Both the position numbers and the translations under genes were made by a program. A model generated the notes under the pieces. The model did no database searches. It saw only the letters and a program-made list of their open reading frames with translations, and was not told where the DNA came from. Below are positions 1 through 64,000 of a stretch of 64,000 nt of DNA, piece by piece. The first letter of the stretch is position 1. The number at the start of each line of letters is the position of its first letter. Origin of the DNA: a virus; IMG/VR virus record IMGVR_UViG_3300031603_000001, positions 1-64,000 of that record; one strand, written 5' to 3'.

Positions 1-1
1 A

Positions 2-1768
2 GAGCAAGCGGACTACCTTAGATCTGATGGAACATGGTCAACGCCTCCTAACACAGTATATACGCACCCAACAACGGCAGGGAATAAACACATACCAGCA
101 GCAGGAGCTGCAGGTCAGTTCCTAAAATACTCAGCATCAGGTACAGCTGTTTGGGCAGCAGACAACAATACAGTTTACACACATCCGACAACGGCAGGGA
201 ATAAACACATACCAGCAGCAGGAGCTGCAGGTCAGTTCCTAAAATACTCAGCATCAGGTACAGCTGTTTGGGCAGCAGACAACAATACAGTTTACACACA
301 TCCGACAACGGCAGGGAATAAACACATACCAACTGCTGGAGCTGCAGGTCAGTTCCTAAAATACTCAGCATCAGGTACAGCTGTTTGGGCAGCAGACAAC
401 AATGATAACACAGTATATACGCACCCAACCACTGATGGTAATAAACACATCCCATCAGGCGGAGCCGGTGGCCAATATCTAATTTATACAGGTGCAGGTA
501 CCGCCCAGTGGGCAAACATGCACAGTCACCCTTACCTCGCAACTACGGCTAAAGCAGCCGACTCGGAGAAGGTCGATGGTATCAATGGGGCTTCACTTCT
601 CCGTTCAGATGCAGACGATACTTTCTCTGGCAAGCTTATTTCCAGTTCCCATGGCAAGGGTGTATTCGGGACTTATGACAGTTATAAAACAGACCACGTT
701 TGGTCAATGGGCTCAGCGTATGTGAATCACGCAAGCGGAACAGATTTTGGGAATCTATACGGGATCGCATACAAGCATACCAATAATACTACTGGCGGGT
801 CAATGGCAGGTGGTCATCAGATCCTTATCGTCAATAATGGCACTGCCGGCGTTGCTCTTGGAATGGCAGGGGGAATCTGGACTTCCGGAGTAGTCACTTG
901 GTCGGGGGGAAACTCTGGACAGGCGAATACAGCCTATTCTCACAGTCAAGCAGCTCACGCTCCAAGTGGCGCACAGGCCCACATAGCTCCCACTAAAGTT
1001 GAAATTGAAGCTGTATTAACTGGTGCAATCACAAGCCACAGTCATACAGATGCAAATACATGGCGTAGTATTGATGATGTCCCGGTTAATGGAATCACAG
1101 ACCAATCCATTAGTTCTAATTGGGCCTATGACCATAAAAACAGTCTTGGATTAAAAACACACCTTCCTGACGCAGGGTCAGCCGGGCAGTTCTTACAATA
1201 TGACGGCACGTGGGCAACCCCTGCTTACATATCCAACACACACCGTGGTATTGACAATACACCCGTTAACGGTCAGACTGCTGAATCGATCACATCCAAT
1301 TGGGCCTATGACCATGCGGCCACTCACGCACCCTCTACCGCGCAGGCACATATTGCACCAAGTAAAGCTGAAGTAGAAGCTGTACTTACTGGTAGCATAA
1401 GTAGTCACTCCCACGCTGTAGACTCTGCCCCAGAGTGGAGACAGACGGCACACTGGGATTTCCCAGGTTCTCATAAGAATTCATTCTTTACAATGCCTAA
1501 GTTCATCAAAGGGAATGGCGCTTCGTTACTGGTAGCTAAGGTAGCAGGCATCGTAGGATCAGGTACCGCCACAGTGGAAGTATGGAAAGCCACTACCATC
1601 GGAGGGACGTACACTAAGGTAGGAGTGGACTCCATATCTATTACCACAGCAGGTGTAGCTGAAACCTGGAATGATTCAACATCAGTGTCTAGCGGGTACT
1701 TCAAGCTTAAATTTACCGCAGCCAACTTTGTTGAAGGCACTATGTCAGTAGAATTCGGACACACCTAA
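2..1768 (+). CDS. Tail fibre / receptor-binding protein, repeat-rich (5' partial)
   Basis: The frame is open from base 2 with no start codon in the window, so the N-terminus lies upstream; it ends at TAA 1766-1768. About 588 residues are visible. The first part is three exact-length 39-residue repeats plus a divergent fourth, each containing THPTTAGNKHIP and GQFLKYSASGTAVW. Repeats with a GQ-L core followed by a short x-W motif are common in phage fibre shafts. Two further duplicated modules follow (AQAHIAP...AVLTG...SHSH and PVNG...SNWAYDH). The many His-x-His pairs resemble metal-binding sites of trimeric fibre needles. The final 110 residues are non-repetitive and beta-rich and may form a tip domain. 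It is followed one base later by a small gene. The fibre role is inferred from repeat type and position; the receptor cannot be predicted. Confidence 0.82.
   Translation, partial: EQADYLRSDGTWSTPPNTVYTHPTTAGNKHIPAAGAAGQFLKYSASGTAVWAADNNTVYTHPTTAGNKHIPAAGAAGQFLKYSASGTAVWAADNNTVYTHPTTAGNKHIPTAGAAGQFLKYSASGTAVWAADNNDNTVYTHPTTDGNKHIPSGGAGGQYLIYTGAGTAQWANMHSHPYLATTAKAADSEKVDGINGASLLRSDADDTFSGKLISSSHGKGVFGTYDSYKTDHVWSMGSAYVNHASGTDFGNLYGIAYKHTNNTTGGSMAGGHQILIVNNGTAGVALGMAGGIWTSGVVTWSGGNSGQANTAYSHSQAAHAPSGAQAHIAPTKVEIEAVLTGAITSHSHTDANTWRSIDDVPVNGITDQSISSNWAYDHKNSLGLKTHLPDAGSAGQFLQYDGTWATPAYISNTHRGIDNTPVNGQTAESITSNWAYDHAATHAPSTAQAHIAPSKAEVEAVLTGSISSHSHAVDSAPEWRQTAHWDFPGSHKNSFFTMPKFIKGNGASLLVAKVAGIVGSGTATVEVWKATTIGGTYTKVGVDSISITTAGVAETWNDSTSVSSGYFKLKFTAANFVEGTMSVEFGHT
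50..517 (+). repeat. Four tandem in-frame 117-bp repeats in fibre shaft
   Basis: Units start at 50, 167 and 284, each exactly 117 bp. A fourth divergent unit runs from 401 (two extra codons, Asn-Asp) to 517. The first three are nearly identical at the DNA level: unit 1 differs from 2 mainly in its first 27 bases, and unit 3 has a short substitution coding for PTAGA instead of PAAGA. Identity this high suggests recent expansion or ongoing homogenisation by recombination. Confidence 0.95.
956..1414 (+). repeat. Two interleaved duplicated modules in fibre
   Basis: Module A (90 bp, His-Ala-Pro ... Ser-His-Ser-His) occurs at 956-1045 and 1325-1414. Module B (72 bp, Ile-Asp ... Asn-Trp-Ala-Tyr-Asp-His) occurs at 1064-1135 and 1244-1315. 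The copies are diverged at DNA level but clear in protein, so this is an older duplication than the 117-bp array. Confidence 0.85.
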
Positions 1769-1769
1769 A

Positions 1770-2135
1770 ATGCCTAAGTTAAAAATAGATACATCCCTCG
1801 CGGATAAGACTACAATCAAAGACATAGTGTACACATACGTTTATGAGTTCATGGGTCCTCTTCCGGAAAAGGATAAAGATATTGTATTTGAGAAGATTCT
1901 CGGCATCATTAACGTAGCACAAACTAAGCCTACGTACGACGTAAGGGCCGACCCGGATGTACAATTAAAAGTTGTGGAAATAGATAAGGAATCTCTATTC
2001 AGTATATTGATCAAACTGGTCAATGAATACTTCGCAGGCGAGAATGAAGTCATACTAGAGATGTGGGCTTACGGATTGCTGAAAGCAATCAATACATTCT
2101 TAATTACCTTAGATAAAGATGGAGGTACAAAGTGA
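1770..2135 (+). CDS. Small conserved-position protein of unknown function
   Basis: A 121-residue protein starting one base after the fibre stop codon. Its stop overlaps the GTG of the next gene by 4 bp (GTGA), which indicates translational coupling. It is mostly predicted helical, has no membrane segment or signal peptide, and ends in a lysine/glycine-rich tail. I do not recognise the family. Its place between a fibre and an adhesin-like gene would suit a fibre assembly chaperone or a small fibre subunit, but nothing in the sequence proves either. Confidence 0.75.
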   Translation: MPKLKIDTSLADKTTIKDIVYTYVYEFMGPLPEKDKDIVFEKILGIINVAQTKPTYDVRADPDVQLKVVEIDKESLFSILIKLVNEYFAGENEVILEMWAYGLLKAINTFLITLDKDGGTK

Positions 2136-3970
2136 GCCTAGTCTGGTCTAACTTCGGTGTTTCCACTTTTAACACCGCAACATCCGCATCTCACGGATCT
2201 GATATCAACTCATTCATATTTGAAAGTGACGGGGTAACTGTAAATGCATATCATGGCTACGCTGCAGTAGCTTTGATGACAAGGAATAGTAGCTCTACAT
2301 ATTGGGACGCACGGCTTACCTGGTGGTCAGAATCGTTTAGTGGCACAGGGTCCAAGTTGATCAATTATACTACATCTAAATACTCATATCAGCCTAAGGC
2401 TATATGGGTATCTCCTCATGAAATTCTCATTACATACCACATCAGGGATGATGGAACATTCTGCAGGATCTATAACATAGACACGGACACACTTTCATCA
2501 CAGTACACTATAGAGACGTACGGAACGAACTCCTGGTCATACCCTCAAGGACACGGTGGTATATATTTAGACGAGTATGGTATTCTTCACATATCCATTG
2601 GTACAAGAAACTCATCAGGGTATGGCATTACAATAGTAGCCATGCATTATCCAGAAGACCCATGGGGAACATGGACAACCAATATCATAGCCACAGGTAC
2701 ATTACAATATTACAATGCTACCACCCTGCTACGTAGAAAGGGGTATCTATGGTTATTCTCTGCAACAACGTACGGAAGTAACATCTTAAAACTTGGTATC
2801 TATAAGAAAGCAGTATCTTCAGACCCAGGCACAGCCTGGACATTGGAACACGAAACAGTGGAACTACCGTACAGTGAGGTTTCCAATAAATACAAAGTAA
2901 CTTCAATGTCCAGTACTCTCGTTCCTCCTGCGTACGATGTTTCTGGGATTGCTAATTCTGATGTAATTCTAGTAGAGTTAAATAAATGGTACTCATCCTC
3001 TTCTGCTATTAACTACCGCCCCATGATATGCCGTGTAGAGATTGATGTCACAGATGACGAATCAGTAGACGCGGTAGTGTCCGAATACGCTATTGATAAT
3101 AATGGAGGCGCGGATCCTCACGGTATTTACAGAACAAGAATTATTGCAGACCAAACAGGTGGCGCATACATAATTGGATATACCCCTAACAGTTGGGGAC
3201 CAGCAGACGGTAAGTCCAGAGTTAGACAAGGTCATAATCCTAATGTACGCAGCACTACGTGGGCATCCCTTGCCAATACAGGGTGGGAAGATATAGGCCC
3301 AATTGAAGATGCAACGTATGAACCAAACCATATTGTAGGTCTTAATCCTGAAATTAGCCACGACGGTAATGTACAAAGCCGGAGGGTATTCCCCGAGATA
3401 GACCCATACGGTTCATCCGCTGCCAATGCATACGGGCTAAACCACAATAGCCGTCAAAAGGTAGTCGTACTGAATACGGTTAATAACACACCAAGTACTC
3501 GCACATTTATGAAACTAGCTGACAGCTCTGGTCCTACATCATCGGAAACTGCCACCCCTGCGCTGTTAGGTGCTAAACAACAGTGCGTCTCCTGGTCTTC
3601 TTTAGCGACCCCTGTATTTACCATCCTTGAAGAATCCAAAAACGAGCTCAATGTTATTTTCAGTAGCATAAATGGGAATACAAATATCTACAGGGAACTG
3701 GAGGGAGCTTGGATCCGTATGGTCCTGTGGTTTGCACAGGATGAACCGCCACAGACGGGTAAGCCTTATATGGACCTCTCTGATTCCATCATCGATACTG
3801 GGTGGATGAATGCTGCCGAATCTAAGATCGTGCTGAAAGGTCAAGAGATCCAAGTAGACGAACCGTTAATCACTCGTATATTTGTGTCAGATTCTGCCCA
3901 ACTACCAAAGTTAAACCCATCTAATGGCGGCATGGCTTACGTAGAAATCTATGCCGAGACTAAGTATTAA
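2132..3970 (+). CDS. Putative adhesin / tail-associated beta-propeller protein
   Basis: Starts with GTG at 2132, overlapping the previous stop; 612 residues. The protein is Ser/Thr/Tyr/Trp rich and almost entirely beta. Repeating strands of the type YLDEYGILHISIG and LLRRKGYLWLFSAT, spaced by about 50-60 residues, resemble blades of BNR/sialidase-like propellers. Asp/Gly turns carry aromatic residues in the manner of carbohydrate-binding surfaces. The last 100 residues (from about 510) look like a separate small beta domain. With the preceding fibre gene this suggests a receptor-binding or depolymerase-type virion protein. No catalytic residues can be assigned, and the propeller call is from pattern only. 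Confidence 0.55.
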   Translation: MSLVWSNFGVSTFNTATSASHGSDINSFIFESDGVTVNAYHGYAAVALMTRNSSSTYWDARLTWWSESFSGTGSKLINYTTSKYSYQPKAIWVSPHEILITYHIRDDGTFCRIYNIDTDTLSSQYTIETYGTNSWSYPQGHGGIYLDEYGILHISIGTRNSSGYGITIVAMHYPEDPWGTWTTNIIATGTLQYYNATTLLRRKGYLWLFSATTYGSNILKLGIYKKAVSSDPGTAWTLEHETVELPYSEVSNKYKVTSMSSTLVPPAYDVSGIANSDVILVELNKWYSSSSAINYRPMICRVEIDVTDDESVDAVVSEYAIDNNGGADPHGIYRTRIIADQTGGAYIIGYTPNSWGPADGKSRVRQGHNPNVRSTTWASLANTGWEDIGPIEDATYEPNHIVGLNPEISHDGNVQSRRVFPEIDPYGSSAANAYGLNHNSRQKVVVLNTVNNTPSTRTFMKLADSSGPTSSETATPALLGAKQQCVSWSSLATPVFTILEESKNELNVIFSSINGNTNIYRELEGAWIRMVLWFAQDEPPQTGKPYMDLSDSIIDTGWMNAAESKIVLKGQEIQVDEPLITRIFVSDSAQLPKLNPSNGGMAYVEIYAETKY

Positions 3971-4062
3971 TGATACCTACACATACCACTACATGCAGAG
4001 CACGCTATACCCATACGTACAATATATTCTTTAAGAGAATTATACCCACACATACTACTCCA

Positions 4063-4073
4063 CTGACATAACC
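4063..4073 (+). promoter_or_regulatory. Intergenic motif CTGACATAAC, copy 1
   Basis: Lies in the 131-bp gap before the 66-residue gene. The same 10-mer, or its GACATAAC core, recurs in three other gene gaps (5209, 15613, 19028). Function is unknown; a phage promoter or transcript-processing site is possible. Confidence 0.3.
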
Positions 4074-4101
4074 ATGAGTAGATTTAAGTAAGGAAAACGA
4101 C

Positions 4102-4302
4102 GTGCCAGAAAGCGACACAAAACTAGATACATCACTCCCCACTGAGGCAGTAACACTGGACGAACTCACAGCGTTAATTAACGTCCTGGATGAAACATCA
4201 TTTAAGCTGAAAGATGCGCCCTACTATTTAGGGATACGCTCTAAGCTACTTCGCCTGCACACAGCCGGCTCCTCTCCTCCCATCCAAAGTGACGACTCCT
4301 AA
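4102..4302 (+). CDS. Small acidic protein, unknown, at head of lysis block
   Basis: A 66-residue protein starting with GTG at 4102. An AAGGAAAA purine tract about 7-8 bases upstream supports this start. Acidic, with a helical centre (about residues 18-52) and a Ser/Pro/Asp tail. There is no membrane segment. It is separated from the previous gene by 131 bp, the longest gap in the left part of the window, which may contain a promoter. It precedes the holin candidate by 20 bp. Not recognised. A lysis regulator is possible by position only. Confidence 0.65.
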   Translation: MPESDTKLDTSLPTEAVTLDELTALINVLDETSFKLKDAPYYLGIRSKLLRLHTAGSSPPIQSDDS

Positions 4303-4322
4303 GACAGACAAGGAATCGCCAC

Positions 4323-4706
4323 ATGCCTGCCAAACCCATTGAAGAGCGTGTAGCCATCAATGAGGTCAAGATTGAGCATCTTACAGATGAATTTCAGGAC
4401 TTCGAACCATTGAAAAAAGAGATATACACCTCACAAGCCAGTACCCAAGTACACTTGGACAAGGCAGCCCAGACACTAGATAGGGTTGCAGCGATACAAG
4501 AGAAACATACAATTGCTTTATCAACTATGTCGGAACAGATGGATGGAGTTATCAAATGGAAAGAACGGGTCACCACATACATACTAAGTTTTATAGTAGT
4601 AATTATGTTAGGCTCACTATCTTATTGGATGAATAACCATGACTACATTATCCCCAGTAAAACCAAAATAGAAGTACCTATTGAGTTTGGGACAAAGATT
4701 AAATGA
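4323..4706 (+). CDS. Putative holin (XhlA-like layout: coiled coil plus one membrane segment)
   Basis: 127 residues. Residues 8-80 are charged and helical with heptad-like spacing, suggesting a coiled coil. Residues about 84-102 (TTYILSFIVVIMLGSLSYW) form one strong membrane helix, followed by a 25-residue basic/polar tail. This layout resembles XhlA-type holin components, though the C-terminal tail is longer than usual. The stop codon overlaps the start of the amidase gene (ATGA), which ties it to lysis: it would open or depolarise the inner membrane so that the amidase can act. A spanin or membrane anchor for the amidase is an alternative. Confidence 0.6.
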   Translation: MPAKPIEERVAINEVKIEHLTDEFQDFEPLKKEIYTSQASTQVHLDKAAQTLDRVAAIQEKHTIALSTMSEQMDGVIKWKERVTTYILSFIVVIMLGSLSYWMNNHDYIIPSKTKIEVPIEFGTKIK

Positions 4707-5212
4707 ACAGAGACATCACAGTAATCAAGAAGATCGTACTCCACCGTTCACAATCAAGTTTCGGAAATAAACAGATAATCACACACTGGCATACAGCACC
4801 GAAGCCGGCAGGCAACGGATGGGATGGCCCAGGTTATCACCACCTTATTAGGAATGCATACCCCACAGCAGAGTCATATTCTAATGGAATCCCAGTACTT
4901 ATCTGCGATGGCCAGATAGAAGATCTTATGCCTTACACAGAAGTAGGCCGACATTGTTACGGACATAATACTAAAAGCATCGGTATCTGTATGGTAGGGG
5001 ATACCACCTTTACTGCCAAACAACTATACGCACTGAAGCATTTAGTCTTTCGCATTCGTCAACAGTTTGGTGATCTACCGATTTATGGCCACGATGAATT
5101 GGCCACATCCTCAATCAAAGTATGTCCACACATTGATATGGATTTCATAAGAGAATTTGTTAATACACGCGCTACGCCTACGAGAATTACCAGACCAGGC
5201 TCCGCACGCTGA
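4703..5212 (+). CDS. Endolysin: N-acetylmuramoyl-L-alanine amidase, T7-lysozyme type
   Basis: 169 residues, close to the size of T7 lysozyme (151), with no signal peptide. The Amidase_2/PGRP zinc site is visible: His14 in VLHRS, His130 in YGHDE and Cys141 in KVCPH, with Tyr45 (GPGYHH) and Lys139 two residues before Cys141. These match T7 lysozyme His17, Tyr46, His122, Lys128 and Cys130. The enzyme cleaves the amide bond between muramic acid and L-alanine in peptidoglycan at the end of infection. The ATG overlaps the holin-candidate stop by 4 bp. In T7 this protein also binds the phage RNA polymerase; nothing here shows that for this copy. Confidence 0.92.
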   Translation: MNRDITVIKKIVLHRSQSSFGNKQIITHWHTAPKPAGNGWDGPGYHHLIRNAYPTAESYSNGIPVLICDGQIEDLMPYTEVGRHCYGHNTKSIGICMVGDTTFTAKQLYALKHLVFRIRQQFGDLPIYGHDELATSSIKVCPHIDMDFIREFVNTRATPTRITRPGSAR

Positions 5213-5218
5213 CATAAC
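5209..5218 (+). promoter_or_regulatory. Intergenic motif CTGACATAAC, copy 2
   Basis: Overlaps the amidase stop codon. It is followed 34 bp downstream (start to start) by CCCGCCTTTGAGCGTT at 5245-5260, a second shared element also found at 15647-15662. The pair lies directly upstream of the head gene block. Function unknown. Confidence 0.35.
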
Positions 5219-5244
5219 TACTCTTGAAGTTGCGAAAGCAGCTA

Positions 5245-5260
5245 CCCGCCTTTGAGCGTT
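5245..5260 (+). promoter_or_regulatory. Intergenic motif CCCGCCT-Y-TGAGCGTT, copy 1
   Basis: Identical in 15 of 16 positions to 15647-15662. A shorter form (CCCGCCT-NN-GAGCG) spans the stop codon of the scaffold candidate at 6926-6939. Could be an operator, a promoter part or an RNA element; no structure assigned. Confidence 0.3.
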
Positions 5261-5282
5261 GTTTACCAAACAGGACCACATC

Positions 5283-6272
5283 ATGCCTCAACCATATGAA
5301 TCAGCACCAGGTTTTATTGAAACATACCGTGCTGTATTGAACCCCACAGACGCAGCAGCGGCTAAGGGTGTTAAGGGTCTTAAGGTTACTATTGATGCAA
5401 CCCATGGTGGGTATGTAAACCGTAACTTCTATTTCTACACAGCAGGTAAGGCCATGAAAGACTCAGCCGAGTCTTGGACCAAACCTTTCGCTAAGCCCAT
5501 TATTAAGAATCACAATCTCACCGGAGGATTCTTCGGCGGAGATGCATCAGAGCCTTTAGGCCGTGTGATTAAAGCAGAGTACATCGATCAGAAAGATGAC
5601 CGAGGTTTTATCCGTTTAACCGCACTCATCACAGATCCTGATGCTATTCAAAAGATTCAAGACGGACGGTACCTTACTGTTTCAGTAGGTTCCAGGCCAG
5701 CCGGCCCCGTTCTCTGTTCCATCTGCGCCAAAGACTTGTTAAAGACAGGCCTATGTGAGCACGACCGGGGACAGAAGTATCCCATCGTCAATGAAGAAGA
5801 CGAAATAGTAGGGTATCAAACTGCACACCTGATCTTTACTGATCTTGAATATAAAGAATGCAGTATAGTCGGAGAGCCAGCAGACAATGATGGCGTCACC
5901 GCAGCAACAATTACTAAGTGGAGCCTAACGGACGCTGTTGGTGCAGAGTTAGCACCGCCGAATGAAGACGACACCACTACGTACACCGCAGTAGTCGATC
6001 TCGCAACTGAGGACGATTTTAAAGAACTCACACCTGCAGCAACAGCTGACGGTGCTGACACTGAACCTACCACAACCCCTGCCAAACCAGCCGCAGACGC
6101 AGACGCAGAGCCAGCCTCAACAGACGAGCCTGCATCTACTGACGAACCCGCAACTAGTACAGACGAGCCTCCTGTTAAAAAGGATGACGATGAGCCTAGT
6201 GCAGATGCGATTAAGCAAGAAGCTGATATCAAGAAGGTTGTTGATATGCTCAGTACGAAACTTTGGAGGTAA
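5283..6272 (+). CDS. Prohead protease with C-terminal acidic scaffold-like extension
   Basis: Start chosen at ATG 5283 because AGGA at 5272-5275 is well placed; an upstream TTG at 5259 would add eight unlikely residues. 329 residues. The N-terminal half resembles prohead serine proteases: His77 in IIKNHN and Ser134 in YLTVSVG are the likely catalytic pair, with PLGRV and EYKECSIV strands around them. An insert at residues 145-160 has Cys145-x2-Cys148-x9-Cys158-x-His160, a probable metal knuckle. From about residue 225 the protein is acidic and Ala/Pro/Thr rich, with a short DEPAST-type repeat, and would act as an internal core segment. The protease matures the prohead by cleaving core and capsid proteins. 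It is followed by the scaffold candidate and capsid genes. Confidence 0.75.
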   Translation: MPQPYESAPGFIETYRAVLNPTDAAAAKGVKGLKVTIDATHGGYVNRNFYFYTAGKAMKDSAESWTKPFAKPIIKNHNLTGGFFGGDASEPLGRVIKAEYIDQKDDRGFIRLTALITDPDAIQKIQDGRYLTVSVGSRPAGPVLCSICAKDLLKTGLCEHDRGQKYPIVNEEDEIVGYQTAHLIFTDLEYKECSIVGEPADNDGVTAATITKWSLTDAVGAELAPPNEDDTTTYTAVVDLATEDDFKELTPAATADGADTEPTTTPAKPAADADAEPASTDEPASTDEPATSTDEPPVKKDDDEPSADAIKQEADIKKVVDMLSTKLWR

Positions 6273-6274
6273 AC

Positions 6275-6934
6275 ATGATAAGTAAAGATATTAAGAAAGT
6301 ACTTGCCGCACTGTTCTCAGATGCGACCGATGCTGAACTCGAACGTGCTCGCCTTCTGATTAAACACAGTGATGTGAGCGATGAAGTACGAGACGCTGTC
6401 ACCGCACTCGTCACTCATACACCGGAGACAATGGACATGGAACTAGCAGATATGGTAGTACTCCCTGAAGTAGTAACCTTCATGGATTCTAAGATTGCCG
6501 ATGCTGTTAAGATTGAGACTGACAAAGTCACAGCCGAAACAGTAAAGGTCACAGCAGCAGAAGATAAAGTAACTGCAGCAGCTGTAGCACAGAAAGAATT
6601 ACTAGTAGATGCTATCGTAACGATGGCTACCTCACTACGTAAAGAGATCAACCCACTAGATCTCGCACCAAGCCAAAAGACTTACCGCGACACACTTCTA
6701 GCAATGGAAGACGCAGAGAAACTGCAAGCGGTATACGACGGTTTCAAAGCTGAAATCGATACACTCGGTATTGCACCGGCAGCAACCGTGACTGATCCCA
6801 CCAGTTCAACTGATGGTACTCACGGAAAAGGCAACGATGATGAGCCTACCAGCGCACCGAAGCCAACCGTTCGTAGCATCCAAGATGTAGCGAATGTTAT
6901 TCTGTCTCAAACGACCGAAGAAAAACCCGCCTAA
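6275..6934 (+). CDS. Putative prohead scaffolding / core protein
   Basis: Start chosen at ATG 6275, five bases after a GGAGG at 6265-6269; the in-frame TTG at 6263 contains that site and is unlikely. 219 residues. Strongly acidic and Ala/Val/Thr/Glu rich, with a long helical stretch (about residues 70-105) made of VTAE-like repeats, and a disordered Pro/Ser/Thr/Asp segment (about 175-200). This composition and the position between protease and capsid genes fit an internal scaffold that the protease later degrades. No sequence family is recognised; the assignment is by composition and synteny. Confidence 0.55.
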   Translation: MISKDIKKVLAALFSDATDAELERARLLIKHSDVSDEVRDAVTALVTHTPETMDMELADMVVLPEVVTFMDSKIADAVKIETDKVTAETVKVTAAEDKVTAAAVAQKELLVDAIVTMATSLRKEINPLDLAPSQKTYRDTLLAMEDAEKLQAVYDGFKAEIDTLGIAPAATVTDPTSSTDGTHGKGNDDEPTSAPKPTVRSIQDVANVILSQTTEEKPA

Positions 6935-6939
6935 GAGCG
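6926..6939 (+). promoter_or_regulatory. Motif CCCGCCT-NN-GAGCG, variant spanning stop codon
   Basis: Shares 12 of 14 positions with the elements at 5245 and 15647, but its first half codes for the last residues and stop of the scaffold candidate. The match may be partly coding coincidence. Confidence 0.2.
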
Positions 6940-6968
6940 ACCCTTTAATTCTCTAAGGAGATATTAAC

Positions 6969-8381
6969 GTGACACAAACACTAACTTTCAACAATGGTTT
7001 AGCCCACAAGCGCTTAACCAAACGAGTTCCAGAAAAGTATCTGGACTCTGTACTCCGTCCTAACATTGAACAAGGCGAAGGTATTCGTCCTTCCCAGGTA
7101 TTCATTCCCCACCGGTCACTACCGGTTAAGTTTGAAGATCGTTCAACTGGACAGTATGTAGTATTGCCTAAGGGCCGTATTATCTCAATCCTTACCATGA
7201 AGAATGATGCCGCATCTGTTGATTCAGGCGCCTCAGACTTTGATGGTGATGCTATTCGCATCACACAAGACTCTTCTTATTACGGTGTAAGTCGTAATAC
7301 TCTGGGTCTTTTAGTACCAGCAAACGGTGGAACTGATTATATCGCAACCTACGCAGCTGCTGATTTACTAGCAGAAGTACCGGATGCTTCACAATCCTCA
7401 GGCTCAGAAGCCAACGTTACTGTAGATGGGACGATGACCATCGACGCCAATGCTCCTGTAGGTGTAATGTACAAAGATGTTTTCCAAGACATCCGTGGAC
7501 AGTACCTGAACTATGAGACATTCAAGAACTACGGTATCCTTACACAAGGACACTTAGCTATTCCTTTCATTGATGTTCGCGTTGCGGCAGATATGGCAGA
7601 CGTAGCTCAGACCAAGTTCATGCCTAAGGGCTTTGATGCTGACCTGACTGGTGTTGTTGCACATGATGCAGCAGCTGATGATCTAACAGGCGCCAATCCT
7701 GCACTAGCAGGTGACAACAGCGCGACACATATCACCATTACTGATACAGCTCACGGTCTTATCGCTAATGATGTTATTACAATTTCTGGTGCTATAGATG
7801 GCGGCGACGACACTGCTATCACGCTTAATGGTGCACAGACTGTAGTGTCTGTTATTGATGCCGACAACTTCGTACTCGAAATTGCGAATGATGATGTAAC
7901 TGCACTTACTGGTACCATCGTATGGGCCAAGGCTGACGCCGCTGCAACTGGAGCCGGTTACGCAGCTGTAGAAGCATACTTCAGTTACCTTACACTGAAC
8001 AGTACAAATGCTGCTCACAGTGCACCTGGTGCATTCTTGACAGCTGATATCTATGGGAACTATGTACCTCAGTACAAGACCCTTAGCTCCAACTATAAGA
8101 CGGTTCAGACTGTAGGACGTATCCTCGGTCTTGATAACCGTTTTCCAAAGGACCTCTTAGAAACTGTGGAATCACAGCGATGGAATAGCAATGTGCTAGG
8201 CCGTGCCGCTGGAACAGAATCTGAAGGTCTATCTGAACACCTGTTCTGGTTTGCGTACCGTGCACTGCAAGGTGCTGGTTATACCTGGCCGACTGACGGG
8301 ACAGATCCTGCGAAGAAGATTATCGCTATGGTTAAAGCTGGTGCCTTCGGAATGGCACACATCCAGCTCTGCATCAAATAA
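6969..8381 (+). CDS. Head structural protein (capsid-associated, unidentified family)
   Basis: GTG start at 6969 with AAGGAG eight bases upstream; 470 residues. Lies between the scaffold candidate and the major capsid gene. The N-terminus (PSQVFIPHRSLPVKF) and the C-terminal third look like a compact virion protein. Residues about 245-305 form a discrete beta insert with the pattern AHGL-x-ANDVITISG ... V-x-VIDADNFVLE, which resembles the FCCH-type beta domain often inserted in phage structural proteins. Codon use is like the capsid gene, suggesting high expression. It may be a minor capsid, decoration or vertex protein. The exact role is not deducible. Confidence 0.6.
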   Translation: MTQTLTFNNGLAHKRLTKRVPEKYLDSVLRPNIEQGEGIRPSQVFIPHRSLPVKFEDRSTGQYVVLPKGRIISILTMKNDAASVDSGASDFDGDAIRITQDSSYYGVSRNTLGLLVPANGGTDYIATYAAADLLAEVPDASQSSGSEANVTVDGTMTIDANAPVGVMYKDVFQDIRGQYLNYETFKNYGILTQGHLAIPFIDVRVAADMADVAQTKFMPKGFDADLTGVVAHDAAADDLTGANPALAGDNSATHITITDTAHGLIANDVITISGAIDGGDDTAITLNGAQTVVSVIDADNFVLEIANDDVTALTGTIVWAKADAAATGAGYAAVEAYFSYLTLNSTNAAHSAPGAFLTADIYGNYVPQYKTLSSNYKTVQTVGRILGLDNRFPKDLLETVESQRWNSNVLGRAAGTESEGLSEHLFWFAYRALQGAGYTWPTDGTDPAKKIIAMVKAGAFGMAHIQLCIK

Positions 8382-8396
8382 GAAATCTTCAGTGTC

Positions 8397-8422
8397 TAAG
8401 GAGGGTCTCACGATCCTCCTTA
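8397..8422 (+). other. Hairpin between head protein and major capsid genes
   Basis: TAAGGAGG (8397-8404) pairs with CCTCCTTA (8415-8422): 8 bp around a 10-base loop. There is no T-run after it, so it is not a canonical terminator. The left arm is a perfect Shine-Dalgarno sequence sequestered by its own anti-sequence, but no start codon follows closely. It may protect or process the abundant capsid mRNA. Confidence 0.5.
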
Positions 8423-8470
8423 ATCTCCCCGAGAGACCTCCTGAAAAACATATAACAAGGAGTATACAGA

Positions 8471-9814
8471 ATGGAAATTCTGCATGAATTAGGCCCACAG
8501 GCACAGTACGCTGGTCAACTCGTTTACGATGCCTTAACAAACAACGGAGTCGTTGGTTTAGATAGTAAAGATAAAGACGTTGTACAGTTCGGTTTTAAAG
8601 ATCTGTTCACGTTGGGCAATGCTATCGAGAGTTCAGATGTTGAACTTGATACCAAGGATTTAATGACCTCTACTGACCTTACACGGATGATCGGTACACA
8701 GATCACCAAAATCGTAGAAGAAGCAATCGAACCAGATTTACTAGTTATCCCTAACTTGTTCCAAGAAGTTCAGTACAGCGGCCCCGGCCGTTCTATCGAA
8801 ATCGGCGGAATGGGTGCGTTTCACGCTGGTGAAGTAGCCGAAGGTACAGAGTACCCAGAGCAAGACTTCAACTATGCTGAAGGCGACATGGTAGCTGTTG
8901 GAATCTCCAAGCACGGTCTGAAAGTGACTGTGACTGAAGAGGTTCTGGAAGATAACTTGTTCGACGTCTTTGGACTATGGATGCGTATGGCCGGTCGTGC
9001 CTTAGCGCGTCACAAAGAAATCTCCGCTCTTAAGCTTATCAACGAATTCGGTTATACCGTATTTGATAATGCCGCACCCACAGACTCTCAAAAGGGAGTT
9101 CTGACTGGACGTGGTATTGATGGCGCACAGAACGGAACAATGAGTGTCGATGACATCTTCGACATGTACACATGGATGTACATGCGCGGATTTGTTCCTG
9201 ATACTATGGTTATCAATCCGCTTGCCTGGCGTGTCTTCATGAGTGATCCCGAAGTACGTGAGATCATCCTCAAGGGTGCAACTCTTGCCACCAAGCGTCT
9301 TCCAAACGGTAGTGGTGCCAATCGCGGTACATCCCACAACGGCCTTGGCCTGCGTCAGGGAAACACCGGCTACGGACTGAATGAAAGCAAGTACCTAACC
9401 GGTGCCAATCCTTTCACCACAGCTCTGAACCCAATGGGCACTACCTGGAACATCCAACCTGAGTATCTACCTTCACCTCTGAAGGTTATTGTCTCCCCAT
9501 ACGTCTCATACCGTATGCTAGACAGTGACGATACTCCTGCATCTAAACCTGTGACCAACATCATCATGGCAGATTCAACTCGCTCCGGTATTCTTCTAAC
9601 GAAGGATGGCGTTTCCATTGACAAATGGGACGATCCAGAACGTGATATCCTTGCAATGAAGATGAAGGAAAAATGGGGTATGGCCCTCATGGAACAAGGT
9701 AAGGGTGTTGCGGTTGCACGTAATGTTGTAGTTGACAAGAACTATGTCTTTGACAATGTCAACTCCAAGGCTCTAGCTGTACTGAACAATACCGCTAAGG
9801 TAACTGAAGTATAA
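8471..9814 (+). CDS. Major capsid protein, HK97-like fold
   Basis: 447 residues; AAGGAG lies 9 bases before the ATG. Features of HK97-fold capsids are visible: a helical N-terminal arm, then an E-loop-like region with EVQYSGPGRS and GTEYPEQDFNYAEGD, a spine-helix region with KVTVTEEVLEDN and GRALARHKE, and a C-terminal P-domain/A-domain with beta strands. The protein forms the icosahedral shell. It is preceded by protease, scaffold candidate and head protein genes and followed by a strong terminator. Codon choice is restricted (mostly CGT for Arg, ATC/ATT for Ile) compared with the giant genes downstream, which fits very high expression. The N-terminal 60-80 residues could be removed by the protease; no cleavage site is evident. 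Confidence 0.82.
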   Translation: MEILHELGPQAQYAGQLVYDALTNNGVVGLDSKDKDVVQFGFKDLFTLGNAIESSDVELDTKDLMTSTDLTRMIGTQITKIVEEAIEPDLLVIPNLFQEVQYSGPGRSIEIGGMGAFHAGEVAEGTEYPEQDFNYAEGDMVAVGISKHGLKVTVTEEVLEDNLFDVFGLWMRMAGRALARHKEISALKLINEFGYTVFDNAAPTDSQKGVLTGRGIDGAQNGTMSVDDIFDMYTWMYMRGFVPDTMVINPLAWRVFMSDPEVREIILKGATLATKRLPNGSGANRGTSHNGLGLRQGNTGYGLNESKYLTGANPFTTALNPMGTTWNIQPEYLPSPLKVIVSPYVSYRMLDSDDTPASKPVTNIIMADSTRSGILLTKDGVSIDKWDDPERDILAMKMKEKWGMALMEQGKGVAVARNVVVDKNYVFDNVNSKALAVLNNTAKVTEV

Positions 9815-9834
9815 GAGCCCTTGCTAGTAGTATC

Positions 9835-9868
9835 AAAGGGGAGGCTCTAAATATCCTCCCCTTTTTTT
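9835..9868 (+). terminator. Rho-independent terminator after major capsid gene
   Basis: AAAGGGGAGG (9835-9844) pairs with CCTCCCCTTT (9855-9864): a perfect 10-bp stem with a 10-base loop. Its 3' arm runs into seven Ts (9862-9868). A textbook intrinsic terminator that would set capsid message apart from the downstream neck and tail genes. Confidence 0.93.
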
Positions 9869-9901
9869 AAACACATCAATCACCGAATTGGAGAAGAGAG
9901 T

Positions 9902-10519
9902 ATGGCAAGCACAAAAGAACAAGTCCTATTAGTAGGCGGATCCATATGGAAATCAGGGGATATCTTTCTGTCAGCAATGACTAAGGGTGTACCTAATCAC
10001 GTTCCTTTAGATAGTATATCAGAAGCCGACCGACCTGCAGTTGACAAAGCAGTGGAGGAAGGCGTTCTTACTATTTGTAAGAGCGTACCAATGACAATCG
10101 CACATGCAAAAACACGACTAGCGAAAGAGGGGCAGGACCCTTTAGTTACGACTGAGTTTACTGGGCGTTTAGAATGGAAAGACCAGAAGGATGTAATCGA
10201 CAAAGATCTGAAACGCGCACCTAAGAATCCTAGCCTTGCAACACGGTCAGCTGTTTACAGCGATCGCAAGAGCAAAGCCTTTAAGATTCTCCAGGCAAGC
10301 GCCAAGACTTTGATGAAAACCTTAGTAGGCGAAGTTGGACAGTACAGTGAAGCTGATGATAAAGCCACATTCCTTCGGGAACTTGAGTATATAGAAAGCC
10401 AAGGGTACAACCCGACTGGAGAAGCTCGTACGTCAGTAGCCCATTTAATTGGAACACTACTAGAGCCCTTCAATGCAGGAGGCTTGTCGGTCTCACCTGT
10501 TGTAAGCTTCGCGGAGTAA
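9902..10519 (+). CDS. Putative neck/head-completion protein, unknown family
   Basis: 205 residues; GGAGAAGAG lies just before the ATG. Mostly helical with charged residues and no membrane segment. The N-terminus (QVLLVGGSIWKSGDIFLSA) is beta-like. The C-terminus ends four bases before the next gene. It is the first gene after the capsid terminator and precedes connector-like genes, so a virion or head-completion role is likely. I do not recognise the family. Confidence 0.5.
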   Translation: MASTKEQVLLVGGSIWKSGDIFLSAMTKGVPNHVPLDSISEADRPAVDKAVEEGVLTICKSVPMTIAHAKTRLAKEGQDPLVTTEFTGRLEWKDQKDVIDKDLKRAPKNPSLATRSAVYSDRKSKAFKILQASAKTLMKTLVGEVGQYSEADDKATFLRELEYIESQGYNPTGEARTSVAHLIGTLLEPFNAGGLSVSPVVSFAE

Positions 10520-10523
10520 GTAA

Positions 10524-11747
10524 ATGGCCCTAGTCATTTCCAGTACTACACCTCAGGATGGTAATAATGACCTGAGCGTAAACACGCCGTTGCATGTAAT
10601 CTTTAATCAAGAGATCATAGCAACACAGCTTACGCAAAAACACTTCAACCTGATCAAAGTAGACACGATGATGCCTATAACGGCTGTCGTTTCCTACCAT
10701 GTCGAAGACGGTGAGTACGACTATACCCAAATTGTTATCACACCAGGGACCACAGTCTCAGCCGAGCCGCTGTATAAGAACACAGCTTATCGGTTGTATG
10801 TTAACAAAGGTATAGAGTCCAGTGACGGGGACACACTACAACGCGGTTTCGCCTTAGATTTTGCCACAGGCGGAGCAGTAGTAGCAGCACCAGAAACACC
10901 AGCAGCACCTGAAGATGTATTTGTCGGGAATGAATTACGTATTATGCGTAGCACACCTTCTGATAATGACCTCAATTCAGTGGGTAATCAAGTTACTATT
11001 ATATTTAATCAGGGTGTACCTGACGCTACAATAGTATTAGTTACTGCCAAAGACCCCCTTGGATGGCCCTTAACAGCGCCAGATCCTTGGGCCGCAGCAG
11101 CGGAGACAACCATAAGTGGCAGACTACTTACCTTTAAACCAGCTGACGCTGCAATACTTCTATCACAGAACCGTGTCTACAGTCTAGAGATTATCTACCC
11201 AGATAATGATTTAGTACCAACAATAGAATTTATGACGGTGCTTGCACCTATGTATTCTACTGTTGATGAAGCAAGACTAGAGTACGGACAGGCAAGCCAA
11301 GACCTGTCAGACTTCGAGTTGGTGCTTCACCTTCATCGTATCAGTGTTGAATCGGCACTATCCTGGAATCATGGAGCAGGCAGCGTGCCCGCCGTGACTC
11401 CCTACTATTTGAAAGAGTACGTCAAGTTTCGAACAGTACAGCAACTTATGGTTGATGAGACACGGAACAGCAGATCTACTGGACACAAATCCGTGACACT
11501 TGGAGACATGCGTGTTCAACTAAGAGATTTGGATAAAGACGCTCTAGCGGATGTTAACGGAATGGTAGCAGCTCTTTACGAGAAGATATGGAATGGCAGT
11601 ACAGCGACCATACCTCTCAACGATGGAACACCGGGTTACGCACTCATTGGATTAAAATCTAAATCCGCAGACATTGGGGTTACTAGACCAGGAGTGCACG
11701 AGATAGGCATGGGTAGAACGCTGCCGTCAGACCCAAGGTTAGCCTAA
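10524..11747 (+). CDS. Head-tail adaptor-like protein with two N-terminal Ig-like domains
   Basis: 407 residues. Residues about 1-115 and 135-240 are two similar bacterial Ig-like units (Big_5 type). Each begins with a Ser-Thr/Pro-Asp-x-Asn-Asp-Leu stretch and the pattern V-x-IFNQ (HVIFNQEI near 25, TIIFNQGV near 165), and they are joined by an Ala/Pro linker. The C-terminal 160 residues are helical (STVDEARLEYGQASQDLSDFE; EYVKFRTVQQLMVDETRNS), as in gp6/gp15-type head-tail connectors. Such adaptors bind the portal and join the neck to the head. The Ig units would project from the neck. The fusion is unusual. Its stop overlaps the next ATG (TAATG). Confidence 0.6.
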   Translation: MALVISSTTPQDGNNDLSVNTPLHVIFNQEIIATQLTQKHFNLIKVDTMMPITAVVSYHVEDGEYDYTQIVITPGTTVSAEPLYKNTAYRLYVNKGIESSDGDTLQRGFALDFATGGAVVAAPETPAAPEDVFVGNELRIMRSTPSDNDLNSVGNQVTIIFNQGVPDATIVLVTAKDPLGWPLTAPDPWAAAAETTISGRLLTFKPADAAILLSQNRVYSLEIIYPDNDLVPTIEFMTVLAPMYSTVDEARLEYGQASQDLSDFELVLHLHRISVESALSWNHGAGSVPAVTPYYLKEYVKFRTVQQLMVDETRNSRSTGHKSVTLGDMRVQLRDLDKDALADVNGMVAALYEKIWNGSTATIPLNDGTPGYALIGLKSKSADIGVTRPGVHEIGMGRTLPSDPRLA

Positions 11748-12205
11748 TGCTAGGCCTACGCGTACAACGCGGAAAGTCTACAAACATGGTAAACGACATC
11801 ATGACCCAGTTTGGTGGGCATGTTATTTACCGTCGTTACGATCTTTCTCAACCAGCAAGTCAAGACACTATGACAGGCGAAGGTACAGGACAGCGTGATC
11901 GCTGGCAGTTCACTGACGAAGTAGCAATATCTCGTCAAGACGCTACCGGTATCACTGGTACTAAAGGCCTTGTTATAGATCAGAGTCTCTTCTATTTTCC
12001 AGCATCAGTAAATCCCAAACGTGGAGACGTTGTAATTGCGGTTATACTACCTAACATACCCAGCAACGCTATCACGAAGAACGATGTACTGCACGCCCCT
12101 GAAAGGGAGCGCTATAGAATCATCGAAGTTGATACCAAACGGTTCCACGGAGGAACCCTCGATCACTTCGTATGTATTGTAGAACCAGAATTAGGTAATT
12201 ACTAA
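11747..12205 (+). CDS. Head-completion / stopper-like neck protein
   Basis: 152 residues; the ATG overlaps the previous stop. Beta-rich, with a central KRGDVVIAV strand and a final module RYRIIEVDTKRFHGGT followed by a strand ending in ELGNY. This pattern (small barrel with a long loop, then a paired C-terminal hairpin) resembles stopper or head-closure proteins such as SPP1 gp16. It would close the connector after DNA packaging. Position between adaptor-like and terminator-like genes agrees. The assignment is from fold-like pattern and synteny. Confidence 0.5.
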   Translation: MLGLRVQRGKSTNMVNDIMTQFGGHVIYRRYDLSQPASQDTMTGEGTGQRDRWQFTDEVAISRQDATGITGTKGLVIDQSLFYFPASVNPKRGDVVIAVILPNIPSNAITKNDVLHAPERERYRIIEVDTKRFHGGTLDHFVCIVEPELGNY

Positions 12206-12206
12206 A

Positions 12207-12866
12207 GTGCAACTAACAATTTACACAGAGAACCCGTACTCGCTAGAGCTTGGTCCTATTACCAGCCCAGCGGATGCGCCTAAAATGTGCACAGGACTCC
12301 CAGAGTTCATTGCATTTCTGCGTAGAGCCTTGATCGTCATATCGGATCCTGAAGTACCATTACTTCTAGAACCGAATTTCCCAGAATACTTGGTAAACGA
12401 CGTTCCAGCAAAGCACAATCCAGTAATCACCTGGACAGTAGAGAAGATGTTACCCGTCGCTTTTGGCGGTAAACCAAATGAGAATGCTAACTCTGGCCAT
12501 CGAGAGACGGCCCCTAGACTTCGTGAAGAAGTAGAGGATGACGAAGGAGTGTTGTATAACATCATGTCGCAGGGCATGCATGCTTACATACGCTTTGACA
12601 TCTGGACGGCGCAAGCAGCAGACGCTGAGCGTCTATGCGAATGGTTTCGTAGGTTTTTCATGGCATACATCGGCCCGTCAGCGGGAGCTAGTATGCTACG
12701 CATGTACGAACGGAAAACAGACAAAGAAGTCTCAAAGATAAACAATAAGCTTCACGTGCGGTCACTCGTTTATATCGCACAGTTCGAAGAAGTAACTGCC
12801 GTTCGCACTGATAGGATACAATCCATCACCGCAAGCATTGAGCAGTCTCCATCCACGAGTAATTAG
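12207..12866 (+). CDS. Tail terminator / tail-completion-like protein
   Basis: 219 residues with GTG start one base after the preceding stop. Contains an alpha-beta layout: EFIAFLRRAL helix, VITWTVEKMLP, a disordered charged loop (about residues 90-115), then HAYIRFDIWTAQAADAERLCEWFRRFFMAYI and VRSLVYIAQFEEVT. A helix-strand-helix-strand order with a long mid loop is typical of tail terminator proteins (lambda gpU type) that cap the tube at the neck. It lies directly before the sheath gene, the usual place in contractile-tail clusters. Moderate confidence, with no diagnostic motif. Confidence 0.5.
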   Translation: MQLTIYTENPYSLELGPITSPADAPKMCTGLPEFIAFLRRALIVISDPEVPLLLEPNFPEYLVNDVPAKHNPVITWTVEKMLPVAFGGKPNENANSGHRETAPRLREEVEDDEGVLYNIMSQGMHAYIRFDIWTAQAADAERLCEWFRRFFMAYIGPSAGASMLRMYERKTDKEVSKINNKLHVRSLVYIAQFEEVTAVRTDRIQSITASIEQSPSTSN

Positions 12867-12877
12867 GAGTGTTTGAA

Positions 12878-15610
12878 ATGACTACACCCCGAATGAATTT
12901 CCCTCTCAACGACGGTAGTTTACCTCGTACGAGTGCCGCACCAGAATCAAATCGCCGGGTTATTCTGTTCGGAACTTCTGAATTAGGACCAATGCACACA
13001 GCCGTATCTGTATTCGACGGTAAAGCTGCACGTTCTATCTTTGGGAGCTCCGCAAAAGGCACACTCGTTCGTGCAATTGATGAAGCAATCGGATCACAGA
13101 GTGCATCACCTAAGCAAGCAAACATCGTTGCTGTACGTCTCGGGAAAGAGCTGGCTGCTAAAGCTAGCAAACAATACACCGAGTCTGGTGGCAGTTCTAT
13201 TGCAATGACCTTGTATGGAACTACTGAAAGTACCAAATTCAATGAAGTTCTAACTAGCATTGATCCCAATGAGTTTAAGATTTACAACCCAATTCAATCG
13301 AAGTGGGCTGTCTTTGCCATTGATTTTTCTGCTACACCAAACCAAGCCTTATACAATGACGTACTAGAACTTACGGATGCGATTAACCTCGACTCTGTAT
13401 CTAGCGAAGTTGTACTAGCCGTGCCAACTTACAAGAACGCACGCTTTGAACTAGATCTTGCAGCAGCAGAATTCAGCGCAGCTGGTAAGATTGATCTTGG
13501 AGACTCCGGTCTTACAGAGATCACAGGTAGCCTCGTTGATGACAATGCAACAGTCGTCACAGCTTCAGGTCTTGTCGGCGCAAGTTACCTACAGCCAGCA
13601 GACGATAGCCTGAAACGTGTACAAGCTATCAATAAAGCCTATGCTATCACAGCATCAGACTTCGTTGAAATTCCAGCGAATACACTACAGTATAACATCC
13701 CAACAGGGATCGTACACAAGACCGCTAACACCGGTTACGATACTCTATTGAATGTCTCAGAAGTTAAGTCAGTTGATGTAGACTTAGCGGAGTGGGCTAA
13801 GATTCCTAACGCAGGCGGTACTCCGACTGTAAAGGGCTCTGCCTTCGAGATGATTGATGCGGAGGCGTTTACCATCACTGCTGCTACTAATGCTACTGAT
13901 AGTATTACAGCTACAATCACTTCTCCCTTTGGGTTAGGTGTGATTGGAGACGGATTCCTAAAAGCTGCCACTACTGACACGTACGCGTATGCTTTAGAGA
14001 TTGCAATGGGATACACAGCAGACGAGATGGTTGCGGCGGAATTACTTCCTGCAGCTGCTAACCTGGATGCCTTCGGAATCACAGAGAACCTCGTAATCAC
14101 AGTGTCTTACGCAGGCACAGACTATTTCTTCCACTCAGCTGATGCAGGAGCAATCCTCTTCACAGTATGGGATAATACCACTAAGCTAGCTACCGTCGAA
14201 CTTGATGGTTCAAAAGCTAAGAATGGTCTTGGAATAGTAAATGCACTAGTTATTGCTGATGCTCCCGCAGAAGTAGCAATAGTAGCAGGAGCCACTGCCG
14301 TAGGTACCGGCATCACAGCTACTGGTCTGATGGACGAAGTCGCTTCAGGCAACACTCTTGGGTCTGCTTCAACAAACTATCGCTTCTTCGGAAACACGGT
14401 CAAGTTTGGCGCAGCATCCTCACGTCGCCGCTTTGTACGTCACCTGGCAAAAATCGATTACTCCCTTGAAGATGCAGTCTTCTCTCAAGATGAACGTTAC
14501 ATCCAGCTTAATGGACCAGCTCCAGGGATGAACGATGGCGCAATGAGCGGAAACATCATCGTCGGGTTTGATGTCGACTACATCCCAGCTAACCCAGCAA
14601 CTGCCTTAGCGCAGTCTCTGTTAACTGGCGGTGCAAGTGGATATGGAGTCGTAGATAACCCAACTATCTTCAAACGTGAAGTTCTCCAAGGGCTATACGC
14701 AGTAGAGAACCTGGAATACTCAGCAATCAGTATCCCTAAGTTCTATATTGACGCTCCTGAAACTACATACGATCCTAGCACTGGTGCGCAAGTTATCCAG
14801 AATGCCGGCTATGCCGACATCCTGTCTGATTACTTCAACGACCAGTACGGCGGACACGCACTTGCTTTCTTAGAACCAATGCCTCTAGTAGGTACAGGCC
14901 CTAACAAAGCTGTAACACGTGCCGATGTCTCAGCTCGTTTCGAGAAGATGGCCGTTGTTAACGCACTGGATCCCCTACGTGCAGCTAACAAACTAGCCGC
15001 GATCTCTGACCTTCACTTATTCCTAGTGGATATGGAAGCTCAGTTCACAAGTGACAGCGTTGCTTACAATTCCGGGACAGGTGCAGCAATGGCAGGCCTA
15101 GCGTCTACTATGAACTCCGATTCCGCATTGTACACAATGAAGTTACCTAACGTTAGCAAACTCGTCTGGCGCTACACAGAGCGTAACGCGGCTGGTGAAA
15201 GCCAAGTTGACTTGCTCAGCACAGCACGTGTTAACGTTGGTATCGTAGAAGCTCGAGGCATCCGTTTATCAGATGCTATCACTCTCGCGGGTGAAGAGTC
15301 AGACTACACTCTCCTATCTACATTCTGGATGGTAGAAAAGATGCTTGGCATTGCAGAGGTTGTTGGAAAAGACTACATGGGTAAATCCCCAAGTCTACTT
15401 CGCATCCAGTCACTATACCAGGCTCTCCGTAGTGCATATGATGAAATGAAACCAGATGAGCTTACTGCTTACGATCTACAGATTAACGTTGACTCCAATG
15501 CGAAAGCAATGAAGGAAATCGATCTGCAGCTCCAACCAGTACCTGCTGGTGAAGTCCGTGGCTTCACAATGACCACAACGCTTCGTAACTCAGAAGCTGA
15601 CATAGTCTAA
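12878..15610 (+). CDS. Contractile tail sheath protein (large form)
   Basis: Start chosen at ATG 12878 with AGGAG at 12865-12869; an in-frame GTG at 12869 overlaps that site. 910 residues, longer than common sheath proteins (400-700). The N-terminus (RRVILFGTSELGPMHTAVSVF) has the usual sheath opening strand, followed by a variable insertion of about 350-400 residues with Ala/Thr-rich beta sequence. The conserved C-terminal region includes ILSDYFND, ARGIRLSDAITL, YTLLSTFWMVEKMLG and a final FTMTTTLRNSEADIV strand that would link neighbouring subunits. The sheath contracts to drive the tube through the envelope. Tube proteins follow. The large insertion would decorate the outer sheath surface. 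Confidence 0.85.
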   Translation: MTTPRMNFPLNDGSLPRTSAAPESNRRVILFGTSELGPMHTAVSVFDGKAARSIFGSSAKGTLVRAIDEAIGSQSASPKQANIVAVRLGKELAAKASKQYTESGGSSIAMTLYGTTESTKFNEVLTSIDPNEFKIYNPIQSKWAVFAIDFSATPNQALYNDVLELTDAINLDSVSSEVVLAVPTYKNARFELDLAAAEFSAAGKIDLGDSGLTEITGSLVDDNATVVTASGLVGASYLQPADDSLKRVQAINKAYAITASDFVEIPANTLQYNIPTGIVHKTANTGYDTLLNVSEVKSVDVDLAEWAKIPNAGGTPTVKGSAFEMIDAEAFTITAATNATDSITATITSPFGLGVIGDGFLKAATTDTYAYALEIAMGYTADEMVAAELLPAAANLDAFGITENLVITVSYAGTDYFFHSADAGAILFTVWDNTTKLATVELDGSKAKNGLGIVNALVIADAPAEVAIVAGATAVGTGITATGLMDEVASGNTLGSASTNYRFFGNTVKFGAASSRRRFVRHLAKIDYSLEDAVFSQDERYIQLNGPAPGMNDGAMSGNIIVGFDVDYIPANPATALAQSLLTGGASGYGVVDNPTIFKREVLQGLYAVENLEYSAISIPKFYIDAPETTYDPSTGAQVIQNAGYADILSDYFNDQYGGHALAFLEPMPLVGTGPNKAVTRADVSARFEKMAVVNALDPLRAANKLAAISDLHLFLVDMEAQFTSDSVAYNSGTGAAMAGLASTMNSDSALYTMKLPNVSKLVWRYTERNAAGESQVDLLSTARVNVGIVEARGIRLSDAITLAGEESDYTLLSTFWMVEKMLGIAEVVGKDYMGKSPSLLRIQSLYQALRSAYDEMKPDELTAYDLQINVDSNAKAMKEIDLQLQPVPAGEVRGFTMTTTLRNSEADIV

Positions 15611-15612
15611 GA

Positions 15613-15622
15613 CAGACATAAC
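15613..15622 (+). promoter_or_regulatory. Intergenic motif CAGACATAAC, copy 3
   Basis: Third copy of the GACATAAC core, just after the sheath stop. It is followed 32 bp downstream (core start to start) by CCCGCCTCTGAGCGTT at 15647-15662, giving the same two-part arrangement as at 5209-5260. Confidence 0.35.
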
Positions 15623-15646
15623 ATCTTATGACTGTTATTAGACACC

Positions 15647-15662
15647 CCCGCCTCTGAGCGTT
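15647..15662 (+). promoter_or_regulatory. Intergenic motif CCCGCCT-Y-TGAGCGTT, copy 2
   Basis: Matches 5245-5260 at 15 of 16 positions. It lies in the 112-bp gap between sheath and first tube gene, ahead of a GC-rich hairpin. Its upstream CCCCG can also pair with CGGGG at 15674-15678. Confidence 0.3.
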
Positions 15663-15674
15663 CCATTTGGTGAC

Positions 15675-15696
15675 GGGGCTCTTACACAAGGGCCCC
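15675..15696 (+). other. GC-rich hairpin between sheath and tube genes
   Basis: GGGGCTCT (15675-15682) pairs with AGGGCCCC (15689-15696), seven Watson-Crick pairs plus one G-U, around a 6-base loop. No T-run follows. The left arm could alternatively pair with CCCCG at 15646-15650, so two exclusive folds are possible, as in attenuators or RNA stability elements. Confidence 0.4.
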
Positions 15697-15722
15697 CTTA
15701 CCCAAGATAGGAAGTACCAAAA

Positions 15723-16289
15723 ATGCCTAGTTTTGACATTACTCAATCCACTACTGAGGCTATTCAGACCTTCTCAACTTTCTCTGGCTCTGACATCAAA
15801 GCATCTTTCAATAGCATCGAGATCGGAAACCTACAGGGACTATCTGTTTCTGTTAACCGTGAAACACGGCCGGTCTTCGTAATGGGAAATGAAAATGCTG
15901 TCAGCTTCTCACGAGGAAAACGCGGTATCGCAGGATCAATTATCCTCTCTACCTTCGATAAGCATGCCTTAGCTGATGTGCTTAAAGAATCCAGCGTGTA
16001 CAAGAAGGACCAAAATGGTCTGGTTAATGACGCTGATCGCGTTCGTATCTTAGATGACGGAGCCGAGCTAAACGCTTACACAGCTAACGGTCCCGCAATC
16101 TATGCGGATGAACTTCCTCCATTCGATATCTACCTAGTTGCTCGTAACTCATATGGCAAAGCTGCCACTATGGTTATTCGCGGCGTAATCCTCATTAGCG
16201 AGGGCACAGGTGTGTCAGTGGATGATGCAACACAAGAATCACAGCTTACATTTGTTGCCCAACACGTAGAGTGGTGGAAAGCTCTTTAA
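15723..16289 (+). CDS. Tail tube protein, paralogue 1
   Basis: 188 residues; AGGAAG lies ten bases before the ATG. Beta-rich tube fold: strand GLSVSVNRETRPVFVMG, a loop leading to RGIAGSIILS, then ADELPPFDIYLVARNS and a final strand pair ending in VAQHVEWW. It shares ordered motifs with the next gene (R-x-x-x-PV ... G ... S; DELPPF; GV-x-VDD). Tube proteins form the inner rigid tube through which DNA passes. Its position immediately after the sheath and the good ribosome site favour this one or the next as the main tube subunit. Confidence 0.72.
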   Translation: MPSFDITQSTTEAIQTFSTFSGSDIKASFNSIEIGNLQGLSVSVNRETRPVFVMGNENAVSFSRGKRGIAGSIILSTFDKHALADVLKESSVYKKDQNGLVNDADRVRILDDGAELNAYTANGPAIYADELPPFDIYLVARNSYGKAATMVIRGVILISEGTGVSVDDATQESQLTFVAQHVEWWKAL

Positions 16290-16303
16290 ACTAGAGGTTA
16301 ATT

Positions 16304-16876
16304 ATGGCTGCTTTTAGCTACGATGCAAACGATCGTGAAATGATGGCATACTCAGGTGTGCAGGTTCATACCATGTTCGTTTTCCCATCGCAGATAGGCG
16401 CAAACCAATACTCTGGTTCAACTAGCGCAGACGATGAAGCTGCCGACTATAGATTACCGAATCTCTCTACTCTCTCAATAAGCACGCATAGGGAAAAACT
16501 CCCCGTGCGTGCACTCGGTAAATCTGGTCCGCGTGGATACACTTATGGTCCACGTACAACTGCAGGGAGTATGGTGTTTATTAATCCTTCTACTGAAGGT
16601 ATTCTTGAAGCACTCCAAAGAAACCTCGCCAACAACAGTGTGTACAACAAGGCTACAAAGCTGGATGAACTTCCACCTTTCAATGTAGTCGGTATGGTAA
16701 TCCAGGAAACCGGAGCCCGGCCACTAGTATTCGAACTCTACGGAGTTACGTTTGTCGACAATGGCACCACACTGGGTGTTGATGAAGGTTATACAGAAAC
16801 GGTAGTACAATACCTAGCACTAGATCTATCTGAGATTAGATCCGTGGATGCACGCCAACCTGTATCTAATCACTGA
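16304..16876 (+). CDS. Tail tube-like protein, paralogue 2
   Basis: 190 residues, 14 bp after paralogue 1. Aligns with it in order: STHREKLPVRALG against NRETRPVFVMG, TTAGSMVFIN against GIAGSIILS, LDELPPFNVVGMV against ADELPPFDIYLVA, and TTLGVDEGYTE against GVSVDDATQE. The N-terminus has an extra acidic loop (SGSTSADDEAADY). It may form part of the tube, its distal cap or a tube-baseplate adaptor. Paralogy is plain from the motifs; which copy is the major tube protein is not. Confidence 0.65.
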   Translation: MAAFSYDANDREMMAYSGVQVHTMFVFPSQIGANQYSGSTSADDEAADYRLPNLSTLSISTHREKLPVRALGKSGPRGYTYGPRTTAGSMVFINPSTEGILEALQRNLANNSVYNKATKLDELPPFNVVGMVIQETGARPLVFELYGVTFVDNGTTLGVDEGYTETVVQYLALDLSEIRSVDARQPVSNH

Positions 16877-16884
16877 GGCGCATA

Positions 16885-17745
16885 ATGCCGGCCTCCTTTA
16901 TCCCATTATACTACTGCGGAGACAATCTTACAGTAGCACTTAACACCCCGTACCAATCCCTTCCAAACATCATAGAAACTATCTATTTTAACGTAAGCGA
17001 ACTCGGAGCTGATCAGCCTATCTACGGCCACACCGATCGTTTACCATCTCAGTTCTCCCCAGGTACTCGCCTGATACAGGGAACGCTTGCTGTACCAATG
17101 GGTCTGCTACCTGATTGGGTAATGAATTATCCAAACCAAGGTAACGGCACTCTCACTGTACAGCCAGAAAACAATACTCTTCCTTTACTAATAATTAAAG
17201 CAGTCAACATCCAAGGTATCCATCAGTCTATCTCCCCAGATGGGCAGGTTAGCCTACAGACTGTGTCCTTTATAGGAATCCGTGACGCAGACAGGGTGGA
17301 AGTACACAACCAGCAACTAGATCCAAAAGATATAATACATAAACATGTATTCTTATGGGAACTGTGGGCAGGAGAACCTACATGGAACACCTGGATCAAC
17401 GCCAAGTTCCCTGTAGCTAGCCCTTTCATAGCACCAGGTATAGAAGCATGGTCCGCACTTCCAGGTAAAGAACAGCTGAAACTGAACACCATAACATTAA
17501 TGGGAGATGATACCTTCGAACTTGAAGACCAACTCAGGTACATGGATGGTATGCAGATACTAAATAGATGGGCACATAATTCGCTATATTTATGGCAGCA
17601 CGCTGATCTAGACACGAACACATCTGACTGGTATTTCATAGAAGCGTTTGCTGGACCAAACACAGCTACGCCATGGTACACCTTCGCTAATCATAAACTC
17701 TCAGAGACGCAGGCCAACTTGTTAACAGCATGGGTAACAGGATAA
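16885..17745 (+). CDS. Tube-like / baseplate-tube adaptor protein, paralogue 3
   Basis: 286 residues, 8 bp after the previous gene. The first 150 residues keep the tube-like order: an N-terminal strand, IYFNVSELGADQPIYG, PGTRLIQGTLAV, then IIKAVNIQGIHQSISPDG and LQTVSFIGIRD. The C-terminal 130 residues are Trp-rich and helical (HVFLWELWAGEP; WYFIEAF). It shares the SPDG-Q turn and flanking strands with the next gene. Likely a tail-end or initiator version of the tube fold with an added domain. Relation to the two shorter tube genes is weaker and inferred. Confidence 0.5.
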   Translation: MPASFIPLYYCGDNLTVALNTPYQSLPNIIETIYFNVSELGADQPIYGHTDRLPSQFSPGTRLIQGTLAVPMGLLPDWVMNYPNQGNGTLTVQPENNTLPLLIIKAVNIQGIHQSISPDGQVSLQTVSFIGIRDADRVEVHNQQLDPKDIIHKHVFLWELWAGEPTWNTWINAKFPVASPFIAPGIEAWSALPGKEQLKLNTITLMGDDTFELEDQLRYMDGMQILNRWAHNSLYLWQHADLDTNTSDWYFIEAFAGPNTATPWYTFANHKLSETQANLLTAWVTG

Positions 17746-19031
17746 TGAATCAGGTATACTACTCAGGTAATACAACTACTGTACTCTTAACGGAGATTGA
17801 AGGGGAGAACGTAGGAACTAAAGTTGTATTGGATATTGCCAGTGTAAGCTGGACGCACACTACGCCGGCATCCCCACTGTTTGATTATAAAACACGCGAC
17901 CCTATAGCATACGTACCGGGTAACTCTATAACTGACGGCTCTATACTATTAAATTACCGCACCGACCTGTCTACACCAGAGGGCCGTGGCATCGTTTTCA
18001 CCACCGAGACAGGTGAGCACACGATAGACCCATTAGACGGACTAGAACGCACACTCACGGTACTTGTAGCCACCTCTGACCCCACACTCGACTACGCAGA
18101 CACTACAACATTTGAAATACAGAATGTACATTTTCAAGCTGTACAGATGGTAACCTCCCCTGACGGCCAACCTCTGCAGTACCAGGTGCAGTTTATAGCC
18201 AGTAACCTTATATATACACCGCCCGATTTACCACCTAACCTGCCTGACTTTAGTACAGCCTGGGATGATCTGATGGGTCTATTCAAGGGAGCTAAGGAGG
18301 CGGTAGTTTACCTAGGACAAATAACAGAGGATGCCATAAGTGCCATCTCCGATGCAAACTTAGCTATACAATTAAAAATAGCCACTAGTGGTGTAGCTAT
18401 TCCAAACGCATCTGTAGGACAAGCGATACAGGCCTCCACGTCCGCAGCCCCTTTAACTGCTTCTGAACAAGAAACTCTATTACGTAACTTAGCTATCGCA
18501 GATATGTCCTTCATGGACACACCAGTAATTGAATCAGATGATCAAACATTCAGCGACAGTGTAGTGAGTGCTCATGCCCCTAACCCGGCCAAGCGTATGA
18601 TGAACTACTTAGGGGCGTTAACATCAGAAGCTAGGTACAACACCCGGGAATTCTTTGAAGACACATTTAGTCTAAAATCTCTATGGCAAGAGCTGAGGGG
18701 GTTAGGCGTGCCTCTCCCTGATAGATTAGGAAGGCTAAACTCCCACAGCTGGAAGATAGCATTACGAGAAAGAATAATGAGAGAGTATTCATTCACAGGA
18801 AATCCAACTAGCTGGTTCGTAGGCGTAAAAGATAGTCGTACAAAAGCTATAACGTACTACAGAGCAGCAGTCACCGACGGTACCTTTACATTAAATATGA
18901 TACATTCAGAGGAATGGAACTCAGATGAAATGGAAGCTTTCCTTGCTATATTTAGAGTCAAAGAAGAGACAGTATACACCGGACTAGACCTTTTTAGGAC
19001 TCCAAAGGATGGGACCAATATTCCCCACTGA
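17745..19031 (+). CDS. Tube-like / baseplate-tube adaptor protein, paralogue 4
   Basis: Start chosen at ATG 17745, which overlaps the previous stop as TAATG; an upstream in-frame ATG at 17730 has no ribosome site. 428 residues. Residues 1-160 repeat the layout of paralogue 3: SVSWTHTTPASPLFDY, PGNSITDGSILLNY, FEIQNVHFQAVQMVTSPDG and LQYQVQFIASNL. Residues 180-428 are mainly helical and unlike the neighbours (EAVVYLGQITEDAISA; LTASEQETLLRNLAI; TREFFEDTFSLKSLW). It may join tube and baseplate or carry an assembly domain. The N-terminal paralogy is clear; the function of the C-terminal part is unknown. Confidence 0.5.
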   Translation: MNQVYYSGNTTTVLLTEIEGENVGTKVVLDIASVSWTHTTPASPLFDYKTRDPIAYVPGNSITDGSILLNYRTDLSTPEGRGIVFTTETGEHTIDPLDGLERTLTVLVATSDPTLDYADTTTFEIQNVHFQAVQMVTSPDGQPLQYQVQFIASNLIYTPPDLPPNLPDFSTAWDDLMGLFKGAKEAVVYLGQITEDAISAISDANLAIQLKIATSGVAIPNASVGQAIQASTSAAPLTASEQETLLRNLAIADMSFMDTPVIESDDQTFSDSVVSAHAPNPAKRMMNYLGALTSEARYNTREFFEDTFSLKSLWQELRGLGVPLPDRLGRLNSHSWKIALRERIMREYSFTGNPTSWFVGVKDSRTKAITYYRAAVTDGTFTLNMIHSEEWNSDEMEAFLAIFRVKEETVYTGLDLFRTPKDGTNIPH

Positions 19032-19037
19032 CATAAC
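19028..19037 (+). promoter_or_regulatory. Intergenic motif CTGACATAAC, copy 4
   Basis: Overlaps the stop codon of tube paralogue 4, 42 bp before the first chaperone gene. Continues as ACTTTATGAA, similar to the ATCTTATGAC that follows copy 3. Confidence 0.35.
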
Positions 19038-19069
19038 ACTTTATGAACATGAAATTAAGGAGCAGTTAA

Positions 19070-19498
19070 ATGCCTGACAAGAAAGAAGAAAAAGCAGAAA
19101 CCACCCCTGAGGCAACAAAGCCTGTAGCAGCAGTGGATGGAGAGAAGACAGAAGTTACAGAAGAGACAGTAGAAGTAGCTCCTGAAATCAAAGCAAAGGT
19201 ACCAAGTACCGAACAAATTGATAAATGGAAAGAGGAATACGGCAAGGTAGACCTCTGCGGAGTAGCAGACGACGCCTTTGTATATCGTCGTATCACACGT
19301 ACGGACCATCAGGAACTGTTGAAAGAAAACGTATTCAACCAACCTGACGCCCAAGAACAGATTGTACGTCGCTTCCTGCTTTTCCCGGATATTGATACTA
19401 TCGATACCGAAGGGTCCGGTGGAATTATCCAGACTATGTCAGAGAACATCCTGCTAGCTTCTGGCTTTGGAAACCGTATGGAGCCTATCACGCTCTAA
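19070..19498 (+). CDS. Tail assembly chaperone, copy A
   Basis: 142 residues; AAGGAG lies before the ATG. The first 45 residues are an acidic Lys/Glu/Thr-rich disordered tail; the remaining 95 are a compact domain. That domain aligns with the next gene: Gln49-Ile50-x2-Trp53-Lys54-x2-Tyr57-Gly58 and Tyr72-Arg73 match Gln6-Ile7, Trp10-Lys11, Tyr14-Gly15 and Tyr29-Arg30 without gaps. A later E-x-I ... LL-x-P and IL-x-AS match with one- and two-residue shifts. Small proteins between tube and tape-measure genes are normally chaperones that coat the tape measure during tail assembly. No slippery heptamer is seen near the stop, so the usual frameshift fusion appears to be absent. Confidence 0.7.
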   Translation: MPDKKEEKAETTPEATKPVAAVDGEKTEVTEETVEVAPEIKAKVPSTEQIDKWKEEYGKVDLCGVADDAFVYRRITRTDHQELLKENVFNQPDAQEQIVRRFLLFPDIDTIDTEGSGGIIQTMSENILLASGFGNRMEPITL

Positions 19499-19527
19499 CC
19501 CCCACCGAGTTTGATATCTAAACTGTT

Positions 19528-19565
19528 AGAGGCGAGACCGATATCCGGCTTCTCGCCTCTTTTTA
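19528..19565 (+). terminator. Rho-independent terminator between the two chaperone genes
   Basis: AGAGGCGAGA (19528-19537) pairs perfectly with TCTCGCCTCT (19551-19560). An inner CCG/CGG pairing can extend it, and TTTTT follows at 19560-19564. It lies 11 bp before the ATG of chaperone copy B. It should reduce readthrough into chaperone B and the giant genes, and so set copy A in excess. Confidence 0.9.
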
Positions 19566-19576
19566 TATAGGCTACC

Positions 19577-20203
19577 ATGGCAACACCAAATCAGATCCTA
19601 CTATGGAAACAACTTTACGGTAATATATCAGTCCTCCAAGTGGAGGATTCTGTATGTTATTACAGAGGGCTATCTGTAAACGAATTCCAAGCATTAGCTG
19701 AGCTAGAAGAGAAGCTACCTGCAGCGTCTAAGGAAGAGATGATCATCAAGACAGCGCTGCTAGATCCCCCTCCAGAGGATACACTCGCAGGCTTCCGCCT
19801 GACAGGTAGTCCTATGACTATTGCCAACGCTATTCTAGATGCATCTGTATACACAGAAGATGTCCTTAAGACTAAAGCCGAAGAAGCCAAAGCCTGGGCG
19901 CAATCATCTATTCAACAATCAACACTCTTTGTATTAGCATTGAACATCTCCCAAGTTTTCCCAGCGTTACCCCTACACGCACTTATGGATATGACACCTG
20001 ACCTACTGCTTCGTTATGCCGCGGCAATAGAAGAAGTAACTAAGCAACCCATCCTAACAAGTCTATTTGTACAGCAAGCCAAACAACAGCCAGTGAACCA
20101 TAAGATGGCTGAAGGGTTTGGTGTAGACGCAGAAACAATTAACGATACTACCAACGCCCTGCGTGATCAAATTAAAGATGCGAAGAAGCAGGCCGGTATC
20201 TAA
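19577..20203 (+). CDS. Tail assembly chaperone, copy B (with extra helical domain)
   Basis: 208 residues. Residues 5-92 are homologous to the C-terminal domain of copy A; residues 95-208 are an added helical region (FVLALNISQVFPALPLHAL; LLLRYAAAIEEV). In many phages a short chaperone and a longer fused form are produced from one gene by a -1 frameshift. Here a short and a long form are separate genes, which appear to be products of a duplication. The long form would recruit the tape measure. No convincing Shine-Dalgarno sequence is obvious before the ATG (GGCTACC). The terminator just upstream would further lower its level. The stop overlaps the next start (TAATG). Confidence 0.65.
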   Translation: MATPNQILLWKQLYGNISVLQVEDSVCYYRGLSVNEFQALAELEEKLPAASKEEMIIKTALLDPPPEDTLAGFRLTGSPMTIANAILDASVYTEDVLKTKAEEAKAWAQSSIQQSTLFVLALNISQVFPALPLHALMDMTPDLLLRYAAAIEEVTKQPILTSLFVQQAKQQPVNHKMAEGFGVDAETINDTTNALRDQIKDAKKQAGI

Positions 20204-23200
20204 TGGACCCACAGGGTTACACCTCCAGGGATGAAGCGCTCCGCCTTTTAGGCGACACTCCTCAAAATTCAGCCGCCATGGCCGGAGGACTGGCCTCGGC
20301 TGCAAAAGCCATGGCTGGCTTTGCCCTTGCATTTACAGCAGTAACCAAAGGTATACCAGCAGTAGGAAGACTGGCTGTACGAACAATTGGAGCAACGTCA
20401 AGAGGCTCCGGGTCAGCCTGGCGTAGTGTACTCGGGACAGGACTAGCTTCCGCCAGAGAAGCCGCTAAGCGTACAAGCGGTGGCACGACTACAGAATTTC
20501 TAGCACACCTTACTGAAGCAAAGGGTGGCTCATTCCATAGAATGTTTTCCACTGTACATAAAGCTACATCAGGACAAGCTTATCAACAATATGTAACCGG
20601 TAGCCGGAAGGCTATGACACAGGCAGATAGGTGGAGTTTACTAAAGCCATCTCTAGCAGGAGGACGCGTACGATTCTCAGGACGAGCAGACTCCGCGGAT
20701 ATAGCTAAAGGTATAGGGGCAGCTTACTTCAAAGAAACAGCCATGGCACTCCCTGCCATGTACGCAATGGACAGAAAGTTTGGTGAGCAGAAGGATCATA
20801 TCTCATGGTACAACGTACCAGGCAGAGCGATGGACTTCGCAAAGTATATTCCAGAATATGTAGGGTTTGACGTAGCAGGACGTGGCGCAATGATGGGAGT
20901 AGGTATGGCTAAGGCCGGCCTACTAGCCAAGGCTAGGACATCCAGCGGAGAAGGATGGTTCCCTGACGCACTTAACAAAGTTTCTAAAGTAACAGAATGG
21001 TATAATAAGAGTGGTAACAAATTCAGAGGTGGCCTAGAGGCTGCGTCTGATCATATGCGTGCAGCTAAAGGCTCCTGGCAGAATAGAGTAGACGCCCGCG
21101 CACGGATAGACAATACCAATATATCGAGACTCAAGATAACAGGTCCTGGTACTCGAGAGGGTTGGCAGAGCGTATACCGTGAACAGTTAACCTCTGTAAC
21201 AGATGCACGTAAGAATGCACTTGACAGTAAAAGCCGCATGGAGCAGAGTGGCCTGTTCGAACAGCAGATAGACTCCCTTACTACTTCTAGAGAACAGATA
21301 GCAGACAATATGGGCTCTGCCTTACGTAAGAAGGACGAGTCAGAAGGCTTCATAAAAGATTTCACTAGAACACATTTTGCACAACCAGGACGCAGTGACT
21401 ACTCTTCAGGCACAGAACGTTTTATTATGCGCGCACTCGGTGTACGCAGGGCTAAGTTTGGCGACTTCGATGAAATCACACAAGGCAAGGTACGTAAACA
21501 ACTGAGACAATTCTCAGGTAAAGTATCCGAACTAGATGAATCTATAAAAGAACAAGATTTAGTAGATCTTATTGGAGCTGGTAAGCACGAGACCGATACT
21601 ACTAAGCTGAACTCCCTCCTTGCAAATCAGCATGTATACTATTCAAAATCAGCAGACAAAGTATTTGACTTACGTAAGTGGACACCAGGTGGTGTAATAG
21701 ATAATGCGTTCCAAAAGCTAGGCAGGAGTGGGTCACTGGGCTCAGCCATCTCTACACTGTATCCTGTACGATCAGCTATTGGCGCAGAGCTTCCTACTAT
21801 GATCAACGTAGACGACACCGTGCCTATCATGTTTGGGGGGTCGGCCAATATAACATCGGCAGGACGTTCTAGCTCCCAATGGATGGGAGAGGTTACGGGA
21901 GAAACCGGCTCGCTGCACAACGCATTCAATTTTACTCCTAAAGATGGAGCAAAAGGAAGTAGTGGATTAATACTACGTGATCCGGGTAAGCGAACTTACA
22001 CATTATACGGACGAGATGAAGGCAAGGGAGGCATGCATGCTTTAGCCCGTGACTTACGCCCAATGAGTTCCTTACTCTCCGAAAAGTCAGGCCGCCTGGT
22101 ATACGAGGACGCATCCTATATACCTAAGCAAAAGTTCAATGAGTTTAGAGGGCCGCTAGCTGGAGTTCGTAACTACATCTTCGACAAGACAGGACTTGGC
22201 CACCACACAGGTAATCAGCCTAGTCTCTTTGAGATGGCAGCTAACTTCATAAATAGAAGAGACCCTACCAAGCCTAACTATATATTGAACCCACAACGCT
22301 CCCGTATAGGGAAGTTGACTGGTGATAAAGCGTTATGGAAAACAAAGAGTCCTACAGAGAGGGCAGAATTATTAGCAGAGGCAAACGCCTCTCTAAGTAA
22401 TCTTCGTAGCGTTGAGAACGAAGCATACCGTAAAGTACTCCTACAAGACAAGGCAGTATATAAAGAACTATTAGTAGACAACGCAGGGAATCTGCACAAT
22501 TACAATGATGCAGCTGGTATAGGAGGTACTCCTCTTAGCGAGCCTGGGTTAACCACAGACCAGTTTGTCTATAAACTTATGCATGACCCTGTTGAGGCTA
22601 AGCGTGTAGCTACTCGGCTACTTAATCAATCAGATAATACTTATAAAAAGATAGCTAATGAACACGACCTACGGTCGTACATTGAGAATCAGATCATAGG
22701 AAAGCCTGATTCATTTCTAATTAAGTCTCACGGGCAAGACACCCCACACCTAAAGTTATTGAGATTCATTGGAGATGTTAATTCTAAAGCGGTAAGCCTT
22801 AAGTCCCACATGAATGACGACCCTGTCGCCAGAGCTGTACAAGCTGCTGTAAATAAGACAGGAAGATTCAGTGACAGAGATCTGGCAGGAGCAAAGCTAG
22901 CAGTAGAGTCACGTTTATTTAGAAACAAACATGCAGATGCAATTAAAAGCTTTAAGAATAACGTCAATGGCGAGTTAGTATTTAACGATGATACTACTAA
23001 CGGAATAGCAGCGCTACAACAACTACAGCACAGCACCGCTAACGATCAGTACCTGAAACAGACTCCTTTCTTTAAGAGGTTTGGTAAACCATCAGATGCA
23101 CGTTCCGAGCAGATGCAAACCATCAATACGCTCACAGATAAAACACCCTATGTGTTAGTAGGAGGCAAAAGCCCTGTAGGCATGGGCGCCACTAAATTCA

Positions 23201-26200
23201 TGGGACGTTGGGCATATGATACCTTTGGATCCACCATGGACCTTATGGGGCTAGGGTGGGATAGAGGTAAGTACCAAAGCTTCTGGCCTAAGCTAGGTAA
23301 TAAAGAGCATCAATCCGTTGGGGCACTGTTCGCAAAGCGAGCATTATTATTCGCAGGTATCGAAACCATGTACGACGCAGTGGACACATTCACAGACGTC
23401 ACCCCCATCTTCGCAGGCACAATGTTCGATGAGGGCATATCAACTGCAGGCGCAGACCACGCTGTACGTTTACGCATGGGAGCTGGTAAAGTGTATGACG
23501 CCATTGGTGTAACAGCCGCGGCTAAATACATGGAAGGCCTAATGCCTAAATCTTCCAAGATACTACCAGGTGCCGCAATGGGCTTCATGGCATACGGTGT
23601 GCCTGGGGCAGCAGTAGGCGCTGTGTTAAACTCTTATGTACAACCACAGTTATCTGAAGGGCCGCTATCATTTTTAGCAGCCATACCCATGGCCGCCCCT
23701 TTTGTAGCAGATCTCACTAAATCACACGAAGAGCTTCAGGACTTATACACCGGCCGTGACTTAACAGCTTGGCGTAAGGGAGCAGGCTGGACCTTGGGTA
23801 CAACACCAATCGAAGGCGGTCGTGTAGACTCGCTGGTACCTAACTGGTACGCACGTATGAAATCAAGTGCCGATACCACTGCGGTTCAATACGGGTCTAG
23901 ACTAGAGAAGTTCATATTCAAAGACAGAGCATTCATTGACTTCTCCCTCGGTGATCTCATAGATCCCCAGTACCTAACACGTAAACATTATTACGATCGC
24001 CCGTACGTAGAACCGGATGTTCCATTCAGCGAAATGCCTTTGATTGGACCAACCATTGGTACTGCCATAGGAAAGATGTACAACGCCCTTCACCCTCTTG
24101 GCAGTAACAAACTTATGCATCTAGATGAAGCTCGTAGAAACATGGCAAGCGGTGTATCAGGTGCAGGAACTGGTGCCCACGAGAGTGGCATGCTAGCGGG
24201 GTTTGGAGAATACACTGGTGTATTTGGTGAGTTTGATATGGGAACACAGGTACTACCTGGCCTAGGGCTTATTAGTGACGAGTACGTAAACAGATCTTCG
24301 TCTCTACGTGCGGCGGCAGGCGAACAAGTGTACCGTGGATTTATCGAGCCTGCAGGATTATCAGGGTTCCTGACATCAACAGCTATGTGGGGAGGTAATG
24401 AGCCTTTCTCAGATGAAGCATACCTGGAAAGCTCAAGCTCTATCGATTCAACCACACGCTCTCTGTGGGACCGTAACCTTGGTGATTTACTACTAACTAA
24501 TGAGGGGTTACGTAGACTGTACCCGCGTCCACGTACCTCATTTGATAAAGTCAACCCTATTAATAACTTGATGCCTGGCTGGATGCCAGAAGAGTACCGT
24601 ACTGGTGACCCCTACTGTCTGACATCTAAATCAGAGGTTGAGATCATTAGTGGTATCAAACGCGCAGATGAAGTACAAGTAGGCGATCTTATACGCACGT
24701 CATCAGGTAGGTACACACCAGTAGCAGAAGTAATACCACGTAAGATCAGTGAAAAAGTGTACACCATCAAGCTGAAGGAATCGGATGCTACAATTCAAGT
24801 TACGGGTGACCACCCATTCCTAATTAACTCAGGCAACAGATACCAACAGGCTAAGCTCCTGAAGAAGGAAGACAGCATTGTATACCCATTACGCGACCTG
24901 ACCACAGTGCAGCCTTACATCGTACCAGCAGAGGGCAAGAGTGGCGCAATCATGCTAACAGGTGGAGTAGCCTTAGCCCTTGGTATACTAGTGAAGTATG
25001 GTATATTATTTGATGACACTATCTTACTAAGAGACTGTCCTGTCGCACTAGATGAACTTAAGTTCATATTCAAAGAGCACCTTAACTGTTACATTACGAA
25101 GTCCTTCACCATTGACAGACTGAGTGTAGTATCAGTATTCAAGCAGCTGCTTAAGTACGGGATCCCGGATAGCTTCTACAAAGTAGGAACATACGTCTTC
25201 CTACAGTTCGCAAAACATTTTATGATACCATCCGAGGATGGAGAACTACAGTTTACATTCCCAACACGTTCCATGGCGTACCAGGCCTGGAGTATCTTTG
25301 CCCAAGACAAGCTATTGACTGAGCTCACGCTTAATTCATTACACGTGAGAGGAAGCTCGGCATCAGTGATACACTACATGCTCACAAATATCCCAATCAA
25401 TTATTCACTAGAGGACGAGGACAGAGTACGACCAAGGACAGCTCTCAACAATAAAACCTTATGGATGTCCATTGAATGGGTCCGTAGGGACGATTATACC
25501 GGCACAGTGTATGGATTCTCAGTAGACACTGATGATAGCTTCTGTGTACTACACGCTTGTACTCACAACACGAAGAAGCCATTCGGAGAATACATCCTTC
25601 CCGGTGCAGGCTATGAAGCAGGTCACGACATCACAGTTGATTACCCAACTGGAGGTTCGCGCCTAGGTTACAATCCATACGACCAGGCCCTAAGTATGGT
25701 AGGCTTAACATCTATTGATGACGACGAGACCCTCGAGATCCTTGAAGGCGGAACAGCTATTCACCGTATGGTCCAGCACGCACTCAAAGCACAGAACTCA
25801 CGTGTTAAAACTGAAGCACTAGTTACTGATCCAGAACACCGCATATCATCTTATGTTGATGTTGTGCTGCCTAAGGACTTTAGTGGCCAAGAAGTGCCTC
25901 TTGAAGTAAAGACAATTAATCCTTTGGGGTTCCAACGCCTTACTAAGCCTAAGTATAAGAACTCGGTACAGCTTAATGCCTACATGCATATGATGGGCGT
26001 TAACAAAGGCCGCATGATGTACGTTAACCGGGAAGATCCTACCCAGGTTAAAACGTATGACACATATTACAGCGAGAAGATGTGGCAAGAGACTGTGTCC
26101 AACCTGGACCAAGCGCGTACCATGGCGGACAGCATGTCCAAAGAAGGTTATGGGACTAACTCCGCTGGTTACAGTTACACAGATCGATTCGAAGTGTTAC

Positions 26201-27663
26201 TCTCAGCAGCACCATTTGGGAAAGAATTTAGAGAGACCACTCAGCTAGTAGGGGAACAAGCAGAGGCAGGTTTATTATCCGATGAACAGCTCGACCGTAT
26301 AAAGATGCTAAAGAGCAAAGCTGTTGGTATCATCAGTAAATACGAGATGTACGACAAGCGATTCAAAGGTATAGGCTGGATAGCACCTGATGGTGATTAC
26401 AAATCATACAATATGAACCACCATATCAAAGAAGCTGCAGCGTATAGTATGCCGGAACGTGTAGCCGGTGCCGCCTGGGAACACTTAACAAGCTACAGAT
26501 CTTACCTACACACTAAGCTCTTTGGTGTATACACTCCCGAAGAGACTTATGAAAACGAAGTAATTTCAGGTAAGTCTTTTCAATCCTGGGGAGCACCAAT
26601 AGAAGGACTGGTAAAACCATGGCTACGTAACCTTGCGGCAGCTGAAGGTCCTATACAGGGAGCCATGTCTTACGGTACAGCAGGTGCGGTACTTGGAGGA
26701 CCATTCGGTGCGGCAGTAGGAACAGTAGCAGGAGCTACCTATGGAGCAGCCCATGGCTTGTACAGAAAAGTATCAGGAACTTCATATAGGTCAGATAACT
26801 TCCAAACCATGGATAAGTACGCAGAGTACTTCGACGTACTTAAGTACGATAAAGCGTCCCGCATGTACGCGGCAACACAGGATCCTCGTTACTTAAATCA
26901 GATGTCCCGTACGGCTGTAGGTTATAATATTTACGAGTCAGATCCAGAGACCCTGAGCGATAACGCTAGCTATGCTTTCCAAGCCGCGGCTATCCAGGGC
27001 AACCCTAATCAGGGGCACCACAGTCCTTGGAACGGAACAGATGTACAGGAAGACCTAGGGTTTGACACCACATTTAATCTAGGGCAATCCTTTGGATCAG
27101 TCCCCTACTGGGATAGACCTTTCTACAAAGCATTTCTTAACACTACTGACCCTAACGATAGGCAACGTATCTTAGAGAAAGTAGATGTATCGATGGCACG
27201 TGTCTTAGCTAAGGCCTGGAATGACCCGGAGCTGCGAACAGAGGCCCTGGCATTCGACTCCGAAGACTACTTTAAAAAGTTTAATAGACCTGATGCGTCT
27301 GACAGTGTTATGCATCCACTGGCCAACCAAGGCTTATTCGAGATGAAAACCCTGGATGCTGCAGGGGAGGATTCTCATGATTATGGACTAGGATGGAGAG
27401 ACCAGGTTAAAGAAGCTGAGCGCTCACTAGTAGTCCCGCGGTCCATTGATATCAACGGTGCGTCTACATACGGTGCACTCAAAGAGCTAGACCCAGGCGA
27501 GCTGCAAGCAGTCATATCACAACAACTCATGATGTCAGGAATTGATTTCAAACTTGACGTGACGGCCACACCATCTAATAGAGGGGACACTGTTGTACGT
27601 TTCCACGTAGAGATCCAAAGAGATTCAGCACGAGAGATATCAAAGAAGAGTAATGGCAGATAA
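20203..27663 (+). CDS. Giant tape-measure-position protein with intein and PD-(D/E)XK nuclease domain
   Basis: 2486 residues (2168 after predicted splicing). Directly follows the chaperones, the tape-measure position. The N-terminus (about 28-60) is Ala/Gly hydrophobic. Residues about 1115-1165 and 2153-2187 are hydrophobic glycine-zipper stretches (GTAGAVLGGPFGAAVG type) suited to membrane insertion. An intein occupies Cys1472-Asn1789. The C-extein contains a Cas4/RecB-like PD-(D/E)XK signature: His1854, Glu1871, Asp1886, Glu1901-Val-Lys1903, Gln1923-x3-Tyr1927. No long coiled-coil measure region is obvious, which is atypical for a pure tape measure. Inference: a tail-lumen protein that may enter the cell, with a nuclease cargo. 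Arg AGA and Ile ATA codons are frequent, unlike the capsid gene. The stop overlaps the next gene by 11 bp. Confidence 0.75.
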   Translation: MDPQGYTSRDEALRLLGDTPQNSAAMAGGLASAAKAMAGFALAFTAVTKGIPAVGRLAVRTIGATSRGSGSAWRSVLGTGLASAREAAKRTSGGTTTEFLAHLTEAKGGSFHRMFSTVHKATSGQAYQQYVTGSRKAMTQADRWSLLKPSLAGGRVRFSGRADSADIAKGIGAAYFKETAMALPAMYAMDRKFGEQKDHISWYNVPGRAMDFAKYIPEYVGFDVAGRGAMMGVGMAKAGLLAKARTSSGEGWFPDALNKVSKVTEWYNKSGNKFRGGLEAASDHMRAAKGSWQNRVDARARIDNTNISRLKITGPGTREGWQSVYREQLTSVTDARKNALDSKSRMEQSGLFEQQIDSLTTSREQIADNMGSALRKKDESEGFIKDFTRTHFAQPGRSDYSSGTERFIMRALGVRRAKFGDFDEITQGKVRKQLRQFSGKVSELDESIKEQDLVDLIGAGKHETDTTKLNSLLANQHVYYSKSADKVFDLRKWTPGGVIDNAFQKLGRSGSLGSAISTLYPVRSAIGAELPTMINVDDTVPIMFGGSANITSAGRSSSQWMGEVTGETGSLHNAFNFTPKDGAKGSSGLILRDPGKRTYTLYGRDEGKGGMHALARDLRPMSSLLSEKSGRLVYEDASYIPKQKFNEFRGPLAGVRNYIFDKTGLGHHTGNQPSLFEMAANFINRRDPTKPNYILNPQRSRIGKLTGDKALWKTKSPTERAELLAEANASLSNLRSVENEAYRKVLLQDKAVYKELLVDNAGNLHNYNDAAGIGGTPLSEPGLTTDQFVYKLMHDPVEAKRVATRLLNQSDNTYKKIANEHDLRSYIENQIIGKPDSFLIKSHGQDTPHLKLLRFIGDVNSKAVSLKSHMNDDPVARAVQAAVNKTGRFSDRDLAGAKLAVESRLFRNKHADAIKSFKNNVNGELVFNDDTTNGIAALQQLQHSTANDQYLKQTPFFKRFGKPSDARSEQMQTINTLTDKTPYVLVGGKSPVGMGATKFMGRWAYDTFGSTMDLMGLGWDRGKYQSFWPKLGNKEHQSVGALFAKRALLFAGIETMYDAVDTFTDVTPIFAGTMFDEGISTAGADHAVRLRMGAGKVYDAIGVTAAAKYMEGLMPKSSKILPGAAMGFMAYGVPGAAVGAVLNSYVQPQLSEGPLSFLAAIPMAAPFVADLTKSHEELQDLYTGRDLTAWRKGAGWTLGTTPIEGGRVDSLVPNWYARMKSSADTTAVQYGSRLEKFIFKDRAFIDFSLGDLIDPQYLTRKHYYDRPYVEPDVPFSEMPLIGPTIGTAIGKMYNALHPLGSNKLMHLDEARRNMASGVSGAGTGAHESGMLAGFGEYTGVFGEFDMGTQVLPGLGLISDEYVNRSSSLRAAAGEQVYRGFIEPAGLSGFLTSTAMWGGNEPFSDEAYLESSSSIDSTTRSLWDRNLGDLLLTNEGLRRLYPRPRTSFDKVNPINNLMPGWMPEEYRTGDPYCLTSKSEVEIISGIKRADEVQVGDLIRTSSGRYTPVAEVIPRKISEKVYTIKLKESDATIQVTGDHPFLINSGNRYQQAKLLKKEDSIVYPLRDLTTVQPYIVPAEGKSGAIMLTGGVALALGILVKYGILFDDTILLRDCPVALDELKFIFKEHLNCYITKSFTIDRLSVVSVFKQLLKYGIPDSFYKVGTYVFLQFAKHFMIPSEDGELQFTFPTRSMAYQAWSIFAQDKLLTELTLNSLHVRGSSASVIHYMLTNIPINYSLEDEDRVRPRTALNNKTLWMSIEWVRRDDYTGTVYGFSVDTDDSFCVLHACTHNTKKPFGEYILPGAGYEAGHDITVDYPTGGSRLGYNPYDQALSMVGLTSIDDDETLEILEGGTAIHRMVQHALKAQNSRVKTEALVTDPEHRISSYVDVVLPKDFSGQEVPLEVKTINPLGFQRLTKPKYKNSVQLNAYMHMMGVNKGRMMYVNREDPTQVKTYDTYYSEKMWQETVSNLDQARTMADSMSKEGYGTNSAGYSYTDRFEVLLSAAPFGKEFRETTQLVGEQAEAGLLSDEQLDRIKMLKSKAVGIISKYEMYDKRFKGIGWIAPDGDYKSYNMNHHIKEAAAYSMPERVAGAAWEHLTSYRSYLHTKLFGVYTPEETYENEVISGKSFQSWGAPIEGLVKPWLRNLAAAEGPIQGAMSYGTAGAVLGGPFGAAVGTVAGATYGAAHGLYRKVSGTSYRSDNFQTMDKYAEYFDVLKYDKASRMYAATQDPRYLNQMSRTAVGYNIYESDPETLSDNASYAFQAAAIQGNPNQGHHSPWNGTDVQEDLGFDTTFNLGQSFGSVPYWDRPFYKAFLNTTDPNDRQRILEKVDVSMARVLAKAWNDPELRTEALAFDSEDYFKKFNRPDASDSVMHPLANQGLFEMKTLDAAGEDSHDYGLGWRDQVKEAERSLVVPRSIDINGASTYGALKELDPGELQAVISQQLMMSGIDFKLDVTATPSNRGDTVVRFHVEIQRDSAREISKKSNGR
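24616..25569 (+). other. Intein (318 aa) with degenerate LAGLIDADG endonuclease
   Basis: Begins at Cys1472 (Tyr|CLTSKSEVEI, block A) and ends at His1788-Asn1789 followed by extein Thr1790, the required splice residues. Block B is Thr1534-Gly-Asp-His1537. Block F/G is VYGFSVDTDDSF ... THN. The 220 residues between carry two LAGLIDADG-like helices: LALGILVKYG (1591-1600), where the catalytic acid position is Tyr1599, and FAKHFMIPSEDG (1669-1680), which keeps Asp1679. Splicing should therefore be active, but the homing endonuclease is probably dead. The insertion lies about 60 residues before the nuclease core. Confidence 0.92.
25741..25983 (+). other. PD-(D/E)XK (Cas4/RecB-like) nuclease core within giant protein
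   Basis: Within 80 codons: GGTAIH with His1854, KTEALV with Glu1871, SYVDVV with Asp1886, LEVKT with Glu1901 and Lys1903, and QLNAY with Gln1923 and Tyr1927. Order and spacing are those of RecB/Cas4-type exonuclease domains, with every expected residue present. I see no iron-sulphur cysteine cluster, so it is closer to simple RecB-like domains than to Cas4 itself. Confidence 0.85.
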
Positions 27664-30600
27664 AACCAAAGATGCCCAAGACACCGCGTTATCGGCATTA
27701 CTAAGCCTACCAACGCTACTCGGTATTGTGAAAGCAGCACCAACGGTTGTTGATGCCCTAAGCCAATTCTCCACCTACCTCAATAAGAACACTACTGAGT
27801 CAGTAAATAGTGTATTAAATTCCTTCCTAGAACAATCCGCTGACGCGCCATACGTTCGTACAGCCGACACCTCTATGGTCAAGGCTGCGCAGAAAGCTAT
27901 AGAAAGTACTAAGCAACAGCTGGTACACGAGCAGCGGCAACGGCTTGGTGTATCTAACGCAGAAATAGCAGATGGTACCAAAAGTAAATGGCGTGCTATA
28001 AGCCAAGCAATTAGTAACAACCCTTCACGTAAAGGGTACGGGACCACTATCATCTCAGGAGAAGGGGTATCTTCTTCCATAGAAATTAACAACCTCTATG
28101 ATATGATGGCCAATGGATTTTCCAGCGCTAATCACCCTATTGCTCCCTTCCGAAGACCTGACCAAGCGGCCCCAGGTACCGCCTTCCTTAATAAGATGGA
28201 CAAGCATTTTCCTGGATCCCAGGCACAGTATGGCACAGTGGGAAGTATACGACCTGCTGCTGCCCTTGCTTTTGTACAAGCACACCAACGTGGGTATGGC
28301 TATGGCCCTACCAATCAAATCAGACTCGGTAATTACTCCGAAGCTGCAGTCGAAGAGCACCTCGGTGAACTTGCCGGCGAGCTGGACAATGTACATAAAG
28401 CCGCACTATTGGGAGACCAACGCGCACAACGAGTGATGCGTGATACATATAAAAACCTTCAGAAAAGTGTAAGCCCTACTGAGCAAAGAGTAACTAGCTT
28501 CAGCGCAGATATCCAGGTACGTCTTGAAAAGACAAAAAGTATATCATTACAATCCTCAGCTAATATAGAAACATGGCTCCGTGTAGGAACGGAAGGCAGC
28601 TCAGCTGCTAGGGTAAGAGACCTAGCATCTAAAACTTTATACGGACGTATCGGACATCCCGAACTGTACACGCAGCTCAATGATCCTGTATACCGCAGTG
28701 CTAAAATCGGTGACCAATTAAACAGATACCGTGCTATTCTGCAGGAGGTTAAAGCAAGCTCAGCCGGCGCTACTGGTCCAGAGATGGAAGCCATAGACGC
28801 CATTGAGAAGACCATCCGTGCCCAGAATTCGAAGATGCGAAACATGCAGCTTGAGATTGCAGGAATCACATATGATAACGGAGGCCTTACTCAGCAAGCG
28901 CTTGAGTTCACAATCAGCAGTAATGGTAAGAACAAGTCCATGCACTTGCAGCCTATTTCCTGGATGGTACCTGTCACTACACAAGGGTACATATCACGTG
29001 GCCCAGGAGCTATACCTGATGTAACTATTCTAAATCACGCAGGACTGTACGGTTCCAATGCACGCAACTTGAAGGACGCAGGGGACATGGCCCTCATGGA
29101 TAACGCTAAGATGTTTGGCAAACTCCTAAATGATATCCGTGATAACAGAATGAGTGAAGAAGAGATCCGCAGAGTAGTAAGTAGAGCCTCCTCTAAATCA
29201 ACGGCTTATACTGTACCACGTACCTATACAGCTAAAGATGTAATGAATAGAACAATGGTTCAATTTGATGAACATGATTTCTATTTAAACAGACAGAGTA
29301 AGGATAACTTCCGACGTGTAATTGAAGGATCTAAAGGAATAGACCTACTCCGTACAGGCGGGGATGCTATTCTTTACGATACAGAGTACGGCTCAGGCCT
29401 TAGCAGGCGTACTGCTACCCCCCAAGAAGTAACACGTTCCTTAGCTACGGAGACGTACGAGCACGGTCTTCTGTACATGGACACTGCCGCCGATAGACTA
29501 TTAGCAGCACCAGAACCAGGTAGTCTGAACGCTGTACCAACAGGCAGCCAGGCTAGGCACAATATGGAAATGTGGCTACGTACTCACGGTACAAGTGCAA
29601 GCGAAGTAGTTGAATGGAAACGTAAAGCTCGTTTAAATGGTTCAACAGGTAAAGTAGCACGCAGAGCTATAGCCCTTATGGGCAAATGGGAAGAGGAATA
29701 CTTACACAGGGATGGACGTTCTCGCCAATCATTCTTCTTCACACAGGAAGGCCCTGCATTTGATGTACCAATCTTACGTAATACCTTACAGCAGCTGAGT
29801 GCCAATGGTATTGGAGAACGTGAATTAAGAAAAGAGTTCGGTCCATTATACGACAGACTATTCGCAGGAATAAATAATAGACACGCGGTGGCTGATGTAC
29901 TGAGCGACTCGTACAGACACGCTAACGCCATGTCAATCTTTCGTGTACTGAACCCAAAACAACCAGTCTCAGAGGGCGCCCAAAGTATGTTCACATTCTA
30001 TTATGGAATGAGCACACTAGAGCTTGAGAAGACAGTAGGGATGGCTACATCAGAAACAGCCTGGAAAGATAAGACAATTATCAACAGAGTGTTTGGTAAG
30101 AAAGGCCCTACACCTAAACAGCTTGAGAGTGTCAAATACATACTAAAGACTATACGTGATGACAACCTAGTTGGAAAAACTGGACCGATACATGGCCACG
30201 CTGCGCAGTTTGATGTAACTATGCTGCGTTACATCCTTACTGGTATGCAAAAGCAAGTAGGGAACCTTAGCGCTAAAGAACTGGCTGGTATAAATACAGT
30301 TGCAACAAGAGCAGAGACCTTGTACCAAAGAAGCAGTGCTTCCTGGACGTCAGGGCCTAACTTTATACAATCAAACAGGGACCGCTTTGACCCATACGCA
30401 CCGCAGACCGCTAGTGGCGCACTCAGCGTATCATTAACATCTACTTCTAAGACACAAGCCTCTCGTCTAAAAGGAACATTACTTCACCTAGAGAAAGTGC
30501 TACCACTTGGTGCACTCAATAACTTTGGTCGTGAAAAGTATCAATTCGCAGCGGGTAGGGTTCTAAATCCTATGGCAGGCAGCAACACCTATAAGGGTAA

Positions 30601-33600
30601 GAAACTCACTACTGCTGTAGGGTACGGACAACTACAGACTACAGCGGCAGCTATAGAACTAGAGTTTGAAACACTAGCTAATACCCTAGGGAACGACGCC
30701 CCTCCAGAACTACTACGTGCCATGGAAGAGATGACAGCTGATAAAGAAGCTGGTAACCTCAACCTTCCAAAACTATTTGCTAAGATGAATGCAATCAAGA
30801 GTAGAGTAGGCCATACCTCTGTAATAACAATGATTGACTACCTACCAGAAGGTTTCGCGTACACAGAAGAGTCCGGTTCTATTATACAGGATCAACTTCT
30901 TCCTTATTTTGCCAGTTATGCCAAAGAATCCAAACACACCACGTATTTTAACACTAAGTATACTGCAGCCCAAATAGGAACAGATGAAGGCATGGCCAAG
31001 TTCCTCAGTAAACTCAAGTTTCACAAAGGTATACAATACGAAATAAACAAGAAGCTATCTGATAAGACCTTAGCTATATCCCAACCTGTAGCTGGTAAAT
31101 TCTCCCTTGAACTGATGGGAATGCACGGGGCGTTTGACGAAGCACAGCGCTTTGTAGAAAACTCAGGCACACCCCCTCCATCCGCTGTATTAGCAGGCGA
31201 AGCATTAGTCACATCCGACACCTCAGGACTAGGGTCGCTATATGCATTCGGCCCGGAGTACGATCACCAAGTACCGGGGTTCCCCTCTAAAATCACTATC
31301 GATACAAACACAGGCGAGATATCAATCGGGCTACACCACGTAGAGCTAGACAGCCTTGGAGGTAAAACCCAAACAGATGGAAAAGTAACAAAGCAGAGTA
31401 ACACAGGACTATCTGGACGGGTAATGGGGACACTAGGAAACCCCAAGTACACTAGAGGATATACACTGGATCCTTTTGTAGGAGCAGCGCAGGGTGGTAA
31501 ATATGGTGGAAGTAGAAATGAAACGGCAGCAGCCTTACTTAAACAAGTAGACCGTATCAGTACCAAATGGGTAATGTACGATAACCTGAGTATAGTAGAG
31601 CAAGAGCGGCGAGCAAATAAGATATGGACTGACCTTCTTGGCGATAAGGCTGCGGACATAGACTTCAGCCACACAACAATTACTACTCCTAACGGCGATC
31701 GTCCTATACTTGTGACAATACTTCCTGACCGTGCAGAGATGGCAGTTAAGCAAAACTACAAACTAGGAAAGCTCGAAGAGATACTACGCAGAGAAGGCCT
31801 GACCTACGACTACGTACAGAGAAGATTCAAAGAGAACATCGATCGTCTAAAACTAAGTGACCCAGGCGGACGATGGACTGCAGCTATTACTCAGCTGAAC
31901 CAATCACTAGAGCGTGATATTAACACCAGCAAAGCAGGTTCTACTGAGTATGCTAACCTGGTACGAGTCCAGGCTAACATAGGAAATCCAAACGAAGCCG
32001 CTCCATTAGATCTAGTCAGCTTAGTGCATGGCATGGGTAAGAGCGCTCAGCATTGGGGATTACGAGCACTCGGTACAAGGTCAACTAGTAGTAGTGTGGC
32101 AGATTTCTGGATCAAGTTCAGTAGAGCAGAGACTCTTTCTGGATTTCCTAATATCACACCAAGACTGCTTGGTACAACTGCAAACATATTATTACAATCA
32201 TTCGACTTAGCTACTCGCACCAAAAAAGGCGGAGCAGGTCCAGCAGATTTCAACGTCATGGCGGGCTTCCTGTCAGGGCAAGCAGGTGTAAACCATGTTA
32301 ACATGTGGAATGAAAACGCTATTGGCGATACCCTCTTAGATACACAATTACTCAACGAATTCTACCTGAATAAGCGTGGAGTAATACCGGATACACTGGA
32401 CATAAAAGGGCTACCTAATCCTAAGAAGATAGGAATTACCTCAGCATCCGTACTAGACGTCACCGAGGAACTTGAGATCCTAGGCAGCCTACAAAAACAT
32501 GTAGACTTCGACGATCCTAATTTCCACAGCATGGGCCGTAATGAACGTTCACATTACCTACAAGGAAAGTTTGGAAAGAAGCCATCTGACGATTTCTTAC
32601 ACAACTTACAACTCGCTAAAGACCAACGAGAAACTGTATGGTACGCTGACCGGGAATGGTTACATAGAGCTAAGCTTTTAAAACCAAGAGGACCTGGTGG
32701 TAATCGATTCATACGTTATGATGCCCCCACACTTACTCAGCTATCTAAAGGCTTCGATATACATGGTGGCGGAAGTTGGCAGACACAGATAGCGCGGGCA
32801 TTAGATTCTAATGGTGCTGACTCAATTAAAGCAGTAGGATACAACGGCAAGACTGTTATACTAGACAGTCTAAAGAAACGACTGATTGATGCTAAACTTA
32901 TTGACGGAAATGGTAGACTACAGTTTGAATTTGATGTTAAGGATTTATTAGAGTCACAGATTGAGAAATTAGGCAGTAATACCGGTGGCGATGCCGCTAA
33001 GCACAAAGAACTTCTACAAGCTCTGCTGCGTCAAGTAGATGAAGCTTCTGTAACCAAAGACCATTTTGTACTTCCTAGCATAGGAGGCGTACAAGCTCCT
33101 TACGCTTCAGGAGATCGTGTACTATTCTCAGGATTAATGAAAGACACTCAGGGCACACTGCAGGCTTTCGGCAAGCTTGATAGCATGCGTATTGATTTAA
33201 CAATGGACACCGCTACCTCCAAATACCGTAAGTACCGAAAAGGAAAAGGCGGAATACACGAAGCTGCTATTATAGACATGGGAATAGATTCGGTAGTAGC
33301 TGATATTAAACGTAACGCTATGGAAGTCTCCGGTAGAGTTATGAATACCTGGACCAAGATAGGTACGGCGGGGTTCCAGCAAGCTAACTTCAGAGCAGCA
33401 GCTGGTACCACGACAATGGCATGGGGCAAGCTCCAAAATTCAATGACACTTGTACCGGCTCTTGAACAAGTGTACTCCAAGATAGGTACTTCTGATTTCG
33501 TTAACACATCCTACGCACTTCCCGACTTCTTGAACGTATCAGACAAGTCCCCCTTCAAACTAGACACCTGGTTAAGTAACCTCAGCAAGGGTAACAAAGT

Positions 33601-35659
33601 ATTTGCACCCCAAGGAGGAACAGGGAGGGATCTAGTACTACAGACAAAAGGGTTTGGTCTAGGAGAAAGTCCAATATCCTATCAGTCAGCCGTCGACTTA
33701 CTTCAGGAGCTAAAACAAACAGGGCAATTAGGTGTATCAGACGAGGCAGCTGCAGGATGGCTGCGTGGAGAAACTGGCCGAAGAATGGGCCGCAATAGAT
33801 CTCCTGATGCAGTACAAGGTCAAGTACTAATCGGCCAACTATACGTACAGCCGGATGAATTATGGAAAGCTGCGGACTCCTTAGGTGCTCCTTACGTATC
33901 TAACTCAGCGGTATACGTAGATCGCGTTGCCATGAAGTTCATGCGTGGTGATCAGGACGGTGACCTTGCAGCACTGCTAAACATGGGCGGGTTTATTGAT
34001 TCAGAAACGGGACAGATAGGGCCTAAAGGCAGCGCTTCCCGTAATCTTACAGGTGGAATCTCAGTATCAGAAGCAACTGAAAAGATGGCCTTGGCACATT
34101 CATCGTACTTAGCTAAGTGGGAAGAACTAGAACGGCGAAGAAAAGGAATTGGACGAGCAGCCCCGGGTGATGTGTACTTTGCAGGCACAGTGAACCAGGA
34201 TGGTAGAGAGTTATTCCTACATAAAGATCCTACTAAACATCTCACCATGACTGCTAGCCTACGGGAAACACTCCCGGAAGGCCTACTTTCTGATGTTATC
34301 CAGATAGACGATCCTGTACAAACAAGTGTACAGCACCTTACCCAGAAATCCTTTACACCTATAATTGGTGGGTACGTTAAAGGTGCTATCGCCATGGCGT
34401 ATGGAGGAAGGTTAGGACTACTAAACAGATTAGAAGATGAAATAGCAGGATCTCCAGGCGCATTCGACACACTACTCGAGAAGAATAACCTCGGAGGAAT
34501 CTACGGACGTACCTTGACTAGTGGCGCATATCTGAAATCTATGGGCACACTCAATACAGTGCATCCAAACCTATTAAATCAAACTGGACACGAGCTTGTA
34601 GGAAATGCCATGTCAGCTATGATGCAAGAGGGTGGTATAACAAAGATCAACACTAACCCAGTAGCAGGCCTCGTCACGTTGATGTCTCATATGCGTAACA
34701 TCAAAACAGCTATGGGTACTCCTCAATTTGATGAAGCTACTAAATTCCTTGCATATATGGATGATCACCCCGACTTTGAGGGTATGAGTATACTCCATCA
34801 GTTACGAGACCGCCCAGCCTCACAGTACAGCCAAGTAGAGAATGTACAACTTCGGCAGACAGCTTACGAATTAGCCAATGCGTATGGTATAGCAACCAAT
34901 ACACTAGAAGCTACTGCTAAAATAAACCAAGCCCAATTCCTAGAAACAATAGGAGAAAAGAAGAACAAAGGCAAGATTGCTGAAATGCTTGATACTATAC
35001 ACACTAGTAGGTTTATTGGAGACATGGATAGGCAAGCTGCTAGCGGGCCTACTTCAGAAATACAATCACTAGTTGCAGGTAATGACGGCTTTACCACAGC
35101 CTTTAGATCAACCCTCACTCACTCTATGCGTTCCTTAGGTATGCACAATAATACTACAGAAAACTTAGTAGCAGGCATGATGGGAGGCATAGGTAGCACA
35201 ACAACTATGCGTATGCGCTCGGCTGGTAGAATAATGACAGAGACCCTTAAAGAGAACGTCGGGCGTTTGTTTAATTTCATAGACTCATCAACTGTACGTA
35301 AACTATCCGGACGTATAGGTACTGTTGCTGCAGCACTTACGTTCTTTGATCCAAACACAGGTTCCATGATGATAGGAGAGGGTGAAGGACGTGGCGGAGA
35401 ATACAGTGACATACCATCTGGTAAGGAAGTGATGAGAGCTTTCAAGAACCGCAAGACTGTTAGAACTAAAGAAGCCAACCCCTTCTTGCAAGATAAGCTA
35501 GCACGTCTCTCATTTGCTAACCCTAGAAATGAACGTAGAACTGTCAGAGGGCAACTGGTACCAGAGGCGCCAAAGTATGAATACAACAACCATACACGCA
35601 AATTCAATAAATTTAATATTAGTGACCATCTCCGCAGAGCTGGTGCGATAATGCAATGA
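27653..35659 (+). CDS. Giant virion-region protein with DxDGD motif: candidate two-barrel RNA polymerase
   Basis: 2668 residues, second largest-protein gene of the tail block, placed between the tape-measure position and the hub. Asp2100-Gln-Asp2102-Gly-Asp2104 in MRGDQDGDLAALL matches the metal-binding D-x-D-G-D of beta-prime, YonO and crAss-like phage polymerases. Arg2049-Ser-Pro2051, about 50 residues before it, matches the R-x-P preceding the same barrel. A helical region follows (SEATEKMALAHSSYLAKWEE). Further upstream are exonuclease-like motifs (YDTEYGSG at 575-582; FDVPIL at 703-708; GHAAQFD at 848-854). I could not place the first barrel with its two lysines. If correct it would be a virion-packaged polymerase for early transcription, as in crAss-like phages. 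No membrane segment is obvious. Overlaps both neighbours. Confidence 0.55.
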   Translation: MADKTKDAQDTALSALLSLPTLLGIVKAAPTVVDALSQFSTYLNKNTTESVNSVLNSFLEQSADAPYVRTADTSMVKAAQKAIESTKQQLVHEQRQRLGVSNAEIADGTKSKWRAISQAISNNPSRKGYGTTIISGEGVSSSIEINNLYDMMANGFSSANHPIAPFRRPDQAAPGTAFLNKMDKHFPGSQAQYGTVGSIRPAAALAFVQAHQRGYGYGPTNQIRLGNYSEAAVEEHLGELAGELDNVHKAALLGDQRAQRVMRDTYKNLQKSVSPTEQRVTSFSADIQVRLEKTKSISLQSSANIETWLRVGTEGSSAARVRDLASKTLYGRIGHPELYTQLNDPVYRSAKIGDQLNRYRAILQEVKASSAGATGPEMEAIDAIEKTIRAQNSKMRNMQLEIAGITYDNGGLTQQALEFTISSNGKNKSMHLQPISWMVPVTTQGYISRGPGAIPDVTILNHAGLYGSNARNLKDAGDMALMDNAKMFGKLLNDIRDNRMSEEEIRRVVSRASSKSTAYTVPRTYTAKDVMNRTMVQFDEHDFYLNRQSKDNFRRVIEGSKGIDLLRTGGDAILYDTEYGSGLSRRTATPQEVTRSLATETYEHGLLYMDTAADRLLAAPEPGSLNAVPTGSQARHNMEMWLRTHGTSASEVVEWKRKARLNGSTGKVARRAIALMGKWEEEYLHRDGRSRQSFFFTQEGPAFDVPILRNTLQQLSANGIGERELRKEFGPLYDRLFAGINNRHAVADVLSDSYRHANAMSIFRVLNPKQPVSEGAQSMFTFYYGMSTLELEKTVGMATSETAWKDKTIINRVFGKKGPTPKQLESVKYILKTIRDDNLVGKTGPIHGHAAQFDVTMLRYILTGMQKQVGNLSAKELAGINTVATRAETLYQRSSASWTSGPNFIQSNRDRFDPYAPQTASGALSVSLTSTSKTQASRLKGTLLHLEKVLPLGALNNFGREKYQFAAGRVLNPMAGSNTYKGKKLTTAVGYGQLQTTAAAIELEFETLANTLGNDAPPELLRAMEEMTADKEAGNLNLPKLFAKMNAIKSRVGHTSVITMIDYLPEGFAYTEESGSIIQDQLLPYFASYAKESKHTTYFNTKYTAAQIGTDEGMAKFLSKLKFHKGIQYEINKKLSDKTLAISQPVAGKFSLELMGMHGAFDEAQRFVENSGTPPPSAVLAGEALVTSDTSGLGSLYAFGPEYDHQVPGFPSKITIDTNTGEISIGLHHVELDSLGGKTQTDGKVTKQSNTGLSGRVMGTLGNPKYTRGYTLDPFVGAAQGGKYGGSRNETAAALLKQVDRISTKWVMYDNLSIVEQERRANKIWTDLLGDKAADIDFSHTTITTPNGDRPILVTILPDRAEMAVKQNYKLGKLEEILRREGLTYDYVQRRFKENIDRLKLSDPGGRWTAAITQLNQSLERDINTSKAGSTEYANLVRVQANIGNPNEAAPLDLVSLVHGMGKSAQHWGLRALGTRSTSSSVADFWIKFSRAETLSGFPNITPRLLGTTANILLQSFDLATRTKKGGAGPADFNVMAGFLSGQAGVNHVNMWNENAIGDTLLDTQLLNEFYLNKRGVIPDTLDIKGLPNPKKIGITSASVLDVTEELEILGSLQKHVDFDDPNFHSMGRNERSHYLQGKFGKKPSDDFLHNLQLAKDQRETVWYADREWLHRAKLLKPRGPGGNRFIRYDAPTLTQLSKGFDIHGGGSWQTQIARALDSNGADSIKAVGYNGKTVILDSLKKRLIDAKLIDGNGRLQFEFDVKDLLESQIEKLGSNTGGDAAKHKELLQALLRQVDEASVTKDHFVLPSIGGVQAPYASGDRVLFSGLMKDTQGTLQAFGKLDSMRIDLTMDTATSKYRKYRKGKGGIHEAAIIDMGIDSVVADIKRNAMEVSGRVMNTWTKIGTAGFQQANFRAAAGTTTMAWGKLQNSMTLVPALEQVYSKIGTSDFVNTSYALPDFLNVSDKSPFKLDTWLSNLSKGNKVFAPQGGTGRDLVLQTKGFGLGESPISYQSAVDLLQELKQTGQLGVSDEAAAGWLRGETGRRMGRNRSPDAVQGQVLIGQLYVQPDELWKAADSLGAPYVSNSAVYVDRVAMKFMRGDQDGDLAALLNMGGFIDSETGQIGPKGSASRNLTGGISVSEATEKMALAHSSYLAKWEELERRRKGIGRAAPGDVYFAGTVNQDGRELFLHKDPTKHLTMTASLRETLPEGLLSDVIQIDDPVQTSVQHLTQKSFTPIIGGYVKGAIAMAYGGRLGLLNRLEDEIAGSPGAFDTLLEKNNLGGIYGRTLTSGAYLKSMGTLNTVHPNLLNQTGHELVGNAMSAMMQEGGITKINTNPVAGLVTLMSHMRNIKTAMGTPQFDEATKFLAYMDDHPDFEGMSILHQLRDRPASQYSQVENVQLRQTAYELANAYGIATNTLEATAKINQAQFLETIGEKKNKGKIAEMLDTIHTSRFIGDMDRQAASGPTSEIQSLVAGNDGFTTAFRSTLTHSMRSLGMHNNTTENLVAGMMGGIGSTTTMRMRSAGRIMTETLKENVGRLFNFIDSSTVRKLSGRIGTVAAALTFFDPNTGSMMIGEGEGRGGEYSDIPSGKEVMRAFKNRKTVRTKEANPFLQDKLARLSFANPRNERRTVRGQLVPEAPKYEYNNHTRKFNKFNISDHLRRAGAIMQ
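33797..33964 (+). other. R-x-P ... D-x-D-G-D polymerase-like motif region
   Basis: Codons 2049-2104 of the giant protein: Arg-Ser-Pro, then a beta-rich stretch (GQVLIGQLYVQPDE; SAVYVDRVAMKFM) ending in Gly-Asp-Gln-Asp-Gly-Asp. Spacing is about 50 residues, against about 40 in bacterial beta-prime. The residues after the Asp triad (Leu, Ala, Ala, Leu) do not fit an EF-hand. Confidence 0.6.
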
Positions 35660-35829
35660 TAGTAATTAACCTAGCACTGAAGAATATCCCTTACGAACTC
35701 GATATCCAACAGATACTCGATCACATCAGACTTATACTAATAGAACAATATGGCGTAGACCCAGAGTTCGTCGTCAACGATCATGATCTAGTTAACATAC
35801 TAAGACTTTCCGGATTACAAAATGGCTAA
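35656..35829 (+). CDS. 57-residue protein between giant gene and hub gene
   Basis: ATG at 35656 overlaps the giant gene stop (ATGA), and TAA 35827-35829 overlaps the next ATG by 8 bp. The chain of overlaps and the otherwise unexplained 160-bp gap support a real gene. The protein (starting MIVINLALKNIPYEL, then DIQQILDHIRLILIEQ) is amphipathic helical with an acidic C-terminal half. No family recognised. A small tail-assembly helper is possible. Confidence 0.7.
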   Translation: MIVINLALKNIPYELDIQQILDHIRLILIEQYGVDPEFVVNDHDLVNILRLSGLQNG

Positions 35830-38800
35830 TCTAAAATACACAGATATACTAGACGGTATCGCTACATTCGAATCTTCTACTACAGCCAGCGGGGCTACTA
35901 AAGTAAGTACACTCACAGGCAAGTACTATGGAATCTATCAAATAGACCGTGCTAACCAGACAAGAGTACTAGGTCTGGACGCTGAGGGCAAATACCTACC
36001 AAGGTACAAAGGATTCGGACTGAACTCTACAGTAGCGGCTGATTTAGCTAATCGAATACAAGTCGGCACAACCAATGCCACAGCATTAACTACAAATGAA
36101 CAAAGACTTGTATGGCTAATATGGCATACAATAGAAGCAGTATATCAACTGTATAAATTTGATGCACGTAAGTGGTCAACAGATGTCGACATAGATGGAC
36201 GCAGAATAGCTTTATCTAACATAAGTCCAGCAACAGCAGCACGTGCTAACGACGCTTTGTGGGATATACTCTGCAGTATTACAGCACGTTGTCCCGCGGG
36301 TGGGCACAAAACAGGCCCTACACATCTGCAGACTATCAAACAGCTACTAGGAGACCCATTAGATCCAAACAAAGCAGGTCCTGGCGCAGTTGGTAAATAT
36401 GGGCCGTCTGTGTTTAGATACATGGTCACAGCAAGGTACCCAATAGCACCTAATAATAACGGCTATGGCCAGTTATTAGGGTACACGAAGAGGCACAGTA
36501 AAGGTGCATTAAAAGTGTCTGATCCGGCTACAGAATCTAAAGCTGACTGGAGTGTATCAAGTCTGGACATTTACCAAACATTAGCAAAAGAACTAACAGA
36601 GTTAAACGACACTGTAGGTCTATTCTCAGCTTTTGAATTCGGGTACAAATTCATTAACAAACTATTCAGAGTTGATCTAGCGACTCTTAACAACGTGCAC
36701 GGTGAGCAAGCCAGTGAAGTGGCATATGACACACGCACGCTAGAAGGTATATACTCGTACATACCTACTATAGAAATGACTAAGAGTACACCAGGGCTTC
36801 CACTGTATATAGGCGACTTGGGTTTCATAACTCCTCCAACAGCTATACGGTACAACGCGGCCGGGCAGTCCTACGCTTTTGAAGCACTACGCACCAGTAG
36901 CAACCCTATTGTACCTGTTAGCACGCAAAGACCAAGTATATCAATCACCCTGTACCTACATGGACAGGATGAAGTAAACAATAAACTACGCCCATTACTC
37001 GCTATGGCTAAACGTACCCCTTTTACACAAGTACGAAGTGGGATACTGTACAACATGTTAGTAGACCGCATACTTGCACAAGAACTCGAAGATATAGAGG
37101 ATAAAGCACAAGTACCTATCCCTGTTATAATCGATAACGTTTCTTTCCATACAGTCCCAGGGTACCCTGACGCTGTGCAGGTGTTCTTAACACTACGCTT
37201 CTTCAATGTATTCCCATACGGAATGATGTATTCTTATAATCCACAGACTCCCGATGAGATATCGGAAACCGTTAATTACAAAATCAATGAAGTCCTACGC
37301 CACTCTAGGGCCTTCAACCCCATCAGCTCTGCTGGGGAAACATTCGTTTCAGCCGACGGCTCACGAGTTAAGCTGCCCAAAGAGCAGCTCCCTCAATCCT
37401 TGACTGCTAATCTACACGATTCCCCTGAGTTTATACATTTCTACAGAGAACAACTAGCTGATTACACAACTCCTATGAGTTACGTACAATTGCCCGCTAA
37501 ATGGCCTGCCTATATACCAGACGGCGCGGCACAGACTACCCTCACATACAACACTATTACTAAACTAAATAGTCCATTCGTTGACGCACTCGAGTGGGTG
37601 CAAGGGCAGAAGGATGAAATATCTAGAGTCACTAGGATATTTGACTGGCTATACACTGACCCCAGAGGGCTGAAAACCTATAAGAATAGTAGTGACCCTG
37701 CTGCAATTAAAATACTGTTCTGGGAAAAGCTAGCAAGTCTTATTGATGCTACCCATAACCTAAAGGAGGGCGTCAGATTAATAAGATCAGAAGCCAATAG
37801 ACTAGTACTAGACGTACTAGACTCTACGGATTCACAAGACTTTACCTCAGCCGATTACCAACTATTTGCAGAAGAACTTGTCAACAACCCCTTCGTAGGC
37901 ATACCGACTGATGAAGTACAACACACTAGCACTTTACACGATGTGTTCGAAGCAGCCGTAGGCGACAAGGTAGAGAATATAACTACTGCCACCTACAAAC
38001 GCTGGCTAGAGAACCTTATAAACAGGGACAGTCCTATTCTCGCTACAGTAGAGGATCTACTTACTGTCAAAGTCAAAGCCTTATTTGGCAGCACTGAGAC
38101 AGCACCACGTACTGTGGCATTAACTTCCCAAAAGACGCCTGGCCCTACAAACACAGAGCTCGCGTCTGTACTGACGTCTATTAGCATATCGTACGGAAAC
38201 AAACTAGTCCCGATAGACATATTACAATACAAAACACCAACGTTTCAACATACTGGTATGGGACAGTTCGGTATGAGTATGATTATACAAACAAATGACC
38301 CAGGTATGATATCCACCATTAATGATATTAGACTAACACAAGCCGCCTTATCTAATCCTAATGAGATGGGAGGAGGCCGAGATCGTATAACTATATCGGA
38401 CCCACTACTTAACTCGTTTGGTTTACAGTATTTCAGTATTCGTAATACTCAAATCAAAACTATGACAGGCGCTGTGGGTTGGTACGAAATAGCAATTGAT
38501 ACATTACATAATCCAAAGACATTACACATGGCTGAGGACATTAAATCACTTACCACTAGCGCTAAAGCAGTGGTGCGTAGGTTGACCCCTTTGTTCTTTC
38601 CAGCAGAAATTGATATTGATCATCTTAGAGGACCAGACGGAGGAGTAACTCAGCAACTAGATGCCGGAAGGCTCTCTGTAGTTGGGACAGAAGGCTGGGT
38701 GTATGCTGACCATGAGTATCTAACTACTGATTACCAATTCACGATAGCCGACAGCCTGGTAGCAGTTTCCCCAGGTCAAAGTGATAATGACATTCAAATT

Positions 38801-39139
38801 ACTAAATCATTAAATGCGATACTGGAGCCTATACGTTCCGTACTTTTAGACTGGTCTACTGTGCTAGTGGCTGGAGGGGCAACTCACTTCAAAGATATGA
38901 TTAAGATAATGGCCAAACGTTACATGACATTCTCCGCCCAATCTGCAGTATTATGGATGGCGCAGCATACCAGCGCTACTCTCCCGGACGCTAAGTACAT
39001 AGACTTAACAGACCCAGAAGTCTCCGGGGTATCCACTGCCACGGCAGTTGCACTACATGTGCATCGCAAAACATTTATGCACACACTCTTTACGAACGCG
39101 CAGTTCAATAAGCAAATGAAGATTGCTAAACAACCTTAA
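35822..39139 (+). CDS. Baseplate/hub protein with N-terminal lytic transglycosylase-like domain
   Basis: 1105 residues. The N-terminus carries a lysozyme-superfamily signature: Glu17-Ser18 (ATFESS) as candidate catalytic acid, and Gly37-Ile-Tyr-Gln40-Ile41 as the GxxQI motif, within about 150 residues. This would open a local hole in peptidoglycan during tail penetration. Residues about 330-480 and 770-900 are two similar beta domains (Y-x-GDLGFITPP ... ISITLYLHGQDE; ISISYGNKLVPI ... MSMIIQTNDPG), probably a duplicated hub or LysM-adaptor fold. It sits before the late-control-D-like hub gene. Exact place in the baseplate is inferred. Confidence 0.6.
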   Translation: MANLKYTDILDGIATFESSTTASGATKVSTLTGKYYGIYQIDRANQTRVLGLDAEGKYLPRYKGFGLNSTVAADLANRIQVGTTNATALTTNEQRLVWLIWHTIEAVYQLYKFDARKWSTDVDIDGRRIALSNISPATAARANDALWDILCSITARCPAGGHKTGPTHLQTIKQLLGDPLDPNKAGPGAVGKYGPSVFRYMVTARYPIAPNNNGYGQLLGYTKRHSKGALKVSDPATESKADWSVSSLDIYQTLAKELTELNDTVGLFSAFEFGYKFINKLFRVDLATLNNVHGEQASEVAYDTRTLEGIYSYIPTIEMTKSTPGLPLYIGDLGFITPPTAIRYNAAGQSYAFEALRTSSNPIVPVSTQRPSISITLYLHGQDEVNNKLRPLLAMAKRTPFTQVRSGILYNMLVDRILAQELEDIEDKAQVPIPVIIDNVSFHTVPGYPDAVQVFLTLRFFNVFPYGMMYSYNPQTPDEISETVNYKINEVLRHSRAFNPISSAGETFVSADGSRVKLPKEQLPQSLTANLHDSPEFIHFYREQLADYTTPMSYVQLPAKWPAYIPDGAAQTTLTYNTITKLNSPFVDALEWVQGQKDEISRVTRIFDWLYTDPRGLKTYKNSSDPAAIKILFWEKLASLIDATHNLKEGVRLIRSEANRLVLDVLDSTDSQDFTSADYQLFAEELVNNPFVGIPTDEVQHTSTLHDVFEAAVGDKVENITTATYKRWLENLINRDSPILATVEDLLTVKVKALFGSTETAPRTVALTSQKTPGPTNTELASVLTSISISYGNKLVPIDILQYKTPTFQHTGMGQFGMSMIIQTNDPGMISTINDIRLTQAALSNPNEMGGGRDRITISDPLLNSFGLQYFSIRNTQIKTMTGAVGWYEIAIDTLHNPKTLHMAEDIKSLTTSAKAVVRRLTPLFFPAEIDIDHLRGPDGGVTQQLDAGRLSVVGTEGWVYADHEYLTTDYQFTIADSLVAVSPGQSDNDIQITKSLNAILEPIRSVLLDWSTVLVAGGATHFKDMIKIMAKRYMTFSAQSAVLWMAQHTSATLPDAKYIDLTDPEVSGVSTATAVALHVHRKTFMHTLFTNAQFNKQMKIAKQP

Positions 39140-39149
39140 GTAGGTAAAT

Positions 39150-42100
39150 ATGGTAGACATACAACCACGATATCAAAATCCAGCTACAGAAGGAGACGGC
39201 GCTAACCCTGCCACAGCTCCGCCGCAAAGAACTTGGTTAAACAACTTTAATACAGAAGACTATACGTCATGGCTTAAAGAAGTTGCAGATAGTGTACGTA
39301 ATAACTACCCTGATTTTGATTTCAGAGAAGATGTTGTAGCAACATACAAAAGTGGAGGCACTCCTATTGACTCCCATAAACTACTGCACCCGGCGTGGTA
39401 TCTAGCCTCACGATCTTACACAGGGCCATTGGATCAAGTTAAAACATACCTTAATAAACTACGACTTTACTACCAAGGAACAATTGGCGCGTTATTCAGT
39501 ACATCCGCCGCAGCTGCACTTCACGACCGAAAGGATGTCCTTAGGAAATGGCTAGCGGACGAAGCTGGCAAAGGACTTCAAGATGAATTCCACGCATTAC
39601 TTGCTACAGGACTTAAGGCAGGCAAAAGTATCGTAACAGAGAGCCCGTTCGCTAGAGGCACTACTCCTGTAGATTACTTCAACCCTAATGTATTTGACTC
39701 AATCGATACAATTCTTGATGACGAACACCCGTTCAATAAATCAGGGGATGGCATAGCCGGTGAGATAGATGTCACACTTACTACCAGCCAGTTGTTCAAC
39801 ATAACACTCGCCTATAAGCTAGAAACATACTACGCTGTACAGGCTGTACTAGCAAGTAGCTTAAACGTAGGCAGCGTGTCCATCACTGTCGCAGGGACGA
39901 ATGCAACACTGCATACATCAGACAATCTTTACAAAGCAATACCTGATTACAAAGCACTTTTCACACTTATCAATAATCTATCCAGTAATCCTGCTAATCA
40001 GGCCACTACGATAGCTTCACTAGAAAGCATAACTGCTACTACAGACAGTAAGAATGCGTTAAATACACCATTAGGCTCTGTCTTAAGAGATCTACATCTA
40101 GAGATCACAGATTTATGCACAAACGGCACCATGGAGGCTGCCATACAGCCATTAGGGTTCCTGGACATAGACGCAGCTACCCTGAATGTGGAGCTAGATA
40201 AGCAACTAGCTCTAATGAAGAACAATGACTGGGAAGACAACTTTATTAAAGCATTTCCAACGTACAGATTGTTTATTATAGAAGAGGACACTAATCAATT
40301 ACGACTCTTTGATGATTTCTATTCATACGACGCTGTTCAATCTATTACAGTTGTTGAATCGAAGCATGCGGCTAGTTCAACAGCTATACTTAAGCTCTCT
40401 AACGTTACAGGCAGACTCAGCACAGCAGGTATAGAAGAGTTTCTATACGACCATGATAATCCGGCCCCTCTGTCCTCAATACAACTACGTTCCGGTACAA
40501 AGATTATGATCAGAATGGGATACGGGCCCGACTACCGTAACCTGCCAGTATCCTTCCTTGGGACAATAACAGAAGTAGTACCAGGTCCTGTACTTGAAAT
40601 ACAAGCACAAAGCTTTGGGGCAGAACTTTTACATGAATTCACTACAGAATTAGAAGGTACAGCAGATGCCCATGACTCTATGGGACAGGTCGTCATGACT
40701 GTACTAGACCAAACTCCCGGGTTAAAACACTTCGGTAGATGGCAGTTACAGCAGAACCAACTAGACGAAAAAACTACATCAGGCAAGACACTCAGTGATG
40801 CGTATAAAGTGGCCAACTTTGCCTACCTGACGGGTATGCTGATACAGGACTTCAATTTAGGGGCCCTGGACATGATAGGGATAAACCCATCACAATCCGG
40901 AGGGTTGGTAGCGGCTGCAGATTTTATCAATGCATGGCAGCAGAACACAAACGCCCATGCTATGCTACTCAACTTCGGTAATGATCTATATCAAAACATA
41001 TATGTAAACAATAAGAACCCTAGATTATACGGGTTCCTGCGTTTTGTTTCCCAACTAGAGGTAGATGGAGGCGGTAAATTAAACTGGTATATAGACAACC
41101 AAAGTACATGGTCTGCCTTGTGGGAACTAGCTACACACCACGGTGATTACATTGTAAGACCTCTTATATATAATGAGGGTATGTCTTTATTCTCAGGTAA
41201 CCAGGTACGTAACACTTTATACTTTGGACCACGTGAAGGAACATACAAAGCATTCGATACGCCCTACCACCTAAAAAGTGATGATGAAATAAGCGAAGGC
41301 TTCGCTACATTATATAGAGGATACACAGATGCAGAGCGTGCGGACTTGCCAGCACAGGCTGCTATTAATGCGTACAAGCCGGGCACCACGGCCAACGCCT
41401 TGTTCACAGATAAATCGTACCCACACACATACATTCAAATACCAGGTAAAGGCAAGCACCATGACCCTGAGTGCACCTGTTTGTTACCGGGACCTAGTAA
41501 CCCTCTTCCAAGTGAAGTAGAGGCTATGACTCTTATTGCAAAACTCACAAAAGGTAATCTAGCAGACGCAGAGATACACAGGATACGAGATCTTAATCGT
41601 GTACAGAACGATGTGTTCTCTTTACCAAGAGCAATAGGATCCGGAGTAGCAGAATCTATTGATCTATTGCTTGGAAGACCAAGTGAACTAGAATACGAAG
41701 GTAACATGATCTTCGAAATCATGAAAGGCTATGCCCCTAAACTGGCAGAGTTTGGCAAAGCACACCTAGAGTCTATGATGGACGTAGAGCAAGGGAGGGC
41801 AACCGCTACCACCATTGATACTCCTCTTGACTTATTTGTAGCAGCTACACCTATCGGTAACCTTAATATGTTCATGCATATAATCGCCGGGGGCAACCCC
41901 GGACGCTTTACACAAGGCTCCCACCCAACAGTTGGTTATATTCTAGAGAACCAAGTTGAGGTAGCGTTTGAGACTAAAGAGGCTTATCTAGAACAGTGGT
42001 ACACAGCGTTACGTCAAGACATTCCTCTCATTATAGCCAACAGTACTGCCCTTGGGATCACTCCTAGTTTATCAGAGCACCCAGGTCTGAGTCATCTAAA

Positions 42101-43247
42101 GAACTTGGCTGACGAAACAGGGGATTCTAATTATCAAGCGTACAGACCGGTAGTTGAACATCACATGGCCACCAGTCACACCAACATTATGCAGAATGAA
42201 ATCATTGCAACAGCAGAGCCTATTAGCAATAAAGTTACAGTGTATTACCCAGAATCAAATGCATTGTCTGATATTAAATTAAGCCCAAGTGAGTGGCCTA
42301 AAGACGCAGACCATAGACGCTCGTCAGTACTATCTTATGAGATAGATAACAATTACATTAGAGAGTACGTTAGCTTCCAGCGTAACGCTTCCGAAGATAT
42401 AAACGTATCCTTTACAGCATTAACAGAGAACCAAACCGGAGATGCGAGAAACGCTTTACCTATAGCTCAGCGTTTGGCGGACACCATCTTGTTAAATCAA
42501 GTAAAGCCTATGTATCAAGGCAATCTCGTACTCACAGGAGACCCCACCATTAAACCATGGCACGTGGTACACATTGTTGACATGGTTAATCAAATGGATG
42601 GGGTGATAGAGGTAGAGCAAGTTGTACACAATTATGACGCACACACAGGCTTCACTACCACCATAACTCCTAATTTGTACTGTACGCTTCGTAGCAACAA
42701 AGCTATGATTGATACCCAACTTATGAACTACCATGCACAAGCCTCATCCTTTATTAGATGGACACAATCAATAGTGAAAGGTGCGTGGACAGGCCTAAAC
42801 GTAGCGGGTGCCGGCTTCAGTGCTGCAGGAGTTTACGGAGCAGTGACCTCTGCGGGGTCAACCGCAGCCACAGCCGCAGCTACAGGAACAGCTGCAGCCA
42901 CAGGAGCAGTAGGTATCCAAGCCGGAGCCGCTGCTGCAGGGGGCGCAGTGTTCTGGCCAGTAGTTGTAGCAGCACTTGCTATAGGTTCAGCAACTTTCTG
43001 GGATAAATATCAAACAATGAAAATTACCCAATACGTTAACTCTACATTATTACACCATGGTAATGCTCCAATAGTAATGGCGTACCTCCACTACAGGAAC
43101 CGCCCGTACATAGCAGGGTTAGAAGGGGTAACCTCATTGAATAAAGATTTAGCAACAATCGTCTATGACAAACTAGACAAAGACCCAACCAATGCCGACG
43201 TACGAATGGGAGCACTGGGGCAGGTCGATAACCTAACCGGGAACTAA
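39150..43247 (+). CDS. Baseplate hub protein, late-control-D / gp27-like
   Basis: 1365 residues. Residues about 370-530 have the hub pattern: DAVQSITVVESKHAASSTAILKLSN, then SGTKIMIRMGYGPDY, PVSFLGTITEVVPGPVLEIQAQSFGAELL, as in gpD/gp27 proteins that form the trimeric platform under the tube. A second part (about 1090-1190) ends in WHVVHIVDMVNQMDGVIEVEQVVH and resembles the distal hub domain. Residues about 1216-1282 are an Ala/Gly/Thr-rich hydrophobic stretch with a strong membrane-like segment (WPVVVAALAIGSATFW), unusual for a hub. A short His-His-x3-Glu-Cys-x-Cys cluster is near residue 770. Function as central hub is fairly secure; the hydrophobic tail could enter the host membrane. Confidence 0.68.
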   Translation: MVDIQPRYQNPATEGDGANPATAPPQRTWLNNFNTEDYTSWLKEVADSVRNNYPDFDFREDVVATYKSGGTPIDSHKLLHPAWYLASRSYTGPLDQVKTYLNKLRLYYQGTIGALFSTSAAAALHDRKDVLRKWLADEAGKGLQDEFHALLATGLKAGKSIVTESPFARGTTPVDYFNPNVFDSIDTILDDEHPFNKSGDGIAGEIDVTLTTSQLFNITLAYKLETYYAVQAVLASSLNVGSVSITVAGTNATLHTSDNLYKAIPDYKALFTLINNLSSNPANQATTIASLESITATTDSKNALNTPLGSVLRDLHLEITDLCTNGTMEAAIQPLGFLDIDAATLNVELDKQLALMKNNDWEDNFIKAFPTYRLFIIEEDTNQLRLFDDFYSYDAVQSITVVESKHAASSTAILKLSNVTGRLSTAGIEEFLYDHDNPAPLSSIQLRSGTKIMIRMGYGPDYRNLPVSFLGTITEVVPGPVLEIQAQSFGAELLHEFTTELEGTADAHDSMGQVVMTVLDQTPGLKHFGRWQLQQNQLDEKTTSGKTLSDAYKVANFAYLTGMLIQDFNLGALDMIGINPSQSGGLVAAADFINAWQQNTNAHAMLLNFGNDLYQNIYVNNKNPRLYGFLRFVSQLEVDGGGKLNWYIDNQSTWSALWELATHHGDYIVRPLIYNEGMSLFSGNQVRNTLYFGPREGTYKAFDTPYHLKSDDEISEGFATLYRGYTDAERADLPAQAAINAYKPGTTANALFTDKSYPHTYIQIPGKGKHHDPECTCLLPGPSNPLPSEVEAMTLIAKLTKGNLADAEIHRIRDLNRVQNDVFSLPRAIGSGVAESIDLLLGRPSELEYEGNMIFEIMKGYAPKLAEFGKAHLESMMDVEQGRATATTIDTPLDLFVAATPIGNLNMFMHIIAGGNPGRFTQGSHPTVGYILENQVEVAFETKEAYLEQWYTALRQDIPLIIANSTALGITPSLSEHPGLSHLKNLADETGDSNYQAYRPVVEHHMATSHTNIMQNEIIATAEPISNKVTVYYPESNALSDIKLSPSEWPKDADHRRSSVLSYEIDNNYIREYVSFQRNASEDINVSFTALTENQTGDARNALPIAQRLADTILLNQVKPMYQGNLVLTGDPTIKPWHVVHIVDMVNQMDGVIEVEQVVHNYDAHTGFTTTITPNLYCTLRSNKAMIDTQLMNYHAQASSFIRWTQSIVKGAWTGLNVAGAGFSAAGVYGAVTSAGSTAATAAATGTAAATGAVGIQAGAAAAGGAVFWPVVVAALAIGSATFWDKYQTMKITQYVNSTLLHHGNAPIVMAYLHYRNRPYIAGLEGVTSLNKDLATIVYDKLDKDPTNADVRMGALGQVDNLTGN

Positions 43248-43248
43248 G

Positions 43249-44547
43249 ATGGCAGATACTCAATTCCAAGAAGTGCTAGCACGTGTAAAGGTAGTAAGAC
43301 CTGATGGTATAATGGTCGACACACAACGTACTCATTGCTGGGGCATTGTAAAAATGAGAGGCAAAGACGATATTAACCCACGTGGTTCATATTATATAGT
43401 ACCGTTCTTTCCAAGGAAGATTAATGACCTGACTAAAAGGATTCAGTCAGGGCAGGATATACTACTTGATATTACCGTAGCACTGCCTCACATAGTATTA
43501 CACAGTGGTCTCAAAAAGAACGAAGTCTACGCAACTGAACGTTCAGAACTAGACTCACGTATAGCAAAGCTAGAGACTAACGCAGACGCATCACGTAAAG
43601 CTATTGAAAAGCTTTATGAGGAGAACTCACGGTTCTCAGGACATAGCTGGGACGTAGTAGCAGAGCGTGTAGAGGACTTCCAGAAGTCTATAGAAAAGGA
43701 TGAAGCAGAGCTTGAAGCCTTGACTAAAGAATCAGGATTCTTAGATACACCAGAGCGCGTATTAAGTCACGCTAAGTACATTGTAACACAAGTAGTATGG
43801 GAGTTGAAAGAAGCGGAAGCCCGCTTAGCGGCCGTACCCTTAGGTTCCCCTGACTACGTGTTCAAAGATCACCAAAATAGGATACTTATACTCCAAAGTA
43901 AATTACTGGAAGTACAACAGGATGTATTCCTAGCAGATAACACACTGGTTGATCAGCCAGTGGAGCCTACACTATTGTACACAGATCCCTTCGCAAAATT
44001 AACTACAGCAGAAGTAATAGCTCTGATTACCAAAGCAGTACTAGCAGACACTGTGACCAAGCACACTGTCAACCATAAGCCCCAAGGGTTTGTAGTCACG
44101 TTAGAAGACAGAGTGTTTAACGTTAACCAAACTGGTAATGTATTTAAGCACGATACGTCAACGACAGACATAACAGTACTTGATAGCCTCGGAGACGGTA
44201 AAATCATCACAGGCGATGAAGCCCTATCCATGGCGCCTAAAGGAATTCGCACCGCAGCCGGTGCATGGGACCATAAAGGCGTAGCCTACACCATTCGAGA
44301 TGACGGGTTTATTGTCATGGATGGTATACAAGAGATAAAGACTACTGCCTCACAAACCAAGGGTATTGTAGACGAGAACAGTCTTAGCCCTTTCTTCCCA
44401 GAGACAATAGTTACCTGGCCAGCAGCAATGAAATGGCTTCCGGCATTGGATTTTATCATCATGATTGGATGGAAACTAGCACAGTTTACTATGATAATCA
44501 CAAACCTATTAGATCAATTAGATCAAGCTAACAAAGAACGAGGATAA
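43249..44547 (+). CDS. Baseplate protein, possibly spike-associated, unknown family
   Basis: 432 residues, one base after the hub gene. The N-terminal 85 residues are beta (RVKVVRPDGIMV ... YYIVPFFP ... ILLDITVAL), compatible with an OB-like domain. Residues about 100-240 form a charged coiled coil (ELDSRIAKLETNADAS; KSIEKDEAELEALT). The C-terminal half has small beta units (HKPQGFVVTLEDRVFNV; GVAYTIRDDGFIVMDG) and ends in a hydrophobic helix region. Position between hub and gp25-like genes is where many phages place the spike. No catalytic motif is seen. Spike or baseplate wedge are both possible. Confidence 0.4.
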   Translation: MADTQFQEVLARVKVVRPDGIMVDTQRTHCWGIVKMRGKDDINPRGSYYIVPFFPRKINDLTKRIQSGQDILLDITVALPHIVLHSGLKKNEVYATERSELDSRIAKLETNADASRKAIEKLYEENSRFSGHSWDVVAERVEDFQKSIEKDEAELEALTKESGFLDTPERVLSHAKYIVTQVVWELKEAEARLAAVPLGSPDYVFKDHQNRILILQSKLLEVQQDVFLADNTLVDQPVEPTLLYTDPFAKLTTAEVIALITKAVLADTVTKHTVNHKPQGFVVTLEDRVFNVNQTGNVFKHDTSTTDITVLDSLGDGKIITGDEALSMAPKGIRTAAGAWDHKGVAYTIRDDGFIVMDGIQEIKTTASQTKGIVDENSLSPFFPETIVTWPAAMKWLPALDFIIMIGWKLAQFTMIITNLLDQLDQANKERG

Positions 44548-44549
44548 AC

Positions 44550-44993
44550 ATGCAGACAATGCTTTGGACAGCAGACGGAGACCTAGCACGTGGCTCAGCT
44601 GATGAGATCATCTCAGGCTCTGGACCAACAGCATTAACAAATCACATCTACTTTCTCTTAAGGCAGGCAGCAGCTGGGTTATCTTCTGGATTTAATATCC
44701 TTAAGTATGTAGGCAAGACTCCTACTCCGGTACGCTTAGGTGAACTACGCACAGAGCTAAGCACCTTCCTAAATGCAAACTTAAATATGCCTGAACCTGT
44801 ATCAATAGTAGTGAATAAGCTTGATAAAGCTATAATAACCATTGCTATATACTCAACTCGTACAGGATCAACCTCTACATCCTCAAGCTTCTCGTATAAA
44901 AACGGAAGCTGGAATATAGACACCCCTATACTATTAAATACGAATCCGGCCGAAGAGCCAGACAACATTCCTAATACACTATTGGATAGATAA
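44550..44993 (+). CDS. Baseplate wedge protein, gp25-like candidate
   Basis: 147 residues. Size, position directly before the baseplate J gene, and the order helix (SGFNILKYVG), PVRLGELRTELSTFLNANLNM, then paired strands (SIVVNKLDKAIITIAIYS) fit the gp25/gpW group. These nucleate sheath assembly on the baseplate. The classical EPR motif of gp25 is not evident, so the assignment rests on synteny and secondary-structure order. Confidence 0.45.
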   Translation: MQTMLWTADGDLARGSADEIISGSGPTALTNHIYFLLRQAAAGLSSGFNILKYVGKTPTPVRLGELRTELSTFLNANLNMPEPVSIVVNKLDKAIITIAIYSTRTGSTSTSSSFSYKNGSWNIDTPILLNTNPAEEPDNIPNTLLDR

Positions 44994-44995
44994 CC

Positions 44996-46138
44996 ATGAT
45001 ACCATCAATACAAACCCTAAAAGACCGCATAATTATACAGTTTCAAAATGGAGGGTTCCCCAAAGCAGGAGAACCTAACACTCCTGAAACTATGCTAGTT
45101 GATATGCTAGCACAGCAACAATATGAAGGGTATGTACAGCTGGACAGGCAGCTTATGAAAGCTGACCCAAGCAACGCGGTAGGCATCCAGTTAGATGAAG
45201 CAGGCGAATTTCGTGGCATACCTCGTCGTACGGCACAAGTGGCCATCGACATAACCCGCAGTAACGTATACTTCTTCCTAACTGATGGAGCTACAGTGCC
45301 TTTGACAGTTGGTAGAAACACCAATATTGCCACAGAGAAGGGCATCACATACTTAACCACTGAGCCTATTACCATTACAGCATCTGGCTACGAAAGCAGA
45401 CAATACGTAAGTGTACGTGCCGCAGGAGAAGGCCCTAACTACAACATCCAGGGCGGAGAACTCACCACACACGGTGTAGCCAATGCTCAGCTAAGAGTTA
45501 ACAACTTCCTACCTATCGAGACCGGCGCATCTACTGAGACAGACGAAGAGTATAGACCACGTGTACTGCAGAGTGACGCAATCGTCCGCGGAGGAAACTA
45601 CCCCGCACTAGAAGCACAGCTTCGTAGTATTCCAAATGTAGCTGATCTACGTATAATACCATTAAAATATGGTATAGGAACAGTGGGTATTTTCGTTGAA
45701 AGTACCAACCCTATAACAGGTCCGGCTCTACTAGCACAAGTGCAAGCAGAAGCGGAAGTAGCAGTGGACGCAGGTACACGCATCTTCGTTGAGTGGCCAG
45801 AACATTTATTCTTTCAAGCAGAGCCTGAGCTCGTACTGCAAGCCGGAACAACACTGGCTGGTGTACAGGCCCAAGTCAAAACTACCATGGTATCTTATAT
45901 CAATGGCTTAAAGCGTGGGGAAACTTTAGTATACAAAGCTCTTGAATCTCAAATCATTCAAGTTTCCGGAGTACTAGATGTGAGCTTCCGCTCAATACAA
46001 CGTGGAGTATACGACTTAGGTAAGCAGGACGTAACATACCTACAAGATATAAGCCCATCAAACCTACCAGCATCTTCTTTACAGAAGTGGGTAACAAGCG
46101 CAGAGCGTCTCACGGTCTGTGTAGCAGGGACTAACTAA
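44996..46138 (+). CDS. Baseplate J-like protein (wedge, gp6/gpJ family)
   Basis: 380 residues, close to P2 gpJ and related proteins (300-390). The N-terminus has the usual helical opening (TLKDRIIIQFQNGG) and ADPSNAVGIQLDEAGEFRGI. The middle beta part has VPLTVGRNTNIATEKGITYLT, then TITASGYESRQYVSVRAAGEG, and a conserved TETDEEYRPRVLQSD followed by GGNYPALEAQLRSIPNVADLRI. These are hallmarks of baseplate J. The protein forms the wedge ring that reorganises on contraction. Two bases separate it from the previous gene. One of the surer baseplate calls here. Confidence 0.85.
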   Translation: MIPSIQTLKDRIIIQFQNGGFPKAGEPNTPETMLVDMLAQQQYEGYVQLDRQLMKADPSNAVGIQLDEAGEFRGIPRRTAQVAIDITRSNVYFFLTDGATVPLTVGRNTNIATEKGITYLTTEPITITASGYESRQYVSVRAAGEGPNYNIQGGELTTHGVANAQLRVNNFLPIETGASTETDEEYRPRVLQSDAIVRGGNYPALEAQLRSIPNVADLRIIPLKYGIGTVGIFVESTNPITGPALLAQVQAEAEVAVDAGTRIFVEWPEHLFFQAEPELVLQAGTTLAGVQAQVKTTMVSYINGLKRGETLVYKALESQIIQVSGVLDVSFRSIQRGVYDLGKQDVTYLQDISPSNLPASSLQKWVTSAERLTVCVAGTN

Positions 46139-46140
46139 TC

Positions 46141-49100
46141 ATGCCAGGACGTGGAGTATACGCAGCAGCTAACGCCGCCAAACGAACGAATACATGGGGC
46201 CTTCTTACAGAAGATTCTATTCTTGTACAACCGTCGCGTATACTAGGGCAAGAGGCTGAAGCATTTGGCCACGTAGCAGACGCACAAATAAGTGCAGCCT
46301 ACAGTCACTTAACACGTCCCTATACAGCACGTGCGTGGTACAAATACCCGGCAGATGGGGTAAATGGGGCGTCTTACAATAGTGGAGTACAGTTAACTGG
46401 AGACGGCAAGACTCTACGAGAGACCACCACCTTACTTGACTTTAAAGAAGCGCCTCCAACATCGTACGAACATACAGCTGATTGGGTTGAAGCATTAGAT
46501 CTGTCGGCACTGACAGGGTTATCTATACTTGACTTCCACTACGTACGTAATTTACAAACTGCATTAACGGATGAAGGACAGGACGCAATAGTACTGCTAG
46601 CGGCAGGAACAGGCACCCTTGACCCTGCCTATCATATTTATTATGAAGATGGAACAACACATAATATACGCATACCATCAAGACGTAATAATTTTGAATC
46701 ATTAGGGTCTGACGAGAGGGTAAACGAAGTGGACTTTTCCTATACCCCTATACGTACACTCGACCCACGAATTGATAACGCTAAACTACTTGACCTATTT
46801 AGAAGTGATTCACACGAGTCCTACGACCAAAGTATTGCCCAATTCACGTCAGCAGAACTGCCTGTACCCGGGGCTATAACAGGCGAAGTTGTTAAACTAT
46901 CAGAAGTAGTGCACATAGATGACGGATTTCCTACAGGCACTTCAAACCCACTTGGAGGCATAGCAGATTGGTCATGGTCAGACGAAGGCTCTAATCCACC
47001 TGGCTACTTCTTTGTGGCAGGAGGCAGAGCTGTCTATAGAGAAACTATAAACCAGCCCACAATTGTTTACATGTATCACGACGATCCAATCGCCGCAGTG
47101 ACAGGCGTTCCTATAACAATAGACTTCGATTTACAAGGCGAACAATTAGCAGACCAGAATCCTAGTACATCAAACGAACCACGTATTGAGATGTACTTTG
47201 CCACAGAACTTCCTACGCCCACAGTCCCTACAGCCTTACTGGCAACAGTAGAGGAGACTACTAGCGAAGGTTATGATAGTTGGGTAGCAAACAAGTTTAC
47301 TATCGTTAACAATGCAGACACCCACTACACGGTTACGTTTACACCAACAGAGACGTCTGAATGCTACTTGATATTTAGAATGACAAAGACGATATCCAAT
47401 ATCAGCGCTAACGTTACTATGTTCTTAGATGACATATTAGTTAATGCTATCATACCACCAGTACCGTCCATAGTGACAGTACCTTCTACTGCATTCACTT
47501 TTAATACAATTACAATACCTGGAGCAGGTCGTTTAGAAAACGAACATTGCTGGGTAGATTCCACCGCATTACTTCATGTTAAATTTGATACAACAGAATT
47601 AACAGCTCAGTTGACTTCCACTTCTATATCATATAACGTAACAGCAACGTACGATGGCATTACCTTATCTTTATATGTAAACGGAGTACTACGCAACGCA
47701 ACGGCCTATGTATCATCCGGTGACCTTGATCTAACTAGCATTGCACAATGGGGCTCTACATCAGGAATCGTTGGCCCAACTTCTTATTGGAATAAAGCAT
47801 GGACACCCGCAGAAGTATTATTCACTAATGCATACCCGGGAATACTACCAATACATAGCCTAGGGTCGCAGCTTACTGAATCAGATATATTAGCTAACTT
47901 CACGTTCCAAGAACGAAGTGGCCAAACACTACATGACGTGGCTACAGGGACAAACAACATTGATTTAAGCAACTGGACATTTACATGGACTGAGTCAGAC
48001 TTGCTGCCTAGTTTTGCCAACTACAGTTACATTAAACATGGACTTGGTGTGTACGCCGCACAAGTAATACCGCTACCTGATATATTACAAGACACAATGA
48101 CAGTAGAAGTTAACTTCAGCGGAGTAGCAGCTAACGGTACTATACTTCACCTATACGGTGACGCCGATAATGAGCTCAAATTAATATCTAGTACAGCCGG
48201 GGCCAATATGCACTTGTCACATAAAGCGGACGGTACTACAGTAGTCACACCCGTACTTGGAGTTACCGCAGGTACTGCATACACTGCTCGGATACGTAAA
48301 GCCGCAGGCACGTTATATCTTACCATAGGTGTCGCTACTAGATCTAATGCAGTAGGAAACTTCAGAGCATCAGCCGCAGAAATCCACTATGGTGCCGATA
48401 AGACCGGCGCCGACAGTGTAAGCGGGGAGCACAGCATCAACCTAGTGGCCATAGCACCAGGGATTAACTGGACTAAGCCCATTAAGGACGATGCTAGCAA
48501 GCGGCCGGCTGCTTTCACACAGCAATGGGCTAATGATGTGTACAAGGGAGAGTTACGTAACCTTGTTAACAACTCATACCACCTAACGGTTGCCTCCCAA
48601 GATGCTTTCTCCTACATACCTGCAGTGAATACAGGCTACTGGACATACGCAGTTCCTATCACAAATAGTCCAGCGGCCTTCTACCACACTCCATATTTAA
48701 TAGACGGAGACCTGTTCCCTGTATACCCAGGTAACGTATGGGCAATGCAGTATGATTACCTTCCAGTAAAATCACCTGCAGCATTCTCTCCTAAAAGAAG
48801 TGGCCACGGTTACCGGCAGAAGACCGGCGACGTCTTTGAAAACGTCACTACAATTCTTAACACAGCCGACGGTAACACAGCTAAGTTGTATTACCGACAA
48901 CTGTCCCGCTTACGTATTGAAATAGAAGATCCCCGTATTCAAACAGGAACACAGTGTGTTATAGAAATAGAAGGTACCAAAGTAAGCACAGTAGAATGGA
49001 CAGACTCTTCTGCAGACTTCACTGATAAAATAGTAGATGCTAATCTATCTAAGCTAACAGCAGATATGGTTAAAGTATACAAAGCCTCTGCCCCTGTAGA

Positions 49101-49878
49101 AGCTACTGTTACAGTTGATGATAAATCGATACATATCACTGCTATTGATGATGGAGTACTTTCAGTAGTGATAAGCTACAGATCCACATCAGCGGCCACT
49201 AAGACAGCAGTCCGAGCTGATGGAAGCTTCGCAGTTATACAATTAGCAGCGGCCGACTACAGCGCATACCCATCTTCCCGTGGAGTAACAGTTACCGGCG
49301 TAACCTTAGAAACAGCATTCACGTACTCCATGCCAACATCTAGTCCGCAGGAGCATTACATAGATGAAGCCTTTAGTAATGTATACGGACAGGTTGGCAC
49401 AAATGGTACTGACACACATCTGGTATTCATGCATGCGCCAGATGGCGAAGTAGCCTACACACGTATTCACATTGAAGACACCCCAATTAGTACACGATAT
49501 TTTTACCACCATTGGGCTATACTTAGTAGCAACAACAGCATAGCCTGTTACTCAGCAAGTAACCCTGGTAAAAGGAAATGGAGCTACGCGCTTCCGGTAA
49601 GACCTACTGCCAGTTATGTTCCTCATTCATTTGAGTTTACTCCACAAAATGATATGTATGTACTTTACAGTGATGGTACCGATTTTGAACTTAAAAGCTT
49701 TACCCCTAGATACGACTATGCAATAGTCTTTCAAGAACCAGATACCGACGACACGGATAAGATTAAGCTGACTATATTCACACGTTACGAATACGCTCAG
49801 TTACAAATCGACTTAGATGGTACACCTGAGACAACTAAAGGGTACCTACTATACGCAGAAGGCCCTGAACTAATATGA
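46141..49878 (+). CDS. Large baseplate/fibre-network protein with LamG-like domain
   Basis: 1245 residues, starting two bases after the baseplate J stop. The N-terminal 250 residues (SRILGQEAEAFGHVADAQISA; DYSYTP-like RTLDPRID) may attach to the wedge. Residues about 250-420 form a beta sandwich. Residues about 440-560 resemble a concanavalin/LamG fold (HCWVDSTALLHVKFD; TYDGITLSLYVNGVL; GSTSGIVGPTSYWNKAWTP), usually carbohydrate-binding. A second such unit is likely at 640-760 (TVEVNFSGVAANGTILHL; YTARIRKAAGTLYLTIG). The C-terminal part is beta-rich. Probably a host-surface contact protein on the baseplate rim. Family not recognised as a whole. Overlaps the next ATG by 4 bp. Confidence 0.5.
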   Translation: MPGRGVYAAANAAKRTNTWGLLTEDSILVQPSRILGQEAEAFGHVADAQISAAYSHLTRPYTARAWYKYPADGVNGASYNSGVQLTGDGKTLRETTTLLDFKEAPPTSYEHTADWVEALDLSALTGLSILDFHYVRNLQTALTDEGQDAIVLLAAGTGTLDPAYHIYYEDGTTHNIRIPSRRNNFESLGSDERVNEVDFSYTPIRTLDPRIDNAKLLDLFRSDSHESYDQSIAQFTSAELPVPGAITGEVVKLSEVVHIDDGFPTGTSNPLGGIADWSWSDEGSNPPGYFFVAGGRAVYRETINQPTIVYMYHDDPIAAVTGVPITIDFDLQGEQLADQNPSTSNEPRIEMYFATELPTPTVPTALLATVEETTSEGYDSWVANKFTIVNNADTHYTVTFTPTETSECYLIFRMTKTISNISANVTMFLDDILVNAIIPPVPSIVTVPSTAFTFNTITIPGAGRLENEHCWVDSTALLHVKFDTTELTAQLTSTSISYNVTATYDGITLSLYVNGVLRNATAYVSSGDLDLTSIAQWGSTSGIVGPTSYWNKAWTPAEVLFTNAYPGILPIHSLGSQLTESDILANFTFQERSGQTLHDVATGTNNIDLSNWTFTWTESDLLPSFANYSYIKHGLGVYAAQVIPLPDILQDTMTVEVNFSGVAANGTILHLYGDADNELKLISSTAGANMHLSHKADGTTVVTPVLGVTAGTAYTARIRKAAGTLYLTIGVATRSNAVGNFRASAAEIHYGADKTGADSVSGEHSINLVAIAPGINWTKPIKDDASKRPAAFTQQWANDVYKGELRNLVNNSYHLTVASQDAFSYIPAVNTGYWTYAVPITNSPAAFYHTPYLIDGDLFPVYPGNVWAMQYDYLPVKSPAAFSPKRSGHGYRQKTGDVFENVTTILNTADGNTAKLYYRQLSRLRIEIEDPRIQTGTQCVIEIEGTKVSTVEWTDSSADFTDKIVDANLSKLTADMVKVYKASAPVEATVTVDDKSIHITAIDDGVLSVVISYRSTSAATKTAVRADGSFAVIQLAAADYSAYPSSRGVTVTGVTLETAFTYSMPTSSPQEHYIDEAFSNVYGQVGTNGTDTHLVFMHAPDGEVAYTRIHIEDTPISTRYFYHHWAILSSNNSIACYSASNPGKRKWSYALPVRPTASYVPHSFEFTPQNDMYVLYSDGTDFELKSFTPRYDYAIVFQEPDTDDTDKIKLTIFTRYEYAQLQIDLDGTPETTKGYLLYAEGPELI

Positions 49879-52016
49879 CAATTATAACCATACCAAAAGC
49901 GAATGCGGAAACATATACCAATGCAAAACTAGGACTGAACATTGAACAGTTCACTAAAGGCATACCTGAGCCAGTAACTTCTGTCTACTCCGTAATGGAG
50001 CTGAGTGATATACTCACACGTATGACTTCCGGCAGAACAGATGCTACCATACAGGGACTGGTCAATTCCTTTGCAGCCTTATTTAACACAACGTTATATC
50101 GTGCCAATGAAACCCGTGGAGTTGTCATACAATACCCCGCTGATCGTTTCTTTAGATTAAAGAAGTTTAACCCAGCAGTTCCTGGCACCCACTTGGTTGG
50201 TACCCACCTATACAACTTTGATTCAAACGGTAATTTTGTAGTACCAGCCGTTCCTCTTATCCCCTCTGGAGCATATGGTGATACAACATTTATCTATGGC
50301 CAACCGGATAAGCGAATAACAAATGAGACTGTAAAGTTCTCAATGTACATGGACGGCGATACCACTAAATCTATAGATTACACCCTTAACACAGTACCAG
50401 GTAAAGAAGATCCAACCCTGGACCAAATAGCAATCTACTCACTCAACGACCCGGAGACAGTACGTGACATATTCCTCAGACTACCAGAGTCGGCACAGAT
50501 ATATGATCATATAATGTCCGCAGGAGGGTACGGTTTTACTTGGGGAAGATTCAAGTGGGATACACATCGCTGGGATAATCCTAAGCCAGGTGGGTTATAC
50601 CCGTCTAAGTTTGACAGTGTGTCCGCAGAGATAGAAGCTACCGCAGGTCTTCCTACCAAACACCACAATGGTGTACTTAATGTGTACAAAGATCTTGTAA
50701 TACAAGATACGCTATCTGCAGAAGACTCAATACAAGTAACAGCGGGTTACTTATTATGGGGTGGTATTAAAATATACTTAGCAGGTTACTGTAACTTCTT
50801 ACCGGACACATCAGTGGATCCAGTTAACTTAGCTGACGCAGTTACAGCTGCAGCGGACGACGATTATACAGAGACTCTGGTCATAGATCCTGGCACTCGC
50901 AACCTTATGGCCCCTACAACTGTCATCACAGATACACCTTTATCGCTGTACACAGATGACTCCGCGGCCTTACCTGTAGAAACAGTATTAGCAGCGGCCA
51001 CAGCAGGAACGTCACCGTGGACATTTGTAGCAGTTGAACAACTCTACCCGTCATTAACTTATGGAGTTGAGAAATACTCAGCCCTTGATTCAATAATAGA
51101 TAACGGACTAGGCGCTACTGTGACAATAACTATAGCAACCAATACCGTAAATGTTACAACAGGAATGACTAAGCCAGTGGCCGGAGAGTACATAAAAGTG
51201 TACGCAGAGTCACATGCAGTGAACTCTGGCCTGTCCCTTGATGCAGCTTTGGCTGGAGGATACTACCCTATTTTCCAACACCCTTGGAAACTTCAGGGAC
51301 TAAACTCTGTTATAGATTTTGATCCTAATGCACTTGATTTTATAGCACCAGATGGAACTAGCCTCTCACGAGTAGTTCTTCCTAAACAAATAGAAGAAGT
51401 AGAAGACCCAGGCAGTCTACTAGACTCGTATCTAGATGATCTTAATACAGAGATGGCTTCATGGCCACTAGGTTCATACGATCCAGACACAGGGGCAACC
51501 GCAGGTAAGCTGTGCTACACAGAGACTGAAGATGAAGACGGCATCGTCACCCTTAAGCTACGACACTCGGAGCTAGAGTCATACAGCGCTGACGAAGTTA
51601 CTTGGGTATATGATCAGAAGGAAGACGGGTTATTAAGTACAGGCATTCCAAAAGACAGTCAGAAGTACGACCTTGGCCATACTATACTATCCTTTGAAGA
51701 TGTAGGTACTCTAGCTACAGCGGTAGTAGAAGCATCTTCCCCCGTCTCTGCCGCTACACAAGTTATCACATTAGTAATTAAACCAATTGATTCACGTGGA
51801 AACCGTATGTCTGGAGTAGACTTTAAGGTCTCGGGCATTACTGGTGTAGATACCACAGCAGTACATCATTCCCGCCTCGACGGACTTTTATTTATACCCC
51901 TCACTGTACAAGCCTTTACCAGTGGAAAGCAGACTATAGCACCCGTCTTAACACATTATGTAGGCGATGATATACAGACTGCCATAACATTGAGTATAGC
52001 GCTCTACGAAGCCTAA
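49875..52016 (+). CDS. Baseplate-associated structural protein, unknown family
   Basis: 713 residues; ATGA overlap with the previous gene. The N-terminal 100 residues are helical, followed by beta and loop sequence rich in aromatic residues (GYGFTWGRFKWDTHRWDN near 220). The central region has acidic Thr/Ala-rich strands. The last 110 residues (SPVSAATQVITLVIKPIDSRG ... ITGVDTTAVHHS) form an Ig-like unit. No enzymatic motif. Placement after the LamG-like protein suggests part of the outer baseplate. I cannot name the family. Confidence 0.45.
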   Translation: MTIITIPKANAETYTNAKLGLNIEQFTKGIPEPVTSVYSVMELSDILTRMTSGRTDATIQGLVNSFAALFNTTLYRANETRGVVIQYPADRFFRLKKFNPAVPGTHLVGTHLYNFDSNGNFVVPAVPLIPSGAYGDTTFIYGQPDKRITNETVKFSMYMDGDTTKSIDYTLNTVPGKEDPTLDQIAIYSLNDPETVRDIFLRLPESAQIYDHIMSAGGYGFTWGRFKWDTHRWDNPKPGGLYPSKFDSVSAEIEATAGLPTKHHNGVLNVYKDLVIQDTLSAEDSIQVTAGYLLWGGIKIYLAGYCNFLPDTSVDPVNLADAVTAAADDDYTETLVIDPGTRNLMAPTTVITDTPLSLYTDDSAALPVETVLAAATAGTSPWTFVAVEQLYPSLTYGVEKYSALDSIIDNGLGATVTITIATNTVNVTTGMTKPVAGEYIKVYAESHAVNSGLSLDAALAGGYYPIFQHPWKLQGLNSVIDFDPNALDFIAPDGTSLSRVVLPKQIEEVEDPGSLLDSYLDDLNTEMASWPLGSYDPDTGATAGKLCYTETEDEDGIVTLKLRHSELESYSADEVTWVYDQKEDGLLSTGIPKDSQKYDLGHTILSFEDVGTLATAVVEASSPVSAATQVITLVIKPIDSRGNRMSGVDFKVSGITGVDTTAVHHSRLDGLLFIPLTVQAFTSGKQTIAPVLTHYVGDDIQTAITLSIALYEA

Positions 52017-52033
52017 CACACAAGGATTTAACA

Positions 52034-55000
52034 ATGACTGACATCATACCTAGTTCGCAATATCTTCCAACGGACGTACGAACACCACTAACAGCTGAAT
52101 ACCTGAACGGGATCTACGATCTTATCAATACAGGTAACAACGAATTTGACGTAGTACGTCTCCTGAAATCAAATACAGAAGTTATCTGGTATGACTCAGT
52201 AGCCGAAACATTTTCACCAAGTACCATTACCTTGATTAATGCTACAATCTGGGACAAGTCCGCACTAGGCCCCGGCGAAGTACACCACTGGGCATGTAGC
52301 CAGGCAGGCGCATTCGGAGGATTAGACTCCGACGATATAGTGACCTTCGTACCTAGTGGTACACCTACTATACCTGCATCCGGAATCTTACCGTATAAAT
52401 TCACACTAGATGTTGGCGCAGATGTTGGCGCAGGCCTTGTAGACGGAGAAGCAAGTCTGTACATCCCTGTATTAGACAAGCAAGCACTACTTGAGATCAT
52501 CGATGAGCCTATCACACGATTCTGGATGCCTACAGTAGACCAACGCCTGCCTAATACCAACTCACAGATTTCACGCTTCACTGCACTAAACCTAAGTACT
52601 ATTCCTATTGCTAAACAAGAAGCAGAGACCAGTCGTTGGAAGGTACTTGATGATGTTGGAGCAGAGCTGTTACCCGGAGCAGATTACAGTCTTGTCACTG
52701 GGAGTCATCTTGGAATACCTGACACAACCTTTGAAGACAGAGACTTTACCTTAGGACTATTCGATTTCTGGGACGGTACCCGTACAGAAGTGGCGGGAGG
52801 CTGCTCAATTGCGGCGGGGGACAACGCGACAAACCTAAGGTACTCTCCTACTTCATCTAAAGTACCAGTACAGAGCTACGATGTAGTACCAGGGGAAGTG
52901 ACAACGCTTACCTATAGGTACTTTCTAGTCGGGAACACCACAAATTTAACCATCGAAGTTAACGCGGATGACGTAGTTCTGGACGGAGAAAATGTGCTAG
53001 CAGGTTGGAACACTGTTAACGTACACTCACGGTTCTGGGCCGGAGGTGTGTCTATAAAGTTTACCAATGATGATGCAACAGACCCTATTGTCATTAGTGA
53101 TTCAGAATATATATGGGCCTATGAAGATATAACTACTAAACTTGAATTAGATTTCGCAGCAGAAGGTAACTACTCAGTTAAACTAGAAGCTACCGTACCG
53201 GCCTGGACTACTCCGGACCTTGAAATGACTCAGCCTATCAGCCTTAAACCTGCATACGATGAGATCAAACTAGCAAACGGCGGAATAGTAAGCAGACCGG
53301 CATTCGTTACATTATCTAATGGTACTGAAAGCGAAGCTAACACCGACATGCCTATACCATTTGATACAGGAGAAACCTATTTAGAGGTAGCCTGGGGCAT
53401 TGAAGGCCCTGATGGGGCAGTCACATTAACAGGCCCTGTACAAGAAGTAGCAGCTAACACTAAGACTGTCAAGCGTAATCCAAAAAGCGAAGGTAAATAC
53501 GGTAAAACTGTAGAAACTTCAGAAGTAATCAAGACTAAACAAATAGGGATCAAACCTGGTAAAACTACACAGCTGTACAAATTCACAAGTGCATTGATCA
53601 CAGCAGACTACACCGGACAGTACGTGTACTTCAACAACCTAGACACCCCGTGTAAGATTGTTGGATATGAGAACTCAATCAACATCATTGAAGTTCCTAC
53701 AACATACTTCGGAACAAGCGCATCCTGGCCATTACAATCCTTAACGTTTACACTTAGTCCTGCGTGTGAACGAGTGAACGTAGACGTCGAATGGACATAC
53801 CAAGGCAATATATATACTCGTAGCAAAACAGTAAGACGCGAACGAGCAGCCGTAGCTAGTACCTTCACACGTTTCTATGACATCCCAGCAACAGCAGATG
53901 TTACTGCCCATATAACTACGGCTACTGGCTTAAGTTATGCAGCACGTCTCACATCCACATTGTTTGACCAATCATACGCGGTACCCGCTGCCCCCGCTTT
54001 AGCAAATATTAGCATAAACGGAACAACCTATGGCGTTATGGTTAAATTCCCCAAGATTGCAGAAGCACTTGGTTACCTATGCCGTTCCTACGAAGTATGG
54101 GAAGCAACGGAATCAGCTGAACACACAGTATTTGTTGAGCAACCAGAAGCAGTAAGTAGCTTATGGGTAATGATACCTATCCCCGTAGACAATGGGCGCG
54201 CAGTAAGTGTAGACCTTTACACAGTTGGCGCAGGCAATGTGCTCTCTGTGGCCACTACAATAGCAGGCACTGGCGGGTCTCTGACCATTGATGATACAGG
54301 GTTTACTTTTCCATGTGGCACTATTGACATTAATAATGCGTACCTAGCTTCCTACCTACGTACACAGATATCGGACAGTACTGTTCATAATAAAGAAACA
54401 GTAGCAAAGACTATGAATATCACAGTGCACAACCATGCTAGTAACATCCACATCACACGTGTCAAGGCACATATCATAGATATACCATCAGACGCGGAAG
54501 CTACCACTGCCAGCGCAGTCATAGATACTATCTCTGACTACTCCGCCACAGTAGCAGGTACTGTTAAGATTGAATCAGCAGGACACCCTTTCTCTACAAA
54601 CGACACAATAGCCGTTGGTGGAACACTATTCACTAATGGTACATATCTTATTACTAAGATTGATGCTAATAACTTCTACTTCGTAGCAACCTACACAGTA
54701 GGTGAATACCAAGGCGGAGCTATCGCACAAGCAGAGGTAAAGAAAGGTTACCCACTGGTTCTAGCAATAGATGGTATCGATGTATTCAAATACATCTGGC
54801 CTGAGATTTACCAAACAGGTTACTTTGAATACCCAGTTGACATATACGTACCTGCCTATGAAGACATTCGATTAACAATGTACTTTCAGGACTGGTATAA
54901 ATACCCTACAGGAGTTAGTTATGCATCTCCTAATAGTGCTACACTGAAGGCAACCTTCATGTATGATTACGACCGTAACGTTACGATCGAAGCTAAGGAA

Positions 55001-55114
55001 GAGACACCAATCTTCAAGGTACCTGCATATCAAACTGTTAAGCTTGCCGCTCCTGAGGCACCTAGCACTCCAAGTAGTCCTAAGGCTCCTGAAGCATCAA
55101 ATGACGCCTCCTAA
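52034..55114 (+). CDS. Large multi-domain baseplate/fibre protein with Ig-like and FCCH-like domains
   Basis: 1026 residues, starting 17 bp after the preceding stop. A chain of beta domains. Residues about 200-380 contain a carbohydrate-binding-like sandwich (TFEDRDFTLGLFDFWDGT ... TTLTYRYFLVGN). Residues about 540-720 contain tandem Ig-like strands. Residues about 850-900 hold an FCCH-type unit (SAGHPFSTNDTIAVGG ... ITKIDANNFYFV) resembling the insert in the 470-residue head protein. The tail is Pro/Ala/Ser-rich (APEAPSTPSSPKAPEAS), a flexible linker. Structural role is inferred; ligand unknown. Confidence 0.45.
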   Translation: MTDIIPSSQYLPTDVRTPLTAEYLNGIYDLINTGNNEFDVVRLLKSNTEVIWYDSVAETFSPSTITLINATIWDKSALGPGEVHHWACSQAGAFGGLDSDDIVTFVPSGTPTIPASGILPYKFTLDVGADVGAGLVDGEASLYIPVLDKQALLEIIDEPITRFWMPTVDQRLPNTNSQISRFTALNLSTIPIAKQEAETSRWKVLDDVGAELLPGADYSLVTGSHLGIPDTTFEDRDFTLGLFDFWDGTRTEVAGGCSIAAGDNATNLRYSPTSSKVPVQSYDVVPGEVTTLTYRYFLVGNTTNLTIEVNADDVVLDGENVLAGWNTVNVHSRFWAGGVSIKFTNDDATDPIVISDSEYIWAYEDITTKLELDFAAEGNYSVKLEATVPAWTTPDLEMTQPISLKPAYDEIKLANGGIVSRPAFVTLSNGTESEANTDMPIPFDTGETYLEVAWGIEGPDGAVTLTGPVQEVAANTKTVKRNPKSEGKYGKTVETSEVIKTKQIGIKPGKTTQLYKFTSALITADYTGQYVYFNNLDTPCKIVGYENSINIIEVPTTYFGTSASWPLQSLTFTLSPACERVNVDVEWTYQGNIYTRSKTVRRERAAVASTFTRFYDIPATADVTAHITTATGLSYAARLTSTLFDQSYAVPAAPALANISINGTTYGVMVKFPKIAEALGYLCRSYEVWEATESAEHTVFVEQPEAVSSLWVMIPIPVDNGRAVSVDLYTVGAGNVLSVATTIAGTGGSLTIDDTGFTFPCGTIDINNAYLASYLRTQISDSTVHNKETVAKTMNITVHNHASNIHITRVKAHIIDIPSDAEATTASAVIDTISDYSATVAGTVKIESAGHPFSTNDTIAVGGTLFTNGTYLITKIDANNFYFVATYTVGEYQGGAIAQAEVKKGYPLVLAIDGIDVFKYIWPEIYQTGYFEYPVDIYVPAYEDIRLTMYFQDWYKYPTGVSYASPNSATLKATFMYDYDRNVTIEAKEETPIFKVPAYQTVKLAAPEAPSTPSSPKAPEASNDAS

Positions 55115-56594
55115 AATACCCAGCTCACTATCAATTCGGATAGTAGATAATTATAACCAAGGCAACGGTGTTCCCATCGCTGCCCTGGTTGATTACAATA
55201 AGAAGGATCCACAAATACTGGACTTCCCTGAACCTACTATCATGGAACGCACTATACAAGAGGACGCTACAGGAAAGTTTGTTACACTACCTTATACCGC
55301 AGCTCAGGATATTACGTATGCAATTGGTACTGAATCCATCCGAATGAAATACACACTTCCAGAAGGTAGTATACAGTTCGCTAAGGCGTACATCCCAGAG
55401 ACTTATAAAGAAGTATTCTTCCAAACGAAAGGCCGCTACCTATACGTACCTGTAAGTGTTCACACAGGTGCACTGTTAATCCGATACCAAATACTTAACG
55501 GAACTACATCAGTAAGTGGTGAGGCCCTAATAGACCCCGTGCCTGAAGAAACAGTAGAAGTTGACCTAGGAACCACTCGGCTAAGTATAAGTACCGCTAC
55601 AGTACTAAGTACTACCACTGCTTATCCATTACGTATTACAATTTCCCCAGCAAAGCGTGTCCTTATTAAAGTACACACACCATCAGCCTACCAAAAACAT
55701 TCCCTGACTATCAAGAATCAAACACATGTAATTGTAGACGACAAGCCTTACTTCATTTTAGGACTCAAGAGCATAGCAGGCGGCACTCGTCCGAAGTATG
55801 TTATAGATGAAGTTCCTATCATCTTAACTAACGGCCTCATTAAACTAGATAGTTCCGACTGCATACTAGACGCTGGTCTACAGACATCAATGACTAACTT
55901 CATAGCCAACGGTGGAGTACTAGTCAAAGTGAATGGACTGGTTGTGTCGGATATAGAACTAAGCTCGTACAGTAACATTGACGGTATCGTACAAATCAAA
56001 AAGCTACGTATCACAAACGAAGATACTATGACAATTAGTTATAAAGTTAGTACAGCCTGGAGTACTCTTACTGAGAACTTAAACCCTTTGTACATAGAAG
56101 CAACTGGAGTAGACACACCTGAGAAAACTAGAAACCTAGTTGATGGGGACTTAGAATTAGTTATACAAGGTGACATCTTATTCCACAGATACACACAAAA
56201 TAACTACGAACTCCACGAAGCAGGCATCTACGAAACAGTAACATCTCCTACCATACACGACCTTAAGCTAGCGACCATTCATCTTGACCGTACTGAGCCC
56301 GAAGTGATAGACCTAAGGGTTGAATCAACAGGAGTACTAGACAAGACTATAGTTGATTGGAGAAGTCACGTAGGATCAGGCTTCTGGGGTGGCGAAGCTA
56401 TACCGCCTAATGTGATAATGGTACGACTAACATCTACAATATCACGGCTGGTACGTAGCAACCCCGATGGATACGAAACATATTTCAATACCTTCCTAAC
56501 TCCCCTCGTTGGCGTAGGCAGCTACGTCATCATCCTTGACAGCCTAGAGCATGTACTTTACTACCACGAGGATATCTTCCCTAATGAAGCATAA
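55101..56594 (+). CDS. Structural protein, unknown (baseplate/fibre network)
   Basis: Start chosen at ATG 55101, which overlaps the previous stop by 14 bp; the longer in-frame ORF from 54963 would overlap by 150 bp and has a basic, non-protein-like extension. 497 residues. Almost all beta, with Thr/Val/Ile strands and several repeated layouts (VTSPTIHDLKLATIHLDRTEPE; SISTATVLSTTTAYPLRIT). The C-terminus (GVGSYVIILDSLEHVLYYHE) is compact. No motif recognised. Likely a virion protein by neighbourhood. Confidence 0.45.
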   Translation: MTPPKIPSSLSIRIVDNYNQGNGVPIAALVDYNKKDPQILDFPEPTIMERTIQEDATGKFVTLPYTAAQDITYAIGTESIRMKYTLPEGSIQFAKAYIPETYKEVFFQTKGRYLYVPVSVHTGALLIRYQILNGTTSVSGEALIDPVPEETVEVDLGTTRLSISTATVLSTTTAYPLRITISPAKRVLIKVHTPSAYQKHSLTIKNQTHVIVDDKPYFILGLKSIAGGTRPKYVIDEVPIILTNGLIKLDSSDCILDAGLQTSMTNFIANGGVLVKVNGLVVSDIELSSYSNIDGIVQIKKLRITNEDTMTISYKVSTAWSTLTENLNPLYIEATGVDTPEKTRNLVDGDLELVIQGDILFHRYTQNNYELHEAGIYETVTSPTIHDLKLATIHLDRTEPEVIDLRVESTGVLDKTIVDWRSHVGSGFWGGEAIPPNVIMVRLTSTISRLVRSNPDGYETYFNTFLTPLVGVGSYVIILDSLEHVLYYHEDIFPNEA

Positions 56595-58221
56595 TGAAAT
56601 TAGAGCAAGAGAACTACGGGCACTGGCTAAAACTATGGCCAGCCAATTTGGTATCCGAAATCCTTTAGATGTAAAGGCACTAGAGCGGGAGCTCCTGGCT
56701 AAGTACAGTAATGGCGCACGCCTTACTAGCCAGTACGCTGCCTCTAACAAAGCAAGCTCAGCTAAGTTTCGCAGCGATGTACGTAACGTTCTGATTGACC
56801 TTATAGCGACCTATGGACATATAGAAGCTATTGATAAGAACTACGCAAGTTTAGAAGACAGTGTCCGCAGCCTAATCGATAGGTTTGACTTCCAACTAGA
56901 AGCTATCCTATCAGGCTTAGTAAATAGTGACACCGATAACACCCGGCACATACGTGGTAACGATCTCTTCGCTAGCCTAGACGCAGCGTCTAACCTGGAA
57001 CAGGTACACGGCAAACTGCGCCCAGCATATGAGCGTATACCTGTAGGCCTATTCAACACCGTTGATATCTCTACGGTAGTTTACCCAGAGCCTGGCTTAA
57101 ATAACGAAGTACTTAGCGTGACAACCGGTAACATTAAGTCTATAATTAGAAGCGGCCTAGCGTCTAAGACGTGGTCCGTTGATGTTTATACTAAATCACC
57201 GCCAAAATTTGACCTACTTGTTAGCGGACTTGAAAGTATTACAAACACTGCTCTCGACGCAACAAATTTAACAGGTATCATACAAAAGCTTACGTTCGAT
57301 TTTTCTGATACCTCTGCGATCCTACCAACTGAGATGGAGTTACGCTTCCAGCAGAAGGTTAACATCATCGGTGTTCTGGTAGACGGAGTAGTACATACAG
57401 ACTCAACAGGGTATCCGGTCACTACTATAAATGTAAGACGTGACCATCTTATTCCCCTTCCGGGAAGTTCTGTTAATTTAGTCTCGGTATACGTACACGT
57501 ACCCAACTTTACAGATCAGATCCCATACGCTGATATCTTAGCGGATCAGTTCATCTCAGACGAGGTGTACACAGGTGCAATACTAAACCCTGATGGGTTT
57601 GTAGCAGACATCGATCGACCTGACTACTATCATTACGAGCTAGGCATCTACAACATGAAGCTCAGAATAGCTGCTACTGAACCAGGTACAGGTACTACTA
57701 AAGTATTCGAGAGCTACTCCGGTGCTTTATCAGACGCATCCTTTATCCACTTTGGCAAAGGCCTTATGGATAACAATATTAATGTAACACCCTATTGGCA
57801 TGTGCCGGGAGACGTTCCGACTACGACTAAGCCAGTGGATCCTACTCCAGTACGGGAGAGCTACACTAACGTTACTCTCCCCGAAGAGTTTACCTCAGTA
57901 CTCCTAGACATAGTCCCTTACGTAACTACAGGAGACGCTGTAGCAGTGCAGCTTACCACTGGTGACACAGGGACCCCAATAGACATTGAATTCATTACAG
58001 CACCGAACGACGAGATCCCTCAGTTCTCTCTAGACGATTCTTTGCAGTGCTTCCTCATAGGCGGCACATTGATCTTCAAGTCAGGCATAACCCTGGCTGA
58101 AGAAGAAACACTATCGATTACATATGACGTTCTCCTAACAGGCGTCCATTATGAGATTGAGCATGCCCCAGAGGCTTGGACAGGATCATACACGGTTACC
58201 ATTCATGACAATATCCAGTAA
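56584..58221 (+). CDS. Structural protein: N-terminal helical stalk plus beta domains, unknown
   Basis: Start chosen at ATG 56584, 11 bp before the previous stop ends, with GAGGAT upstream; an ORF start at 56551 lies deep in the previous gene. 545 residues. Residues 1-135 are helical and charged (MKHNEIRARELRALAKT; IDKNYASLEDSVRSLIDR), probably a coiled-coil stalk. The rest is beta-rich with two or three sandwich-like domains. A Pro/Thr linker (PTTTKPVDPTP) near residue 420 separates the last domain. The same layout occurs in the next gene and at 63122. Confidence 0.45.
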   Translation: MKHNEIRARELRALAKTMASQFGIRNPLDVKALERELLAKYSNGARLTSQYAASNKASSAKFRSDVRNVLIDLIATYGHIEAIDKNYASLEDSVRSLIDRFDFQLEAILSGLVNSDTDNTRHIRGNDLFASLDAASNLEQVHGKLRPAYERIPVGLFNTVDISTVVYPEPGLNNEVLSVTTGNIKSIIRSGLASKTWSVDVYTKSPPKFDLLVSGLESITNTALDATNLTGIIQKLTFDFSDTSAILPTEMELRFQQKVNIIGVLVDGVVHTDSTGYPVTTINVRRDHLIPLPGSSVNLVSVYVHVPNFTDQIPYADILADQFISDEVYTGAILNPDGFVADIDRPDYYHYELGIYNMKLRIAATEPGTGTTKVFESYSGALSDASFIHFGKGLMDNNINVTPYWHVPGDVPTTTKPVDPTPVRESYTNVTLPEEFTSVLLDIVPYVTTGDAVAVQLTTGDTGTPIDIEFITAPNDEIPQFSLDDSLQCFLIGGTLIFKSGITLAEEETLSITYDVLLTGVHYEIEHAPEAWTGSYTVTIHDNIQ

Positions 58222-59281
58222 AGATATCACATCAGCATATCAATCTGCTTTAAAAGAGTTCCAAACAGAGAAGCTCAACTCAGCTGACCAAAAGCTGTAC
58301 GCTATCCTGTCAAAACTTCACCAACTATTTGAATCGGAAGCCTACTATCACATGCCGGTTGACGGAGAGATAGGTGATACTAATACACTTGACGTAATAT
58401 TTCGTGCATTATATACCAGCCTAGGCAAGGCCACTAGTACTCTATCAGTTATCGATCAGAAGATTGCTAAGCTGGAAGGTAACTTAGATCCTTCCGAACT
58501 AGAAGAAGTAATTGCAGGCATCAAAGCGCAGATAGCTAATCGATTACTCCGTACCGGAGGCAAGGGAGTGCACCGCACTACTCGCATCTTCGATATCCCA
58601 GTCACCCTAGACTCGGAGTCAGAAGTGTCCCCTCCTATGGGTCTATTAAAAATTGTCAATGCCGATGGTCTTACCCATCCGGTTAAGGGCTCTATCCAGA
58701 CACACCAGTCCACTCCTATGGATGTAATACCCCCTGACGTCACGTCCAGTGTTGTACCAAACATCACTGACTCTAAAATTCAATTGATCAGTCGTACAGG
58801 TGAGCTTACCTTAGAAGGTCTGAATGAATACATCACCAGCCAGAACCTAACGGTTAACCACTTGACCCTTACACCGGGTGTCGTGTCTCCATTATATGCT
58901 GACGCTAACACAGACGCTATCAAGCTGAGCTCTACATTAGAGGAGCCATCGATTATATCTTTAATAACTACACCGCTCCCTGAGGTGCTCTTCACATCAG
59001 TGCAGCTGTTCTCATTGGATGGAGACGTCTTCACATACACAGACGTGCCACCCTTGTTATTCGTAGATAATCCTACAGATCTTATCACAAAAATCGTGTG
59101 GAACGTGAACATCTCATCGATACCAGAAGAGACACTAGGCGGCCACTACATTGGGCAGCTCCTTACACTTGGTGACAGTAACAACAACATCATTACATAT
59201 GCACAACTTAAGGATGCAGCAGCAGAGGCCTTAGCTTCCGCAGCATCTAGCAGCGACCGCTCTGGTAAGGACGAGAAATAA
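58205..59281 (+). CDS. Structural protein: helical stalk plus beta domain, unknown
   Basis: Start chosen at ATG 58205 (17-bp overlap); the ORF from 58151 begins within the previous gene without a ribosome site. 358 residues. Residues 1-120 are helical with coiled-coil-like stretches (ITSAYQSALKEFQTEK; IDQKIAKLEGNLDPSELEE). Residues 130-340 are beta. It ends in an Ala/Ser-rich segment and a Lys/Glu tail. The layout parallels the preceding gene, suggesting related fibre or whisker components. The stop overlaps the next ATG by one base (TAATG). Confidence 0.45.
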   Translation: MTISSKDITSAYQSALKEFQTEKLNSADQKLYAILSKLHQLFESEAYYHMPVDGEIGDTNTLDVIFRALYTSLGKATSTLSVIDQKIAKLEGNLDPSELEEVIAGIKAQIANRLLRTGGKGVHRTTRIFDIPVTLDSESEVSPPMGLLKIVNADGLTHPVKGSIQTHQSTPMDVIPPDVTSSVVPNITDSKIQLISRTGELTLEGLNEYITSQNLTVNHLTLTPGVVSPLYADANTDAIKLSSTLEEPSIISLITTPLPEVLFTSVQLFSLDGDVFTYTDVPPLLFVDNPTDLITKIVWNVNISSIPEETLGGHYIGQLLTLGDSNNNIITYAQLKDAAAEALASAASSSDRSGKDEK

Positions 59282-61056
59282 TGAATGAATTCAACTTTCA
59301 AGAAACAAACCTACAAGCAGACGGCTTCTCAGTAGAGTGGACCCTTCCAAGTGGTTATGAGTACGAGCACCATCTTAAACAATGGACCGTTACTGTATAC
59401 ACAGGAGAGACAGGTGCAGATACTGTCATAGCAGCTGCTGTACTTAGCGCTACTCACACAACTTTAAGTATAACAGTGGCACCATACACTGAGTATAATA
59501 TAGGACTTACCGCAGATTTCGAAGAAGAGATACGTGATGAGGATCCGTATGACGGCAGTAGCTCTTCCGAAACATACGCCTGGTCTTCTGACGAGGTACT
59601 CATTACATTCTCTACCTTGGATAGTATTGTAGCACCTCTCGTTGCAGTAGACGGGGACTGGCCTAACTACTCAGATTATATGGCTGGTAATCTCAACCTT
59701 AAGGTTACGCTACCAGACGACTATGTATCAAGTTCAATAACTAACTATGTTATACAGTACAGATCTGTATCAAATGGAAACGTATGGACTACTCTATCAT
59801 TCTTCTACCGTGATGACTTACTGGCATCCTTCCCGGATCCAATCCAGCTAGCACTAACAGACATGGACCCGGCTATGTCTCATGAATTTCGTGCAAGGAT
59901 GACTACAGCCCAGGGGGTATCCCAAGGAGCAGTGCTCACTATATACCAACCATCTCGAAAGACCTCAGCTATGAAGTCCTTTCCATATGTGTTAGCAATA
60001 CCAACATCCTTAGCCACACCAAGCTCTGTCTTTATAGGTAACCTACCTGCAGGGACTGTGTACAACCCGTACGAATCCTCGACACTACCTGGTGATCTGC
60101 AAGAATGGATCTACAAAGGTGATGCTCTATACGATTCAGTAGCAGTAAAGCTGTACCATAGATCGGTTGCAGCACAACCTTCACGCTACTACCCAAATGT
60201 AGTAGCCAACCCTACAATAGTGAATAGCCCATTACTGCATGCCGGTGGATCTTTCAGTACAGCAGATTTCGAAGGGCGATGGTGGGACCTAAGTACTGCA
60301 GAAGTAGTACGTTGTTACGCACCGGTAGTTAACTTCGCATTCAACGGAGCCAACCATCCATTCATACCAGTCAACTCTGTGATGCCTACAGAGGGTAGCT
60401 GGGATTGGCCAACGGCCCTACTTGATTATGAGTGGGCAGAGGAGATCGGCGACATCGCTTCTCCAGAAGACCACGCAGTGATAGGTATTTGGCAGTACGG
60501 GTATAAGGATACCCCTATGACAGGTGTACATTACGTAGACAATGTTGCTACCGAACTAGTAGGAAGTGTTCATGAACAGTATGTAAGATACCTAAGCGGT
60601 ATGTCTACCGCGGCTATCGATTACAAAGTGTATGTCTTCATCAAACATGACAACCTTTTAACAGATGTGTTCAAATTAATAGAGGAAGATGCCACCATCC
60701 ACACCCTATCAGAAGAGGCTGCTGACATAACATTAAATGGAGAACAGGGCAAGCTGTTCAGTGCTACACTTAACGCATCACCTAGGGTAAACAATGGAAC
60801 ATTCAGCATCGAAATGGACATCCAATCTCAACAATTCAGCGTGGAAGATGCGAGCTCGCATTCCTTCGGAAACTTCTCCTGGCCGCAGGATATCCTACAC
60901 GTACCGTTCAACAATCATAATGGACCATTCTATATGGACTCCGGGGCAACGATTACAGTTGTCGCTCCGGCTAGTCCCTACTCGGACGCATCGTCTCAAG
61001 CAATGATAATTGAATTTGAACTCACTAACCCTTACCCACAGCCAGTATTAGCATGA
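59281..61056 (+). CDS. Structural protein with fibronectin-III-like domains
   Basis: 591 residues. Residues about 1-115 and 125-230 look like two fibronectin type III units: FSVEWTLPSGYEYEHHLKQW ... YTEYNIGLTADF, and LNLKVTLPDDYVSSS ... YVIQYRSVSNGNVW ... SHEFRARMTTAQG. The middle (about 260-480) is Trp/Tyr-rich and may be a binding domain. The C-terminus is a beta sandwich. FN3 chains are common on phage surfaces and help hold the host surface. Its stop overlaps the next start (ATGA). Family as a whole not recognised. Confidence 0.5.
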   Translation: MNEFNFQETNLQADGFSVEWTLPSGYEYEHHLKQWTVTVYTGETGADTVIAAAVLSATHTTLSITVAPYTEYNIGLTADFEEEIRDEDPYDGSSSSETYAWSSDEVLITFSTLDSIVAPLVAVDGDWPNYSDYMAGNLNLKVTLPDDYVSSSITNYVIQYRSVSNGNVWTTLSFFYRDDLLASFPDPIQLALTDMDPAMSHEFRARMTTAQGVSQGAVLTIYQPSRKTSAMKSFPYVLAIPTSLATPSSVFIGNLPAGTVYNPYESSTLPGDLQEWIYKGDALYDSVAVKLYHRSVAAQPSRYYPNVVANPTIVNSPLLHAGGSFSTADFEGRWWDLSTAEVVRCYAPVVNFAFNGANHPFIPVNSVMPTEGSWDWPTALLDYEWAEEIGDIASPEDHAVIGIWQYGYKDTPMTGVHYVDNVATELVGSVHEQYVRYLSGMSTAAIDYKVYVFIKHDNLLTDVFKLIEEDATIHTLSEEAADITLNGEQGKLFSATLNASPRVNNGTFSIEMDIQSQQFSVEDASSHSFGNFSWPQDILHVPFNNHNGPFYMDSGATITVVAPASPYSDASSQAMIIEFELTNPYPQPVLA

Positions 61057-63122
61057 CAATAGTAACTACTACATCACCAGCAACAGGCCTTCGCCTACTC
61101 TCAACTATACAGCGTGAAAGTATTAGCACTGCATCCGCGCAGAGCGATTCTAATACCGTTGCAGCTGAGCACGTAATTGCAACGCTAACCTTATCAGGTA
61201 TAGACACCACTGGAGGTTTTGGAGGATCATATCCCCCTATCGCAGCAGGAACACAACGTACTGTTAGTCTCATGCATAACGGAACTGAAGTATCAGTAGA
61301 AGTATACACAGGTAACATATACCTAGCCGCAGTACCTGCAGCAGAGGTCTTAAATGTACCACCTGCAGACTGGCCCTCTCCTATTGTACGAGCAGGTAAT
61401 AACGCAGCGGCTCCTGTAACATATCCCACTAGATTACCTGTAAGTAATAAAGGAATAGTAGGATGGCTAGAACAGGTACACAATTACCCGACCACTTCCA
61501 TCACAGTCACAACCGGGGTGGCCACCCTTACTAATGTACCAGTATCCTTCGAAGGATCCAACGTAGTAGACGATTACGTTATACTTATCCAGCAAATAGA
61601 TACTGACGGTACAGTAGATGACATTAAATTACTCACTGACCTAGTCACTGATGTACAATATGATTTACATACATACTCAGGAAGTTATCCTTCCGGTATC
61701 ACACCTTTTAGTCTGGCAAGCACGTACGCACCATTGACGGCGCTTGACGCGGACGCCTTAGCTGCACTAGAGACAGCTTACCTAGACTCACGTATCAGAG
61801 CCATTCCACGGAATCTAGATGACCTTGACTATACAACCCTGGCCGACTACGGTCCAGAGTTTAGATTATTTCCAGTAGATGAAGATGACCAGCGCGCGAC
61901 ACTAGAACTACGCGGTTGGTACTTTAATGCTGTGGATCGGAACGGCGCACCAATCGGGACGGTCCCACACAGGTTTAAAGCTACTGCACAGTTACAGAAA
62001 TGGAACGGCGTTGACGCCTTTGCTGATGTAGCAGGACAGACAGTTGTCATTAATGCCACGACCCCGTCCCAGGTACGCCAAGTTTCTTTCGGAGATCTAG
62101 ATCCAGCAGAAGTATACCGAATACACATTATAACTGCAGCCAAAGGTAACACTACAGACGGTGATGGTGATGACGATTACGCATACCATATACCAAGCAA
62201 CACAGGTACAGCTTACACACAAGCTAATGCTGAGCTGGCGATTACTAACCTGTTCTCAGATGTATCAGCAGTTATATCACAAGCAGGCGCTAAATCTTTA
62301 GACTCACCTGCTTTTAGATTACTAGAACGTGTTGGAGCAAACAACACCAGCTACACTATTGCACCTAATGCTACAGACCCTGCTAAGTTTGACCTTAGCT
62401 TTACAGTAAGCGGGCTATCATCAGTCAGTACTTTGACTATTACGTCCGGTACAAACACAGATACATCAGATGTTTCAGCAGTGTCAGAGAAGACTGTTGT
62501 CTTTACAGCACTCACAGAGGCTGAGATTGAAAGCAATTGGAATTTCACTGCAGCATATGGAACATACAATATACAATTCGCCTACACTATAGGCGCAGAT
62601 TCTATAGGGTCCCTTGAGGCTACAGCTGACGGAGTGTTCTCCTTGAGTAACACTGCAGGGGTGACCTCTATATCCATGCTCAATAGTCTGCCGGCAGTAT
62701 ACAGTACCAAGACTATCACTTTAGCAGGTAAGCTCACGGCCAGTAAGGTTCAGTACAGCCAAACATCCACTAGGGATTTGTCATACAATCTACCTACAGG
62801 GCAGATAATCCAAGCCTTATCAATAGAAACAGAAGAGTACAGCCCCTTCGGACCGAACTATATTCAATACAGTATCGTAGCAAACGATATTGAGTATCCT
62901 ATTACTCCGCTAAACCAGGACGGAACCTGGCCTAAGGTATACCATTTTAATAGCACAGTACCTGAAGAGGATAGAGCTGTTATGGTAGGCCAAGGTTTTA
63001 TCGACACAGACGTAGTAGGGTCGTACACAATCAGAATAGGGCTAAGCAGGCCCGCAGGATCCTTATTCACCAGTCCCTTAGTAACAGGGATAGGTACTAT
63101 GGAAATTAGGACGGACAGCTAA
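61053..63122 (+). CDS. Structural protein, beta-rich, unknown (baseplate/fibre network)
   Basis: 689 residues; ATGA overlap with the FN3-like protein. Thr/Ser/Ala-rich with repeated beta domains: an N-terminal sandwich with a GFGGSYPPIAAG loop, a charged middle (residues about 220-310), an FN3-like unit (about 300-390; TVVINATTPSQVRQVSFG ... EVYRIHIIT) and two further strands-only domains to the end. No catalytic or membrane motif. Likely part of the distal tail apparatus. Stop and next ATG overlap (TAATG). Confidence 0.45.
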   Translation: MTIVTTTSPATGLRLLSTIQRESISTASAQSDSNTVAAEHVIATLTLSGIDTTGGFGGSYPPIAAGTQRTVSLMHNGTEVSVEVYTGNIYLAAVPAAEVLNVPPADWPSPIVRAGNNAAAPVTYPTRLPVSNKGIVGWLEQVHNYPTTSITVTTGVATLTNVPVSFEGSNVVDDYVILIQQIDTDGTVDDIKLLTDLVTDVQYDLHTYSGSYPSGITPFSLASTYAPLTALDADALAALETAYLDSRIRAIPRNLDDLDYTTLADYGPEFRLFPVDEDDQRATLELRGWYFNAVDRNGAPIGTVPHRFKATAQLQKWNGVDAFADVAGQTVVINATTPSQVRQVSFGDLDPAEVYRIHIITAAKGNTTDGDGDDDYAYHIPSNTGTAYTQANAELAITNLFSDVSAVISQAGAKSLDSPAFRLLERVGANNTSYTIAPNATDPAKFDLSFTVSGLSSVSTLTITSGTNTDTSDVSAVSEKTVVFTALTEAEIESNWNFTAAYGTYNIQFAYTIGADSIGSLEATADGVFSLSNTAGVTSISMLNSLPAVYSTKTITLAGKLTASKVQYSQTSTRDLSYNLPTGQIIQALSIETEEYSPFGPNYIQYSIVANDIEYPITPLNQDGTWPKVYHFNSTVPEEDRAVMVGQGFIDTDVVGSYTIRIGLSRPAGSLFTSPLVTGIGTMEIRTDS

Positions 63123-64000
63123 TGCCTCGTATAGAACAAAAACTACGTACATTCGTTAAGAATTATATAGCAGACAACCAACGCTTGCCTACTCAACGTG
63201 AGATCAAGCAGGCATTAGAAAAGCCATTCCAATTCACAACACGTCCACTGCTTCCAAAAGTGAATGCCACTTCGGATGCAGCAGCTGTAAAACAAACCCT
63301 TACCGGGTTACTGCAGGACACAAACGATATCATTGAACTACTAAGAGAGTACGATGATGACATGGATCAACTGACACGGAGTTTAACTAAGGAAAAAGAA
63401 GAGTTAGGTACTAAGTCAAGTGAGATCATGGATGTCCTTCAGTCTTTATCAGACGCAGAAGAAGCAGTGAGTCTAGTGTATGCCGGGCTACCTTCACCTG
63501 CTGGATGCTCTACTAACATTAATGTGTCTGCAACTGATGTCAGCCTAGACCACAACCTTACAGAACTCACAGGATGGACAGCGGATGCCACCCCTATCAG
63601 TTCCAATAAGATTTTAAGTGAACAAGTAATTACAGATCCTATGAAGCTGGCTGAACAGGGTGTATTTAAAGCCTCTGTACGCAGTAATGAAGCAGTGTGG
63701 ACTGGGGTAGAGCTGTTTATTAACTTCCCAATTTACTCCGACCCTGACATCCCGAACGCGGACCCATTTCAAGACATCAGAGCCGTTGAAATTAAGGGTA
63801 CCCCTGCTATGCTATCATTCGGAACAGCAGATCCTGAGACTGAAGTATGGGAATGGTCAGATCCTATAGAATTTGATGGAGCAATAACTTACTACGTAAA
63901 TGAACATACAAGCAACATGCGCGTACGCGTATGGGTACAAGGTACTGAGTCACATATTACTATCAACTCAATGAAATGGTTAGTAGGAGAGTATGCCCCA
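63122..64000 (+). CDS. Structural protein with helical N-terminus (3' partial)
   Basis: ATG at 63122 overlaps the previous stop; the frame stays open to base 64000, giving 293 residues before the window ends. Residues 6-32 read LRTFVKNYIADNQRLPTQRE then a short helix, a pattern like the winged-helix opening of LexA-type repressors (helix, Leu-Pro-Thr-x-Arg-Glu-Ile, helix). Residues 50-115 are a coiled-coil-like region (DIIELLREYDDDMDQLT; KEKEELGTKSSEI). From about 120 the chain is beta with a C-terminal jelly-roll-like part. The stalk-plus-beta layout repeats that of 56584 and 58205. A virion protein by context; the N-terminal likeness may be chance. Confidence 0.5.
   Translation, partial: MPRIEQKLRTFVKNYIADNQRLPTQREIKQALEKPFQFTTRPLLPKVNATSDAAAVKQTLTGLLQDTNDIIELLREYDDDMDQLTRSLTKEKEELGTKSSEIMDVLQSLSDAEEAVSLVYAGLPSPAGCSTNINVSATDVSLDHNLTELTGWTADATPISSNKILSEQVITDPMKLAEQGVFKASVRSNEAVWTGVELFINFPIYSDPDIPNADPFQDIRAVEIKGTPAMLSFGTADPETEVWEWSDPIEFDGAITYYVNEHTSNMRVRVWVQGTESHITINSMKWLVGEYAP

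Follow-up and report, generated by a model that had tools for sequence, protein, structure and literature searches.

Injected RNA polymerases that transcribe early genes as the phage genome enters the cell have been described in crAss-like phages (PMC7886860) and in Thermus phage P23-45, where gp96 carries out this role (PMC10770324). P23-45 gp96 is a single-chain two-barrel polymerase with the motif DFDGD, situated at the N-terminus of a giant protein of 5002 aa that occupies the tape-measure slot of a phage with a long, non-contractile tail (PMC10770324). In Crassvirales, gp66 of phi14:2 (gp077 in the record) is a giant single-chain virion polymerase encoded among giant virion proteins, and its motif reads RIP...DFDID. 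The polymerases of the jumbo phages phiKZ and AR9 are built on the same catalytic barrel, but consist of several subunits. YonO and gp99 of phage 0305phi8-36, both RDR-like, are again single-chain two-barrel enzymes. In the tail genes of 0305phi8-36, the slot of interest here was assigned to a tape measure protein (orf146/gp146) on grounds of tail length and position (PMC2147016).

The window analysed here covers the opening 64 kb of a virus record 198 kb long (G000). Its tail block contains genes for a major head protein, a contractile sheath, tail tube paralogues, two genes in the tail-chaperone position, a 2486-aa protein, a giant protein termed P0001, and hub and baseplate proteins. The P0001 gene lies in the tape-measure slot, flanked directly by the gene for the conserved, virion-type protein of 2486 aa on one side and by the baseplate hub genes on the other. 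P0001 is very probably a single-chain RNA polymerase of the two-barrel superfamily (double-psi beta-barrels) in the contractile tail, belonging to the lineage of 0305phi8-36, ME3, and KLEB27-3 and located in the slot of the 0305phi8-36 tape measure. The features of the locus are:

12869..15610, + strand, contractile tail sheath (PHROG 16991, E=2.7e-17)
19070..20203, + strand, two paralogous genes in the tail-chaperone position, 19070-19498 and 19577-20203 (homologues in relatives)
20203..27663, + strand, upstream partner protein of 2486 aa, with an embedded intein and Cas4/RecB-like nuclease (homologues adjoin the polymerase gene in relatives)
25732..26130, + strand, Cas4/RecB-like PD-(D/E)XK nuclease inside the upstream protein (PHROG Cas4-type exonuclease, E=4.3e-14)
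27653..35659, + strand, P0001, giant tail-block protein of 2668 aa (open reading frame)
29273..30262, + strand, DEDDh 3'-5' exonuclease-like domain of P0001, residues ~541-870 (motif set and profile of relatives)
32750..34852, + strand, predicted RNA polymerase core, residues ~1700-2400 (profile alignments and orthologue model; approximate limits, taken from orthologues)
33797..33805, + strand, R2049-S-P2051, equivalent to the RxP that precedes the catalytic loop of beta-prime (P2051 invariant in 17/17 aligned sequences)
33950..33964, + strand, predicted catalytic triad D2100-Q-D2102-G-D2104 (DxDxD in 24/24 orthologues)
34340..34420, + strand, putative bridge-helix-like segment T2235...G2239...G2251 (invariant in the window clade)
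35822..39139, + strand, first hub/baseplate gene, directly downstream of P0001 (homologues in relatives)
39150..43247, + strand, second hub/baseplate gene (PHROG 20474, E=4e-40; homologues in relatives)

The first-pass annotation of this DNA had reported Asp-Gln-Asp-Gly-Asp at residues 2100-2104 of a 2668-residue ORF, preceded by Arg-Ser-Pro about 50 residues upstream, in a virion with a contractile sheath. The motif is seen exactly as described: the segment MRGDQDGDLAALL is present in P0001 with aspartates at positions 2100, 2102, and 2104, and 48 residues separate it from R-S-P (2049-2051). The sheath is equally real, ORF 12869-15610 matching the PHROG tail sheath. From the N-terminus, P0001 comprises an N-terminal region, the DEDDh exonuclease, a long linker, the predicted two-barrel polymerase core, and a conserved C-terminal region. 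Unlike in P23-45 gp96, the polymerase occupies the C-terminal third of the chain, a DEDDh exonuclease is present, and the phage is contractile-tailed; BLAST detected no similarity between the two proteins. Unlike the phiKZ and AR9 enzymes, P0001 is one chain, and its DxDGD differs from the DFDID of phi14:2. The same annotation had also likened the size and location of P0001 to those of crAss-like virion polymerases. P0001 is not itself a crAss-like polymerase: tblastn returned no match in a phage collection that includes phi14:2, and the phage has a contractile sheath. A closer precedent is gp96 of P23-45, in which the polymerase is joined to a tape measure protein.

Queried directly, P0001 matched nothing significantly in Pfam, PHROGs, PDB sequences, annotated phages (tblastn), or IMG/VR peptide patterns, and relatives were therefore sought through the neighbouring genes. 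Searches with the hub, the upstream protein, and the terminase led to Bacillus phage KLEB27-3, Moorella phage MTATph1, and Acinetobacter phage ME3, all of the 0305phi8-36 lineage, the ME3 record itself citing homology to 0305phi8-36. Scans of IMG/VR with terminase and upstream-protein alignments added further relatives with a readable next gene. Altogether, 23 syntenic orthologues of P0001 were found, including KLEB27-3 gp034 (RYP...DYDGD) and ME3 gene 36, which is annotated as hypothetical; both are extremely diverged from P0001. In the loci of the relatives, a giant ORF with DxDxD stands between the conserved upstream protein and the hub. Homologues of the upstream protein adjoin the polymerase gene (E from 0 to 5e-7), a homologue of the first hub gene follows it directly in most relatives (E 8e-81 to 7e-4), and homologues of the tail-chaperone-position genes precede the same gene pair in MTATph1, KLEB27-3, and ME3. 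A scan of cellular genomes found no relative of the upstream protein.

The upstream protein also carries an intein at window positions 24616-25569, within ORF 20203-27663 (PF14890, E=2e-8). A further intein is present in the large terminase (G000:184930-187191, PF14890, E=6e-8), and the terminases of ME3 and KLEB27-3 have intein-like inserts at a different site. Beyond the window, on the minus strand of G000 at ~121-163 kb (L010-L012), ARAGORN reported 23 tRNA genes, 19 of them within one 20-kb stretch. The regions upstream of genes were also screened for a recurring promoter-like word; none exceeded the level in shuffled sequence, a negative that counts against the polymerase reading.

A motif in a single protein could be due to chance, and in a second ORF of the window's genome D-x-DGD likewise follows an RxP. 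Conservation across the orthologues settles the reality of the motif in P0001: DxDxD is kept in all 24 proteins (P0001 and its 23 orthologues), so that homologues lacking the Asp triad, which the first-pass annotation had named in advance as grounds for rejecting its reading, are absent from this set. An R-x-P located 34-52 residues before DxDxD occurs in 22 of the 24 proteins. As controls, 113 further ORFs from these loci, each 400 aa or longer, were examined, and 2 of them show the loose pattern. The two orthologues without a strict RxP have the variants RGKQP (L127) and LSLKEP (L132). It has to be considered whether DxDGD is a chance loop of calcium-binding type within a tail protein, given that such loops are common and that an isolated DFDGD is found elsewhere in the window. 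This explanation is barely credible and is already contradicted by the 24/24 conservation with RxP spacing, the polymerase-specific profile matches, and the fold match. The isolated DFDGD (SGASDFDGDAIRITQ) lies in ORF 6969-8381 (470 aa), just upstream of the major head protein gene; this ORF was rejected as a second polymerase because it has neither RxP nor a family match.

In a core alignment of 17 sequences, most of them 10-20% identical to the window protein, P2051, D2100, D2102, and D2104 are the only invariant residues. This pattern looks like the catalytic centre of a very fast-evolving family, to judge from sequence, and Yutin et al. reported that crAss-like polymerases are equally extremely diverged around DxDxD (PMC7886860). 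A polymerase fold retained only as a non-catalytic DNA-binding or structural scaffold might be suspected from the four relatives in which the fourth position of the motif varies (V, T, A, Q). Such a scaffold is highly improbable, as invariance in the core is confined to precisely the catalytic residues. Bridge-helix and trigger-loop segments are weak in P0001; where the window clade has its bridge-helix-like segment, clade C has IGxxSN, and an ISSKHG-like segment is also conserved in that clade.

The two-barrel polymerase reading proposed in the first-pass annotation is supported at the level of the family. When the family profiles A7, A6, and A9 were run against the PDB with hmmsearch, RNA polymerase largest subunits or their phage counterparts made up 15 of 16, 31 of 32, and 29 of 30 matches, respectively, always aligned at RxP...DxDGD. 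The best matches of the clade-C profile were phiKZ gp055 (E=1.4e-4) and RPB1 (E=1.3e-3), and the profile with 31 polymerase matches also recovered gp96 of P23-45, whose PDB entry is named 'tape tail measure protein' (8h2m, E=0.086). An AlphaFold model of the orthologue L167 (pLDDT 65, about 70-90 in the core) had 267 matches in the PDB at E<=0.001; RNA polymerases account for every one of the 50 listed (E from about 1e-5 to 1e-4, probability 1.00). Among viral models (BFVD), the third match of L167 was an ME3 protein, taken to be gene 36 because gene 36, in the same slot, carries REP...40...DHDQD. The L167 model also shows strands upstream of the catalytic barrel that may belong to a second barrel; an invariant lysine pair of the second barrel was sought among the family sequences, and none was found.

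For P0001 itself the evidence is of another kind. The window clade's own profile had no match in the PDB, and hhalign linked it weakly to the other clades (E=0.015 and 0.0028). The clade-A HMM matched L129 (E=9e-6 among 16 targets), full-length hhalign of P0001 against KLEB27-3 gp034 returned nothing, and with cross-clade HMMs P0001 and ME3 gene 36 were not significant within their own genomes. The structural comparison proposed by the first-pass annotation succeeded in part: the catalytic barrel fold was matched for the orthologue L167 only, and the AlphaFold model of the window core, built with 17 very diverged sequences, was uninformative (pLDDT 38). With a matchless clade profile, weak cross-clade links, this low-confidence model, and no located lysines, the claim for P0001 rests on orthology by synteny, the conserved motif, and the evidence from the family.

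The second enzymatic domain of the chain has the complete motif set of a DEDDh exonuclease, with Exo I at D576xE578, Exo II at D704, and Exo III at H849xxxxD854, and all five residues are invariant in the six proteins of the window clade. Taken alone, the window-clade profile of this domain gave no match. The profile of the domain from other clades matches exodeoxyribonuclease III and the exonuclease domains of Pol B in the PDB (best E=5.4e-4), the domain of one relative matches the Rv2179c-like exoribonuclease model, and MTATph1 CDS0027 passes the RNase_T (PF00929) cut-off. In MTATph1, the orthologous slot (L002 8931-14444, CDS0027-28) keeps a DnaQ-type exonuclease, and its gene has no polymerase match and no DxDxD; loss of the polymerase part is possible. 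Since MTATph1 keeps the exonuclease with no detected polymerase, the domain serves a purpose independent of the polymerase. A transposase gene follows directly. To our knowledge, no DNA-dependent RNA polymerase with a fused DEDDh exonuclease has been described, and a short literature search found none.

The location of the gene bears on whether the enzyme is packaged. Gene position and the label of KLEB27-3 gp034 suggest that P0001 is probably packaged, as a virion RNA polymerase; it is predicted to synthesize RNA. KLEB27-3 gp034 is annotated as 'structural protein', a label for which the record gives no basis. Alternatively, P0001 could be a polymerase homologue that is merely encoded in the tail block and acts as a non-structural, unpackaged enzyme. 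Such an arrangement has a parallel in the separate, non-virion YonO-like gp99 of 0305phi8-36 (PMC2147016, PMC7824862), encoded in the right arm, whereas P0001 is encoded in the tail block. It is nevertheless improbable: the relatives keep the order of tail-chaperone-position genes, conserved tail protein, polymerase, and hub, gp034 is labelled structural, and both crAss gp66 and gp96 of P23-45 are packaged enzymes whose genes lie in virion blocks (PMC7886860, PMC10770324).

An RDR/YonO-like second polymerase was observed on the contigs of two relatives, L154 (15376-16305) and L157 (207480-208163), with PF05183 at E=2.4e-10 and, weakly, 1.3e-4. By analogy, this suggests that these relatives may have a pair of virion and non-virion polymerases as in P23-45. 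The PF05183 (YonO/RDR) search found no match anywhere in G000; it also misses P23-45 and phi14:2 and is therefore insensitive to remote members.

A further reading is that P0001 is primarily the tape measure protein of the contractile tail, to which polymerase and exonuclease domains have been joined on the pattern of P23-45 gp96. Its slot is that of 0305phi8-36 gp146, which was assigned as a tape measure (PMC2147016), directly before the hub, and tail-chaperone-position genes lie upstream. The lengths of the orthologues, however, range from ~1.6 to 3.1 kaa, and the neighbouring protein of 2486 aa qualifies just as well as a tape measure candidate. This reading is possible but rather unlikely. 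A broader proposal is that polymerase and 3'-5' exonuclease are combined in one polypeptide, loaded in the contractile tail as the tape measure or in its place, so that a single molecule would serve tail-length control, genome entry, trimming of nucleic acids or proofreading of transcripts, and early transcription throughout the lineage. We advance this proposal as doubtful and speculative.

For P0001 as a tail-borne polymerase, the following mechanism is proposed. P0001 would be assembled in the tail and would probably pass into the host with the first DNA. Its three aspartates would bind Mg2+, and the injected enzyme would transcribe early genes during genome entry. The Cas4/RecB-like nuclease of the upstream tail-block protein, which is intact (H1854, D1886, E1901xK1903, and Q1923xxxY1927 are all invariant), may enter the host along with the polymerase. 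During injection, this nuclease and the DEDDh domain could then work with the polymerase on nucleic acid of the host or of the phage.

With regard to earlier work, Iyer et al. listed only the YonO-like gp99 for 0305phi8-36 (PMC7824862). A 2026 review of jumbo phages makes no mention of 0305phi8-36, YonO, or tape measure proteins, and the library searched contains no paper on KLEB27-3 or MTATph1. The survey of viral two-barrel polymerases in the supplement of the P23-45 paper may include some of these orthologues. Two of the relatives are cultured phages, so the claim is directly testable.

If the reading is true, a whole lineage of large contractile-tailed phages, comprising 0305phi8-36, ME3, KLEB27-3, and their metagenomic relatives, would possess a packaged RNA polymerase, which would explain how early genes could be read without the host enzyme. 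The tail-loaded polymerase would then not be peculiar to P23-45. The fused DEDDh exonuclease additionally poses a testable question: can a proofreading or trimming enzyme be built into an RNA polymerase?
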